From Cladocopium goreaui (Eukaryota; Sar; Dinophyceae; Suessiales; Symbiodiniaceae), in contig CAMXCT020000120.1 in NCBI GenBank assembly GCA_947184155.2, positions 62,001 through 126,000 on the forward strand: 64,000 nt of DNA, given 5' to 3'. This document shows, piece by piece, positions 1 through 64,000 of this stretch (positions are counted from its first letter, which is position 1; every line of letters begins with the position of its first letter). The translations under genes and the position numbers were made by a program. Below the pieces are notes generated by a model. That model was not told the DNA's origin. It did not search any database and saw nothing but the letters and a program-made list of their open reading frames with translations.

Positions 1-1900
1 CGGACAATTCCGATAGTTCGGTGCAACTAATTCACATTTTTGCGCAACTCCCAGGCAATTCCAAAAATGTAGAAAGGTCTAAAAAATTTTATTTCCCATG
101 TGGGCTTCAAAAACCCGCAATTCGTAATTCCGGTTCGCATTTTGCTTCAGAAGATTCAAGCGGCTCATGAAGTCAGCAAATCAGACACTTGTTTTGGATT
201 CGAGCCTTTTTGGAGAATCGCACAGGAATCATGAAAACTACAGACATTAAATCTTGGTCCTACAGGCACCTATCAAAATTTATCAAATCAAAGTGTATAT
301 ATATATATATAACATTGCATTAACAAGTGCACACAAGAAACAAATTCTACAACGAACATGCTACAGTACATACTATATTACTACACTTAGTAATTATATG
401 CCTCGAACAACAACAACAACAACAACAAGAAGAAGAGCAAGCCACAAACACAACAAACACAACAAACACAACAAACACAACAAACACAACACACACACAA
501 CACACACAACACACACAACAAACACAACAAACACAACAAACACAACAACCACAACAACAAACAACAAACAACAAACAACAAACAAACACCAAACAACAAA
601 CAACAAACAACAACAGCAACAACAACAGCAGCAACAAAAACAAAAACAACTTAGTGACAAACTCATTCCACAGCTGCCGACAAGGCACTGTTTCGGTACC
701 TCAACTTCAAACATGCCATGTCTGTTGTTTCCTTTTTGCCGCTTCGGTCGAAGCCGCTGATCCAACTTGGGAATCTTTGAGGCGAGTGAATTTCTCGATG
801 TCTGCACGAGCCAAGATGCAACACAGCAAAGGCTGAACAAATGCAACAAACAGCAGCAGAAATGGCGAGAAGCCGAATGTCAAGATTGAGAAATCCGGCC
901 AAATATGTACAACAATGTGCAACAATGTACAACGTATAGTGATATCAAGCATCAACAATTGGGTGTATCAAAATGGGGTTTAGAGACCGAACCCATTGAT
1001 TTGTCTTTTTGAATGGAACCCTGAACTGGTGGATCTTGGAATTCCTTCAAACATAAACCCTGTCCCATTTTGGGACAAGCCAAAACATATACATACATAC
1101 ATAAAACACACCAAACTGGTTGGTGATTTTAACAATCTTGAAAAATATGAGTTCGTCAATGGGAAGGATGACATCCCATATATGAATTGGAAAATAATAT
1201 CAACATGTTCCAAAGCACCAACCAGAAAAGCATAATATCTCCATTGGTTAATCCAATATTGTCTATTTTTATTTAGTTATATCCCATGATGGTTGGCTGG
1301 ATACCCAGCATCCAAAAGCATCGCCCCTGAGATCGGCACCCCGCTGGCAAGGAGATGTAAAAATGATAGGCCTGGCCGCTGTGACCAACCCGGTTAACCG
1401 CGATGCCTGCGGTTGCTGTTTGATGATGTTGTATACTATGACATAAATAATATAAATAAATTAAATAAATGAATATATATATATATATATGATACATAAG
1501 TTGATATGTCATGATATATCATATATGCAAATCTGTATATCCAATTTATGCTATAGCTGCTATAGCCTGCTCCACATGAAGTTCCATGACATCTTTTCAC
1601 ATCAACGGCAGGCAAAACATTGTGTAGCTTTGGGGGGGCACAAGATGATAGAGGCAACCGCAGGATTCCACTATGATTCACGGTACCTTGTAACTTCACT
1701 AATCCAATGCAATCAATATTAACATGATTGACGAAACAATCACCCAAACTCATCACTAGCCTCATCACTAAACTCATCTCAAGATAGATAATTTTGGCTT
1801 TGGCTTTGATAGCATTCTGTTCATTAAACCAGTCGAAGTTTTATGTTCGGTATGGATGCATGCTCAACATGCCCACTTTTTGGGGGAGAGCGCGGAAGGA
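1..1900. other. non-coding stretch with microsatellite
   Basis: I see no convincing gene here. The stretch is AT-rich and holds the CAA/CACAA microsatellite described separately and short AT runs near 295-310 and 1474-1490. The open frames across 254-849 are low-complexity readings of the microsatellite on both strands and are not genes. Confidence 0.6.
400..650. repeat. CAA / CACAA microsatellite
   Basis: A compound microsatellite of CAA, CACAA and AACAAAC words runs for about 250 bases, with a core of AACAC-type units at 440-560 and CAAACAA units beyond. It stays open in several frames on both strands only because the repeat lacks stop codons. The translations (poly-Asn/Thr/Gln or poly-Val/Cys) are artefacts. 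Confidence 0.9.
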
Positions 1901-2044
1901 TGATTCTCCTCCGGGATATGTTCACTCCTCGTTCTGACTTCTGACTATTCAATCTTTGGCGATTAGCCACTTTGCGCAGGCACCACTGCTCCCAACCGCT
2001 TACAGTAGACATGACAAACCCAGGCGAATTATCCTTTCAATGCA

Positions 2045-2192
2045 GTTCAAGATTGTTCAAGTATGTCGCCCTTTTTAACGCCGAAATCCATCTGAAACCA
2101 TCGGAAAAGATGCAGCCCATCCTGACCTCTGGTACCTCTGGTGTAATCTCTGCTGCAAGCACCCACCTCGATCCCATGATGCTGAGGGGCCC
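2045..2192 (-). CDS. possible exon, minus strand, unidentified
   Basis: One minus-strand frame reads a mixed-composition stretch including WVLAAEITPEVPEVRMGC and FSDGFRWISALKRATYLN, unlike the AT-rich low-complexity surroundings. It has no start codon and would be an internal or terminal exon. No family is recognised. An overlapping frame is also open, so the frame choice is uncertain. Confidence 0.25.
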
Positions 2193-2249
2193 CTTTTTGT
2201 TCTCCATTGTTATGGAAAAGTAAGTGAACCATCAAAATGGTCTATAACC

Positions 2250-3225
2250 CAACAGCCAACAGCTAGGATTGGTGTCGTGAATATATCTATATACGATACT
2301 CATCAATATGTTACAGTTGGAAGGGTCTCTGAGTCGACTTAGCTGGGAAGCCTTACTTTGCACATATAGGGTTTGAAATAATGGACCTGATTTACCAGAA
2401 TGGGGGCCACTCAGAAACTTTATTGGTATAGGCATAGGTGGCATATACTTGGGGGTTCAGAATGCGGCAAAACCGTTAAAAGCAGGGTTATTTGATGGCT
2501 CTGTTTGTGATAGACTGTGCTCAATTTTGCCACTTCAGGGTTGGTAAACCTGAGAGAACTGCAGGTTCTGCTTGGGTTTGCAGCATGGTATCTGAACTGA
2601 AATGTACGATGTTCCCATGATAAGCCTTCGCGGATGAGAACATCGTAATTAGGCAGGCCCATGTGAGATAACAAATCAAGATATAACTCATGAGTTCCTT
2701 CTTCGTTCTCAGAGATCTATTAGAGGGCGCCAAGCAGCAGCCTTCAACCTCGCATTTTTTTTTCGCGGAGGACATCTGCGCCGTCAGCAAGGCTAGCCCA
2801 AGACTCCGAAGCAGCGCTCGTTCAGCGCATAACCCTCCAGAGGCGCATCATCCCCACAGGAGAGGCGGAGTTTGCAGTACCTGCCAGCGTGACTCCGAAA
2901 TTACTGGTGCCAAGGTGGAGACCCTCAGATAGTAAAGTCTAGGATAACTCTGGTATATGGTAGTTAGATTATACACTGTATATATATATATAAATATAAT
3001 TATATATATATATAGTGTTTGAAGACCATTTTGTAATTTTGGAGGCGTTTGGAAATGTTGCGAAGATGTTTTGCACATGGTTTTTCGTTCGGATCTGGTT
3101 TGCTGGCTCTGAAGTGCCAGCAAGGTCAGTGGTAACATCTGAAAAAATGACGTCTATCGCCCAAACAGCTGGTTGGTTGGCCAGTGCGGTGGCGTGCTGG
3201 TTATTTTGATCCTTGAAGTTTTACT
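2250..3225. other. non-coding stretch, no clear gene
   Basis: Mostly intron-like sequence with a TATATA run at 2978-3014. A GC-richer patch at 2760-2900 has short open frames on both strands, but none is convincing enough to call. Confidence 0.4.
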
Positions 3226-3332
3226 GTACCCTCTGGTATACTAACATAGCTATGGAAAACCACCATTTTTAATAGGTAAATCAGCTATAAATGGCAATTT
3301 TCAATAGCTATGTTAAATTACCAGAGGGTACC
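3226..3332. mobile_element. MITE-like foldback element (CCCTCTGGT family), copy 1
   Basis: The element starts GTACCCTCTGGTA and ends TACCAGAGGGTACC. Just inside, AACATAGCTATGGAAA faces CAATAGCTATGTTAA, so the terminal inverted repeat extends about 28 bases with small mismatches. The centre includes TTTTTAATAGGTAAATCAGC. It matches the reverse complement of the element at 45492-45613 along most of its length, which marks it as a dispersed family. No coding capacity. Confidence 0.7.
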
Positions 3333-5990
3333 ACAAGCCAAACCAAACCCAGGAAGCCTCACCTTTTATTATTCACAATATGCAGAGATGGTCAAATGAT
3401 AATAATGATATGCCTGTGGCCTATGCAAGTCTAGATTTGGACAAAAAACACCAGCTATTTTCCAAATCCCACCATTTGAAAACCATAGTACCTATATTGG
3501 AAAAACAGTTCACCTATAAATCCCAGCTATCTTTTGCTTTCCCACCAGGTACTGTTGGGTGAACTGACTCAGCGGCGCCCTGCCTCAGCTGCATGCGACT
3601 GTTGGTCTCACCCGCCTTGTAGTCATGCAGCCACTCCCCCAGGGGAGTGATGCTGGCCACCTTAGTGGCTCCCGAAAAAAATTGAACAAACTACCTCTGT
3701 CCATCGGATTGCAGCATTTCCATCGGATTTTACACAGTCTCATTATATCTCATTATTTTAGCCGATCTGCTTGGTGGCAGTTGAACGTATACCATTCTGT
3801 CATAGGGGAAACTCATCATATTTTTCCGAATATCATGTACAATTCCGATGGGCAAACATAGAGGAGTTGTCTGCTTTTAGCTGCATAGTATAATGGCATT
3901 AATCCATTTCCCCTTATCTTGAAAACATCCTGTTTAGACGGCCATGAAGCAAAATGAAGAGGAGTCCAAGACCCAGCCATGATGTTGTTCCGGAGCCTTC
4001 TGATCATTAGGCGGAAGAATCAAACCACCAATTCAATTCATCGCTTTGATCCACACCTACCGGGATGATCCTTTCGGTGCCGGCAACTTATTTTGGAGCA
4101 CCAACCCCAATGGAAGCTCTACTCTCTTCACCACTTCTGTTCAGTGTCCAAACAGTCAACCAGGGCATAATTCGGGTTGTTTCTTAAGCCTAGTGCTAAG
4201 CATTTTTTTCCCACTCTCAAACATAGGCCATCTGAATAGGGTCATGATTTTCAGAGCAATCAAATCGTGGCTTATGCCCCCGTTGATTGCTGGCATTTCC
4301 ATGTATGATCGGCTTTTCCAAAAGCACCCTCCCGGTGCTTTTTTGTGGATGAAGGATACCCAATGATGAACACAAGTCCCTCTACAAGTACCTGGGGTTT
4401 TCGCAAAAAAAATGGCCCCTCTGTGGGCCGGCTAATGGTCCTTTGCCCCAAACCATAAATCCGCAGGTCAGTGTTTTTTTCTGTTTATTTTGGAGTCCCA
4501 CCTTTTTGGCGAGTTTAGAATCCACTTGCGTGTGTCTCAAAATGGGCTGTACCATGCTATACCATGCTATACCATTACCCCCGAATTGCACATTTTATGG
4601 GGAAAATAGTAAATATAGTTATAAATCAATAAATTCGAGATTTGGGAGCGCACTGTTCTCACGCAAACCCAAAAGAAATAATTGAGATGCACAACCCTCG
4701 GCTCTGCTCCGAGGCTCAAATCGTTTGCCATCAATGGTCGCGAACGCCTCGCTATCCTGTGGCTTGCTGATGCCCCTGGGGCCTCCTTTAGACATTTTAA
4801 GGGGTCAATCAGAGACCATCAAATTTCTGCAGCCAAACACTGAGAGGGTGAATGATCACGAGCCACTTGCTGCAAAAATGTGTCATCTACGCTAGACCAA
4901 TGTATTTTTGTCATTTTTCTACCATGCTTCGACTTTACTTGAAATGCAACATGTTCTGTAGAGCTACGGAGGTTATCAAGAACCTCCCATGGATTGCGCC
5001 TCCCAATCAAGAACAACAATGTTTTGATAACATTCCATGATTTTCATTGATTTTCCAGTTAAATCCCAAGATGACCTCCATAGTTCATCTTTTTGAAGTG
5101 AAACTCGCCGCCAGTAAATTAACATAGACCCTAACAATAGCTGATGTTTAGTGGAAACTAATCTTACAACCCCCAACTCATGGCAGGGTCTATGATGTCA
5201 ATGTTAGCTGGGGGGATGTTAGCAATTTGGAGATCTACAACCACGCATCTTAAAAACCCGACCACAGCGAACAGAGGACCTGCTGGTAGGTGTCGCGGCT
5301 GTCTGCTTGAGTGAGTTGACCATTGCTATCCAGCAACTTGAAGTAGTTGTACTTGGCCTCCAGCCATGACAATCAGAAGATGATGAAAACAAAAACATGG
5401 GACAAACTGACTGATTCAGTGGAGGACTGCTGTTTCAAAGCAAACAAAATCAGGGATGATTAAAACACAACTATTTTTCCAGAAGAGGATGAATCCTGAT
5501 TTATTTTGTGGAAAGTCCCCCCCAAAAAAAAACAACTAGGTGGGATTAGGGTGTCCACTATCAAGTTTGAGCCTAAAGTGGGGGAGTCACCTGAAGCACC
5601 ACCCATTGGAGTCGAAACAAAATGGGTCCGGGACTAAGGATTCTTGAGTTGGGGAAAGTGAAAGAACTCAGTTGGTACCAAGGGTTGAAATGTGGAACAT
5701 CCTGGCACTAGAAAAAAATGCAGCCACGTGATCATGTGCCTTTCACCTTCTCAAATGTTTTTGTTGCAATTCAATGATGGCATCTTGTCATGGCCACATC
5801 CAACAGCGGAACATCATGCAACCCAAATTTGTTGTGACTCTGTCGCCTCTCATAAACGTGAAACAAACATAGCCATGGGTCCTCCTAAAATTACCTCCAG
5901 TAAAGTAACATGATGTGTACCAGTTCAGTAGTACCGCACAAGGCGGTGGCGGAAGTTTCAAAGATAGGAGACTCTAGGAGAGGTGTGTTG
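3333..5990. other. non-coding stretch, no clear gene
   Basis: I see no supported gene. Short open frames on both strands are AT-rich and lack motifs. An ACCATGCTAT duplication sits near 4552-4572 and a weak inverted repeat (ACATAGACCCT / AGGGTCTATG) near 5122-5200. Confidence 0.4.
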
Positions 5991-6057
5991 TCGTCGTGCA
6001 TAGATGCGAGAGCGAACCCGCCCACGGAACGGCAGGTGGTTGAGGCTCAGGTTTTCT

Positions 6058-6275
6058 CTTTTTTTTTCTCTCTCTCTCTCTCTCTCTTCCTCTTCCTCTT
6101 CCTCTTCCTGGGCCTCTTCCTCTCCCTCTCCCTCTCCCTCTTCCTCTTCCTCTTCCTCTTCCTGGGCCTCTTCCTCTTCCTCTTCCTGGGCCTCTTCCTC
6201 TTCCTCTTCCTCTTCCTGGGCCTCTTCCTCTTCCTCTTCCTCTTCCTCGTCCTCTCTCTCTCTCTCTGTTCTGTC
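6058..6275. repeat. TCTTCC / CTCTTCCTGGGCC microsatellite
   Basis: Pyrimidine-rich tandem repeat of TCTTCC with interspersed TCCTGGGCC words and CT runs at both ends. It gives spurious Leu/Phe- or Ser-rich frames on the plus strand and Arg/Gly-rich frames on the minus strand. Microsatellite-like CTAT words continue to about 6380. Confidence 0.9.
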
Positions 6276-6389
6276 TTTCCATCCTTCTATCTATTTATCT
6301 TATCCATCTGTCTATCTATGTAGTTAGCTATCTCTCCATATACGCCTTTGTATCTCAATATCTATTCATTTATCTATTTATCTATCACA

Positions 6390-6995
6390 CATGAAAGTTT
6401 GAACACGGAAGGGAAAATGACATGTGCTTTACACTTCTTACCTGAGACCAAGTAAAAGCAGCTAATATAGAAATCACATGCACCTGGCCATCCCTATACT
6501 TGTGATCATTTTCTTGAGAAATCAAAGGCTTGCAAATCACAAACAAAATTTCTTCCCACAGTTGGAGCCTCTCAAATGTTTGAACTTTCACTTCTTGAAT
6601 ACATCTGTTGGAATCAGCTTCTGCAGCTCAAAGCATTTATATATTTCAATTGATGTGAACCAGTCACTTTTTACATGGGAATGCCAAGCTTCCCGACTCC
6701 AACTTGCAAACAAAAATGCAATGTTGTTTCGCAGAATTGTTGTGTATTATATATATATATATCTATAATGTTCACGTGGTTTTTCTTGTGGTAGAACCAC
6801 GATGTTTTTGATATGTTTTTCTATAAAGAAAAAAGCAATATGTAGTTTGTATGCTGCTTCTATCTTGTTTCCATGGTGATTCGAAAATTGATAAACCAAC
6901 TGCAAAACATGCCAAAAAACAACTACTTGTCAAAGTCAATTAGTCAATTGCATTAAAGTTATGTCAAACTAAGTTTACTAGATTCGGAGACTCAG
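6390..6995. other. non-coding stretch, no clear gene
   Basis: AT-rich, with a TATATA run at 6750-6766. Nothing recognisable is seen. Confidence 0.4.
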
Positions 6996-7370
6996 GGTTC
7001 AGTGATTGATTCATTGGTTCATTGATTCAGAATTGATTGGCTCATTGATTCACTAACTCATTGAGATAGGTTGGTTCAATGATTCATTGAGTCCTGGACT
7101 GGTTGACTCATTGATTCATTCGTTCGTTGATTCACTGATTCATTGGTTGGTTGATTCACTGAATGATTCTTTGATTTATTGATTGAATGATTCATTGTGA
7201 TCCGTTGGTTTACTGATTGAATGAGACATTTAATCATTTATTCATTGGTGCGTTGATTCATTGATTTGTTGATTCATTGACTCATTGGTTCATTGGTTCA
7301 TTTGCCTCATGCATTCATTAGTCCATTGATTCATCGACTCATTGGTTCATTGGGCTCATTCAGTCAGTTG
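6996..7370. repeat. degenerate GATTCATTG tandem array
   Basis: About 370 bases of loosely repeated words such as TTGATTCATTGG, GGTTCATTGATTC and GACTCATTGG in a roughly 12-base periodicity with many substitutions. It looks like an old decayed minisatellite. The open frame overlapping its right end is not supported as a gene. Confidence 0.8.
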
Positions 7371-7607
7371 TGCATGGCTTCTTCCATGTCAAATCCATTG
7401 GCATCTCAACCACCATTTGCTAATTCGTTGATGCACCTCCCAGCTTCAACACTTCATGGCTTCTGCATCTCAAAAGCTGTCCTGTCGGCCATTGATCTCT
7501 TATAGCTGGTTTAACATTTTCGAAACTTCTGCCCCAGCACGGTCCGGGCACTGGTAAGTAATTACATGCAATTACTGTATATATGATATGGAAACATGCA
7601 CCATGAT

Positions 7608-7712
7608 TGCAGATCATGCTGCGAGTGGCCTCCCCGTCGCCCAAGCGAAAGGTCGCATCTGCCGTCCTGTCGTCCGAAGCGTCGAAAAAGGTCAAAAAGG
7701 CCGACATTTTCC
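7608..7712 (-). CDS. possible exon, minus strand, unidentified
   Basis: A minus-strand frame reads KMSAFLTFFDASDDRTADA followed by TFRLGDGEATRSMI, with balanced composition. An alternative frame is also open. No family recognised. It fits the general minus-strand orientation of this half of the window. Confidence 0.3.
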
Positions 7713-8033
7713 CACCAAGTTGAAGCGGAAATTAAATTGATGGAAATTGCAGCATTTGTTTTTTTCAGTCAGTCCTTTGCATCCTCTTGATGGGTCCAAG
7801 AGTCCAAGCTTTTCAACTTTTTTGGATGGGATGTCCGGCCGATTTATCAACACCAATCTCCTGTCAAAATGGTTCTACATGGTTACAGGCTTCAGCCATC
7901 CCGCCCAGCGGGACTTCTTGCAGCATGCATTCACCCTAAACTCAACATGAGCATACTCCAAAAGTAAGCAGTTAATGAATATACTCCAACAAAACATGTC
8001 GTGAAATAGCTCGAACTAGTTTAAAATAGCTTG

Positions 8034-8275
8034 TTAATCTTGCACTTCTTTCGTCAAAACGATCATCCCCCAAGCCGACGTCCATAAGAACTTGTCGCCC
8101 AGCCAGCTGCTCTGGATGAATCGGTAGCCCCAGTGAGGCCCATAGTGCCCAAAGTAGCGCTTTGAGTATCTGAGTTCAATCGCTCTATGCCGGGCATCCC
8201 CGGTGTAAAAGTATCCATGTCTGGGTTTATCATCGCCAATTGGAAGAGCATCAACAAAATGGCTCAAGACTGCCG
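8034..8275 (-). CDS. probable last exon, minus strand, unidentified protein
   Basis: The frame runs from a TTTCGGCAG acceptor near 8270 to a stop at 8034-8036. It is rich in aromatic and charged residues: DDKPRHGYFYTGDARHR, SKRYFGHYGPHWGYRFIQSS, then LGDKFLWTSAWG, ending in TKEVQD and the stop. This composition and the end in a stop suggest the C-terminal exon of a gene whose other exons lie at higher coordinates, possibly including the pieces at 11.2-12.1 kb. I do not recognise the family. A second frame is open across the same segment but looks less protein-like. Confidence 0.42.
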
Positions 8276-8660
8276 AAAGAACACGTTTTGATAATTTTAA
8301 TTTGTTTAGAGATGTTTTGTTGGTGGTTTTGGATTGTTGAATGATCAAAGTCAAAAGTAAATCTATGTAAATCAGGTGCTCTGAGGGTTTGTTTTGCCAA
8401 ATCACTGGTGTATCCAATATCGTTGGCCAAGGTGAAGTCATGCAACAATATAGGATGAATGATCGCAGCACTACGGGAATTCTGTACCAACCTTGATTCA
8501 AATGTTTTGTCATATATAATTTTATATAATGAATTACTACCCATTGAAGACATCACGAAGGCAGAATTGTATGTGGAATAGCCTCATGCCAATGCATGTC
8601 CATGCTTTATCCCATGTGACAATTAAGAATGATGCCTATTTTGTTTGGTCGTACACCCAT

Positions 8661-8792
8661 GTTACCCTCTGGTTATCAAACATGGCAATGGAACCATTTG
8701 CAGTATAAATCATTTATTTATGTGATTAGTGATGTTCCCATTAAAAGACCAATTCATAACTGTTTTTCCAGCCATGCTTGATTACGGGTGGC
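8661..8792. mobile_element. MITE-like foldback element, degraded copy 2
   Basis: Starts GTTACCCTCTGGTTATCAAACATGGCAATGG (shown here only as the same terminal word as copy 1). The right end mirrors it with TTCCAGCCATGCTTGAT followed by a decayed terminus. The inner arms ATCAAACATGGC and GCCATGCTTGAT pair. Assigned to the CCCTCTGGT family with reduced confidence because the outer right end is poorly conserved. Confidence 0.4.
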
Positions 8793-9849
8793 TATATCCC
8801 ACTACATCCCCATCAACATGTCAAATCCACCATCTTTGTTGTGGCTTTATCCCCTTATAATATCTCATTATATCCCATTAAATCAATATAAAATCCCATT
8901 GAAGTAGCCATTTTTCTTGGTGAAATCCCCAACTGGGGCTGATGATCTTCGTGCCAAGTTGCCCGCGACCCAGGCGTGTTCGACCTCCATACCTGTCAGG
9001 TGCACCTGGGAAAGCCTGGGGGTCCCCCACTAAGTCATCCAAAATCATGGCTAAACCACTTATCAAGTCGGACAAAAGTTGGTTCTTAAACACTGAAACT
9101 CCAACAAACATCTTATGGTTCTTAACCTGACTTATACTTATAGTTATGATTGCCGTGTATAGCATACAACAATATATAATGAAGTTGGTTCTTAGCACCC
9201 AATTAGCTAGTTCGATTCATCTACGAGTATCATAAACCAACCCTAGTTCGCCAACCTATGAAGCAACTTAGCTATGGAAATCGAGGGGTTTTCCATAGCC
9301 ATGGTAGTTGACCTGAGTATAGGCGGGATAACACCAGATGTGGTGCTCACACAAATCCGGCATTTGTTGATATAAATGACGCCTAGAAAACCCCAACATG
9401 CATATGAACAGTTTTTCAAAACTTGAAATGTCATGCCTATGCTGGTTGGTTGATAGGGGTTTCCCAAAATGGGATGGAAGAAGACGGAACCGACTATACC
9501 AACCAATCAACCACCATATGTTTATCAATTAATTAATGTTTGTTCCCATGTCGCATGCTTAACCCCCATATAAATGAGTTAAACCTTCATTACATAACCA
9601 ATCATAACCGGCTACTGAGGTGTCTGGGGTCACTTTACACGTTTCTTGACTTAATTTAAGGACGGCTGAGTCACGTCATGGAGAGCTCCAAATCTGGGCG
9701 ATGGATCACGGCATCTGTACTCTGCCCAGCAGGCAGCCAAGAGAAAACCTCAAGAAATCACCAACTGGGTTGGAGGAAACACACGCACATACATAATCGT
9801 GTCAGACATGTACACACACATGTACATAAATATATATATAGATAGCTAG

Positions 9850-9880
<31 letters not shown>

Positions 9881-11189
9881 GATAGATAGAGACATATACA
9901 TGATATATATAATTGCACATCAACATGCGCGGGATCTATATCACACATATATTATCATCATGTGGTCCGGCTTGTATACATTTATATGTGTGCACAAATA
10001 TTTGCACATTACCAGGATATTGACAGATTTAGAGGCATGATAGCAATCAGCAAGTATAACTTTCAAACATAGCAAAAAATGGAGTCTATACTATATAATC
10101 TGTGGTAACGTAGAATAATTTATACTGTTTGCCGGCAAGGTTATTGGATGTATCCGCGTCATTTGATATCAAGAAGGTCGAAGTAGTAAACCACTGAAAC
10201 CAATATCCTCTATGACAATCAAACTTGAGCCATGCAAAAAAGGTATGAGACCAACATGAAATAATTGGAAATCTGAGGAGTATTCAAAGACAGTAATAAC
10301 TGAGTATTGCCTGTGGCAAGAATTTGTGATAGCTATGCGGGTGAAGCAGGATCACCCTCCTCGCACTACGGATGGAACATACAAAATTGTTCACGCATGT
10401 TCAAGCTACCATCTGAAGCGTGGCAAAGAGGGCCCAAAATCCATCTGTTTTCATTGGTTTCCCATTTTGCAGTACTTTTGGACAAAAAAAATACCTTTTA
10501 GCTCTAATCTACAGAATGATGACACACATTTTTTGGCAAACAGGTTTAAACTTTCAACCAACTGGGAAGAATCGAGATGTAACCTTGATGCCTTTCACAA
10601 CCCGCACGCTTGTAGAGTCATTTCAGTTCTTACGCGTAGTAACCTACATTTGGACCTTGGAATCAAGCCATTCACATTGCCGCCCAGACACATTCTTATT
10701 CTTGAATTCCACCTTCATGTCCTGGAAAGATGGAACTGTTGGAATCCAGTTAAAAATACGAAAATCCATCGGCGCCCCAGTCCTTGCCAAGAGAGACATG
10801 GCCACCTCCCGGGCCATCCAAAATTTGAAGTCGAGGACCAGAAACCTCCAAGTGAGATCCCTGCCGGCACAGCGAGATCTGGGAGATCAACTGTAGAAAT
10901 TTCTGACTTGAGAGGATCAACTTAAGCCAAAATAATCCTAGGGTAAACTGGCAAACTCAGATAGACTTCGGAAAACAACGATTTTCACTGAAAGGTCTGG
11001 TACACACATTATGTTTTCTGGATGTTGTCGTCATGTCAGATTGCAAGGCGGAAAACAACTCGCTGCAACCGTACTGTGCGTTGGTTGCTCGCTGGCCTCG
11101 GACTGCTTCAGTCTTTCATTGCAGTTTTCTAACCTCCGTTGATCTCGGCTTTCTGAGAGTGACAAATGCCGATGGAAAACTGTACCCAG
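8793..11189. other. non-coding stretch with GATA microsatellite
   Basis: AT-rich intergenic or intron DNA. A (GATA)n run lies at about 9838-9890, flanked by TATATA. A GC-richer patch at 10690-10920 has open frames on both strands but gives no clear protein. No gene is called. Confidence 0.4.
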
Positions 11190-11405
11190 TCACCTAGTTA
11201 GTAAGGCCAAAGTCGATGTTACACGGAATCCTTGTACTCTAAAACTGAGTGTTACATCATCTTGGGTGAAGACACTTCCATCTGGCAACTGACCTTTGGG
11301 ATCCTTCAGGTACGACTTGAGCCTAGGCTGGCCCGGTTCCGTGTTCCATGTCCCAACCATTTTTTCTGCTTCAGTGCTGCGCTTTCCGTCGGTGCGGGAA
11401 ATCAA
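11190..11405 (-). CDS. possible exon, minus strand, unidentified
   Basis: A frame reads KMVGTWNTEPGQPRLKSYL then KDPKGQLPDGSVFTQDDV, preceded by a CTGAAGCAG-type acceptor near 11372. Composition is protein-like. It lies downstream of the dehydrogenase stop codon, so it probably belongs to the next minus-strand gene. Family not recognised. Confidence 0.33.
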   Translation of the reverse strand: MISRTDGKRSTEAEKMVGTWNTEPGQPRLKSYLKDPKGQLPDGSVFTQDDVTLSFRVQGFRVTSTLALLTR

Positions 11406-11934
11406 TCATTGAATCATTGGATCATTTGATCACCAATCAGGGGGTTTCAACCCGCCATCAGGGTGATCCCACGCACAATTAATAAGGCTCCATTAAGGGC
11501 TAGACCACAAACAACCACCAATTCATGGCGCATCTTGACCCACAAACATGCGTCAACTTGAAGGAGTTGGCTCGCAACGTCGGCCCATTTCAGGCACTAC
11601 ACATCAGTTTGTTTCTTTGTTCAAGGTCGTTCATCATGAAATGGTACATGCGTACTATATATCTGTATACATACAATATATCCGTATAAATATATCATAT
11701 GTTACTAGTTGCTGCTTGGTTCTGACCTTCGAAACTTGGGGCTAGAGCCCCACTGGACAAGGGGAACACGGCTACATGTCGCATCTCTTTGTCAAGCGCA
11801 GCCGAAGCTGAAGGAGCTGAAGGCCTGAGGACCGTCAGATGGAAGCGATGAAATTTAATCTTAACATAGTAGTCATAACCCTCAGCTTATTTTATGTATG
11901 TATCACAATGTTTGGAGGTAAGCCTCCAGTAAAC

Positions 11935-12084
11935 TTGCAAAAAGTATACTTGGTAGATGACTCCATGAAGTAGCTTCGCATGGCAGAATACATCAGAATA
12001 CGACCAATACTTCTCTGATGGTGTCGGAGGGGTGAGAGTTGGGAACCTAGCAGGGGTCTCCATAGGAATCTCACCTCCGCTCAT
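11935..12084 (-). CDS. possible exon, minus strand (SDR-like active-site stretch)
   Basis: The frame reads TPARFPTLTPPTPSEKYWSY followed by SDVFCHAKLLHG. The spacing of the Tyr and Lys around SYSDVFCHAKLL loosely resembles the YxxxK neighbourhood of short-chain dehydrogenases but does not match it exactly. It could be a decayed second dehydrogenase copy or an unrelated exon. Confidence 0.28.
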
Positions 12085-12369
12085 GGGGCCAGTTAAGCAG
12101 CAAAAACTAAGATCACCGATGAGGGTTCACCAGTTCACCATCATCACAAACATGATCTCAAGTCTGAGAATATGATTGACCGAAATAGAACCTTCACTGG
12201 ATTCAATATTTCTCTTAGTGAGAAGTGTCTATCACAAAACTGGATGGCTGGATGTACATACAATGATCATCATGAATAGGGTGCAAACAAACACATATTT
12301 ATATACATATATACTGTCAAACATGTATATGAATGTTTGCTGATGTCATACATTCACAATAATGACCTA

Positions 12370-12600
12370 GCCATATGTAAGTATATAACTCAATATATAT
12401 ATATAATGATAAGGCTCTCTCTCTCTCTCTCTCTCCGTCTCTGGATATATGTATATATATATATTCATATATATGTACATATTATGTATATATATAATGT
12501 AATATATATATATACTATAAACAAAATGAATAAATATATGCTGCATATAACTATTTAGATCTGTTGTAAATAATGATATATAATTATATATATAATATGT
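12370..12600. repeat. AT-rich and CT microsatellite
   Basis: TATATA-type runs with a (CT)10 tract at 12415-12435. Overlapping open frames are low complexity. Confidence 0.7.
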
Positions 12601-12677
12601 AGGTAACAAACGGAAATCAAATTCTGTTTTTGCCAACTTCACCCAGCCCCTCAGCAAACAACGCCTGCAATTTGCGC

Positions 12678-15600
12678 CTATGCCCCGATGTCGAACTTCT
12701 GCCCTGTGATCTCCTCTGAAAGCGTCCACAGCTGCTTTGCGATGTTCACATCTTCGGAGAGATCCGATGGTGGAGTGACCACCGGTGGACCGTAGAATCC
12801 GAAGCGCTTGGGGACCAAGTAGTCACCGTTTTTCAAGGTCATATCCTGAAGAACTCCATCCCCTAATATTGAACACATCCCATGACTGGGAACCCAAAAT
12901 GCATGAACAGGACCAGTACTTTCCGTCACCAGTGGTTTCTAGTATATATGAGATAATAGGGGAAAAAGGTTGATGTTGATTATGCGTAAACTCCCTGGAA
13001 GGCAAACTGAGCCAACAATCCGGCGTAGGATTGTCCTTTTTTTCATCATTGGCTCTTCTTGCCAGGGTTCAACATCGTTGACAAAATATATCATTGACAC
13101 ATATCGAAAAACGTGTCATACCATCAGGGGTTATGATCTAAATCTTTGGGATGGACATCAAAAGTACCTGAAACTACCATCAAGTATCTGTGGCTGCCCT
13201 CATGGTATTGATGGACAGCTTCTCGTTCTCTTCAGAGATAAAGCTGGTCAGATAATCCTGCCCTGAGAAGTGCAATAATGCTGAGCTAGATCTCGAGCTT
13301 TGCATAGCTTTGCACACTCCACGCCCAAAAATCAGGCTAAATTCACATAAATTTATCATTCCGCAAGTGGTCTTGTGTGAAAAATCTCAGCCCCAAAAAA
13401 CGTGAGCGCTTCAACTTCCGGAACAATGTGGCAAACAGGTAAACGGCAAACCCAACAATTAATATGAATTAATGGATAAACCACGATAAACCATGATAAA
13501 CCCACCATTTGGGGATGTCGTTGATATGATTTTACATGTTTTTCCATTGGCCTCCTGAACTTCCACCCGTCACGTTAGTGGGCCCAGCTACAGCCGGAGA
13601 AGTCGCGGTAGAGCCCGCTTCTGCCAAAGCCCGGCGACAGCGTCACCGCGGTGATCTTCAGATTTTTGGCCCCGCAGCGACGACCGATCTCCTTGGTGAA
13701 GTAAACGTTGGCCAATTTGGCTTGGAAATAAGCCTCCCAGGTCTCAGGTTGAGGTGAAAATCTCACGAAACATGGCAAAAGTGGGGCATGGGATGGCATG
13801 GGCCCAGGAAATTTGGCCAGCGTAGAGATTTTGCTTGGTTATCTGAGTCTTAGCAATGCTTTTGTGGCCAATCATATATGAAAACGTCAGTACTAAGCAG
13901 TACTGGTAGGGGAATGTAATGGATCGTCTTCGAAAGCCACTTGCAACCCCTGCAGAACTGGCTTGGGAGGGTTGGAACTGGGTAAATCGATGGAAGAATA
14001 TATTGGTAAAACGCGGCATCCGCGTAACCTCACCAAGATATGCCAAGATTTTGTCATTGCGTAATAAGAAAATGGAAATCGGAGTCAAAAAGGGAACCAG
14101 CGTGACAGTGCGCTGCCAAATCACTGTTGGGTGTACCTCGCCATATGGAAACTTTGATTGCAAGAGATCGCGAAACTGTGTGTGTTGGTGTCAGCTTCAT
14201 ATTTTGTATATGTTCAATATGTCATATGCGTATGTATATACAAATGTGTATAATTAATCCCCAACTGCCCTAACTTTTGTTGTGAAATCTACGTTTGGTA
14301 TGTGTTTCCTCAAGATAACGCCAGAGATGTTCCAAATCTTTGGCTGGTGCGTAAGCCTTGCAAGGGGACGTATGCCAGGACCCCAGGAGATCAACGTGTC
14401 CGACCTTCATGGCTGGGGTCTTCCTGAAATGGGGGTACCCCAATAGCTGGATGGTTTTTGATGGAAAATCATGGAAAATCCTACTAAAATGATCTAAAAT
14501 TTGGATGATTTGGGGGTACCCCCATTTTAGGAAACCTTTATATCTATGACTGCCAAATATTGACTGGTAGTTATAGCCCCTCACCGGGAACTGAATGCCA
14601 TAGTGAATCAATCCGAATAGCAACTGCACACATTTCCGATTACTACGAGTAGAGGTGAAATATCACCAAAACCTCAGGTCATGACGAAAAAGTAGTCCAT
14701 ATATTTACCATTACTTACCATAGTGGATACGTTGCTAAGGTTGAACTCGTGTACAATCTATAAACCACATGTGCATGAATATAGATCCAAGTCCACCAAA
14801 ACAAATCAAACGATGAGGAAACATGACCATCCATCCATCCATCCATCCATCCATCCATCCATCCATCGATCATATTTCGCAGACCTCGTAGGCGTCGTAG
14901 TCCCGCTTTTCCCAATTGAGATCCTCAAAGTCTATGCCCTTCTTGGTCCATGTGTGTCCCACGCTGGACACCGGCACTATCCGTGCCTGGACGATGGCCC
15001 GGGAATGGCTCATGGCTAATCTTGAATGAACTGCGACAAAAAATAGTATATAAATAGTCAGGAATGTGCAAAAACATGAAGTTTGTACCACCCAAAGTGA
15101 ATTTCAACATGATTTCATGTGTTTTTTTTACATCTTGAGTTGCTTCTTGCAGAGATTCCAGCAACATCTTTTATGAGGAGTGAGATCAGCCAGGCAAATA
15201 TGGGTAGACAAAAAATGACATGACTTAAGAACTGAATCACGGATAGAGATATGGAAAATCAACAGCAGCAAGTGAACATGTCAACTCAACAAATTTACTG
15301 TACATGTCAAGATTCATACAAGATATTACAAGATAGATACCCTTCAAGATAATTGTGTAAGATATTCAATTGAGCTACAAAATACCATGAACCATCAAAA
15401 ATATGGAAACATGTAACATTTTACAGTAATCACGAACAAAATGCATGTTAATGAGCCAGTAACAAGCGACCAAATCTGTTATCCAGCCCTGGAATGACCT
15501 GGGCTCACCCGCCAGCATCCTTTATGGGCCCTCAGCAAGAGGGAATATGTTTGAATATGGTTGCCATGATTATTCAAACACATGTCGAAATGGAATTAAT

Positions 15601-17800
15601 ATGAAAATATATGAAGTAAGCAGTATAACATGCATTGAATACCGTGTTCCTCTGGCATGTCTGCAAAAGAACAAGATGTCCCATCGTTTAGCCTGCTATT
15701 CACCAAGCTTTAGAATCCCCAGGAAACCCCAAAAACCGAGCCAACAATTGCGAAAAAACAGCAGTTGTTTCAGCCGACCAAAGCGATTTCATCGATGTTA
15801 TTGTTGCTCAATACTCCATTGTCGACGATTAACCCTCCAAATATGTCCTATAAACCATTTGGTCATACATCCATATTATGCATCTTCTTGTTGTTGTTGT
15901 TGTTGCAAAAAGGGGTCCCAAATAGGTAATTTGGTTTCTAACCAGGTTATAACTGCTGGTCATAATGAATGAATGGATAGTATGTTCCAAAAGATGAATT
16001 TCCGCCTGAGAATGTTTAATTTGTCAACATGTGGTATGTTTAAACAGTGTTGCTGGATATATGAAATATGTATATATATAATTATATATATAGTTTTGTT
16101 TTGTTTAAAAATACATTTATTTGTATACATATATATATATATACTATATAGATATGATATATATCCTCTATAGTTGGATGGGTTTCCAACAAGCTTCTTG
16201 GTGATTCCCCATCGCCTCCGCGGACAACATGGGCCAGGCCAGAGCGGTGAAGAGGAAATGACCAAAGTGGCACACGCCCATGGTGGCTTCCAAGCCTATG
16301 GGGACAATAAACATGCAAAATTGATGGAAAACTAAGGTACAAATTGGCACCCAAGCCAATTTGAAAGATTTGAAAAGTCTTGGGTTAAAGTCATATGATC
16401 ATCACAATGGATCACTCTTTTAGGTGATTTTACTAGGGATTTCACCGTTCCCTTACATTCTCTTACTAATCTACTTTACTATAAAAACGTTCACAGTATG
16501 GAACATATGTAAAGTCACGTGCAGTCATGAATGAACAATCCATGTTTCTTTATCCAGGCGGGGCATGTTGTCTAGTATTTGGCAGTGCAATTCCTATACA
16601 CGGCTCCAATCTGTGTGGCTTCCAGCAAAAGACCCCGCAAGCATTGGCCCTCAACGTTGCTAGATCAAACAATAATAAACCATCCCCCAAATCACCATAA
16701 ATAGGTGACATAAACCATTCCCAAATGGGTGGTTTATGGCATTGTTTTAACAACATGATTCAAATCATCTGCAAAAAATGCATGGAGAGTGGTTCCGAGT
16801 AGGTCATCGCCCTGCCCGGGCCTTGCTTGGTGCTGGCCTTTTCCAAGTTAAGTGCCCCAGCGTTGAGGATCAACGCATCGAGTTTGCTCGTCCCCAGCAT
16901 TGAAGACAAATCCTGCAGGCTCAAGGGAGCGGTAGATGATGGTAGATGTCACGGAAAAAGGTGCCGAGATCACTGGCAAACTTAGTTTGGAGATGTGGTG
17001 TATCATTGAGGGCGTATCATGGATCTAGTCAGAACAAAAAACGTTTGAATCCCGGGAGGTGCCGTTCAACCGTCCCATTGATCACTGAAGTACTGGGAGA
17101 GCCTTCCCTTTTGCCAACAAAAACAAAACTGAACAATGCCTTAATGGTTGTCACTGATTTCTGGACTACCCTGCCACATTTCACTCGCGGCTAGTCTTGA
17201 CTACTCAATGGGATTGCAGGCAATCAGTAGGACAAGAAAAGGAACAGCAGATTGTCGAAACTAGAGATTGTCCACACTAACGTGCCATCCATGGCCCCTC
17301 GGCATAAGGAAAAGACACCCTGAGTGTGAACATTTTATGCCTCAATGGACTCGCAGGTTTGTTGAATCCAGAACACTAGAAAAGGCAAACATTGCCATAT
17401 ATTAGAACTTTTGATGAAAACTTCACCCGTGGCGTATCACCCAACTGCTGCTGGTCAATCACGATCAAAACCTACGGTAATCAACCGTCTCAAAATTTTG
17501 GGTTCTTGAAAAATCATGCTCAGTTTTACACTTTAAACCATTGCATTGTTGGATTTTACTGCTCCCATCGTCCTTCCGCTTCCGGGGAGAATTCCGCATG
17601 GAGTCCTTGGCGGCCTTTTTCACCGAGTCGAAGTCAGAGAGGTCCAATTGCAGGAAGCACAGCCGGGGGTCATTGCCTAACCCGGGGTGAACCCCGATGA
17701 AACTAGGTCATAGATCATAGAACCTCATAATATTATACTGTACATAGTATGTGAGCACAGTCTTCCCGGTCTGGTCGGGGACATCCTGAAGATCGGGTTT
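12678..17800 (-). CDS. short-chain dehydrogenase/reductase, retinol-dehydrogenase-like (multi-exon)
   Basis: Pieces of a classical SDR appear in order on the minus strand, so the product is probably an NAD(P)-dependent oxidoreductase. They are: 17790-17750 (DVPDQTGKTVLT, first strand); 17680-17580 (LCFLQLDLSDFDSVKKA); 16925-16790 (KLDALILNAGALN, the NNAG-like motif); 16311-16205 (TMGVCHFGHFLFTAL, matching the GVNHLGHF block); 14982-14885 (RIVPVSSVGHT, the catalytic Ser block, then IDFEDLNWEKR); 13735-13590 (WEAYFQAKLANVYF, the YxxxK active site, then LSPGFGRSGL); 13265-13180 (weak); and 12860-12678, ending GFYGPPVVTPPSDL...KQLWTLSEEITG and a TAG stop. Exon edges fit AG acceptors, for example CATAG before GLEAT and GTCCAG before ARIVP. 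The glycine-rich TGxxxGIG exon was not found. It may be a small missed exon or a loss. Exact exon limits are inferred. Confidence 0.8.
14421..14534. mobile_element. short foldback element in dehydrogenase intron
   Basis: The left arm TTCCTGAAATGGGGGTACCC faces the right arm GGGGGTACCCCCATTTTAGG. The reverse complement of the right arm reads CCTAAAATGGGGGTACCCCC, giving about 21 paired positions. The interior is AT-rich and non-coding. It lies between dehydrogenase pieces at 14.9 and 13.7 kb, so it is intronic. It does not share termini with the CCCTCTGGT family. Confidence 0.55.
14824..14870. repeat. (CCAT)n microsatellite
   Basis: About eleven CCAT units in a row, directly left of the catalytic-serine exon of the dehydrogenase gene. 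Confidence 0.95.
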
Positions 17801-18569
17801 CGTGCAATGAGCTGTTGGGAACTGGGGATATACGCCATTTTGATGAGGCCAGTAGTATGGCATGAGACTGCTATGGGGATATAAACGAGATCTTTGGAGA
17901 TGTAACGGGTCGAAGTGGGGATATTCACCATCATTCATCAACTTGCCATCAGAAATCCCATATGCCCTGTGATTTGGGGGTTTGCTTTCGGATATCTCTG
18001 GCCTCGTATGTAAAGTCTGTTGAGCCGGAGTTTCCCATGGCGCCAGTAACAGGGGGCGGTCAAATGCGGTCACTGCGTGCGGAGGTCTTCAGCCAGCAGA
18101 AACATCGTGGCGAGTAGCAGATTGGTAAAACTGAATGACCCCGCAGAATCGTTTAATATCTTGAAACTAGGGGGATCCAATACATAACTATTGAAGCCAA
18201 ACATGCGTGTGTGTGTGTGTACATACTTGCCTAATAGTTTGTGTGTATCTCAATACGCATTTTAAAATTGATCTCATGACTCGTGGGCTCGTTTTAACCG
18301 TTGGAGAACCCGAGTTTACCTTTCCAGGACAGTACACAAGCCGCTCAGAACCAGTTACCATCTGCCATGGTCAGGTGAAGTAAATCCCGTCACAATGGGG
18401 TCATGGACCAACACCAACAGTAGAAAATGTAGAATAATGATAAACTATGTTAACTCAAAAAAGAGGAACAACAACATCCTACTAAAACGGTGGTAGATGT
18501 GGTGATGGTAAATCAATGTACTGTAAGTGACTTGTCTATGGTTTTGGCTTTGGGGCAAAGCCCGCGGCT

Positions 18570-20020
18570 TATTGCGAGTTTCCCATGACTTCTCCAGGCC
18601 CAAGCAACTCAACCAGCTTCTCTGTAGCATGGTCAAAAATCCACAGGGAGTGCTCCTCCACACTTGGGGTCAAGAAGACCCGTGCCTGTAGCCAGCTTGG
18701 GTGGTCTCAACATGTTTCAACCCATGCCGAAACAGCAATCAACGGGGGTCATCGTCCCACCTGTTCATGAACAGCTACTATCTAACATTTGCCCATGGGT
18801 CTGCTACAACCCCAAACCTGCAGCAACTAGAGGACATGACTTGGGGAAGTGCTTCCTACTTAAACTATGACTATGACCCAGACTAAATGCCATTTCATAT
18901 CTGTGCTCTACGTCGGATGGTAAGTCGAACATGATCCACTGACAAAAGGATGTTCGAATTCAAAAGGCAAATGTTGACTTCCGTAGTTATGTTAAAATAT
19001 GTTCAAATGATATTGGTGGCCGGATCAAGGTTGATAATAAACCGTCCAAAAAATTATGCTTTCAACCATCCCCAATCGAGGTTAACTGAATGGCTGCACC
19101 ATGTAGTAGCCCAAAGATCTGAGTTTCAGCACCTGTACAAACATATCTTCGAAGAAGAAGTGGTACTGGAGCATATCGTGCCAGCCCGCTGGCCATCGTG
19201 GCAGCCCCATACCTGCTAGCACCAGCTGGGCCAATTCTGGCGCTGCCATAGAAGCATAGATGGCATGCAGCTGGGTTGCCAAGTCGCACCGCTCCACACG
19301 TGATTTGGCACATGGAAGTCTAGCGCATGCCCTGATGGAAATGATATGCTGAACCAATATGATGTGATTCACAAAGAGGTAGACTGTTTTTTGGAGCTTT
19401 CGTAAGCATGAATGAAAATAAAGCCTTCGCAAATTGAACGCTGCTCACATGTGAATAGAGCTCCAAGGCCTGGAATGAGTGTTAAGCTACCCCAAAAATG
19501 AAGCAGTGCTACTTCCAACCCAAAAAAAGGCGCTTGTCGACTCAGGCAATCAAACCGAAGCCTACTTCAGGCATGCAAAAAAAGGAAATCATATTAAAAT
19601 TGCGAATGATCTTACCAGAATTGGTTGAAAATTAAGTGTTACAGGAAACCAAGGAATCCCCTATAATTGATAGGAAACAAAGCGTTGATTTTCCGAGCAG
19701 GCTCCATGTGCCAAAAATGATTTGATTGGATATGTTGTTGAATATCGTTGATATCACTTTGATCTAATATCAAAGTTTTACAGTAATTATATTGAAGTCG
19801 ATGCTTTAAGTAACAAATCAAAGTTGATAAACATATTTACCATTAAATATTATATATATATATATATGTTTCATAGTTTGCCCCAGCATGCTATTACTGA
19901 CATCCCCACTTGCCCCAACCGTGAGACCGCGGCCTGCCGCCTGCACCTGTGGTTGATCCGGCCCCATGGATGCGAAGCGCGGCCGGACGGAACCTGTTGG
20001 CAGGGCCAGGCAATGACGAG
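18570..20020 (-). CDS. exon-like pieces upstream of the dehydrogenase, minus strand
   Basis: Three minus-strand pieces look coding. At 20020-19890 a frame reads CLALPTGSVRPRFASMGPDQ and onward to AGRGLTVGASGDVSNS, perhaps holding a start Met. At 19315-19082 it reads DLATQLHAIYASMAAPELAQ, then GWHDMLQYHFFFEDMFVQVL. At 18690-18575, after a GGCTACAG acceptor, it reads ARVFLTPSVEEHSLWIFDH, then EKLVELLGPGEVMGNSQ. They could be 5' exons of the dehydrogenase gene or a separate upstream gene. I recognise no domain. The AT-rich gaps between them would be introns. Confidence 0.38.
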
Positions 20021-20389
20021 TGTTGATATTTGATATCTCAGTTGATATGTGCAATACTGCCTATAGGCCTATAGTTACCAGTGGATATAATATGTGTATA
20101 TATCTATATATATATGTATTATATGCCTAGTGGATATGTGAAACTTGAGGTGCATTTCCAGCTATAAGTGGATCTATATGATTATTATGCTCAGTTTTAG
20201 TCTCAGAGGTTATTTAAAATCTCCAAACTGATGGGGGATATTACCATACTTATACTGACCCCCAAGTACCATCCAATTGAAAACTTGGTACCGATCCAAA
20301 AATGTGATTTAACCATCAAAAATGGTGATTTCACCAAACAAATGTGGTTTCACCAGCAAAAAATGCAAACAATGACTTTACATGGATTT

Positions 20390-20498
20390 ACCATCAAGTA
20401 AACTGACATAGCCATGGAAAATGGCCATGGAAAATAATGGTAAAACATCTACTGTACACATGGATCATATTGGCTGTCAAATGACTAGAGGGTAAACA
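20390..20498. mobile_element. MITE-like fragment, CCCTCTGGT family, degraded
   Basis: Contains AACTGACATAGCCATGGAAA and ends GACTAGAGGGTAAAC, resembling the right terminus ACCAGAGGGTA of intact copies. The left terminus is not recognisable. Listed as a probable decayed relative. Confidence 0.3.
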
Positions 20499-20599
20499 AG
20501 TTTTTTGGCATGCATTACCAGTCAAATGGATTCAAATGGAGCATATAATTCATAAATGGAACGCACACACACAATATATATATATATATACAATTATGT

Positions 20600-20985
20600 A
20601 TATTAGAAATACACCCAGTAATTAGAGCTCTTATTACAGCGATCTTCCCGTGTAGTGACGGAATATAATATAGAAACAGTGACACTTCCATCTCCTGCCC
20701 CATCTGACTCAGCACACCCAAGATACCCTCCGGGGATATCCCACAAATATGGAGGTTTATAGCTGGGATAATCCTCTATAAACGCCCTCCACTTTTCGGA
20801 GCCTCTCAGACCTTGTCTCAGACTGCGACAAAATGCTGCCATTCGCGTCGGTCGCGAGGAGACAAGCAGAAAGGCTTTTTTGGCTGAGAAACCGCGGTTC
20901 AAGATGTGAACAGCCACAGAATCCACAGGTAAAGGTCGGGTCAACACCAGCAAAAATTATCAAACATGGGGATGTAATCAGCAAA
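20600..20985 (-). CDS. possible exon, minus strand, unidentified
   Basis: Two minus-strand frames are open across 20985-20700. One includes MAAFCRSLRQGLRGSEKW and DYPSYKPPYLWDIPGGYL; the other includes LLATDANGSILSQSETRSER. Only one can be real and I cannot decide. The composition is more protein-like than the flanks. Confidence 0.25.
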
Positions 20986-21802
20986 CAAGGGATCCTGACC
21001 CTACGGTCCCTACGGTATCAACAATATCTCGAACACTCTGGCTCACATCGGAATGTAGTCAAGAGAATGGAAATTGAAAGCTCTCAAAATCTCTCAAATA
21101 TGAAAATGGGTCTTGTTATACAGTGTTTTAATTTCTTTTAATCCGCGATGATGCCAATGATATCACACTTTGATCTGGAGGAGCAAGTCCGCATGATTCA
21201 CGTGTGACAAACACGCATCTTGGACTGCAAGACTGTCGGTAGGTGCACACGCACAGTGGGGGGGTCCATCTTGTTCCATTCCATAGCCTGGGATCATCAC
21301 GTCCTGTTTATTCGGTTCAAATGTCCAAAGTCAAATGTATCTTAATCTTGCTCAAGATTATGTATGAGTATGTATCAAGCAGTGGGCCAAATAATCATGT
21401 ATCATGTAGTACACACACGCACACACATGAAACACATTTATAATATTGATGAATACTGAATAATCTTCTACATGCCTACACATGTCTATATTGTATATAT
21501 ATATATATATATATATGTGTGTATATATTAAGTATATGCCAAACATGCACAGCATATTCCTAAAAAATCTTAAAATGAGTTGCTAGCCCCAGTTACATCA
21601 TCCATTTATAGATGGATTTTCCATGGGTGCCCCCTGCTTCGCTCCGGGATCTGCCAGGAACATGTCGGCCAGTTCCTGGGATTCGGATTTCGGCACGTGA
21701 CTGAAACGCACATGGTAGGTCTATAGCCATAAGTTATAAGTTATACCATAAGTTATCCATAAGTTATACCAGTTATGCCATATGAAACTTATAAGTTATA
21801 CC

Positions 21803-21939
21803 TACCATCTGGTATCTGGTTATTCAACAGTTTGCCATAGTTTGCCATGGAAAGATCCACCCATGTTTAATAGGTAAACCATCTATTTCAATGGGCCATC
21901 TATACCATGGCGAACTGTTAGTCATAACCAGAGGGTACC
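21803..21939. mobile_element. MITE-like foldback element, CCCTCTGGT family, copy
   Basis: Begins TACCATCTGGTATCTGG and ends ATAACCAGAGGGTACC. The central TTTAATAGGTAAACCATC matches TTTAATAGGTAAATCAGC of the 3.2-kb copy in the same orientation. A separate inverted repeat of ATAAGTTATACC words lies directly left at 21715-21802. No coding capacity. Confidence 0.55.
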
Positions 21940-22264
21940 ATTTAAAAGATCATGGTGATGACTTGGCGATGAAAAATCATGGTGATGACTTGGGATATTT
22001 TGAGGATGGTGAAAACATAAGCTGTATAGTCCATAAAATGATGATGATGTTGGGGATGGTTTATGGTATTGGGGTTACCACATCAGTTTGATGTAAAGGG
22101 ATGGAAAGGGGTCAATCTCGATGGATTTGTCTTGAATGCCCCAACGGCTGCGGGTATACTCCATTTTCAAACCATGGCAAAGCCAAATGGTATATGGACG
22201 TACATAGTTTATTGGAGATTAAGTGATATTATCAATTATGTTTGTTTAAACACATTTTTGTACA

Positions 22265-22460
22265 TATATGCGCAATAATAACATAAGCAATAATAATAAT
22301 TATATATATATAATTGTAAAAATAAGAAGAGTAACATAATCAACAATAATAATTAACAAAAAACATAATAATATCAATAATAATGATAAAATAATAGTAA
22401 TAACAATAAATATATTGTTATTACATATGTATATATATATATATAATACATATATGTCAT
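22265..22460. repeat. AT-rich low-complexity (AATAAT) tract
   Basis: AATAAT and TATATA words for about 190 bases; no coding signal. Confidence 0.7.
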
Positions 22461-23069
22461 GTAGGTATAAACACTAGTGAATTATTTCTGGCGAAAACTC
22501 AGCATTACTCAAATATACTCACATATTGGGATATAACTTGAGGCAGCATGAGACAACATTGAATGTCCAATAACATAATGGGATAGTACTCGACTAGTCA
22601 AACTTACTAATTATTAACTTCCAAACAAACTGTTGAGGCAATACTTGGGATGTTTATTGAAGTATCACGTAAACATGAAATATTGGAGATTACTCATGAT
22701 ACTACATCGACATGGGAATTTTGACCCTTATATCGTATTTGCATATGAGTAGCGGAAAAAAATATGTGTTAAAATCAATGCAATGCACAAATTAGGGTCG
22801 TCCCCTATCGGTTGTGAGGATTTCAGTACTCCCGGAGGTATCACAAATGGGGTATCGGTATAGGCATAGGGTCGTCCCCTATCGGTTATGAAGGTTTTGT
22901 GCAACTTCAAAAAGGCCAAGGCAAAGCAACACTAAAGTATTACAATAATTTGTATAGTTACATATATATTTGCATTCTCACCCGAGGTTGATCCATTTGG
23001 TCCATTAGGATAGTTGATGGTCATTAACAACATCTTATTGAATTCCATGGTCAAATTTCACCACCCCCA

Positions 23070-25093
23070 CACATCAGCCAGCCCCGTAACAGCCCATGGC
23101 TATGCCGGCCATGGCATGCCAGGGCTGCCAAGCTGCTCCGTCCAACTTCCCTTCATTCACCAGCTCCTGCAGGTGTTCTGCATGCTCCTTGCAGGAAGTT
23201 TCTGAGCTGAGCCCCGACTGACCCAACATCTGCTTGCAAAACACAATTCCGCATCGTTTCCTGGAATTGAAACGCGCTTCAATCCTTCAAAACAACACCA
23301 GACCCCAGCAATTTCCTCGATTCCCACCATGTTTTCCCATGGTTTTTCCAAACTGGAACCCTGGTTCTGCTGAACCTTGAAGAGATGGCACTCCAGTTCA
23401 CCTGGCCATGATCTCCACTGGCCCATTTATAGATGATTTACCTATGACAATCGTGATTTTTCATGGCAAACTGTCAAACTATCGGGGGGTTCTCTCTCCA
23501 ACTCAAAGAAACATCTCCGCTATTGACAGTAGAGTGGAATCCAAATTTTACTGCAAGCTCCTAGGACATTTGGCGTCCTGAAAGGTTTTGGGAGTTCCCA
23601 AGGACTTGCCATCCAGGACAAGCTTTTTGAAGCGGCGGCGCTCACAAAATCACAATTCCAACCACATTTGGCCGCTGCAGGTGTCTGTAGCATTCCTCTA
23701 GCTTCAAAACATCAGTCGAAGTTCTCCTAGAACTGGCACTGCCAAAAATGATCCAACCAATTGGCCACATATGCACCATGTATGTATGGTGCATATGCCC
23801 CATGTATATATGGTGCATATTTAGTACATATACACATATACAGATACAGGATCTTGGGTTTATAATGTTGGCTATTCATATTTATTCCATACAACCTCCA
23901 AATTTAACATTGGAACCTGGCAAATGGGTTCCTAACAATTTAGCACTGGATATGGCCGCATTGGCTGTTGTTTGGTGTTTTTTAACATCTCCCAATTTTT
24001 CGGATGTTCATGGAGCATATGAGCGCAACAGATTCCCATCGGCGCCATGTTCTTTTTGGTCCGACGCGTTTACGTCACGGCTTCTTCGAATGGCACTTCG
24101 AATCTATGCGCAGTTGGCGGGTTGAGGATCGCCTCGCGGATGAGGGGAGTTTGTATCATGTGGCCACCAAAATTGATCAACCAATGGATTTGGGGATTTT
24201 CCCTGAATTCTTCAATGTGAGGCCCCCCAGTTATAAGTTGGTTTATAAGCCCCAGTAACTATAATTATAAATACCATAAACCATAGTTATTGGACTTATA
24301 AACCAACTTAGCTATCTTGGGGGCCTCACATTGTTCAGAAAAGTCAGGTTTTTGTTTGACAGAATGTTGGGGCTCCAAATGACCATCCCATGCCAAAAAG
24401 TCCCATCCCAATGTTCGCAGTTGGGGGCCCCGGCCCAATGCGCAAATGCTCCACTTGCTCCATTTGCAGGCAAGGACATCCTGACATTTCCAGCTGGGAT
24501 ACCACATGGTACCACTAGCTGAGCCTATCATGGCCGATCTTTCTATCCTGAGGCCCTAACATCTCACTAGAAAACATATAGGTTTTAATAATCATTGTAT
24601 CCCCGGAGGGGATGATCTCCAAGGTTTATAGCTGTTCCACCCATGATGACACTGATTGGCACTGGCTAGTTGCAGCCGCAGTTCTGTCTTGTTGGTCTGA
24701 GTGTTGGTCAATTCCACCTTGCCTTGGTAAAGCTCTCAGCGGGAAATGGGGACAGCTGGTGTCTTCAACTAAGCTCTGGGAATCAAGCGTAGCAATGGAA
24801 CATCCCCCCTTGATATTGGAATTGTCCTCTTAACACCTCCATTTCTGAGGGATATTTCACTGCCACGTTTGATTGCCGAAGGATACCGAAGGGTTTTTCG
24901 ACTATTCAAGCCCCACAACCCCGCTCTTTCCACGTAATATTGGATCTGAGGCCATGACTGCCGGTGCACTCCTCCTGGGTGCACTGTGGTTTTTGAACAT
25001 TCCATGGGAGACTTGGTAGGTCCCTTTTTGGTGGTTCCACCCAAAAGTGACACCTTGGTATTGGGCTTCATCCCAGCTAGGACTTAACAGCAT
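23070..25093 (-). CDS. exon-like pieces of an unidentified minus-strand gene
   Basis: Several minus-strand segments have balanced composition. At 25093-24950: DEAQYQGVTFGWNHQKGTYQ. At 24515-24330: SLPANGASGAFAHWAGAPNC followed by EHWDGTFWHGMVIWSPN. At 23660-23560: RRRFKKLVLDGKSLGTPKTF. At 23420-23240: KPWENMVGIEEIAGVWCCF, then VSIPGNDAELCFASRC. At 23205-23075: KEHAEHLQELVNEGKLDGAA, then WHAMAGIAMGCYGAG. Gaps are AT-rich and hold a foldback element, as introns would. Whether all belong to one gene is inference. No family is recognised. Other frames are open in some pieces. Confidence 0.35.
24207..24340. mobile_element. MITE-like foldback element with ~45-bp inverted termini
   Basis: The left arm reads TTCAATGTGAGGCCCCCCAG then TTATAAGTTGGTTTATAAG. 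The right arm, reverse-complemented, reads ACAATGTGAGGCCCCCAAG then ATAGCTAAGTTGGTTTATAAG. The arms therefore pair over about 43 of 45 positions allowing a small gap. The interior is about 45 bases and itself symmetric (AACTATAATT / AACCATAGTTAT). Distinct from the CCCTCTGGT family. Confidence 0.65.
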
Positions 25094-25409
25094 TTACAAT
25101 CAGCAAGATCTGCCGCATTTCGTTGCTGGAGTTCCCATTTCTCTCGTTCCATCGCCATCTCAGGGAGTTCAAAAGGTTCTGTCCATTACGAGTACATGTT
25201 TGCATCCCTGTCTTTGACCCATTTTGCTGCTATGGACCTGTGCATGCTGCATGCACATGCACGAAGGATTCGTACTATACATATCTAGAAAAAACATATA
25301 ATTATTTCGAAACATATAAAGCTAATGGATCAATCTCCAAAATGTCTACACGTAAAGTCATGCCCCTCTCCCAACAGGCCTCAGGCCCCACCGAACCCCA
25401 TGTCCTTGC

Positions 25410-26950
25410 TCAATCCGTTGCAACCCGTCTGATCTGCCACCGCCGTCTTCTTGCGGAGAGAGTATAGTTTAATTGCGAAAGAAAAAGATAGTTAATTGCG
25501 AAAGCTGATGTTGTCCGATTGCGAAAAAAAACATGGCTAATTGCGAAAAATGCCATGGGGATGAACTCGAAACTGTAGACGATACCACTCACCTCTGTTT
25601 TTTCTCTGCTGCATCCATTTGGAAAGGCTGAAGAAACGTTCCGATTCACGATGCTGTGCATTTGGTTTGATGCTTCTGCATCGTCGCACAAGGAACGGCA
25701 CAAAGAACGGCCCTTGATCTACGTCAAGCCGTGTGGCTCTTAGCACCAAAGCTGTCATTTCTTGGCATGCAATGTTTCAAATAATTTGAGATTTGTCTCT
25801 CAGAGGCATTACATTTCTGATAAAAAAAATGTGATAGAATTTTTTTCTCATGTCCTTCAACACTGCGCATGCACACGCCTAGGGGCGTCAGGGGCCCAGT
25901 TGGGACCTGATTCGGCATGAGCCAAAACCTGTGGGCGGCAGCTCTGCTGACAAACCAGATCTGTGCCGGGTTTGCAAGATTATGCCTGTAACTCATTCTT
26001 TCAGCATTGAATGAGGAATTTTCTCCCTTTTTTTGGTTGGCAATTTGATTCTACGTTTAGCTTTGTTTCCTTCCCAGCCGCCTGGTCTCTGTGTGCTGAG
26101 TGTCATACATAAGCGGAGAGCACTAAGTCAAATTGAAAATGCTGCGCGGGCCGTGCCGTTGGAGCAATGCCACATAAACAATCGTGGCAGGAAAAACAAG
26201 ATGAGCAAAAAAAATGAAAAAAAGGAGATTTCATTTCCTCTCTTTGGAGAAGCGGGACTGAAATTCATTTCTGTTTAGAAACTGGTTCTTTTGGATTTGC
26301 TAGGTTTGGATTCACGGCCAGACCGTGGCAGCTGCAAACGCAATCCACTGAAGCCTTCGCCGCCCTCCAGCTTTGTAAAGATGTTCACACAATGTAAGAT
26401 ATTGGTCAGAGATACAACAATATGTGACATTGATTTACATGGTACAAATTTTACTGCTATAACGTCTATAATAAAGATTATAGGATCTATATGTATCTAT
26501 GAGGCCATCGAGCTGTCGGGCCTTGAGCTGAGACCTTTTGCTCAGCCGTGTCAAGGCGCGGAATGCTTACGAGAACAACTTTTCTGCTAAGAACACCTCC
26601 CGGTTTGTTTGCGCGGATTTCCTAGACTTTGCGGATCCTCTGAGCTTGTTCCAAGTTGTTCCAAGTTGTTCCACTGATTCACAGATCGGTACAGTGCTAT
26701 CGATGTTTCCCTACCTGCCAGGTAAAAATATAGCTTTATTTAAAAAAAAAACACAACATAGTCTGATCTCTAATCAACAAACTGGCTCGTTAGAGATCTT
26801 GCGTTGTTTAATCTCGCGCCGGAGGAGGTAGGCCCAGCATAAAGGGGAGATCGCTGATGTCACTGGTGAGCCTTAGACAACAACAAGGGAATGGCCGCAC
26901 AAGTTCCGCACAATCTGCAAGTCTGCAAGTTCTTATATTTTTTTTTCTTT
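25410..26950. other. mixed stretch, no assignable gene
   Basis: Contains four spaced ATTGCGAAA words at 25455-25550, reminiscent of the 20-bp satellite, and one copy of a roughly 41-bp direct repeat at 25688-25728. Open minus-strand frames such as IWFVSRAAAHRFWLMPNQVP (about 25950-25890) may be exons, but I cannot assign them. Confidence 0.35.
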
Positions 26951-26955
26951 TCTTT

Positions 26956-27746
26956 CTAAGTCTCTGCGACATATGACACTTTGTGCATGCCTTGTAACCC
27001 CTGCTGCGAAGAGGTGCCAGCAATGGCATCATATATTGCAGAAGCCGAATCGTCAGCCTCCTGCTGCGACTTCTGCACGATATATTGCTGCTTCGGTCTC
27101 ACCCTCTTCGCATTGTGCCTCATGTCACTGCCACCATTTGCACTGGCATCAATCCAACAAAAAAAAATCACAATGGTTTATGCAAGATACGGCACCAGCT
27201 GTCCAACTGCCGTTTTGACCACACATTCCTTGCCGCCGATCCAGCGCAGTGGTCCTGGAGGCCCATGCCGTTTCTCGTCATACAGGTCCTGAGGCAGCTG
27301 TATGTCTGTCAGCTTTTTTCTCCTTGTTTGGGTCCAGTGCATTCCTCACCAAGAATGGTTAGACTGTGCTACCAAGAAGCTGCGGGCCAAACATCAAAGG
27401 CCTCGCTTTCCACTTCAAACCCGCAGCTGCTCACCAACGAAACACTCGCTGGCTGCTCTGCCATGTGATCACGGGCGATCTGGCCATCTGAGCTGCAGCA
27501 ATGCTCTTGCAACTGTTTCAAGAGCAGCGCCCGCAGTTTTTTGTCCTTGGCAAGCAGCCACAAGCTTTCCTGCGACTGATCCTTCAAGGCCAATGGCTTT
27601 CCAACTTGCAGTTTTGCATATCTTGCAACCTCGGCTTTCCCAGAAACCACACGACAGGCCATTGCATAGTCAATCTGATATCGAATCATTGTCTCCCGCA
27701 GCGCAAGGAACGGCACAAGGAACGGCCCTTGATCTACGTCATGCAA
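26956..27746 (-). CDS. unidentified minus-strand gene, at least three exons
   Basis: Exon-like frames follow one another. 27746-27385 reads DVDQGPFLVPFLALRETMIR, then KPLALKDQSQESLWLLAKDK, then KLRALLLKQLQEHCCSSDG. 27310-27185 reads QLPQDLYDEKRHGPPGPLRW then IGGKECVVKTAVGQLVPYL. 27120-26990 reads AKRVRPKQQYIVQKSQQEAD then SASAIYDAIAGTSSQQGL. The first exon borders the left 20-bp satellite array directly. No domain is recognised. The start of the first exon lies in a DNA word repeated near 25.7 kb (DVDQGPFFVPFL there), which may reflect an exon duplication. Confidence 0.45.
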
Positions 27747-28706
27747 TTGTTTCCCTTGCTGCGAAATTCTTTCCCTAGCTGCGACATTCTTTCCCTAGCT
27801 GCGAAATTGTTTCCCTAGCTGCGAAATTTGGTCGCAATTTTGCGAAATTGCTTCCCTAGCTGCGAATTTGCTTCCCTAGCTGCGAAATTGTTTCCCTAGC
27901 TGCGAACTTGTTTCCCTAGCTGCGAATTTGCTTCCCTAGCTGCGAATTTGCTTCCCTAGCTCCGAATTTGTTTCCCTAGCTGCGAAATTGTTTCCCTTGC
28001 TGCGAATTTGTTTCCCTAGCTGCGAATGTAGTTCCCTAGCTGCGAATTTGTTTCCCTAGCTGCGAATTTGCTTCCCTAGCTGCGAATTTGTTTCCCTTGC
28101 TGCGAAATTGCTTCCCTAGCTGCGAATTTGTTTCCCTAGCTGCGAATTTGCTTCCCTAGCTGCGAATTTGCTTCCCTAGCTGCGAAATTGTTTCCCTAGC
28201 TGCGAACTTGTTTCCCTAGCTGCGAATTTGCTTCCCTAGCTGCGAATTTGCTTCCCTAGCTGCGAAATTGTTTCCCTAGCTGCGAAATTGTTTCCCTAGC
28301 TGCGAATTTCCTTCCCTAGCTGCGAAATTGTTTCCCTAGCTGCGAATTTGTTTCCCTAGCGAAATTGCTTCGCAATTTTGCGAATTTGCTTCCCGAGCTG
28401 CGAATTTGTTTCCCTAGCTGCGAATTTGCTTCCCTAGCTGCGAAATTGTTTCCCTAGCTGCGAAATTGCTTCCCTAGCTGCGAAATTGTTTCCCTAGCTG
28501 CGAATTTGTTTCCCTAGCTGCGAAATTGCGCTTCGCCATTCTGCGAAATTGCTTCCCTAGCTGCGAATTTGTTTCCCTGCTCGTAGCTGCGAAATTCTTT
28601 CCCTTGCTGCGAAATTGTTTCCCTAGCTGCGAATTTGTTTCCCTAGCTGCGAATGTAGTTCCCTAGCTGCGAATTTGTTTCCTAGCTGCGAATTTGTTTC
28701 CCTAGG
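27742..28706. repeat. 20-bp satellite array, left copy
   Basis: About 48 head-to-tail copies of a 20-base unit, TTCCCTAGCTGCGAATTTGT, with recurrent variants: ending AATTGT or AATTGC, TTCCCTTGC for TTCCCTAGC, and GAATGTAG. Now and then a unit is replaced by a palindromic insert TTCGCAATTTTGCGAA (near 27830 and 28365; imperfect near 28530). Same unit, variants and orientation as the array at 40860-42560. Non-coding. Confidence 0.95.
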
Positions 28707-28985
28707 TAAGGTATACTAGGAGCCCATCATAATTTTGCACCCAATGATAAGGACAAGCAACTTTCACGACACATGGCCGGCAGCGTTCGCCGTTGGCGAA
28801 GCCCTCCCTCGTTTGATGCCACTGCACATCTGATGAGGAAACCGCTCCACATATGCGACAATTTTTCACCTGGAAGCTGGGCTTCGCTAAATGCCCCTGG
28901 TCAAGGTGACATTATCACAAGACAAAGTGCCAACATCACCAACGAACTCAAAAACACATAGACAGCCATCCAAGTATACCACATT
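28707..28985. other. spacer between satellite and HMG-box gene
   Basis: About 280 bases without a supported gene; short open frames on the plus strand are not convincing. Confidence 0.4.
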
Positions 28986-28989
28986 TACT

Positions 28990-30726
28990 CTTACCCACCT
29001 CTGGGCCTCGTTTCCTTTTTCTTGTTTCCCGGGGAAGTTGCGAGGCTTGGTTCTGTGGCTATTACTAAAATGTCTGGTTCTTCCAAACTCAGCGAAAAGA
29101 GAAGCTCCTCGTACTGTCGCTTGGACTTGGGACTCAAGTCACGCCACGCTGTAGCTGCCAATTTGGTCCACAAACCTCTCTTTGATCCATCCGCCTGGCT
29201 ATCTTCAGAAATCTATCTCCATACTCAAACACAACAGGCCAATGGAAGACATTGTTTCGCCTCTAGCTGCGACGCTTGCTTCACAAAATCGTTTTTCTTC
29301 TCTGTCAGGAAAAGTCCTCAGACCAAATTCCGCAATACTGAAAAAACAAAATTTCAATATCATGGAAGTTGTTGAAAAACCTCCAGCTACTGATATTCTT
29401 TTTGCCACATATCCTTCAGGTTGCAGAAGCCTAAGTCAGAGACCGTATGCTGAAGTCTGGGTGGAGGTCACTGGCGCTGCCTCGCCAGGGTTGACAACAC
29501 CAGCAGGTGCCCCCAGCGCAATATCAAGCCCGCCTGCTCGCCATCCAGTCTGGGTGCCTGTGCAAAAGAACAATGCACAACTCTTCATGTCAAGTCTCGA
29601 TTCACAGCAAATTCACAGCAAACGCCTTCTCTTGAGACTGTGCTGCCTTCTTCTCCGCTTTGCGTTTTGCTATGACCTCATGGAATATGACCACACCTTT
29701 CTCTGGCAGTACTTGCAAAAGAGAAAGTTTGTGCTTTGCCACAAAGACAAAGTGTGTGCTTTGCCAGATGGTTTCTGACAAGGCCCAGACTTCCTTTCCA
29801 CCACCCGTATGGTACCATTCCTGCCAGCGCATATATACTACTGCCAGTTACAAATGTGATTTGTCTGTCTACCAACACAACCTGGTGCAACACAGCCTGG
29901 TATTGCTGCATACGCTCAGCAGCCTCCACCTTCAAGGTCTGAAGCCACAAAGGACTGCATAAAACAAAGAAAGAAATAACTGGCCTCATACTTGTTCCGC
30001 TCTGCAGCAGGAAGCGCATCCCAATTTTTCTTGGCAATCAGCCTGGCATCACCTTTTTTCTGTCTCGGTTCCAGCTCGGCTTGCAATTGCACACGGAACT
30101 GCTGGTAGTAAAGACCTCAATAAAGATATCGGGACAGCATCTCTGGATTCAAAAAAGAAGAAAGACAGGCTCAGATCGGTTTACTCAGATAAGCACCAAA
30201 AGCTCCAGGTGGTCGCTTCGGTTCTGCGTTCGGAAGCGCAGTCTCTGAGGTCTCTGGTTGCTCCGGTGCTGCACCCAACAGGGCATCAGCTGAGGCCTCC
30301 TCATCAAATTAGCACATAATTTTGCTGTAAGATGTCGGATTCATTCACTAGATTTCTCTTTCAGAAAATGGAAGTACTGCAAGGAAATTGTCGAAGGAAG
30401 TTTAGAAGTCAAACTTCCGACAATATGGACAGATGAAAAGCAGAGCAGGGCAGAGGCACAGAGAGAAGAGGAAGATTAGAAGAGAGAAGATCAGAAGAGA
30501 AAGAGTAAGAGGACAGAAGATACAGATGCGCGAAAAGGTAGGAACGTCGTGAAACACTGTTTTTCCAATGATTTGTGCCTCCGGAGGGTCGAAAAGTAGG
30601 CTCGCTAAAGCGGCGGGTGCGGAGCCAGCTGGCCAGATGAGAGATGAAAAATTACACTACACTACCTTCCACTACACTTCACTACATTACACTACACGAC
30701 ATTCCACTAGATAGATAGGTAATTAG

Positions 30727-30757
<31 letters not shown>

Positions 30758-31460
30758 CGATAGATAAATACATAGATATAGTAGATCGGTAGGTAGGTAG
30801 GTAGATAGTCAGAGAAAAAGAGAGAAAGAGAGGAGACCTCAAGCACCTTTCGGTCCGTCAGTGGCTTCGCTCTGCCATCCCTGATTCACAACAACCAATC
30901 TCTCCTATAGGTTTCCTATTTTTGAAACTTCCGCCACTGCCTTGTGCGGTACTACTGGTATATGAGGTATGAAGGTTTGGTCGACGAGCTACAAGCAACT
31001 TCTCTGATTATAAAACGCAAAGACCGGCAATCTATCGATTGTTAATCAAACTTGCATCTTAGCTCGAATCCACTGGCCTTTTGGGTCGGACACAGAGCAC
31101 GGACAGCTTGACTAAAGGTTGTGACCTCTCACAACGAAAAAATATAGTCTCCATCAAGAAGCTGACAGCATGCAATGAACTGCATCCACCAATTTCAAGG
31201 CCCGCGCCTTGCACCAAATCTTCTGGCAGTGAATGAGTCCAAGTTCAGCTGGGGTAGCATCCAAGTCTAGAGGTTGCTGTGACCCTGACCTTGAAGTTGA
31301 GAGCCATCTTTATTTTCATCTTGAGCATACATTCAGTCAGCTGGCTGCTGGGAGCCGGACAAGCATAGCTCAACGACGTGATCTTCGGCCAGCTTTCTGT
31401 AGATCCGGTATGCGGTAGCAAACTTCCTGCAGAACCCCGCTTGTTCAATGAACCCGTGTC
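28990..31460 (-). CDS. HMG-box protein gene (multi-exon, minus strand)
   Basis: Two HMG-box-like regions are visible. The first begins PKRPPGAFGAYLSK at about 30225-30190, the classic start of an HMG box. It continues after an intron at 30110-29990 with YYQQFRVQLQAELEPRQKKG, then LIAKKNWDALPAAERNKYEA, which fits helices 2-3. The second, at 29195-29105, reads RGLWTKLAATAWRDLSPKSK then RQYEELL, the C-terminal half of a box. Other exon-like pieces are 31455-31330 (FIEQAGFCRKFATAYRIYRK), 29960-29890 (KVEAAERMQQYQAVLHQVVL), 29710-29610 (EVIAKRKAEKKAAQSQEKAF) and 29560-29450 (GLDIALGAPAGVVNPGEAAP). HMG boxes bind and bend DNA, so a chromatin role is likely. Exon limits and the start codon are inferred. 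Confidence 0.6.
30655..30830. repeat. ACTACA, (GA)n and GATA/GGTA microsatellites
   Basis: Consecutive low-complexity tracts: CTACACTACA words (30650-30710), (GA)n at about 30733-30760, and TAGGTAGGTAG at 30788-30808. Intronic or intergenic. Confidence 0.85.
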
Positions 31461-31778
31461 ATCTTTTGCTCTACCACTGCCACCCAAAAAGAGACCACCC
31501 AAACAATGAGATTGGAAATCAACCAACATGTGCAAAAGTCATGCTGGGGGTTCAAGCTGGTACGGATACAAAATGTATATAAAAAAAACTGTCGGTTCAC
31601 AACCCTCATCACAATGTTGAGGATAAAGTGTGCCTCATCTTCGACTCATTCCCAATTCGCAAGTACACCCTTCGGCAGTTCGAACACAAAAAAAAGGGCT
31701 TTCCGTGGAAGGCAGCAAATACAATTTCCCACCATCGATCGCAACTGCCATCAGGACGATTCTTCCCGGATCCTGCGC

Positions 31779-32445
31779 ACCCAGGCATGTCTCAACAATG
31801 CGCCACCATGGTGTTGGAATGAGGCCCGTCCTCCTCTGGAACCTGCTACAACGCACAACATGCAACTCAGCACACTTAACCAAAGAAAGGCCAGACCGGC
31901 CTCCATTCCTGCTGCATCAGCCTGCCACAGCGCACAACATGAAACTCAGCACACTGCACCCAGGCATGTCTCAACAATGCGCCACCATGGTGTTGTAATG
32001 AGGCCCGTCCTCCTCTTCCTCGTCCTCCTCACGAGGGTCAAGTTGCCCAGGTGGAACCTGCTACAACGCACAACATGCAACTCAGCACACTTAACCAAAG
32101 AAAGGCCGGGCCGGCCTCCATTCCTGCTGCATCAGCCTGCCACAGCGCACAACATGAAACTCAGCACACTGCACCCAGGCATGTCTCAGCAATGCGCCAC
32201 CATGGTGTTGTAATGCGGCCCGTCCTCCTCTTCCTCGTCCTCCTCACGAGGGTCAAGTTGCCCAGGTGGAACCTGCTACAACGCACAACATGCAACTCAG
32301 CACACTTAACCAAAGAAGGGCCGGGCCGGCCTCCATTCCTGTTGCATCAGCCTGCCACAGCGTACAACATGCAACTCAGCACACTTAACCAAAGAAGGGC
32401 CGGCCGGCCTCCATTCCTGCTGCATCAGCCTGCCATTCTAACATG
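31779..32445. repeat. long-unit tandem repeat (179/215 bp)
   Basis: Three and a half copies of a unit containing CAGGCATGTCTCAACAATGC, CCACCATGGTGTTG, TACAACGCACAACATG and CATTCCTGCTGCATCAGCC. Unit starts fall at 31782, 31961 and 32176. The first unit lacks a 36-base segment (TCCTCGTCCTCCTCACGAGG region) present in the later ones. Plus-strand frames of up to 235 codons run through it but look like repeat read-through. Confidence 0.85.
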
Positions 32446-32649
32446 AACAGATGTATTCCTGCAGCATTGGGACCCAACCCTGCCTCGACATCCATGGAAA
32501 GCAAAGATCGGACGCCAGAAAAAGAGTCAGGAGTCCAAGGAGCAGTCTTGTCATCCTGCGTGTCAGTTCGAAAATGAATTTCCACACACTGCTCAATAGC
32601 CGTGGAAGGCTAGCCTGTCCGAGCGAGGTCAGTAGCGAAGCTGCAGAGG

Positions 32650-33290
32650 CCTGACAACAACATTATTTTCTAGTTCAAGGTCCGAAAAAGATGAAAATAA
32701 GATCTTGTTCGAGCAAGCTGATTCCCTGCTGTTCTAACTCGCTGATCTTCATTCAACTTATTATGTTTGCCCCGGTTCTAATCTGGTTGTCGTTGTCTTT
32801 TCGATTTAGTGCCAGCGTTGAGTTTCACAAGGTGTACAGTCATTATAAATTTTGCATATTTAACCGCTGTAAAACCTTTCCTACAGAGCGCAAGCAATAA
32901 AATAAAAAACATCAATCCTCAATGTAGAAATTTCTGCTCTTAGAAGGATGTGAGGAGCTGCAGAGTCGCATACTTCGAAGGAGGAAATGCGCAATAATTA
33001 CCTGCCAGCCTGACGCCGCAAACGCTGCTCTTCTGTCAAGAAACCATTGTAGAGCCTCAAGTGAGAAAACAAACATAATTTTGGGTCAGGCCAAACTCAA
33101 AGCTCAACAGGTTAGCAGGTTGGTCACCAACAATGGGGGAAACAACCATGAACACAAAAGGGGCGAAACAAAACATATCAAGAAACTTCCATAGGTCTCA
33201 AGAAGGTTCGGTAAACATCAAACACCCCTGGAACAAACGATCATATATACAATACGTCCTCAGAGACGCGTCGAACGCTCGTTGAAATCA
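32650..33290. other. spacer, no clear gene
   Basis: AT-richer spacer between the long-unit repeat and the tandem duplication. Nothing recognisable. Confidence 0.4.
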
Positions 33291-33642
33291 CTGACAAGTC
33301 TGAAGTGCATCAAAAAGAAAACCAACATGAATGCAAACGGGTTCACTTCCGAAGTTCCTTCTTTTTCACGTGGGGAACTGAGTGGTTCGGAATCACAAGC
33401 CACATCGGTACGGTCTGAACTATGATCTGCACAAATGCTTCAAAATGTGTCAAAACATCTCACAACTGACAAGTCTGAAGTGCATCAAAAAGAAAACAAA
33501 CATGAATGCAAACGGGTTCACTTTTCTGAAGTTCCTTCTTTTTCACGTGGGGAACTGAGTGGTTCGGAATCACAAGCCACATCGGTACGGTCTGAACCAT
33601 GATCTGCACAAATGCTTCAAAATGTGTCAAAACATCTCACAA
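33291..33642. repeat. 175-bp tandem duplication
   Basis: The segment starting CTGACAAGTCTGAAGTGCAT at 33291 repeats from 33466 with only a few differences, ending at 33642. It lies just downstream of the transposase stop codon on the minus strand. Confidence 0.92.
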
Positions 33643-33762
33643 AATATCCTAAAATCTCCCCCGTGCCCAGAAGATTTACGGCTGCTTCATGTCTGGACAC
33701 AAATCACATGAGTTGGACAGACTTTGCCACCCAAACCGGACACTGCAGCTGCTCTTCCCACA

Positions 33763-36700
33763 TCATCGCTTGAAGTCTCGATTCATAGGGCCTCTGGCCA
33801 CTTTCTGGGCCGGGATCACCTGAGGCGCTGGCAGTGTGTCAGGCCGTTCTGGAGAAAGTGATCTCACGATGTCACTCCTCCGCACACCGCATTCAATGCC
33901 GACTCCGTCCAGTCGGTCCACATTGCTCATAGCTCGCGACAATGCGGTTCGGCTGTCAGGAGGTTCCCTCAGGGGGATAGGTCTCCTTGGGGTTGACTTG
34001 GCTACCTTCTTTGGCCTGGTCGGGCTACAGGAAGCTGTTCTGCGCTTTTTTTTTTCACCTGCATGCGCATCCTTCTGCAGTGGCATGGGAGTCGGGGACT
34101 CCAAGGAGCCCTGAAGCACAGCGATTGACCAACTGTGGGGACAATGACCCCGTCGTTGGTAGTACCAGCAAGAGCAGCTGATGGCCTTTGTTGTAGAATC
34201 CCAAACCAGAACTGAATGGTCCGACCAATAATGCCGAAGCTTTGGCAAGTCCACCTTCAGAGGTGCTTCTGGTTGGCCATCATCAGCCACTAACAGCACT
34301 TGATGCTCCCGCAGCAACTGCGCGAGCTCCTCGGGCTTCTTGGCGCGCAGCTGCGCTTGCCTGTGGGTCGACCGGAATTTCTTGGAGTCTGTCTTTTTGA
34401 ATGTATCGCAAGTGTGCGAACGTGAAAATGATCTGTGTGGACATGAGTTATGTCCCGCACATGGGTTTGAAAGCCATTCTATTAGAAATTCTATGAAGCA
34501 AGGATGCCAAGATACATTTGGCCAATCAATTGCGGCGTCATCACCTGTGGAACACCGAAGCTCATGAAAAACAACTTGCCCGAGGCAGTTGTTCGCTCGA
34601 AGATGTGTCCGTCCCTCAAGATCCTGGCGATGGATGGCAAAGACACCGTTCCCCACCCCGGCTCGTAGACATAATGGCAGTAGTCAGTCCACATCCAGTC
34701 ATCCGGTTGTGTGGGCACCAGGTTGTATGTCTTACTCATAAGCGTGTACGCTGCCTCTTCCTCTTCATCATCCCGAGGAGGCGAAGTCCACAATTTGATT
34801 GATTTTTCCAGCTCTGTGCAGATTTCCGGCAAGGTCTTGCCAGCCAGGCCTCTCAAGCCCGAGCCCAAGCAGCGCTTGAACTGCGCGTGGCTGGCTTCAG
34901 GCTGCTGCTGGGAACAGGCATGGCCGCAGCAAGAAAAGCTTTGAAGTCCGCACCACCAATGCGCCCATGTCATTTCATTCATCCCATACCTGATCTGACA
35001 CTCTTGAATGAGACGAGGAAAAATGGTGAGGGACACATTCATTCGAATATTGGGCTCATTAGAATCTGATGCTGAAATGTCAGACAAGGCGCTTCTCGGA
35101 AGTACATTTTTTCTTCCGCAAATACACACGTCTGACATACTCCTCAAACCGCACCGATCGCCAAACAAACTTCATTCTTGCAAAAAAAGTCTCCACGATG
35201 GTGTGGAACAAAGCCCAAGTGGGAAGCATTGCGCACGCAGCAAGCATCTGCTTGACATGGCTCATGGGCCGGTTTGGCTTTGGATTGGCTTTCTTCCTGA
35301 GGTTCTTCCATAAATGCTCAAGGTCTGTGATCGTAACAGCGGCATGCTTTTCAGCAATCTGCTCCAAGCCACTGAAATAGTCGCTGTGAATTTGACCTAG
35401 AGCCGGTAACCCTCTTCTGGCTGCCTCTTCCTTGCAAACTCTGAAGCCTTCATCGTAGCAAGAAGTATCCTCGATGTGATGCCGGATGGCCATGACAGGT
35501 AAACCGCTTTTGCGCCAATAGGCACCCAGCTTGCCAGAATCGAGTTTGCGATAGAGGGGAATAGTCAAGAGGCACCAAACCCATCCATCGATTTCCACAC
35601 GAAACGTGGTGTCAGCTGATAGGATCAGGACCTTCAAACTCTTCTCTCGGTGGACTTTTTCCTCGACGCTGCTCAAATGTGCAACCGTACCAAAAAAACA
35701 AGGTGGTCCAGAGAACCCAAAAGCAAAACGGCTCACAGCACGCTTTTTCTATGGCATTTTAGTGTCGTACCCCTTTATATATAGTTAAGTTGCAGCAAGC
35801 TATTTGCACGGTTTCCTGTCCGTCCAGCATGCTGCCTCGCTCCTTCGCAGCGAAGCTTTCCGCAAGCTATTTCCACGGTTTCCTGTCCGTCCAACATGCT
35901 GTCTCGCTCCTTCTCAGCGAAGCTTTCCTCAAGCTATTTCCATGCTTTCCTTTCCGTCCAGCATGCTGTCTCGCTCCTTCCCAGCGACCTGTCCGTCCAG
36001 CATGCTGCCTCGCTCCTTCCCAGCGAAGCTTTCCGCAAGCTATTTCCACGGTTTCCTGTCCGTCCAACATGCTGTCTCGCTCCTTCTCAGCGAAGCTTTC
36101 CTCAAGCTATTTCCATGCTTTCCTTTCCGTCCAGCATGCTGTCTCGCTCCTTCCCAGCGACCTGTCCGTCCAGCATGCTGCCTCGCTCCTTCCCAGCGAA
36201 GCTTTCCGCAAGCTATTTCCACGGTTTTGCTGTCCGTCCAACATGCTGTCTCGCTCCTTCCCAGCGAAGCTTTCCTCAAGCTATTTCCATGCTTTCCTTT
36301 CCGTCCAGCATGCTGTCTCGCTCCTTCCCAGCGACCTGTCCGTCCAGCATGCTGCCTCGCTCCTTCCCAGCGAAGCTCTCCGCAAGCTATTTCCACGGTT
36401 TCCTTTCCGTCCACCTCTCGTCCTCGCTCCCCCCGAGGCAAACGAGAAACTAAACGAGAACCCAAGCATCGGAGATGCTTTTGGGAAAAATGAAGATCCC
36501 TCATGCGCAGAAGCGGGAAACAGGAACCCTTGCTACGCATTCGGGAAAATGTTTGCCCACCCATCAAAAACTTGTCTGCAAAGAGATGAAAATGTCGGTT
36601 CACATTGGTTGTAAGTATTACTTTGCCTTCTTAGATAAAAAAAATGGATCAAAGGAAACAACACTTCTGTCTGCACCCGCGCCGAAAGACAACGGCTGCC

Positions 36701-37752
36701 CAGATGGGAGGAAGCAAAGCCAGGAACGAGCCCAAAGACCAGCCAGGCCGAGGATGGGGCACAAAGCAAATTGGAGACTCATCGCGATCCTGGCCGGAAA
36801 GATTCTGAAACACATGGAAACAGAGTGCAATCCTTTGAAGGGTAGTAAGCAAATCCATAAACAGGTTGAAGCTGACAAAACCATCGATAGACCTTGCTAC
36901 ATTCCCAGAAGGCCAGATCAAGATTGATGATATTAGCCAAAGTCAGCGCAACAACAAGAAGCAGCAGGGAACCTAAGCTGGATGTTCGGAGAAGGAAATA
37001 ATGAGGAAGCATGTTGGCTGATGTAGTGATACTGCCTGAAGATCCAATCCACCAACAAAACTTTTGAAGATTATTTGCAGATAGCGCGGACAACCTGCAA
37101 TCTCTTCCATCCAAACTACTCCCACCCTCTCCTGTCTTGATTCCACGTAGCGCTTCCAGTCATGAGACCATGTAAGAGGAGTATGTTTCTTCGATCTGCT
37201 TTTGCCAAAGATTTTCACCTTTCGGCGCCAACAGGCCTGCCGGAACTTCTTTGCATCCATGCCGAAAGGCTTTCCACCAGATGTTGAAGCAAGTTCCTTG
37301 GCCACCGTGCTCGGAAGAATCTTCTCTTCTTTGCGACGCAACCCATCTATGACTCGGTCGATGTCCGCCAACTCCTGCACCGTCGCTTCCTTTGGCTTCT
37401 CCGTCGCTTCCTTTGGCTTCTCACCTTTTCTCCGAATCCTGGGCTTGCCGCTGCAGTCACCTGCGGATTCAACCAGCAAACTGTACTCATTGCCGCTCTC
37501 CACATACTCATACCTGAACTGCTTTCCTCCAGAGGTGCCGCAGTCTGCACAAGCAATGCATCTGCCGACAGTCATTGTCGAAGCCCTACCTCTGCGGTAC
37601 GCCTTGCAAAAGCGGCCCACGACCAAGTTGTTCGCCTTGTTGAACCGCTTCACAATCTCCATGAAACTCTTCCGAGGCTCTGCCAGCGGGGCTTTCTCAG
37701 ATGAAAACTGTCGCCACGCCACTCGTTTCCTTTCGGCTGGCTCATCTTCCAT
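33763..37752 (-). CDS. MULE-type transposase with SWIM zinc finger, intron-interrupted
   Basis: Four coding blocks lie in order. 37752-37105 begins MEDEPAERKRVAWRQFSSEK and holds a Cys-rich CIACADCGTSGGKQFRYEY stretch, perhaps a FLYWCH/GCM1-like DNA-binding finger, then a basic linker. 35710-35090 is the transposase core, with LILSADTTFRVEIDGWVW (first Asp) and LPALGQIHSDYFSGLEQIA (second Asp), as in MULE DDE domains. 35010-34510 has MTWAHWWCGLQSF and QQQPEASHAQFKRCLG (candidate third acidic residue). 34410-33763 has the SWIM finger ISCSCWYYQRRGHCPHSW (CxC...CxH) and a basic tail to a TGA stop. The frames change between blocks, so introns or lesions separate them. The first gap holds a 173-bp higher-order repeat. 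Retained motifs suggest recent activity or domestication. Splice sites are not proven. Confidence 0.7.
35811..36415. repeat. 173-bp higher-order tandem repeat in transposase gene
   Basis: Built from three related subunits: A (67 bp, ...CTTTCCGCAAGCTATTTCC...), B (67 bp, ...CTTTCCTCAAGCTATTTCC...) and C (39 bp, a truncated unit ending CTTCCCAGCGA). They repeat as A-B-C, A-B-C, A-B-C, A'. All share CCGTCCAGCATGCTG. Long open frames on both strands are repeat read-through. Confidence 0.9.
36420..37100. other. gap between transposase blocks, content unclear
   Basis: Probably intronic. GC-richer DNA at 36650-36800 is open in several minus-strand frames, but none has MULE motifs. An exon carrying the part between the zinc finger and the first catalytic Asp might be hidden here. 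Confidence 0.3.
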
Positions 37753-37852
37753 CTGGATTGTCCTGGCTCTTTGTATCTGTGAAACGGTGTATCAGTTCAG
37801 CTGCCTGCTCTGCTCCACCCTAGCAACAGACACTCTGCTCCAGGTATGAACG

Positions 37853-38202
37853 GCTGACACGAAGGAAGCATGTCACGGCTGACACGAAGGAAGCATGTCA
37901 CATTGCAGTCACCCATCATAACTGATACGGAAACCTAACTGATACGGAAACCTCACAAGCAAGACTCAAAACCTAGTCTAAGTACATTCAATTCCTGTCT
38001 TTGCCTTTTGCGTCAAATTTATCCAATGTACTCAAATGTGACTACCTCGAAATGAGAAATACCTAACATTTTGCCATCTGTTTTGGACTGCTGCTGCAAG
38101 AAATCCATAGCGAAAGAAAACTCAGCTGTCTGCTGCTATCCCGATGTGAGCACGGTAGCAGCGGATGCACGTGTTCGGATTCTTGCCAAACGATGCACTT
38201 GA
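37853..38202. other. spacer between protease and transposase genes
   Basis: Contains a direct repeat ACGGCTGACACGAAGGAAGC at 37853 and 37877, and a doubled ACTGATACGGAAACCT at 37920-37953. No gene is evident. If the protease and transposase are one transcript, this would be intron. Confidence 0.5.
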
Positions 38203-38499
38203 ATGGGACTGTTCACACATTCAGTTCTAAACATACCCTGTCAAGATTACAATCAGCACATGTGTAGACACCGGATGGTAATTATTAGTATCTCAGATTT
38301 GTGTTTCACAATTGTCCCTGTCTTTCAACAACGCAAAGAGCAAAGGTGGGCTGAGGCACCCAGACTTTTCCGGGATCGTAGGTTTGATGTGGTGTTCCAA
38401 ATAGAGGCTCCACTTGGAATCATCCAACTCAGACCAGCCGAAGAACAATCCCAGGTGAAGCTTGCTACTTGTCGCGCTTGCCTATTTGAAGTCACTGAG

Positions 38500-41400
38500 G
38501 TTGGCACCTTTGCCGGCAACTGGTAGACAGCTATGTATGCCTGCAAGAATGCAATCAGGAGATACATGGCAGTGGGCCTAGCATCCGTTCACCAAATAAA
38601 AGTGTGAGTGTCTATGATCTGCAACCGTTCACCACAGAAAGGTGTGACGGTCTATGATCTGCAACCGTTCACCAGAGAAAGGTGCGAATGTGTATGTCTC
38701 TGAGTTTAGCAAGAAGTATTTGGCCGGATGGTTAGCAATAATCATTTAACCCCACAGAGACGGGAAGCAAAGGGCAAGCAAACTCTCACAATTCAGCTGC
38801 TCTGTCTCTATATTTGCGGGAGCCTCTGTTTTAAGCACCTCATCGAGTGATACCTCGATCGCATCTCAATGGTCAATGACAAAGCCAGAAAAAGGATACA
38901 AAGAACTGCAACATAACGCATCGCAAGCCCACCGCGCCTCAGTCCAGACCGTATCCGAAAACCGGTGCCAGAGGCCGCTTTGAGGATGTTTCACACTTGC
39001 AACATAGTGTCCAGACAGGACCGAGCCGCTGTGGTGGACCACCTGGCCCAAGAACTGGCTTTTCTAAAACAAATCCCTGGATATCCTTTGCTCCAGGACT
39101 GCACAAATAATCCCATTATGTAGATGATTCGAAAACATTTGTCATGTATGTATCGGTTTGATTCGCTGCACTGGCATTTTCTGGGTCTCCGACTGCTTGT
39201 AATTGGTACACGCCAATAGCAGCGGAAAGCACCACCTCTTGGCCAACTTTTTTCACCTTCTTCCTGCACCGAATCAAGCATCTCCACCCCATACATGCTA
39301 TCCCTGCACAAGAGTCTCAATCTGAGGATTTGAGGGTCAGGCTCGCTGCCGTCATAGACCGATTTTTTGAAGTTCAGTACGAGCACCTGCGAATCCAAAT
39401 TGCCGTGTCACACAATCACAACATCTCCATTTGCAACAACACCCAAGAAGGGCCTTCGGGCAGTGAGTGACATGGAGCTGCTTCTCGGAAGGGACCTTCT
39501 GCTGACAGCGCCAACACCTCCGAATCATCTATCAAGCACCCGTGCCATAGAAGAACATGCAATGGGCTGCAACATGCAAACAAACCTCATTGAAACTGCT
39601 AACAACTTGAGCTACCTTGGCTAGCTCTCCAACTGCACCTCCATAAGTTCTCAGCATCCAGCGTCTCCGTCTGAAAGAACGTTTTCAAACAATCCTGCCA
39701 GCAGTGCGCTTGAGCCGACCAATTTTCCATCTTATGTCCTAGCACAATGAACTCAAGTACTGGAATTCACTTGCTTCGGGCAAACCCCGGTGCCACATTC
39801 GAACATACTATATAGAACATACTATATATATAATATTCTGGCTAGCATTTTTGGCTTTACTTGTGAGTCCTTGAAATCTAACAACCCTCACCTTACATGT
39901 GAGAAAAACAATACACCCCGTACTATATGTTCAGCGATGGTTTCCGAACAACTCAGTCCTGCGCGGTACCATCTGCACTCTTGGCAACTTCTAGGTTTAG
40001 ATTCCACCACCTGGCAGGAATTATAGGGGAATGTTTGTGGAGAACAAAAGTCATGAAAACATGGCTGGTACACGTCTCAGATGAACTGGAAGATGCACCG
40101 CATTGCAGGCAGCGCACTTCAGACAAGTGCTTGCCCTGAAAAAGACAAGAGTCAAAACCGAAAGCGCCTGCCACCAGTGACGGCAACGTAACCAACCCTT
40201 GCCTCAAAAAGGCGCTTCACCACTGAGAACCCATCCTGCGCAGTGAACATTGCATTCTACCAGTGAAAGCACATTGTTTGATGTTTGCAATTTCATTGCG
40301 AAGGGATCCTGATGAAGACCATTGTGCAGCTTCTCAAGCAAAAAGGCAGCGAACTCCTGGCGCTGATTGGGAAGAGGAAATCGGAAATGTAATGCTTCTG
40401 CAAACAGTATATCCTGCGCATCCTGGAACCCGCTCATCTTCCCTTCATCCATCCTAATCGCACAGACGACACAGTGCGAGGCTGAATGAAAAATTATCAC
40501 AATGGGCGCAGACAGCTTGTCTTCAAGGAGAGCACTTTGAGCAGCGGACTTTTCGAGAAGACCGTAGAGATCTTCTACACTGGATGAAGCGCATCTCGTG
40601 CGCCAGATGCGGTGTTGCAGGAACTCATATGTCTGCACCACGGTTTTCAAAGGCCTGGCCAGCAAATTTCAGATGGAAAGCACAAGGCCTGAAACTGGAC
40701 CATTGACTACACCGCATCTGTTACTTTAGCTACGACTAGGATACCTTCATGCGAAGTCTATCACCCTAGCTGCGATACTGTTACCCTGGCTGCGCAAACA
40801 CTCCTTATATATTGGCGAATTCACCAGGATTCCTCCATTGCGAAACTGGAAGAAATCTGTTACCCTAGCTGCGAAATATCACAAACACGGCTAAAGCTCT
40901 TACCTTAGCTGCGAAACTGTTACCCTAGCTGCGAATTTGTTTCCCTAGCTGCGAATTTGTTTCCCTAGCTGCGAAATTGTTTCCCTAGCTGCGAATTTGC
41001 TTCCCTAGCTGCGAATTTGTTTCCCTAGCTGCGAAATTGTTTCCCTAGCTGCGAATTTGTTTCCCTAGTTCGCAATTTTGCGAAATTGCTTCCCTAGCTG
41101 CGAATTTGCTTCCCTAGCTGCGAATGTAGTTCCCTAGCTGCGAATTTGTTTCCCTAGCTGCGAAATTGTTTCCCTAGCTGCGAAATTGCTTCGCAATTTT
41201 GCGAAATTGCTTCCCTAGCTGCGAATTTGTTTCCATAGCTGCGAAATTGTTTCCCTAGCTGCGAATTTGTTTCCCTAGCTGCGAAATTGCTTCGCAATTG
41301 TGCGAAATTGCTTCCGAAATTGCTTCCGTAGCTTGCGAAATTGCTTCCCTAGCTGCGAATTTGCTTCCCTAGCTGCGAAATTGCTTCCCTAGCTTGCGAA

Positions 41401-43700
41401 TTTGCTTCCCTAGCTGCGAATTTGTTTCCCTAGCTGCGAAATTGCTTCCCTAGCTGCGAAATTGTTTCCCTAGCTGCGAAATTCTTTCCCTTGCTGCGAA
41501 ATTGTTTCCCTAGCTGCGAATTTGTTTCCCTAGCTGCGAAATTGCTTCCCTAGCTGCGAATTTGTTTCCCTAGCTGCGAAATTCTTTCCCTTGCTGCGAA
41601 ATTGTTTCCCTAGCTGCGAATGTAGTTCCCTAGCTGCGAATTTGCTTCCCTAGCTGCGAATTTGCTTCCCTAGCTGCGAATTTGTTTCCCTAGCTGCGAA
41701 ATTGTTTCCCTAGCTGCGAATTTGTTTCCCTAGCTGCGAAATTCTTTCCCTTGCTGCGAAATTGCTTCCCTAGCTGCGAATTTGTTTCCCTAGCTGCGAA
41801 TTTGCTTCCCTAGCTGCGAAATTGCTTCGCAATTCTGCGAAATTGCTTCCCTAGCTGCGAAATTGTTTCCCTAGCTGCGAAATTCTTTCCCTAGCTGCGA
41901 ATTTGCTTCCCTAGCTGCGAATTTGTTTCCCTAGCTGCGAATTTGTTTCCCTAGCTGCGAATTTGTTTCCCTAGCTGCGAAATTGCTTCGCAATTGTGCG
42001 AAATTGCTTCCCTAGCTCGAAATTGCTTCCGCAGCTTGCGAAATTGCTTCCCTAGCTGCGAATTTGCTTCCCTAGCTGCGAAATTCTTTCCCTTGCTGCG
42101 AAATTGTTTCCCTAGCTGCGAATGTGTTTCCCTAGCTGCGAATGTAGTTCCCTAGCTGCGAATTTGCTTCCCTAGCTGCGAATTTGCTTCCCTAGCTGCG
42201 AAATTGCTTCGCAATTCTGCGAAATTGCTTCCCTAGCTGCGAAATTGCTTCCCTAGCTGCGAATTTGTTTCCCTAGCTGCGAAATTCTTTCCCTTGCTGC
42301 GAAATTGTTTCCCTAGCTGCGAATTTGTTTCCCTAGCTGCGAATGTAGTTCCCTAGCTGCTGCGAAATTGTTTCCCTAGCTGCGAAAGTGCTTCCCTAGC
42401 TGCGAAATTCTTTCCCTTGCTGCGAAATTGTTTCCCTAGCTGCGAATTTGTTTCCCTAGCTGCGAATGTAGTTCCCTAGCTGCGAATTTGTTTCCCTAGC
42501 TGCGAATTTGCTTCCCTAGCTGCGAATTTGTTTCCCTTGCTGCGAAATTGCTTCCCTAGCTTAATTGCAAACCAGTGCTCTGTGCAAGTCTCGTGTCTGA
42601 CCAGAATGAACGAAAAAATGAGCATATTTCCTGCAACAACCGCAAAATATCTGTGTTGATTCCAGACTTTGTCAAAGCACACTGCTTCCATTCAAAATCA
42701 GGCCGGAGCACTCATCGGCTTGTCCATTCTGAAGGTCCTAGGATGAAATGTGGGGACGGTCTGAGAGACTGCTGCTATGAAAACATCGAACCAAACTTCT
42801 CACGGGAGCGACTCATCCACTCGGCAGTCCTTCATCCATTCGCCGCAGAGAAAGTATTGCGTCAGAAAACTGATGCTGGTGAGCACTTGGATTACAGCGT
42901 TGAGGTAGCAGGTTGCACCGCCGTTCTGCAGGCCCGTTTTGCCACCCGTTGCAGCATGGATGTAGACATTGGAACCGTCTTCATACCTGGGACTCTTGCT
43001 TGCTCTGTAAACTTGCTGGAGAGTCGTGCTTGGTGTGAACAGAAGGGTTCCCAAGACACTGGTCCGAGGAAGCTACCGTGATAGCACCGGTTGCCACAAC
43101 ACCTTGAAAAACCATATCTTGTCAACTAAATCTGTTGAAATCCGACTGATGAAAACCGACCAATCTCTTTAGGCATGGACCCACTCATCCTCATCATCTG
43201 GCACATCCGCCAGGAGCCCTGCGTCCCAAGCCTGGCAAAACTATTTCTAAGAAGGAAGCCATCTCTCTATTCCGCAACGTTACAGTCAGCCCATTGTGTG
43301 GAATCGTTCCTTTAACAGCGCAGGGTAGCCTGCTTTCAATCATTGGAATGGATGTTCACACGACGCCCCGACCCACCTGCTTTTCTTCTTCTTGTCCTCC
43401 CGCCTGTGAAGATAAGGCGTAGTCACGCAAACAGTGATGCTCTCCATGGCTGTTTGAACACTGGCTTCTCGAAAGCAATTGGAATCGAAACGCAGGCCTC
43501 CAGGTCGATAGTCCTTGACTGCATGCATAGTTCACCATCTTTCACTTCCTAACACAAATGTTGCAAATGTCAAATCCAATACAGGTGTCAAATCCAACTA
43601 GTTCTTTTTTACGACAGTTCCAGTGCGTCCTCGGCAGTAACTAAAGGCGAATTCCACGGCCACCGTTTCACAGGTGGTGTATGTGGTGACTCATCCTGAC
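38500..43700 (-). CDS. ubiquitin-specific protease (peptidase C19), multi-exon
   Basis: The conserved USP blocks occur in order on the minus strand. The Cys box TGLQNGGATCYLNAVIQVL (about 42940-42880, catalytic Cys codon at 42908-42910) is in an exon starting after CTCCAG near 43015. At 40665-40204, LYGLLEKSAAQSALLED and later QRQEFAAFLLEKLHNGL match the QQDAxEF helix. At 40137-40050, SEVRCLQCGASSSSSET is half of the zinc ribbon. At 39388-39290, VLVLNFKKS is the core strand. At 39260-39205, GQEVVLSAAIGVYQLQA joins at 39042-38940 to VVHHSGSVLSGHYVASVKH and LWHRFSDTVWTE, the His box. At 38540, AYIAVYQLPAK is the last strand. Upstream pieces at 43690-43140 (RTIDLEACVSIPIAFEKPVF; LLADVPDDEDEWVHA) may be N-terminal exons. 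The enzyme would remove ubiquitin from proteins. A 1.7-kb satellite fills the intron after the Cys box. Exon limits are approximate. Confidence 0.75.
38580..38700. repeat. ~40-bp tandem repeat, three copies
   Basis: Three copies of a unit with CCGTTCACCA...AAAGGTGTGA...TCTATGATCTGCAA, inside the protease gene between the His-box exon and the last-strand exon. Confidence 0.8.
40733..42560. repeat. 20-bp satellite array, right copy (protease intron)
   Basis: About 85 copies of the TTCCCTAGCTGCGAATTTGT unit, preceded at 40733-40930 by decayed relatives (CACCCTAGCTGCGATACTG and similar). The palindromic insert TTCGCAATTTTGCGAA or close variants recur at about 41067, 41190, 41292, 41827, 41989 and 42209. 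A GAATGTAG variant recurs at several places. Orientation and variants are as in the 27.7-kb array. Lies between the Cys-box and QQDAxEF-like blocks of the USP gene. Confidence 0.95.
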
Positions 43701-43904
43701 AACTCTAATGGCAATCCAACAAAAACTCTGCTCATTTTCTCTTGATTGTGAAATCTGTGCTATGTCTGTCAAATGATTGCCTTACGCATGAAATCCAGCC
43801 CTATGTTTGACTTGGGTCCCATCCTGGTCGAGACACGCCCTGAACCCCGAATCAGATTTTGTTCTTAACCCCGAATTTAGTCAAATAGTTGTGGGACCTT
43901 GAGA

Positions 43905-44680
43905 TATTCAAATTTCAGCCACGTAGCTTGAGATTCCAGCCCCGTAGCTTGAGATACCTTGAGATACTCAAATTCCAGCCCCGTAGCTTAAGTCACCAGT
44001 GCAATTCCAGCCCCGTAGCTTGAGATACCAGCTCCATGGCTTGAAATACCAGCCCTGTAGCTTGAGATACCAGCCCCCTAGCTTGAGCTACCTTGAGATA
44101 CCAACCCCCTAGCTTGAGATAGCTTGAGATACTCAAATTCAGGCCCCGTAGCTTGAGATACCTTGAGATACTCAAATAACGGCCCCGTAGCTTGAGATAC
44201 CTTGAGATACTCAAATAACGGCCCCGTAGCTTGAGATACCTTGAGATACTCAAATAACGGCCCCGTAGCTTGAGATACCTTGAGATACTAAAATTCCAGC
44301 CCCGTAGCTTGAGATACCTTGAGATACTCAAATTCCAGCCCCGTAGCTTAAGACACCAGTGCAATTCCAGCCCCGTAGCTTGAGATACCTTGAGATACTC
44401 AAATTCCAGCCCCGTAGCTCAAGTCACCAGTGCAATTCCAGCCCCGTAGCTTGAGATACCTTGAGATACTCAAATTCCAGCCCCGTAGCTTAAGTCACCA
44501 GTGCAATTCCAGCCCCGTAGCTTAAGTCACCAGTGCAATTCCAGCCCCGTAGCTTGAGATACCAGCTCCATGGCTTGAAATACCAGCCCTGTAGCTTGAG
44601 ATACCTTGAGATACCAGCCCCCTAGCTTGAGATACCTTGAGATACCAACCCCCTAGCTTGAGATAGCTTGAGATTCATAG
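43905..44680. repeat. ~39-bp tandem repeat array (CCCCGTAGCTTGAGATACC)
   Basis: Roughly 20 imperfect units built from CCAGCCCCGTAGCTTGAGA, TACCTTGAGATACTCAAATT and an alternative AAGTCACCAGTGCAATTCC tail, arranged with higher-order mixing. A 123-codon minus-strand frame through it is an artefact. Confidence 0.92.
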
Positions 44681-44689
44681 TTGAGGAAA

Positions 44690-45490
44690 GTACGCTTCGG
44701 GGTTAAGAAAAGTTAAGCGCTTTGCTGCATCCTGGTCTGCCTCCTCCATTGGCAAAGGCAAAGGAGGAAAGCCACGTTTGCGCCGCGATCGATTCAACTT
44801 TTGCACGGCCTGCCACCATGCGAGTTCGATTGTTACTATGAAAACAAGCTCACCGAGTTATCCAGTTGGTCAAAAATCCGATTAAGAAACACCCAGCCTG
44901 GATTTGTCTGGCCAGTTCTTCACCAGCCAGCGAACCCATCACACGCGGCATCGCGCATGTTTCTGCACCACATGCTGCAGCCACAATGAGCAACGATTGA
45001 GGCACGGCGCATGTTTTTTCACCAAACGATCCCAAATCCCAGAACATTTCTGAATCACTGTGGTATCTGGTACTGCTATTCGCATTTAGTCGACATGCAC
45101 TTTTCGTAATTAGGAATTAGCATTCGCTATTAGAAACGGCTTTTCGTAATTAGACAATACACTGTCTTGCGGAAGTCCGCGCAAATTGCTTAGCAGCAGG
45201 TTGCAGCTGATGGGACAATTTTGGAGCGGGTCGGGTTTGGAAGAATTGTTTGGCAATTGCACCTGGTAGAAAATCTGGGACCTATTTTAGCCTGGTAGAA
45301 TGTGAGCTTCCAATCAACTGGACCAAAACCATACCACCTATATAAAGTCTATCAGGCCTGGGCCATCAGTCTCATGTATTGAATCTGCGATGTCGTACCA
45401 TAGGAGAAAAATGCAGTACAACTCCAGCTGCTTGGGTCTACAGTGATCTACAGTAATTAATCCAACATTGTTTCCAACATATCCATCCAT
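44690..45490. other. non-coding stretch, no clear gene
   Basis: No motif-bearing frame. GTAATTAG words recur near 45095-45160 (TTTTCGTAATTAG twice). Confidence 0.4.
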
Positions 45491-45491
45491 C

Positions 45492-45613
45492 TATCCTCTG
45501 GTAATAACTAACATAGCTATTGAAAATGGCCATAGAAATAGTTGATTTACCCCTTAAAAATGGTGATTTTCCATAGTGTTTTGATGTTTTTTGTATGTTT
45601 ACCAGAGGGTATC
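45492..45613. mobile_element. MITE-like foldback element, CCCTCTGGT family, copy
   Basis: Begins TATCCTCTGGTAATAACTAA and ends TTTACCAGAGGGTATC. AACATAGCTATTGAAAATGG and TTAAAAATGGTGATTTTCCA match the reverse complement of the 3.2-kb copy closely, so the two are inverted copies of one element. Non-coding. Confidence 0.7.
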
Positions 45614-46167
45614 ATCGAACCATGGCCAGCTTCACGGCGAACCGTTGGGGTCAGCCAATCAGCAACTGGGTGCCCCGGCCATCTTCACAGCAATCGGCAT
45701 CCGTAGCACCAACCAACTCCTGGTTGGAAGCCAAGGTCCAGTCTCTCCAGGCTCTGCCCAAGGAAAACCGGTGAAAAATGGGGGTTTCATATGATTTCAT
45801 GGGATTTCATTGGGCTTATGGTGATTTGATGGGATTTCTGATGGTGAAATGGATATGAAAAATGTCTTCCAATCCCCTATCTGGCAAGGTCTATCTTGGG
45901 GATGGTAGTTCAATCCGGAAAAAAAACTGGATTCGGCAGCAAAGCCCTTGGGGGGGCTCAATGTGCTTCCATCAATTTGGCATAGGACTAGCCCAATCAT
46001 TGATTTCTCTTACAAAATATCCCCAGTTATGTTTGCTTTACTCATTATCTATCCCAATTCCTTGAGCCTGTCTTTTGCCTAGTATACATGTTGCGATCTA
46101 ATCAACAAAAGCCCAGAAAACTTCACCCCCCCATAGTGAATTCGGGACTTCATTCCCATAGATGTTC

Positions 46168-46328
46168 CATACATGTCTCATCACCCACCTCCCAAGTCGA
46201 CTCGGCGGCCGGGCCTTGGGCTCTGGTTTCACCACCATCTTGCCACTGCAGCTGTGTAAGGCGCAAGTGCCTGTAGTAGATCGAGGACATATCGTCAATT
46301 TTTGACCGCGCCTTCCACACGGACCTAC
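46168..46328 (-). CDS. possible exon, minus strand, unidentified
   Basis: A frame reads VWKARSKIDDMSSIYYRHLR then LTQLQWQDGGETRAQGPAAE and STWEVGDE, with balanced composition. It would be the last minus-strand coding piece before the switch to plus-strand elements. Another frame is also open. No family recognised. Confidence 0.33.
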
Positions 46329-46872
46329 ATATGTCAATATATGGCTAATTTATGAATCTATGAATTATTAATTTGTTTAAGGTTTCTGTATTGTTAGATG
46401 ATTATATATATATGGGAAATAAGGTGTTTGGCTACAGCTCCCCACGCCACGTACCAAACCCTTAGCGGATCGTCGAAGCCACGGTTCGCGGGCGCTGCTG
46501 CTTCAGCACTCCAGCGCCTTTTTTGTCTTGTGCTCTGTAACTCCTGTGCAGAGTTACATCACCTTGGCTTCTCTTCTTCGTCTTCACCGTTAAGGACATC
46601 TTGAACCTTGCGGCGCCTGACGACCAGGACTTCACGGTGTATGCCTCTTACCTTGTTGGCCTTCCTCATCCTCATTTCGTTCACTGTCGGTAAGAATTAC
46701 TCCTTCACAGAGACGCGCGGGTCGAAGGGCACGAGCTCGAGCAAGACTCAGGCTCCACTTGCACAAAAGAGGTTTGTGCCTGCTGGACAATCAAAGCTTG
46801 CATCGAATCTGGACCACACTCCAAAGCCATCACTCGCGAGACCCGGGTCTTTTTCGCAAAATCAAAGAAGCT

Positions 46873-48000
46873 ATGGCTTCTCAGAAGAGACCTTCCTGGA
46901 GATGTGCGGACTGTCGGAGGCTTATCAAAGGCAACGACATGTTCTGCCCGGCATGTGGACAACATTGGGAAGATTGTGCAGACACAGAGTATCTGGATCC
47001 GAATGCGCAGATGCCCCAACGTGCGCAGACTCCGACCAGACATACTTCTTATCGCAGCTACACTCAGGGAGGCTCCCAATGGGATGGGTGGCACTACCAC
47101 AATTCCTCCAGTGCAAGCCCGAGAAGAAGACAGCAAAAACCGAAATCGCAAAAACATCGACAAGGAGATGGCAAAGCGGGTGGCAGCAAAGGCAAGGGAA
47201 AAGGTGGCCAAACTATGAGCCTTGGAATGGGACAAGAAGGGATGGCACCTCTCCCGCCACCACCCATGCCTCCACCGACGGGCAACACAGACTCATGGAT
47301 GCAATTTGCAACGCCATTTCCACCTTCTGTTGGACCAGCCCAAGAAGCTCCCAGACACAGTCATTCACTTGCAGAATCGAAGCTGAAAGAAGTCATGGGA
47401 ATACTCAAGAAGAACGAGATGGAGCTCCCAGCAGAAGTTGCAGCGGTGATGAAGGACACGAAGGTCCAAGAAGGCATGCAGAAGATCCAAGGGATGCACG
47501 AGGCAGTGGAAAACCTTGGAGACGCACAACAAAGGCTAGAACAGGTTTGCTTCGCCCGAGCCCAAAATCTTGCCTCTTGGAGACAATTCCTGCATCTCTC
47601 TGTGCAACGATGGCAGGAGTATACACAGAGATTTCAGAGCCAGGAAAAGAGCAACCTGGAGCAGATTGCCAAAGCCAGGGAAGATGTCAAAAAAGCACAG
47701 GCGATTTTCCGCGAGCTACAAGACCGGGGAGTCATCACCATCGAAGCGGAGGACGACCCGGCCATGCAGGACGACGTGCTCATGAATATGGAAAGCTCCA
47801 AGAAGATCGAGGACGGGCTCACGCACCTCACGACATCTCTTGGAGAGTTTGCACAACAAGCAGACCAGGAGCATGCAGCCGCGGAAGAACAGCAAAAGAA
47901 GCGTCAGAGAAAAGAAGAATCACAGGAGGGCGCACCAGCAGGATCCAAGCCTTTGGCCTCACCGTCTATGCAGCCTTTTGGCGGGGCTCACAGTGGATGA
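46873..48000 (+). CDS. LINE ORF1: zinc-ribbon, basic and coiled-coil protein
   Basis: 375 codons from ATG at 46873 (MASQKRPSWRC). Residues about 10-35 form a C-x2-C...C-x2-C zinc ribbon (CADCRRLI...FCPACGQHW). Residues 75-115 are Gln/Arg/Lys/Gly-rich and likely bind RNA, followed by a proline-rich linker (LPPPPMPPPTG). Residues about 150-350 are charged and helical with Gln/Glu/Lys spacing typical of coiled coil (LEQIAKAREDVKKAQAIFRE). The tail is Lys/Arg-rich. This layout suits a LINE ORF1 RNA chaperone. The frame stays open upstream to 46759, but the chosen Met gives a sensible start directly before the zinc ribbon. A 753-codon frame overlaps it in another phase. Confidence 0.7.
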   Translation: MASQKRPSWRCADCRRLIKGNDMFCPACGQHWEDCADTEYLDPNAQMPQRAQTPTRHTSYRSYTQGGSQWDGWHYHNSSSASPRRRQQKPKSQKHRQGDGKAGGSKGKGKGGQTMSLGMGQEGMAPLPPPPMPPPTGNTDSWMQFATPFPPSVGPAQEAPRHSHSLAESKLKEVMGILKKNEMELPAEVAAVMKDTKVQEGMQKIQGMHEAVENLGDAQQRLEQVCFARAQNLASWRQFLHLSVQRWQEYTQRFQSQEKSNLEQIAKAREDVKKAQAIFRELQDRGVITIEAEDDPAMQDDVLMNMESSKKIEDGLTHLTTSLGEFAQQADQEHAAAEEQQKKRQRKEESQEGAPAGSKPLASPSMQPFGGAHSG

Positions 48001-48430
48001 CTCCTGAGTATCCCTGTGGACAGCCCGCCACGTCGCCACACTTGGTGGATTTCACCGTTGGTTGGACGCATTCGATCGTGTCTGAAGAGGACTTCTTATC
48101 GCCTTGGGATGCCTCATCACGTGCTTTGGAGCTTTCATTTGAACTCTGCACGTTGCCTGCTTTGGGATGCAGGCACAATACCATTGGCCCCGAGGATTTT
48201 GGCACAGAGCGCAGGAATGATCGAACCATGGACAGTCGATCACTACGTTTTTGTGATGATGTTGAAGTCCTACTTGGCATGGAGGACTGCTTGAGTATGG
48301 TTTCTGATGTTGTACGTCATCAAGATCTATGTCAGGCGACGAAGAAACCTTGGGGATGGTTTTTCAGCAGTGACACTTGGATGTACGACCATGACAAGGA
48401 CCTCTACAAGCCTTTGAAAGTGAATCGGTC

Positions 48431-51400
48431 TTGCCTGGAACCGCTGTCGATTACGGCCGTGTCGATCCGGCAGACCCCCAACCGAAGCTTCTTCGCATCA
48501 CAGATCAATGGCATCACCCTCTTCCTGAAGAAGCACAACAACAGACACACGATCAAGAAGGACAAGAACCTGATCCGGACGTCATACCGGATCCACATGG
48601 CGCTCCCAACTTTGTCCATGACCTTTTTGAACTTGCAGAGCGACACAGAGTCTTCACCGACCTCGATCATGATGGGTCCATGCGCATACGAACATGGTAT
48701 CTTCATCATCAAGATGAACGCTACTGCGAAGTTCCGAGATTTCTCGAGTTTGAGGAGGACTGGAGAAGATGGGAGACGGACATCGGTATGGCATGGAGAG
48801 ACCATATCCGACCAAACGAGGTCATTCAGATCCACGTGGTTTTTCCGGACTCCTTCCGAGGATATCTGACGAGGCCTGTACATGCAGACGTGATCATATC
48901 ACAAGGACATTGGCTTCACAGATTTTCCAGTTTGTCCACCATTCATCATTACCACCATCTACACCCCCCACACTCGTATGCGGTGGCGTGTTCTCTGCCA
49001 CGACGTATTGGGGGCATTGCTCTTGCGGATGCGGCCCGGGTGATGTATTGGTGCAATCAAGACAACATCAATTGCAGGACAAGTTACGAGTGGCATGACA
49101 TCCCTTTCACTGCCACACCTACACATGAAGTCAACCATGGACACGCCTTCAACATCAACATCATTGACGCGCCCACACTGAGCAATGTTGCCAGTTCTTC
49201 GACTACGAGGACTAGAAAGCGGCAATTTGCTGACATTGAGGATGCCTCTCTCATGCAGCAACCACATGAGGATGACTTCGAGGTGACAGAAGAAGAGGGA
49301 AATGCGCTGATTGCACCTGCACGAGATGATTATGATAGCAGTAGCCTACATAGTGGTGACATTGGGCTGCTCATTTTCCGTCTTTCAGCACCAGATGCTC
49401 ACAGCTTTGCACCAAGCACAACTTACATGGCAATCTTGGAAGAGGCTATCAGAGCATGTCGAGCACGCAGACGTGACATCCGATGTTTTCATTATGTGCC
49501 AGTCACTCCAACAGGAGTCCACATGGAAGCAGAAGAAGTGATTATACTTCAATCTGTGAACGACATTGCGGCAGGCTCTGATGAAAAACTTGTGTTGTTA
49601 GACCTTGAGATTCACTTTCACCCGCTGCGTGGCGGCTTGTTAGTTCCAGCAGCTGCCAGCAGGAAGGTCATCAAAGTCAATCCCACGCTTCATCGTGATC
49701 AACTACTGCTCCTGACGGGCCTCCTCGAATACTGCAGACTCCAAAATGACCGCTGCGTCATTTTCAAAAACAACATCCTGTGGGCCGCAAATGATGACAG
49801 GACCCACACCATGGTACATGGAATGTACCTCAAGATACAGGTTCCTCCACCGCAAGATCCCAGTGTGGACACAGAGATCGCAATCGCAATTGCGCGTGAT
49901 CTGGCAGATGAAGAAGAACCTGAGAGAATGGATGTTGCAGCACAATGTAGACAGAGGAGCAATGCCCTCTCCCTCCGCCAACTTGGCACTGGGACAGGCG
50001 CAGAAAGAGTTGAGTGGGAACCCATGATTGAACGGCCTGTTCATCCACCAATACATGATTGGACGTTTCCACAGGTAGTTCCACCACAGAGAGGCCGTTT
50101 TGCTGATGGACATTTGTGGAGACTCATTAATTTGCGGGACCGAACAGACCTCATTGAATGCGAAGAAGAAGGCCGCATCATGTATGTCACTGTTTGGTTC
50201 ATTCACCATCTACAACGGGTCCGCTGCGATGAAGGGCGAGCTGCCAGACTGCAAGAGGATGACACAGAGTGGCTTGAGGCAATCATTGAACCTTGGACGG
50301 AACTTCTTGATCCGCAGCAAGATTTCGTTATCCACATTGTTCAGCCCACGCCGTCTTGCAACAGATTTGAATGCGTACAAGCCCATCTCATCATTGAACA
50401 GCATGAGCGGCCGGGGTACACCACCTGTTTGATCAGCATTTTGGATGAAAGAAGAAGTGCAGACAACTGGATCCATCGGGCTTACTCCACGACTGTGCTC
50501 CAGAATACCGCGGGCATCATACGTATGAGTGAGCTCACAACAGCATGCCAAACGACCTCTTGCCGAGTGACTCTTCGAGATTTTCCTTTGAACATTGTGG
50601 ATTTTGAAGAGCTTGAACCAGCCCTCAACATTGTCGTCCGTACTGGTGGGACCAATTGGAACGCCAGAGAATACGACACCGTGGATTTGATGCAACGAAC
50701 CAAAGGACAGCCGGTCCAACAAGCGCTTGATCTGACAGGAGGTGGAAACGAATGCGCTGACTATGCTACAATGACGATGAATCCACTTGCTCCAGTTTTT
50801 CATCCGGATCGAGCCAACATATGGAGCCAACCGGCTGACATCCATGCACTACATGCAATTTGGCAGATTGGAGCTACAACCTGGCAAGGAGAATCACCAG
50901 CTGCAACTTTCCTTGTTTGGTTTCTCTGCCCGGGAGGTGGCCATCCGCGATGCCTCTATGCGAGACGCATGACGCTATATGATGATGTTACAGACTGGAG
51001 GGACCGATTGACCTTCACATGGAGAGACCTGATCATCCAGGGCATCCCAGTTGAGATCCATGTAGTACGGCCACCTCCAGAGGACATCGAAGATGGCATC
51101 ACAGCTCACATCATCCTCACCCAGCTTTTTCCAGATCAAACTACTGGAATTCTACTTACGGTTCAGGATAATGCCGTCAACGATGGGCTGCCCTTCAGAA
51201 TTGCAGTCACGATCCACAACCCAGGGCAACTGCAACAGATCCTGCAAGTCTCTGCGTATGGCAATGAACAAGCGGCCTTCAACCCGAGGTCGGGTGCACA
51301 ACTCTTGGGGCCACACCAGCAATTTCCGACAAGACATGGTCAAAGCTTTCACCTTCTAGTCTTTCGACAGAATCTACCACATGGATGGCTGCCGCCTCTT

Positions 51401-51862
51401 GTTCCTGCAGTTCCAGGAGCAGCTGGACTTGGACTGCTACAAACTAGAGCGCACATTGCGAGGACTGCCTCTGAGCGCCTAACACATGGGACGGTGGCTC
51501 AAGCCCATGGGCCAGAGGACAGAATCCAAATTGAGCTTGACATGCTCCTACCTCAGAGACAGTGCGCAGTCAAGTTGATACCCGGTCATTCAAATATGCA
51601 GCTACCCTCCTTTGTGGAAATTGACGCCCCAGTCACGACGATCAAGGTTGAGGTTGAGCTCGTGTCTTGGGGACACAACTGCAAGGTGCTCCAATGTGGA
51701 AACAGCGACAAGTTCTTGTGTCTTCAATTTCAAGAAGATGGGCATCACTATATTCTCTGCAACGAGGACATTAATGATACCCAGGGTTGCATTTTGCATT
51801 CTCAAGACAAACCACTCGACACAGTCGGTCTGATGAAAACTTCTAGGGGCACTGGGCTATGA
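48431..51862 (+). CDS. LINE ORF2: large protein with a thrice-repeated module
   Basis: 1143 codons. A module of about 90-170 residues occurs three times, starting near residues 84 (RIRTWYLHHQDERYCEVPRF), 583 (VTVWFIHHLQRVRCDEGR) and 824 (FLVWFLCPGGGHPRCLYAR). Each continues with a Trp-rich W..WTDLI-type segment and an IHVV.P.P strand followed by AHIII.Q (for example QIHVVFPDSFRG, FVIHIVQPTPS, EIHVVRPPPED). I do not know this domain. The C-terminal part (SWGHNCKVLQCGNSDKFLCL) leads towards the next ORF. The frame is lost at an AAAA run near 51836, after which another phase (LGYDRAVVLEGAYTC) looks coding. ORF2 and ORF3 were therefore probably one polyprotein. Confidence 0.75.
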   Translation: MPGTAVDYGRVDPADPQPKLLRITDQWHHPLPEEAQQQTHDQEGQEPDPDVIPDPHGAPNFVHDLFELAERHRVFTDLDHDGSMRIRTWYLHHQDERYCEVPRFLEFEEDWRRWETDIGMAWRDHIRPNEVIQIHVVFPDSFRGYLTRPVHADVIISQGHWLHRFSSLSTIHHYHHLHPPHSYAVACSLPRRIGGIALADAARVMYWCNQDNINCRTSYEWHDIPFTATPTHEVNHGHAFNINIIDAPTLSNVASSSTTRTRKRQFADIEDASLMQQPHEDDFEVTEEEGNALIAPARDDYDSSSLHSGDIGLLIFRLSAPDAHSFAPSTTYMAILEEAIRACRARRRDIRCFHYVPVTPTGVHMEAEEVIILQSVNDIAAGSDEKLVLLDLEIHFHPLRGGLLVPAAASRKVIKVNPTLHRDQLLLLTGLLEYCRLQNDRCVIFKNNILWAANDDRTHTMVHGMYLKIQVPPPQDPSVDTEIAIAIARDLADEEEPERMDVAAQCRQRSNALSLRQLGTGTGAERVEWEPMIERPVHPPIHDWTFPQVVPPQRGRFADGHLWRLINLRDRTDLIECEEEGRIMYVTVWFIHHLQRVRCDEGRAARLQEDDTEWLEAIIEPWTELLDPQQDFVIHIVQPTPSCNRFECVQAHLIIEQHERPGYTTCLISILDERRSADNWIHRAYSTTVLQNTAGIIRMSELTTACQTTSCRVTLRDFPLNIVDFEELEPALNIVVRTGGTNWNAREYDTVDLMQRTKGQPVQQALDLTGGGNECADYATMTMNPLAPVFHPDRANIWSQPADIHALHAIWQIGATTWQGESPAATFLVWFLCPGGGHPRCLYARRMTLYDDVTDWRDRLTFTWRDLIIQGIPVEIHVVRPPPEDIEDGITAHIILTQLFPDQTTGILLTVQDNAVNDGLPFRIAVTIHNPGQLQQILQVSAYGNEQAAFNPRSGAQLLGPHQQFPTRHGQSFHLLVFRQNLPHGWLPPLVPAVPGAAGLGLLQTRAHIARTASERLTHGTVAQAHGPEDRIQIELDMLLPQRQCAVKLIPGHSNMQLPSFVEIDAPVTTIKVEVELVSWGHNCKVLQCGNSDKFLCLQFQEDGHHYILCNEDINDTQGCILHSQDKPLDTVGLMKTSRGTGL

Positions 51863-51894
51863 CCGGGCCGTGGTACTAGAAGGGGCATACACAT

Positions 51895-54800
51895 GTGCTC
51901 TTCTGTAACAACAACCCACAGTTTGAGAAGACAGCCCAGCCACCCAGAATTCGCACCGAATGGCCCAATTGGACTTGCACAACGCAGCCGATTGGCAAGC
52001 TCTTTCCAAAACAGAGCCACAGAATCTCAGATGCCCAGCACTCCATCGAGACCGCTTTTCGGTACCATGACATACTCGAGCTCTTGGAGGCGGGCAAGTG
52101 CTTCCTCAACACGACCTTTGATGGCCTCGAATTGCCAGACTTCATCCAGGATGCGGTGTGCAAGACAAGATCTATGACCACATATGACAGATGGCTCATT
52201 TACACTGATGGCTCATCTCAATCGAAGCTCCGGCGAATGTCCCCTGTTCATGCTGATGAGATGGGACACCCTGACTCCTGGGCTATGCTTGTGCTCGGAG
52301 AAATCCAAACAGCTGATGGCACATCCATGATTGAGCCGATTGGATGGTGCGCACATCCTGTCCACTATGATCCATCTGGTTCCTGCTTCACCCATGCTAC
52401 CAGAATTGGTGCGGAAGTTGCCGAACGTGAAGCGATTATATGGGCAGGCCTATGGCGGTTGACGCAAGACACCACCATACCGACCATTTTTTGCTGCGAC
52501 TCCATGACCTGCGGAAATCAAGCCTTCGGCATCATGGGAGTTGGCGATGCAGATGACTCATATCGCTTGATGAGAGGCATTTTCCAAAGTTTAGAAAGGG
52601 GACTGCCTGAAGGTCACTTGCGACTACATCATGTCAGATCGCATGCAGGTGACCCCTACAACGAGTTTGTGGACTGGGCAGCCAAGCAGGAAGCTGTCAA
52701 GAGTTTCAATCATCGCCAGATGCAGCTCGACATGCACAAATGGTGTCAAATCCTTCCACACTTTTGGCTTGTTTTCGGGCATGATTGTGGGCTCCCTGAC
52801 TGGCAAGATGGACAATTGGTGACAACGAGACCGTCATTGCCGGCTGCAAGATCAGCCACAAACTCTGCACCGCCTGGAACTTCCACTGCTGTGGTACAAT
52901 GTGCCCTGAGTCTTGCAACAGCAAATGTTCTCTCACTATCAAAAGGGCCAGATGGCCATAGCGGCAAACTGCATTACCTGTTTGAACAGATGAAATCTTT
53001 TGGATTGAATGTCATGGGACTTCAAGAATGCAGAACAGACGAAGGGCACACCAAGACACACAACATCCTCCGATACATGTCTGGCCAACGACATGGACAG
53101 GATGGTATTGAAATCTGGATTAATCTTGAACAGCCGATCGCTTACAACGCCAAGGGCAAGCCATTTTTCCTTGCAGCGCATCACTGTCAAGTTGTTCAGA
53201 AAGATCCCAGCAGACTACTACTCCGTGTCAGTGCACCCTTCTTCACTGGCTGGTTCTTCGCTGCCCATGCGCCACACAGTGGCCGGACAAGAGAAGACCG
53301 TGAAGAGTGGTGGAATGAGACGACTGCGATCCTGGACCGCACTGGAGCAACTTCCAACTGTTTCTGGTTGCTGGATGCCAATGCAGAGCCGGGCCCTGCA
53401 GAAGATTCGATTATCTTCAGCACGGGTCTGCGAACCTCTGCCAACACCATCCTTTTTCGGGAATGTCTCCGCAAGTTCAACATGTGCCTGCCTTCAACCT
53501 CTAGCGTTCATAGAGGAAGCCGTGACACATGGATGAGGCCTGGAGGAGACACAACATATTGCATTGACTATGTTGCAGCGCCACAGGAATGGAAGTCACA
53601 CTGTACATGGTCGGAAGTTCTGCAGGATTTTGATTTAGCCACAATGAGACAAGATCATCAAGCTGTTGGGCTCGAGTTACGTTGGTGGCATCAATGTGAG
53701 GAAGGACCGCAGCCAGACTCCATGCCGACGGTTGCTTGGCATCTCGACACCACCAAGAAGATCATCCGGGAGAAAATGCACCAAGTTAGTATCCCAACAT
53801 GGGCAACAAATGTGGAGACGCAAGAGCAAGACTTCAGCTTACAAGTTGCAAATCTCCTGCGACAACAGCGCCACAGTAAGCACAGGCCCAAAAAATGCTA
53901 CATCGACGATGAAATTTGGGAGGCTAGACGTCAGATGCTTTCTTCACAAAAGAAATTGAAGCAGGTCAGGCAACGACTCGGAAGGGAGTCGCTATGGCAT
54001 GTATTCATTGCATGGAAGCAACAGCGTGAGCCCCCTGACCAACATGAACTTTTTCAATATGGCACCACGTTGAGATGTGATGCACTTCGACTCCTAGCCC
54101 AACTTCGGGCACAACGCCAACGACTTCGTTGCAAATTGAAACAGAACAAAGCCAAACACATGCAGAAGTGCCTGGAACAGGTCAACGAACACACAGCAGC
54201 GTCCAGCATCTTGCGTCTCCTGAAAGGCTTCATTGGACCGACCAATCCCAAGAAGCAGAAGAAGGGAACACTGCCAATGCTGGAAAGAGAGGACGGAGAG
54301 ATCTGCAGTACGCCCGAAGAAGCTTTGCAAGTCTGGATTCGATTCTTTGCTGATATGGAAGGCGGCAAACGACAAAGCATTGAGGAGCTCCATGCGGACT
54401 GGGTGCGCGAATTGAGTGTGGAACAGGCAATCCCTTTCAAGCTGCAAGTTGCCGACCTGCCGACGCTCGCGGACCTTGAGCTGGCATATCGACGTGTGGC
54501 ATCTGGCAAGGCTACTGGACCGGATCGAGTTCCCGGTGAACTGTGCCACATCGCACCGGCTGCGTGCGCCAGAGCAACATACTCCTCCCTTTGGAAGCTT
54601 CTCCTCTTCGGCCACGAGGCGCTGCAGTACAAGGGAGGTTTATTGGTGCAGGCGTACAAAGGAAAGGGTGCGGCCACCAAATGTAGCTCTTACAGATCGC
54701 TGTTGATATCCAGCCACATCGGCAAATCGCTGCACCGAGCCATGAGATGCTCACAAGCTCATATCTTTGAGGGATTCCTCCAAGCACAACAGCTTGGGGG

Positions 54801-57546
54801 CAGACGAGCAATGCCCGTCACATATGGTGTTCACTTAGTTCGTGCATTTCACCGTCAAGCACAACATTGTGGACACTCTTGTGCGCTTATCATGCTCGAT
54901 CTGAAGGAAGCATTTTACAGGATCTTCCGGCCACTCTGCATGGAGGGCACGGTGACTGACCAAGCCATTGCCCAACTCATGCAAAGATTGAAGATGCCGG
55001 CTGAAGCATTGGCCGACCTACACCGGCTGCTGAGAGATCCTAGTGCTTTGGAGCAAGCGGGCATGACACCACAACAAAGGCGCAGCATCAGAGCTGTGCA
55101 TTCGCAGACCTTTTTCTGGATGCATCGCCAGCATGACATCGTGCAGACGTCGCATGGCTCCAGACCAGGCGATCCATTCGCAGACGTCATCTTCAGTTAT
55201 GTTTGGGCAGTTGTTTTGAGAAAGTTGCAAGCATTCATGCAGAACCAGGGCATCATCAGCGAATTCAGACAGCGACCCACGCTCATGCTATTTGCAGAAG
55301 AGCACCCAGAGACAGCTGTTTATGAGCCGTTCATTGGGCCCACGTGGATGGACGACCTATGTGTATGCGTTGAAGGAGGCAATCCGGCGCAGACGATTCA
55401 AAGAGCGACGCTAGCAACCGGTCGTCTTTTAGAACTCTGTATGGAACACTGCATGACTCCCAACCTCCAGCCCAACAAGACCGAGATCCTCTTCTCATTA
55501 CGAGGGGAGGCATCGCGAAAACACAAAAAGGAGCTCTATGGACCACAGGCTTCAGGGAGTATCCCCATTGTGTGTGAGTACGGCACCTTCCAGGTACCTG
55601 TTGCCTCGCGCTACTGCCACCTTGGAGGTATCCTACACCACGTTGCTGAGCAGCAGGTTGAGATCAAGCGCAGACTTGCCATTGCGAATGCAGCCATGAC
55701 CAAGCACTCAAAACAAGTTTTCCGCAACTGGGCGATCCCATTGAAGAAGCGGACGCAAATTTTTGAGGCGCTGATTCTCAGCAAAATGCTTTATGGCGCT
55801 GACACCTGGGTAGTGACGGATGACAAAACAGAGAAGTATTTTCATGCGGCCACTATCAGGCTTTACAGGAGACTTCTACCTGTATCTCACGACCAACATC
55901 TTCATGATCTTGAAGTACTGGCTCAGGTGAAACTCCCTAGCCCATTTGAGCTTCTGAGAAGAGCGCGACTGCGCTATGTGGCAACGCTCCTACACAGTGG
56001 ACCGAGGCAGGAGTGGGGATTGCTGGAACAAGACAAACAATGGTCGCTCCTTGTTGAGGAGGACATGGATTGGCTATGGAAGCAGATCCACAATTGCTCC
56101 AACCTCGGCAACCCTGCCGACCAATGGCCATCCTGGAAGAACCTGATCCTACATCATAGAACCTACTGGAGGAAGCTGGTCAGACGGGCCTGTGAACATG
56201 CTATTCTCCAGAGGAGCAATGAGTGGCATTTGCTCCACTTCCACTCGCTTGCCATTCAACGGCTCAGGGCCGTATTTGACTATGAGCCACATGATGCAGA
56301 AGTTGAAGCTGAACCCACCGAGACTTTTGGATGTCTCACCTGCCGCAAACGATGCAGGACACACGCAGGGGAAGCGGCACACATGTTCAAAGTACACCAA
56401 CATCAGGCCAGCCGCCGCAGTCTTGTGGACTCTACAAGCTGCCCTGCCTGCCTCAAAGAATACCACACCATGGAGAAGGTGACGGCGCACCTCTATTACT
56501 CACGGCGGTGCAGAGCCCTTCTACAAAGCAGGAATTACACATGTGCCGTTGAACCAGGCACTGGTTCGACCCATGACCGACGGCTAAAAGAACAACATGA
56601 TCGTCTTTTACCGCCGTTGCGCCTTGAAGGACCTCAACAACAGCTACCGAGGCCTCGACGCGACCCGGGCATCGATAATGACCTCCACATGGCCATCATG
56701 GAGACATGCATTGATGCACCGACATTGCCGGACGCGATTGCTACGATCCAAAGACTGGCGATGGAGCGTCCTACCTCCTGGACTATGTGGACGCGCACAC
56801 TGCTCTTCTTTGAGGACTCGCTGACCGATACGGACGTTGCGCACTGGGAGGCCAATTTACCTCAAGTGAGGCAAGAGCTGGGAGTCCTACGACAACCAGA
56901 GCAGTGGGGTCTTGAAGGCATGAGGAGCAGAGGAGGCACGAATAGAGAGCAATTGGAACGTGAGTGCAATGATTTCGCAGCGACTGATTGGAGCGCACAT
57001 TGCAGCCCACCGAGCTCCTTTGGTCAACATCGTGTTTTTCTTCACCTTTTTGCTGGGCGAAGGCGCCGTGGAGATCTACAGTTTTATTTGGATCGCATGG
57101 CACCGCCCACCGACTTTGTGCTCCACGTCGTCAGTGTCGACATTGTCATCGATCCCGTGTGGGGAGACGCGAGCGCAGAGCAGACGAGGGCTTATTGGCT
57201 ACGCATGGCGCAGGATGGATTTATTGCGGGCTTCCTCGCTGGCCCTCCATGTGAAACGTGGTCAAGAGCCCGCGGCAAAAAGGTTTCAGATGCTCAAACA
57301 AGCAGATGTGCGCCGCGCACCATCCGGACTGCAGAACATCTTTGGGGCCTGCCTAGCTTAGCTTTGAAGGAACTCGTTCAGATCGCAACAGGGAATGAAC
57401 TTTTAACCTTCACTTTGCTTTTGGCATGCATGATGATCCAGACTGGAGGGATTGGCATAGTTGAGCACCCGGCGGAGCCAGAGGAGGAGAATGCGGCAGC
57501 CATACTTAGATGGGCTGTGGTTTTAGTAACTACTTGCTACAGTTAA
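51895..57546 (+). CDS. LINE ORF3: RNase H - APE endonuclease - reverse transcriptase - zinc fingers - DNMT-like
   Basis: 1883 codons, opening after a TAG at 51877 without an ATG; the first Met is near residue 93. RNase H, residues ~100-265: YTDGSS, AEREAIIW, FCCDSMTC, HVRSHAGDPYNEFVDWA. Endonuclease, ~335-595: TANVLSL, GLQECR, LLDANAEPG, IDYVAAP, RQDHQAVGLEL. Reverse transcriptase, ~860-1300: SGKATGPDRVPGEL, YRSLLISSHIGKSLHR, motif A LDLKEAFYRI, motif B SRPGDPFADV, motif C WMDDLCVC (DD present), motif D LQPNKTEI. Zinc fingers, ~1480-1540: CLTCRKRC...H and CPACLKEY...H. C-terminus ~1715-1883: FLHLFAGRRRRGD, GFLAGPPCETWS and IVEHPAEP, resembling cytosine-methyltransferase motifs I, IV and VI. 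An RNase H ahead of the endonuclease is unusual for LINEs. The last domain appears cut short. Confidence 0.85.
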   Translation: MLFCNNNPQFEKTAQPPRIRTEWPNWTCTTQPIGKLFPKQSHRISDAQHSIETAFRYHDILELLEAGKCFLNTTFDGLELPDFIQDAVCKTRSMTTYDRWLIYTDGSSQSKLRRMSPVHADEMGHPDSWAMLVLGEIQTADGTSMIEPIGWCAHPVHYDPSGSCFTHATRIGAEVAEREAIIWAGLWRLTQDTTIPTIFCCDSMTCGNQAFGIMGVGDADDSYRLMRGIFQSLERGLPEGHLRLHHVRSHAGDPYNEFVDWAAKQEAVKSFNHRQMQLDMHKWCQILPHFWLVFGHDCGLPDWQDGQLVTTRPSLPAARSATNSAPPGTSTAVVQCALSLATANVLSLSKGPDGHSGKLHYLFEQMKSFGLNVMGLQECRTDEGHTKTHNILRYMSGQRHGQDGIEIWINLEQPIAYNAKGKPFFLAAHHCQVVQKDPSRLLLRVSAPFFTGWFFAAHAPHSGRTREDREEWWNETTAILDRTGATSNCFWLLDANAEPGPAEDSIIFSTGLRTSANTILFRECLRKFNMCLPSTSSVHRGSRDTWMRPGGDTTYCIDYVAAPQEWKSHCTWSEVLQDFDLATMRQDHQAVGLELRWWHQCEEGPQPDSMPTVAWHLDTTKKIIREKMHQVSIPTWATNVETQEQDFSLQVANLLRQQRHSKHRPKKCYIDDEIWEARRQMLSSQKKLKQVRQRLGRESLWHVFIAWKQQREPPDQHELFQYGTTLRCDALRLLAQLRAQRQRLRCKLKQNKAKHMQKCLEQVNEHTAASSILRLLKGFIGPTNPKKQKKGTLPMLEREDGEICSTPEEALQVWIRFFADMEGGKRQSIEELHADWVRELSVEQAIPFKLQVADLPTLADLELAYRRVASGKATGPDRVPGELCHIAPAACARATYSSLWKLLLFGHEALQYKGGLLVQAYKGKGAATKCSSYRSLLISSHIGKSLHRAMRCSQAHIFEGFLQAQQLGGRRAMPVTYGVHLVRAFHRQAQHCGHSCALIMLDLKEAFYRIFRPLCMEGTVTDQAIAQLMQRLKMPAEALADLHRLLRDPSALEQAGMTPQQRRSIRAVHSQTFFWMHRQHDIVQTSHGSRPGDPFADVIFSYVWAVVLRKLQAFMQNQGIISEFRQRPTLMLFAEEHPETAVYEPFIGPTWMDDLCVCVEGGNPAQTIQRATLATGRLLELCMEHCMTPNLQPNKTEILFSLRGEASRKHKKELYGPQASGSIPIVCEYGTFQVPVASRYCHLGGILHHVAEQQVEIKRRLAIANAAMTKHSKQVFRNWAIPLKKRTQIFEALILSKMLYGADTWVVTDDKTEKYFHAATIRLYRRLLPVSHDQHLHDLEVLAQVKLPSPFELLRRARLRYVATLLHSGPRQEWGLLEQDKQWSLLVEEDMDWLWKQIHNCSNLGNPADQWPSWKNLILHHRTYWRKLVRRACEHAILQRSNEWHLLHFHSLAIQRLRAVFDYEPHDAEVEAEPTETFGCLTCRKRCRTHAGEAAHMFKVHQHQASRRSLVDSTSCPACLKEYHTMEKVTAHLYYSRRCRALLQSRNYTCAVEPGTGSTHDRRLKEQHDRLLPPLRLEGPQQQLPRPRRDPGIDNDLHMAIMETCIDAPTLPDAIATIQRLAMERPTSWTMWTRTLLFFEDSLTDTDVAHWEANLPQVRQELGVLRQPEQWGLEGMRSRGGTNREQLERECNDFAATDWSAHCSPPSSFGQHRVFLHLFAGRRRRGDLQFYLDRMAPPTDFVLHVVSVDIVIDPVWGDASAEQTRAYWLRMAQDGFIAGFLAGPPCETWSRARGKKVSDAQTSRCAPRTIRTAEHLWGLPSLALKELVQIATGNELLTFTLLLACMMIQTGGIGIVEHPAEPEEENAAAILRWAVVLVTTCYS

Positions 57547-57780
57547 GTAAGTTATTATTGCTTTACTAACTAGATCTTAACTATATGCTAAGTACCTCCT
57601 AACTGATTACTAATCCTTGTAACTTACCTAATGTTTTAAACATAGTTACTATTTTTTTTAATAATTGTTAGCTAACCATCTTAAAGATCTTAAGAGAACA
57701 TTAACTACTTAGTGAAGTTAGCTAAGCACTTAGACTAAACCAGCTAATTAGTTAGCTGAGTTAGTTAGATTAAAAACATG
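57547..57780. repeat. TAACTA / TTAGTTA-rich tract at LINE 3' end
   Basis: About 230 bases made of short related words (AGTTAAGTAAG, ACTAACTAG, GTTAGCTAA, TAATTAGTTAGCTGAG), starting at the abrupt end of LINE coding sequence (GTTTTAGTAACTACTTGC from 57520). The far end, reverse-complemented, begins GTTTTTAATCTAACTAACTC and loosely mirrors the start. It could be a foldback element or a degenerate minisatellite. Confidence 0.5.
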
Positions 57781-57814
57781 TTGAAAATAAAAACTATTTT
57801 CTTGTATTTTATAG

Positions 57815-57955
57815 CTTGCAAATTAGCCTTTTGGGCTCATGTTTGTGCAAATTCACAAATTAGCCATGTGGGCTGATGTTTTTTTGCATTCACACATTAG
57901 CCATTTGGGCTCTTGGTTTTGTGATTTAGCAAAGAAGCCATGAGGCTCATCATTG
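57815..57955 (+). repeat. spliced-leader-like motif cluster 1
   Basis: Four copies of ATTAGCC-loop-GGCTC at about 57822, 57859, 57896 and 57934. The third, ATTAGCCATTTGGGCTCTTG, differs from the conserved part of the dinoflagellate spliced leader (GTAGCCATTTTGGCTCAAG) at only a few positions. Spacing is about 37 bases. They lie upstream of the first plus-strand gene. Confidence 0.7.
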
Positions 57956-58009
57956 TTGCATACCTTGAGAATTTGATTTTGCTTGGTTCCTGATGTGGAC
58001 TGTGTCTGG

Positions 58010-58664
58010 ATGAATTTTCAATTTGTGCATTCCATGCACAGCATTTTTGGCTCTGCCTACCTCATGATGGAAGAAGCTTACCAAGTGGACATTGAAACCT
58101 CCTATAGCATCCGCTTTGACAAGGGGAAGCTGTTGAGTATTCCAGCTGCTCTGCTGGTGGAGGACATGGGTTAATGCCCAAATAGCCACCACCTAGTTTG
58201 AAAGCATGGTTTGAAATTTTCCCATGTTTGGATTTGTGACCTTGCAGGATCAGAAAGGAGACACTTTCCTCAAGCTGTCTGCGACCAACTTCACCATCAA
58301 TAGCCTGATCTGTGGCAAAGCTGCCAGGAATGCTTCTCTTGCTGGTGGCCCGAAGATGCAAGAGCTGAAGAATTTGAGAAATTCCAAGCTGTCCCACACT
58401 CCTGCAGAAGTTCAAGATGAAGAACCTCCTGCAAAGAGGAGAAGGAGCATGGAGACAGTTGTGGAGGTGGATGTACATGGAACTTTAGTTTCCTTGCTGT
58501 GCCCCTCCAAAAGGCCACAGGTGGCAGATGTGATGGTGAAGATGGATCCACAGATGCTGTCAGCTGTCTTCAAGTTCCTGTTGCCTGACTGCTTGGAAGA
58601 AACTGCCTCCAGATCTTACAAAAAGAGTGGAGCCTTTGCCAAGGACAAGCAGAAGGAAGACTGA
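58010..58664 (+). CDS. unknown protein, two exons, basic nuclear-type motif
   Basis: The chosen start ATG at 58010 gives MNFQFVHSMHSIFGSAYLMM. Exon 1 ends at 58162 (AALLVE) and exon 2 begins at 58248 after CTTGCAG (DQKGDTFLKLSATNFTINS), stopping at 58664. This join keeps the frame only if the intron begins GACATGGG, a GA donor, consistent with AG|GA at both ends. The product is about 190 residues. It has a PPAKRRR nuclear-localisation-like motif, then VVEVDVHGTLVSLLCPSKRP and a Lys-rich end (KDKQKED). I do not recognise the family. Codon use and short introns match the next three genes. Confidence 0.55.
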
Positions 58665-58699
58665 AAGCAGAGCTGAGAAAGTGGTATGAAAACCTGCTG

Positions 58700-58990
58700 C
58701 TTTCAGCAAATTAGCCTGCATGGCTGAAAGATCTCTGTGCTGAAATTCATTAGCCCATGGGGCTCAAACCCAATGTAACTGGATGCCTCTGCAGCACATT
58801 AGCCTTCATGGCTCAAACTTCTAGTTTTGGTTTGAAATATAGCCCAAGGGCTTTAACCTTATATAGGACATTAGCCTATACATGGCTCATGATGCTGTTG
58901 CCTTGGCATTTGAAGCACATTAGCCAGCAGGCTCCAAAGGCTCAAACATGTTGGTTCATTGTGCACATGACATCAAATAGCACTCCTGGG
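58700..58990 (+). repeat. spliced-leader-like motif cluster 2
   Basis: Six or seven AGCC-loop-GGCT motifs at about 58710, 58749, 58798, 58838, 58870 and 58919. Examples are ATTAGCCTTCATGGCTCAAA and ATTAGCCCATGGGGCTCAAA. They fill the spacer between two genes and none lies in coding sequence. Confidence 0.7.
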
Positions 58991-59033
58991 CAATAAATCA
59001 ATGTTTCTTTGCAGCCATGAGGCTGCTAGTGGC

Positions 59034-59996
59034 CTTAGAAAGGGATGCAATAGCACCAACAGGAACAATATGGGTGTCAAGGCACAAGGCTTTTTCTGCA
59101 AAGTAAATGTGGAACAGCAGATATTCCAGGTTTCAATCATGAATATTTCGGAATGGTGTCCCTTGGGCATTGCTACAAACTGTATAGCTCTGTGTGCCAT
59201 GGAACCCCAAGTACAAAAGGATATGGAAACCTTGCTCCAGTCCCAGCAAGGGGTCAATGTGAAGCTGAGCAAGATTTTGGACCTTCTGACCCAAAATGGC
59301 TTGGCATACCAATCTTGCCTGAAGGTGACAGATTTGCTTTGTCATCCTGACAACAGAGGAGGCAGTATGGTTCAAGCACATGACTGTTGGAAGAAAGGGT
59401 CCCTGATCCTTGCCAGTGGATTGAAAGAGTCTTTGCTGCATGCAAGTTCCATGTGCATTGAGATGGGCAAAGCTGCCAAAAAGAAAGTGCAAGTGGAGAA
59501 GAACATTGCCTTGATGCAGAGCTCAGAGAACCTCTTGGGCCATGTGACACATAGTGAAAGGTACCTGACCTTGGGAAACTCACACTTCTGCATGTTCCTG
59601 AGGGCATGCGAACAAGGGTGTGTGTCACCAGCTGGGGAGAAATTGGCTTTGGGAGAAGACTTAACAAAGCTGATTGCCAATGGATGGGTCTGGACTGTTG
59701 TGAAAGCAGAGGTGGAGGAGGCTTTTCCTGGCTTTCCAGGATGGGCTGCCAGTACCATGAACTCTGCCAACTCCAACACCAAGATGACTTCTGAGTTGGA
59801 AGCCATGCTGGAGATTGCCAGCCTTTTGAAGCAAGGCAGAAAGTTAGATGAATGTGTGAAGGCTGTCAAAGAAGGTTTGCCTACCTGTGGGGAATACATG
59901 GATGACATTGCATACTTTGTGAAGCTGTATTCTGGTGGGGATGCATTCCCAGTTCTCCTCCTCCTGAAGGATTTTTGCTTCTTGGATCAGAACTAA
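59034..59996 (+). CDS. unknown protein (about 300 residues)
   Basis: An open frame runs from 59001 to a TAA at 59996. TTTCTTTGCAG ends at 59033 and looks like a trans- or cis-splice acceptor, so 59034 marks the first exon base, not the start codon. Met codons at 59070 (MGVKAQGFFCKVNVEQQIFQ) and 59202 (MEPQVQKDMETLLQ) are the likeliest starts. The body is helical (LLQSQQGVNVKLSKILDLLT; EMGKAAKKKVQVEKNIALMQ) and includes LEAMLEIASLLKQGRKLDEC near the C-terminus. No catalytic motif is evident and no family is recognised. Confidence 0.6.
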   Translation, partial: LRKGCNSTNRNNMGVKAQGFFCKVNVEQQIFQVSIMNISEWCPLGIATNCIALCAMEPQVQKDMETLLQSQQGVNVKLSKILDLLTQNGLAYQSCLKVTDLLCHPDNRGGSMVQAHDCWKKGSLILASGLKESLLHASSMCIEMGKAAKKKVQVEKNIALMQSSENLLGHVTHSERYLTLGNSHFCMFLRACEQGCVSPAGEKLALGEDLTKLIANGWVWTVVKAEVEEAFPGFPGWAASTMNSANSNTKMTSELEAMLEIASLLKQGRKLDECVKAVKEGLPTCGEYMDDIAYFVKLYSGGDAFPVLLLLKDFCFLDQN

Positions 59997-60029
59997 ATGA
60001 TGTTGCAGGTGTTTTTGGCATAACTTGCA

Positions 60030-60240
60030 AGCTTAAATAAAACAGAGCAGCCTTCAGGCTCAAATAAAACACATTAGCCTTGAGGCTCCCACTGTAGAGC
60101 ACATTAGCCTTCAAGGCTCAAACAAAACACATTAGCTTGCAGGCTTCACATAAACTCATTAGCCTTCAGGCTTCAAATGCAGACAATATAGCCTTTGACT
60201 GGCTCCAGCAGCCTGCAAGGGCTCAAATATTCTCTGTAAT
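60030..60240 (+). repeat. spliced-leader-like motif cluster 3
   Basis: Seven motifs packed at about 30-base spacing: 60048, 60072, 60099, 60131, 60158, 60187 and 60209. Typical words are ACATTAGCCTTGAGGCTCCC and ACATTAGCCTTCAAGGCTCA. This is the densest cluster, in the spacer between two genes. Confidence 0.75.
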
Positions 60241-60284
60241 TTGCTGCAAACTGCAATAGATTTGAGGCTCCAAGTATGGCCCCA

Positions 60285-60304
60285 GCATTTTGGCTGGCTC
60301 AGAG
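60285..60304 (+). other. probable relic spliced leader before a start codon
   Basis: GCATTTTGGCTGGCTCAGAG directly precedes ATGATG. It contains CATTTTGGCT exactly as in the dinoflagellate spliced leader and then CTCAGAG for CTCAAG, with a duplicated GGCT. A leader fused to a gene in genomic DNA is expected when a trans-spliced mRNA was copied back into the genome. Confidence 0.5.
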
Positions 60305-61546
60305 ATGATGTTCCAGCTCAGCCACTTCGATTTCAAGATCAAGGAGAACAAGTTGCCTATGACCAGGGCAGCCTTGCTTTGCACAATTTTGACTTCAAAG
60401 AGACATGCTGATGGCATTAGCAAGCTGGTGTTCAAAGCAGATTTGGACAAAATGAAAGGAAGCTTGAAGGACAAGACTGTGAAAATGGAAGGGCTGCTGA
60501 AAGAAGGATGGAAGCAGGTGCAGCAGCACACTGGTGCTCAAGCCTTCAAGGCCATGTGCTTTGGGAAATTGTGTGTGAGATTGGTTTTGCACCTCTTGTC
60601 CAAGGAGAAGCATTCCAGAGATCATCCCTTTGAAAGTGCGCAGGCGATTGTTGATGAGTTTGCAAATGACTTGCTTAATGGGAACATGCAAGCTTCTTCA
60701 AGTGTGGCAGCTGCAGCAAAGGCCAAGGCAGGCCCAGCTTCAGCAAATGAGGTGAAAGACTTGCTGAATGCCAGTGCAAAAGCTATGGCACAGCTGGAGT
60801 GCCCCCACCTGCTGCTGGATTGTTTCTATGTGAACCCTACTTTGCATGAGGAAAAGGTCTTCAAGCTGAAGAGCTGGACTGAAAGTGCTGTGGAATTCAT
60901 CCACACACCCATCTTTGGACCTGAGGAGTCTGAGTTGTGTGAGTTCAGCAAGCTGAATTCTTGGAAGGCAACCAAAAAAGGCATGCCCCAGCGATGTACC
61001 CAAGAGATGGCTTTGCTGAAAGCTGTTCACACCTCTGAATGTTTCAGGGCAGACTTGAAGAAAGCAGAAGTCCAGAGCTTGCTGTTGAAGGCTTACAAAG
61101 ACCATGTGGGCACTGTGCACAATAGCTTAGTCTTTGCCCATATGCCTGCACCAGCTCTGTTTTGCGATGTGAAAGTGAAGAAGGGTGCATTGACTTTGTA
61201 TCCTGCTGGCACCATTCAAAGCCTGAAGGGAAAGGACTTGAAGAAGGTCAAAGGAGTTGTGGTGGAATATCAAAGTGAGCACTTCTTGGTGCAGCCCTAC
61301 AAGGCCTTCAAGTACTTTGATGATGATTCAGCAGATGGTGCACTCATTCCTTACAATTTTGTTGGAAAGACATCTGAGGAAATGGATGTGACCATGGTGG
61401 TCAAGATGGTAACCTATGATGGATTGAAAATTCCTGTGCTCACAAATGACAAGGCTTTGACAGCAGAGTCCCAACTGCTGCAGGCAGAACCTTTGGATGA
61501 TGAAGCCTTAAAGGCTCCTGCCTCTAAAAAGAGGAAGCAGGGCTGA
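60305..61546 (+). CDS. unknown protein, 413 residues, Lys-rich
   Basis: ATG at 60305 (MMFQLSHFDFKIKENKLPMT) to TGA at 61546, without introns. The N-terminal half is helical and basic (ADLDKMKGSLKDKTVKMEGL; LLKEGWKQVQQHTGAQAFKA). A middle part has an Ala-rich linker (SSVAAAAKAKAGPASANE). The C-terminal half looks like beta structure (KGVVVEYQSEHFLVQPYKAF; LIPYNFVGKTSEEMDVTMVV) and ends in a basic KKRKQG tail that could direct nuclear import. No intron together with a relic leader just upstream fits a retroposed gene. No family recognised. Confidence 0.65.
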   Translation: MMFQLSHFDFKIKENKLPMTRAALLCTILTSKRHADGISKLVFKADLDKMKGSLKDKTVKMEGLLKEGWKQVQQHTGAQAFKAMCFGKLCVRLVLHLLSKEKHSRDHPFESAQAIVDEFANDLLNGNMQASSSVAAAAKAKAGPASANEVKDLLNASAKAMAQLECPHLLLDCFYVNPTLHEEKVFKLKSWTESAVEFIHTPIFGPEESELCEFSKLNSWKATKKGMPQRCTQEMALLKAVHTSECFRADLKKAEVQSLLLKAYKDHVGTVHNSLVFAHMPAPALFCDVKVKKGALTLYPAGTIQSLKGKDLKKVKGVVVEYQSEHFLVQPYKAFKYFDDDSADGALIPYNFVGKTSEEMDVTMVVKMVTYDGLKIPVLTNDKALTAESQLLQAEPLDDEALKAPASKKRKQG

Positions 61547-61599
61547 GAAGACTTGCCTGCCTTGAAAATGGGAGCATGGCTTCTACTTGTCTCTGCTCT

Positions 61600-61885
61600 T
61601 GCTTCTATAGCCTTCAGGGCTGAAGCAGATTGTCTTGAACACTTCATTGTTATATCTTCTGTCTTTTCAAACTAGCCCCCATGAGGCTCAAGTAACTCTT
61701 GGGTCCTCTGCACTTGTGTTTTTGACATTAGCCTGTGGGGCTACTTCACATTAGCCTATTTGGCTGAAAAGGTCATGGCCTTGCAGACTAGCCCCTGAGG
61801 CTCCATGCAAATTAGCCCCTGAGGCTCACACATATCTATTGTTTCTAGTGTTTGCAAACTAGTCCTTGGGGCTCAAACACAGGCT
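61600..61885 (+). repeat. spliced-leader-like motif cluster 4
   Basis: Seven motifs at about 61605, 61671, 61727, 61750, 61788, 61810 and 61858. ATTAGCCTATTTGGCTGAAA and ACTAGCCCCCATGAGGCTCA are examples; loop length varies while AGCC and GGCT are kept. Confidence 0.72.
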
Positions 61886-61945
61886 ACTGTTTCATGTTTA
61901 TTAAAGCTTGTGTCTATTTTTTCAACTCAAGGGAGTTTGCCTGCA

Positions 61946-63687
61946 ATGAGGAGGCATGCCGAAATCTCCATACAAACCTTGCGGGATTCTACCTCTCAGG
62001 AGGACAGCCATGGCACTGAGCTGGATGCCTTGATAGAGCAGGATGGGGTTTTGTTTTTCCATGTATTTTCCAATGTATTTTCCAATGTATTGCTGAAATA
62101 TGTTTATTTACCACTGCTCCATGTAACCATTGGTGTTTGTGTTGAATAAAATTTAGTTAGTGTTTGCATGCATCTGGGTCTTGCACTGCTCCAGAACGAA
62201 GCTGCTCTGGCAGAGTGTCTGCAAGATCCTCCTGAAGATGCTGGGCCAGAGAGGGTGGCTATGCGAGGCTTTTTTGAGGACCTTATCACAAGAGATGACA
62301 AGTCAGAGGAATATGATCCTTTCAAGGAAGAGCCTGCACTCACAAGAGATGACAAGTCAGAGGAATATGATCCTTTCAAGGAAGAGCCTGCACTCACAAG
62401 AGATGACAAGTCAGAGGAATATGATCCTTTCAAGGAAGAGCCTGCACCTAGTGGAAGTGCAGATGATGTTGCAGAGCAGCCTGAACTTGAGCAAGGTGGT
62501 GGCTGCCATGAAGAAGAATGGGAAGAAGTTGCTGTAGAGAAGGATGTGGACCAAGACTCAGAAGTGGAGCACTACACCAGTTACTATGAGCAGCACTATG
62601 TCACCACAGCTGATGGCCAGAGTTTGCAGGTGACTGAGGACTGAACTGATGTTTGTTTTTATTTTTCTATCCATGGTGAACTGTTTTTTGGCTGTTTTCT
62701 GTGCAGGATTGGGCCACTCACTCTGACAATGGTCCTACTGGTGCTTGGGAGAGGCCTGCTGCCATCAAGGAGGAGTGGGTTGACCAGGCCAATGAATGGA
62801 CCAGTCCCTCTTCACAATGGGATTCTGCTCACCCCACTGGATGGGTAAGTGCCTCCAGTCAGCACCAATGGACCAGTGATGAGTCCAAAGGATTGGATAC
62901 TTCCACCAAGCAATGGGCCAGTGACCCCAACCAATGGAGCAGTGCAGAGTCCAGTGAATGGGGCACTGCCACCAATCAATGGGCCAGTGACCCCAACCAA
63001 TGGAGCAGTGCAGAGTCCAGTGAATGGGGCACTTCCACCAAGCAATGGGCCAGTGACACCAACCAATGGAGCAGTGCAGAGTCCAGTGAATGGGGCACTG
63101 CCACCAATCAATGGGCCAGTGACCCCAACCAATGGAGCAGTGCAGAGTCCAGTGAATGGGGCACTGCCACCAATCAATGGGCCAGTGACCCCAACCAATG
63201 GAGCAGTGCAGAGTCCAAGGAATTGGACACTGCCACCCAGAAATGGTACCCAGGCCAGTTTCAGGCAGAGCCATCTGCAAATGACTTCCACTCCAAAGAG
63301 CCCATGGTTAAGGAAGAACTTGAAGGTGAAGACACTTCTTCTGGTGCCATGGGTGTGGCTGAGATGACAGGCAATGCTGGAGTCACTGTGGGTCAATCCC
63401 AAACACCAGCAGGATATAGATGGTGGCATGGTGAGTTAATCCCATTAACTCCAGAGGAGCAAAAAGCTGTCCAGGAAACTCTGAGTGGTGTCCATGAAAA
63501 ACGCTGGAAGTCAGGCTGGCAAAATAGGGCAGTAATGCTCATGGCTCTCTACAACAAGGAGAGGTGGCTTGAACTAGACAGAGCTATGAAGTTGTTTTCC
63601 CAGCATCACTCCACATACCTGCAAACTCTATGCCTGGAAAGTGCTATCCAGAAGTGGGGTGATGCTGGGCCAAAGAGGCTACCCATG
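61946..63687 (+). CDS. unknown acidic repeat protein, at least three exons, runs on past 63687
   Basis: Exon 1 is 61946-62041 (MRRHAEISIQTLRDSTSQED...DALIEQ), exon 2 is 62195-62629 (NEAALAECLQDPPEDAGPER...DGQSLQ) and exon 3 is 62707-63687 (DWATHSDNGPTGAWERPAAI...). All joins are phase 0. Intron 1 would start GATGGG (GA donor), intron 2 GTGACT, and a GTGAGT donor at 63688 leads out of exon 3. Exon 2 has three 18-residue acidic repeats (RDDKSEEYDPFKEEPA). Exon 3 has five 22-residue repeats (QWASDPNQWSSAESSEWG). A folded-looking tail follows (GYRWWHGELIPLTPEEQKAV; KERWLELDRAMKLFSQHHST). TATTTTTTCAACTCAAG just before exon 1 resembles the end of the spliced leader. The repeats are probably disordered. 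No family recognised. Confidence 0.6.
62287..62448 (+). repeat. 54-bp coding tandem repeat, three copies
   Basis: Three almost identical 54-base copies encode the acidic unit TRDDKSEEYDPFKEEPAL. The near identity at DNA level points to recent duplication. Confidence 0.93.
62911..63240 (+). repeat. 66-bp coding tandem repeat, five copies
   Basis: Five 66-base copies encode QWASDPNQWSSAESSEWG plus TATN or TSTK. Two copies carry the STK variant, one at the array start. Substitutions are few, so the array is young. Minus-strand frames through it are shadows. Confidence 0.93.
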
Positions 63688-63859
63688 GTGAGTAACAAAA
63701 TTAAATAAATACGAAAACAAACTCTCAGATATGGATGTTCTCTGTTTGGTGAGGGGTAGCCACACTGAGTAGCACAGAGCCTGCTGATGGCTGAACCCAA
63801 CAGCAAAGCTTTCCAATGGCTGAATGCGCAAAAAAAATGAGCTCCAGGAGCTTGAAGCT

Positions 63860-63905
63860 TGATGAGCTGAACTCACATTAGCCCTTTGGAGGCTCATGTA
63901 ATGCA
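63860..63905 (+). repeat. spliced-leader-like motif, single
   Basis: ACATTAGCCCTTTGGAGGCTCATG at about 63875 belongs to the same motif family as the four clusters to the left, here downstream of the last visible donor. Confidence 0.55.
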
Positions 63906-63930
63906 TTGGTTTCTTAAAAAATACCAACAA

Positions 63931-64000
63931 ATTTCAATTCAGCTAGCTGAATTGAAACTCAAACAGTTTGCATTTCAATTCAGCTAGCTGAATTGAAACT
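63931..64000. repeat. 41-bp tandem repeat built on a 26-bp perfect palindrome
   Basis: TTTCAATTCAGCT followed by its exact reverse complement AGCTGAATTGAAA occurs at 63932-63957 and again at 63973-63998. The spacer CTCAAACAGTTTGCA gives a 41-base period. The array evidently continues beyond the window. Confidence 0.9.

Follow-up and report, generated by a model that had tools for sequence, protein, structure and literature searches.

A large DNA transposon of Cladocopium goreaui, most likely Mutator-like, that very probably holds both a C19-type ubiquitin protease gene and a putative transposase gene

In the 64,000-nucleotide stretch of Cladocopium goreaui DNA analysed here (the window, on contig C120), a gene for a ubiquitin-specific protease (USP) of peptidase family C19 lies beside a gene resembling those of Mutator-like (MULE) transposases, which raises the question of whether the two form part of a single mobile element and, if so, what the protease does there. 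A sequence-only reading had placed the USP at 43.0-38.5 kb and the transposase next to it on the same strand, within about 0.8 kb. Both statements held, the gap between the USP stop (~38325) and the transposase ATG (37752) being approximately 0.57 kb. The features of the USP gene are as follows.

38328..42986, minus strand: USP (C19) gene, nine exons, predicted model, joined protein of 401 aa
42986-42804, 40654-40261, 40135-39970, 39738-39639, 39517-39454, minus strand: USP exons 1-5
39386-39270, 39042-38950, 38853-38824, 38540-38328, minus strand: USP exons 6-9
40906..42561: tandem array of a 20-bp unit, within USP intron 1
27747..28705: another array of this 20-bp unit, close to the left end of the element described below

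The joined USP protein matched the Pfam UCH profile PF00443 over its whole length (E=2.9e-25, profile positions 1-254 of 254), and a comparison with the PDB retrieved solved USP domains, the best being USP15 (E=2.4e-19). The active-site boxes were read by eye as GATCYLN (Cys), GHYVA (His) and RFSDT (Asp), so that a UCH domain with both the Cys and the His box of a C19 peptidase was found. The nine exons are open and in consistent phase; each of the nine segments begins with G after AG, and of the eight intron donors six are GT and two GC. For Symbiodiniaceae, the portion of a published study available to us gives a share of 25-74% for GC or GA donors (PMC11453091). The splice sites were selected by eye so as to match the USP family, and the open frame is for that reason only partly independent evidence; the start codon of the model is a candidate. 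From its sequence, we take the C19-type USP gene to be real and its product to be a predicted deubiquitinase. Exon 2 of this gene was detected at two places in the genome, the window and contig C5424 (all eight candidates were scored). No host source of the USP was seen with exon 2 as the query, which says little as this exon is poorly conserved.

The neighbouring gene was modelled with four exons, whose splice sites were also chosen by eye, the last acceptor being one of several possible.

33763..37752, minus strand: MULE-like DDE transposase gene, four exons, 736 aa, predicted model assigned by motifs
37752-37126, 35661-35141, 34989-34545, 34380-33763, minus strand: transposase exons

MULE transposases are marked by acidic residues in the order D, D, E, by HLxxNL after the second D, by CxCx8CxH and by a Cys-rich N-terminus. 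The predicted protein has D226, D303 and E414, with spacings of 77 and 111, and a Cys-rich N-terminus, HLxxNL after the second D and a SWIM-type CxCx8CxH motif were recognized by eye. The earlier description of this gene as a MULE transposase fits the motifs as read here and found no counterpart in profile searches: the joined protein gave no match to Pfam MULE (PF10551), SWIM or FLYWCH at E up to 10, and neither its pieces nor paralog pieces matched any of these models. Two PDB matches at E ~0.09 were taken as chance, the structure predicted for exon B had a pLDDT of 35.9, too low for use, and no relative of exon B was found in viral contigs. The assignment as a transposase is likely, and the name MULE rests on the motifs. 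When 150 of 371 candidates were scored, exon B was present at at least seven places: besides the window, these are C5424, with a near-identical copy, and five loci with distant copies (23-24% identity).

If both genes travel together, they should lie between the ends of one element. The sequence-only reading had found no terminal inverted repeats and had pointed to 25-46 kb as the region in which to look for them, along with target duplications of 8-11 bp. Such repeats are in fact present there, at 25458 and 45164, bordered by a 9-bp duplication and enclosing both genes, in line with the shared element that this reading had hypothesized. The limits of the proposed element are given below.

25458..45164, minus strand (that of both genes): extent of the proposed transposon, 19,707 bp, bounded by inverted ends and an exact duplication of 9 bp
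25449..25457: left copy of the target-site duplication, TCTTGCGGA, exact 9 bp
45165..45173: right copy of the target-site duplication, TCTTGCGGA, exact 9 bp
25458..25575, plus strand: left terminus with copies of the TAATTGCGAAA-type motif (exact TAATT[AG]CGAAA at 25470, 25493 and 25538)
45024..45164, minus strand: right terminus with the TAATTGCGAAA-type motif inverted (at 45102 and 45142)

These ends were the single match in a scan for 20-base inverted arms with at least 15 matching positions, flanked by an exact direct repeat of 8-11 bp. Shuffled controls gave no match in one set of ten and one in another set of 60; because of the latter, the scan by itself is modest evidence for an element. 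The arms agree at 15 of 20 bases in the scan and at 18 of 25 when counted by hand. The left end coincides exactly with the edge of homology to C5424 that had been found earlier. Further, 104 kb of C120 contain five exact copies of the motif TAATT[AG]CGAAA; none lies more than 91 bp from a terminus, the left end having three copies and the right end two in inverted orientation. Both ends fall outside the range 33763..43700 covered by the earlier note. Closer to the genes, within 33000-38600, a search for inverted repeats gave eight short pairs (14-24 nt), which were taken as chance.

The termini were then sought in the genome as a whole (1.17 Gb, 6,202 contigs). DNA of the left end was present at at least nine places, the window included, some of them partial: C120, C5424, C4079, C922, C3493, C233, C4001, C788 and C5514. 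Of the nine matches listed, eight start at terminal base 1 or 2. The match on C4001 comprises 34 bases, that on C788 is 78% identical, C5514 has an internal part of the left-end DNA only, and C3493 carries 236 bp of left-end DNA with a copy of one 11-mer on either side; these four were viewed within 3-kb loci. Both ends occur together at three places, the window, C233 and C922. The short element on C233 measures 626 bp, has an exact 9-bp duplication (CCTCTGGGA) and a right terminus 92% identical to that of the window across 141 bases. The one on C922 measures 1,485 bp, is flanked by a duplication matching at 8 of 9 positions and is filled mostly by a 20-bp array that is 88% alike to the array in USP intron 1. 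Neither USP nor transposase was detected in the stretches of C922 and C4079 examined (best E 0.79). On C4079, the right end was not found in the stretch examined; this copy was rejected as a two-ended element, as the 9-mer after its left end recurs at L031:588 but without a right end there. Since C233 and C922 have both ends and duplications of their own, the two termini move together. The full set of both genes and both ends is present in one copy only, that of the window.

A second large copy lies on C5424, which aligns, reversed, to the window from 25458 to ~42732. With the tandem arrays left out, the gene regions differ by ten substitutions and two gap columns in 6,314 aligned bases. Seven of the ten substitutions are coding, all seven are nonsynonymous, and one of them hits the first Cys of the SWIM-type motif (read by eye); the coding sequence also has a one-base deletion. 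This copy looks decayed, to judge from the seven residue changes, the one in the SWIM-type motif among them. It contains 11,116 extra bases between 31-bp direct repeats (one mismatch), at a point where the window has a single repeat copy. USP exon 1 was not found in positions 40001-150000 of C5424, nor was the right end in the stretch examined. Beyond the shared block, a comparison of the flanks (45 and 41 kb on C120, 53 and 26 kb on C5424) gave no match at E 1e-20, matches within the two 20-bp arrays having been dropped, and the flanks have in common only scattered short repeats of ~100-150 bp. Copies with the same termini occur at unrelated sites, the flanks shown to be unrelated being those of C120 and C5424, and C5424 was ruled out as an allele of the window. 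Its upper edge (window ~42732) was likewise ruled out as an end of the element, as it falls within USP intron 1. The C5424 DNA adjoining this edge is full of small insertions, perhaps through an assembly fault.

Taken together, we consider it very probable that the window holds a single element, a large cut-and-paste DNA transposon, with both genes inside. They lie between inverted ends with an exact 9-bp duplication, and support for a shared element also comes from the recurrence of both termini on C233 and C922. The two close copies of the transposase core, among at least seven matches, share their places with USP exon 2 in both cases. That the genes are instead chance neighbours, or two domesticated genes in a co-oriented cluster that needs no shared element, would fit with the introns of the transposase gene and with its single further close copy. 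A same-strand pair 0.6 kb apart is also unremarkable where, as stated in the accessible text of PMC11453091, dinoflagellate genes are mostly unidirectional. Nevertheless, the enclosure of both genes by duplicated termini that are also paired elsewhere, each pair with its own duplication, makes this reading very improbable. A fused USP-transposase gene, joined through a phase-0 splice, is disfavoured, as a distant paralog has its N-terminus aligned with the ATG of the transposase itself and a search of two of the five paralog loci, with 14 kb of surrounding DNA each and one stretch partly N, yielded no USP (best E 0.17). On the paralog contigs C2180 and C3223, a like scan with a threshold of 14/20 revealed no termini in 14 kb each.

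The element as a whole is most likely Mutator-like. MULE target-site duplications measure 8-11 bp and mostly 9; here, they are exact 9-mers in the window and on C233 and match at 8 of 9 positions on C922, and inverted terminal repeats and motifs were found as well. The element could be real and its transposase belong to a different DDE superfamily, described or not, that also makes 9-bp duplications, as the absent Pfam MULE match for the protein and for paralog pieces would allow; the duplication length, the D/D/E spacing, HLxxNL, CxCx8CxH and the Cys-rich N-terminus argue against it, and we regard it as unlikely.

Within a Mutator-like element, the four-exon DDE/SWIM-type protein would serve as the transposase, which would recognize the TAATTGCGAAA-type repeats of the two termini as binding sites and leave 9-bp target duplications. 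The ends, motifs and duplications are there to be seen, and we infer that this protein is responsible for them. The short copies, which keep the ends only, may be moved in trans by it. The USP, in turn, might deubiquitinate the transposase, or host proteins by which the element is limited; it might keep the proteasome from degrading transposase or repair factors, or relieve silencing. MULEs with Ulp1 and Helitrons with deubiquitinases provide the analogy for a USP that helps the element in some such way, a reading that we hold, at somewhat less than an even chance, to be slightly likelier than any other single one. The fuller proposal, in which a Mutator-like transposon recruited a C19 deubiquitinase as a working accessory that protects the transposase or counters silencing, both genes co-travelling in autonomous copies, is put forward tentatively. 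Nearly as likely as a helper is a passenger USP, which would derive from a single capture of a host gene in the manner of Pack-MULEs and play no part in transposition, a reading to which we give similarly guarded credence. It would account for the detection of USP exon 2 at no more than two places in the genome, for short elements without the USP, for nine exons as in a host gene, and for a C5424 copy without exon 1 whose coding changes are all nonsynonymous. It sits less well with the intact frame and active-site boxes of the window copy, and with the presence of USP exon 2 beside each of the two close copies of the transposase core.

Proteases (Ulp1, OTU, VTD) have been reported from several kinds of DNA transposon. 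A MULE-like element with a C19 protease, if confirmed, would add one more separate case to these and suggest that such elements repeatedly need the removal of ubiquitin or SUMO; the idea is testable here, as the ends are mapped, short partners exist and the gene pair looks intact. To our knowledge, few large DNA transposons have been described in detail in dinoflagellate genomes, and the element would add a defined one.

Protease-carrying transposons as such are already known, and the C19 type is rarely found among them; our literature search, whose coverage took in few subscription papers, retrieved no MULE with a C19 protease. The sections of the literature available to us describe Ulp1 in Mutator elements and OTU in Ginger and Helitrons (PMC2836005), the relief of silencing by Ulp1-carrying VANDALs, in which Ulp1's own part is unknown (PMC13317346), and a proposal that Helitron deubiquitinases shield transposition proteins from the proteasome (PMC9741609). 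As far as these sections go, the closest relatives are the Ulp1-MULEs (the KIU/Kaonashi VANDALs of Arabidopsis, and those of melon, rice, grapevine, hydra, lancelet and maize), which likewise combine a Mutator-like element with a cysteine protease of the ubiquitin/SUMO pathway (PMC13317346, PMC2836005). Their protease is Ulp1, of the SUMO type, whereas here it is a C19 USP, of the ubiquitin type, encoded by a multi-exon gene of its own; in addition, KIU elements are termed non-TIR, in contrast to the short inverted ends of this element. Ginger1 and Helitrons with OTU, Ulp1 or VTD similarly bring ubiquitin/SUMO proteases into DNA transposons (PMC9741609), with transposition enzymes and protease families that differ from those of the present element. 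C19 and a transposase do occur together in Trichomonas vaginalis XP_001314237.1 (Transposase_11 - Peptidase C19; PMC2836005), which is a single protein whose transposase belongs to another superfamily (pfam01609), whereas the element described here has two genes, a MULE-like transposase and mapped ends with a target duplication.

The GC content of the window is 0.39-0.45 in 1-25457 and higher, 0.46-0.52, to the right, a step that nearly coincides with the left terminus of the transposon (position 25458). Further features of the window and of other contigs were as follows:

Window 46605-57546, + strand: three long ORFs with a sub-threshold Pfam match to endonuclease and weak ones to RNase H.
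Window about 57,500 to about 70,000 (about 119.5-132 kb of contig C120): CpG-poor tract, by CpG observed/expected.
Contig C5424, 101870-112985 (loci L014 and L015): 11,116-bp insert in the second, incomplete transposon copy.
Contig C3493, L033 1493-1750: 236-bp fragment of the transposon left end, with an exact direct repeat on either side.

By appearance, the ORFs at 46605-57546 look like a retroelement. Their endonuclease match (E=1.2e-4) fell under the curated Pfam cut-off and the RNase H matches were weak. By eye, the final ORF ends in a methyltransferase-like motif (HLFAG...GPPCETWS), for which a Pfam search with an approximate query, carrying two wrong letters at its start, returned no match.

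Further to the right, CpG observed/expected was near 0.05 over about 12 kb (window about 57,500-64,000, continuing to about 70,000). The borders of this tract are sharp, and the bins examined in the rest of C120 gave 0.42-0.88 per 2 kb, with a single exception of 0.26. Three long + strand ORFs lie in its window portion; a Pfam search with these ORFs at E 0.1 yielded no match.

The insert in the C5424 copy is bordered on both sides by a 31-bp direct repeat and contains repeats that are 97-99% alike. Some of its frames resemble DDE transposases by eye; a Pfam search with one frame gave no match. Where this copy and the window part (C5424 92711-93000), numerous insertions of one to a few bases were observed, possibly an assembly fault.

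Distant transposase paralogs were found at five places (L003-L007), three of which (L003, L005 and L006) are about 99.4% alike across the whole locus, while for L004 and L007 such likeness covers parts of the locus only. The paralogs on C2180 and C3223 carry repeated arrays at the end of the shared block. Finally, the exact 11-bp repeat around the C3493 fragment (CCATGACACCG) makes it appear as if one transposon end had been inserted by itself.
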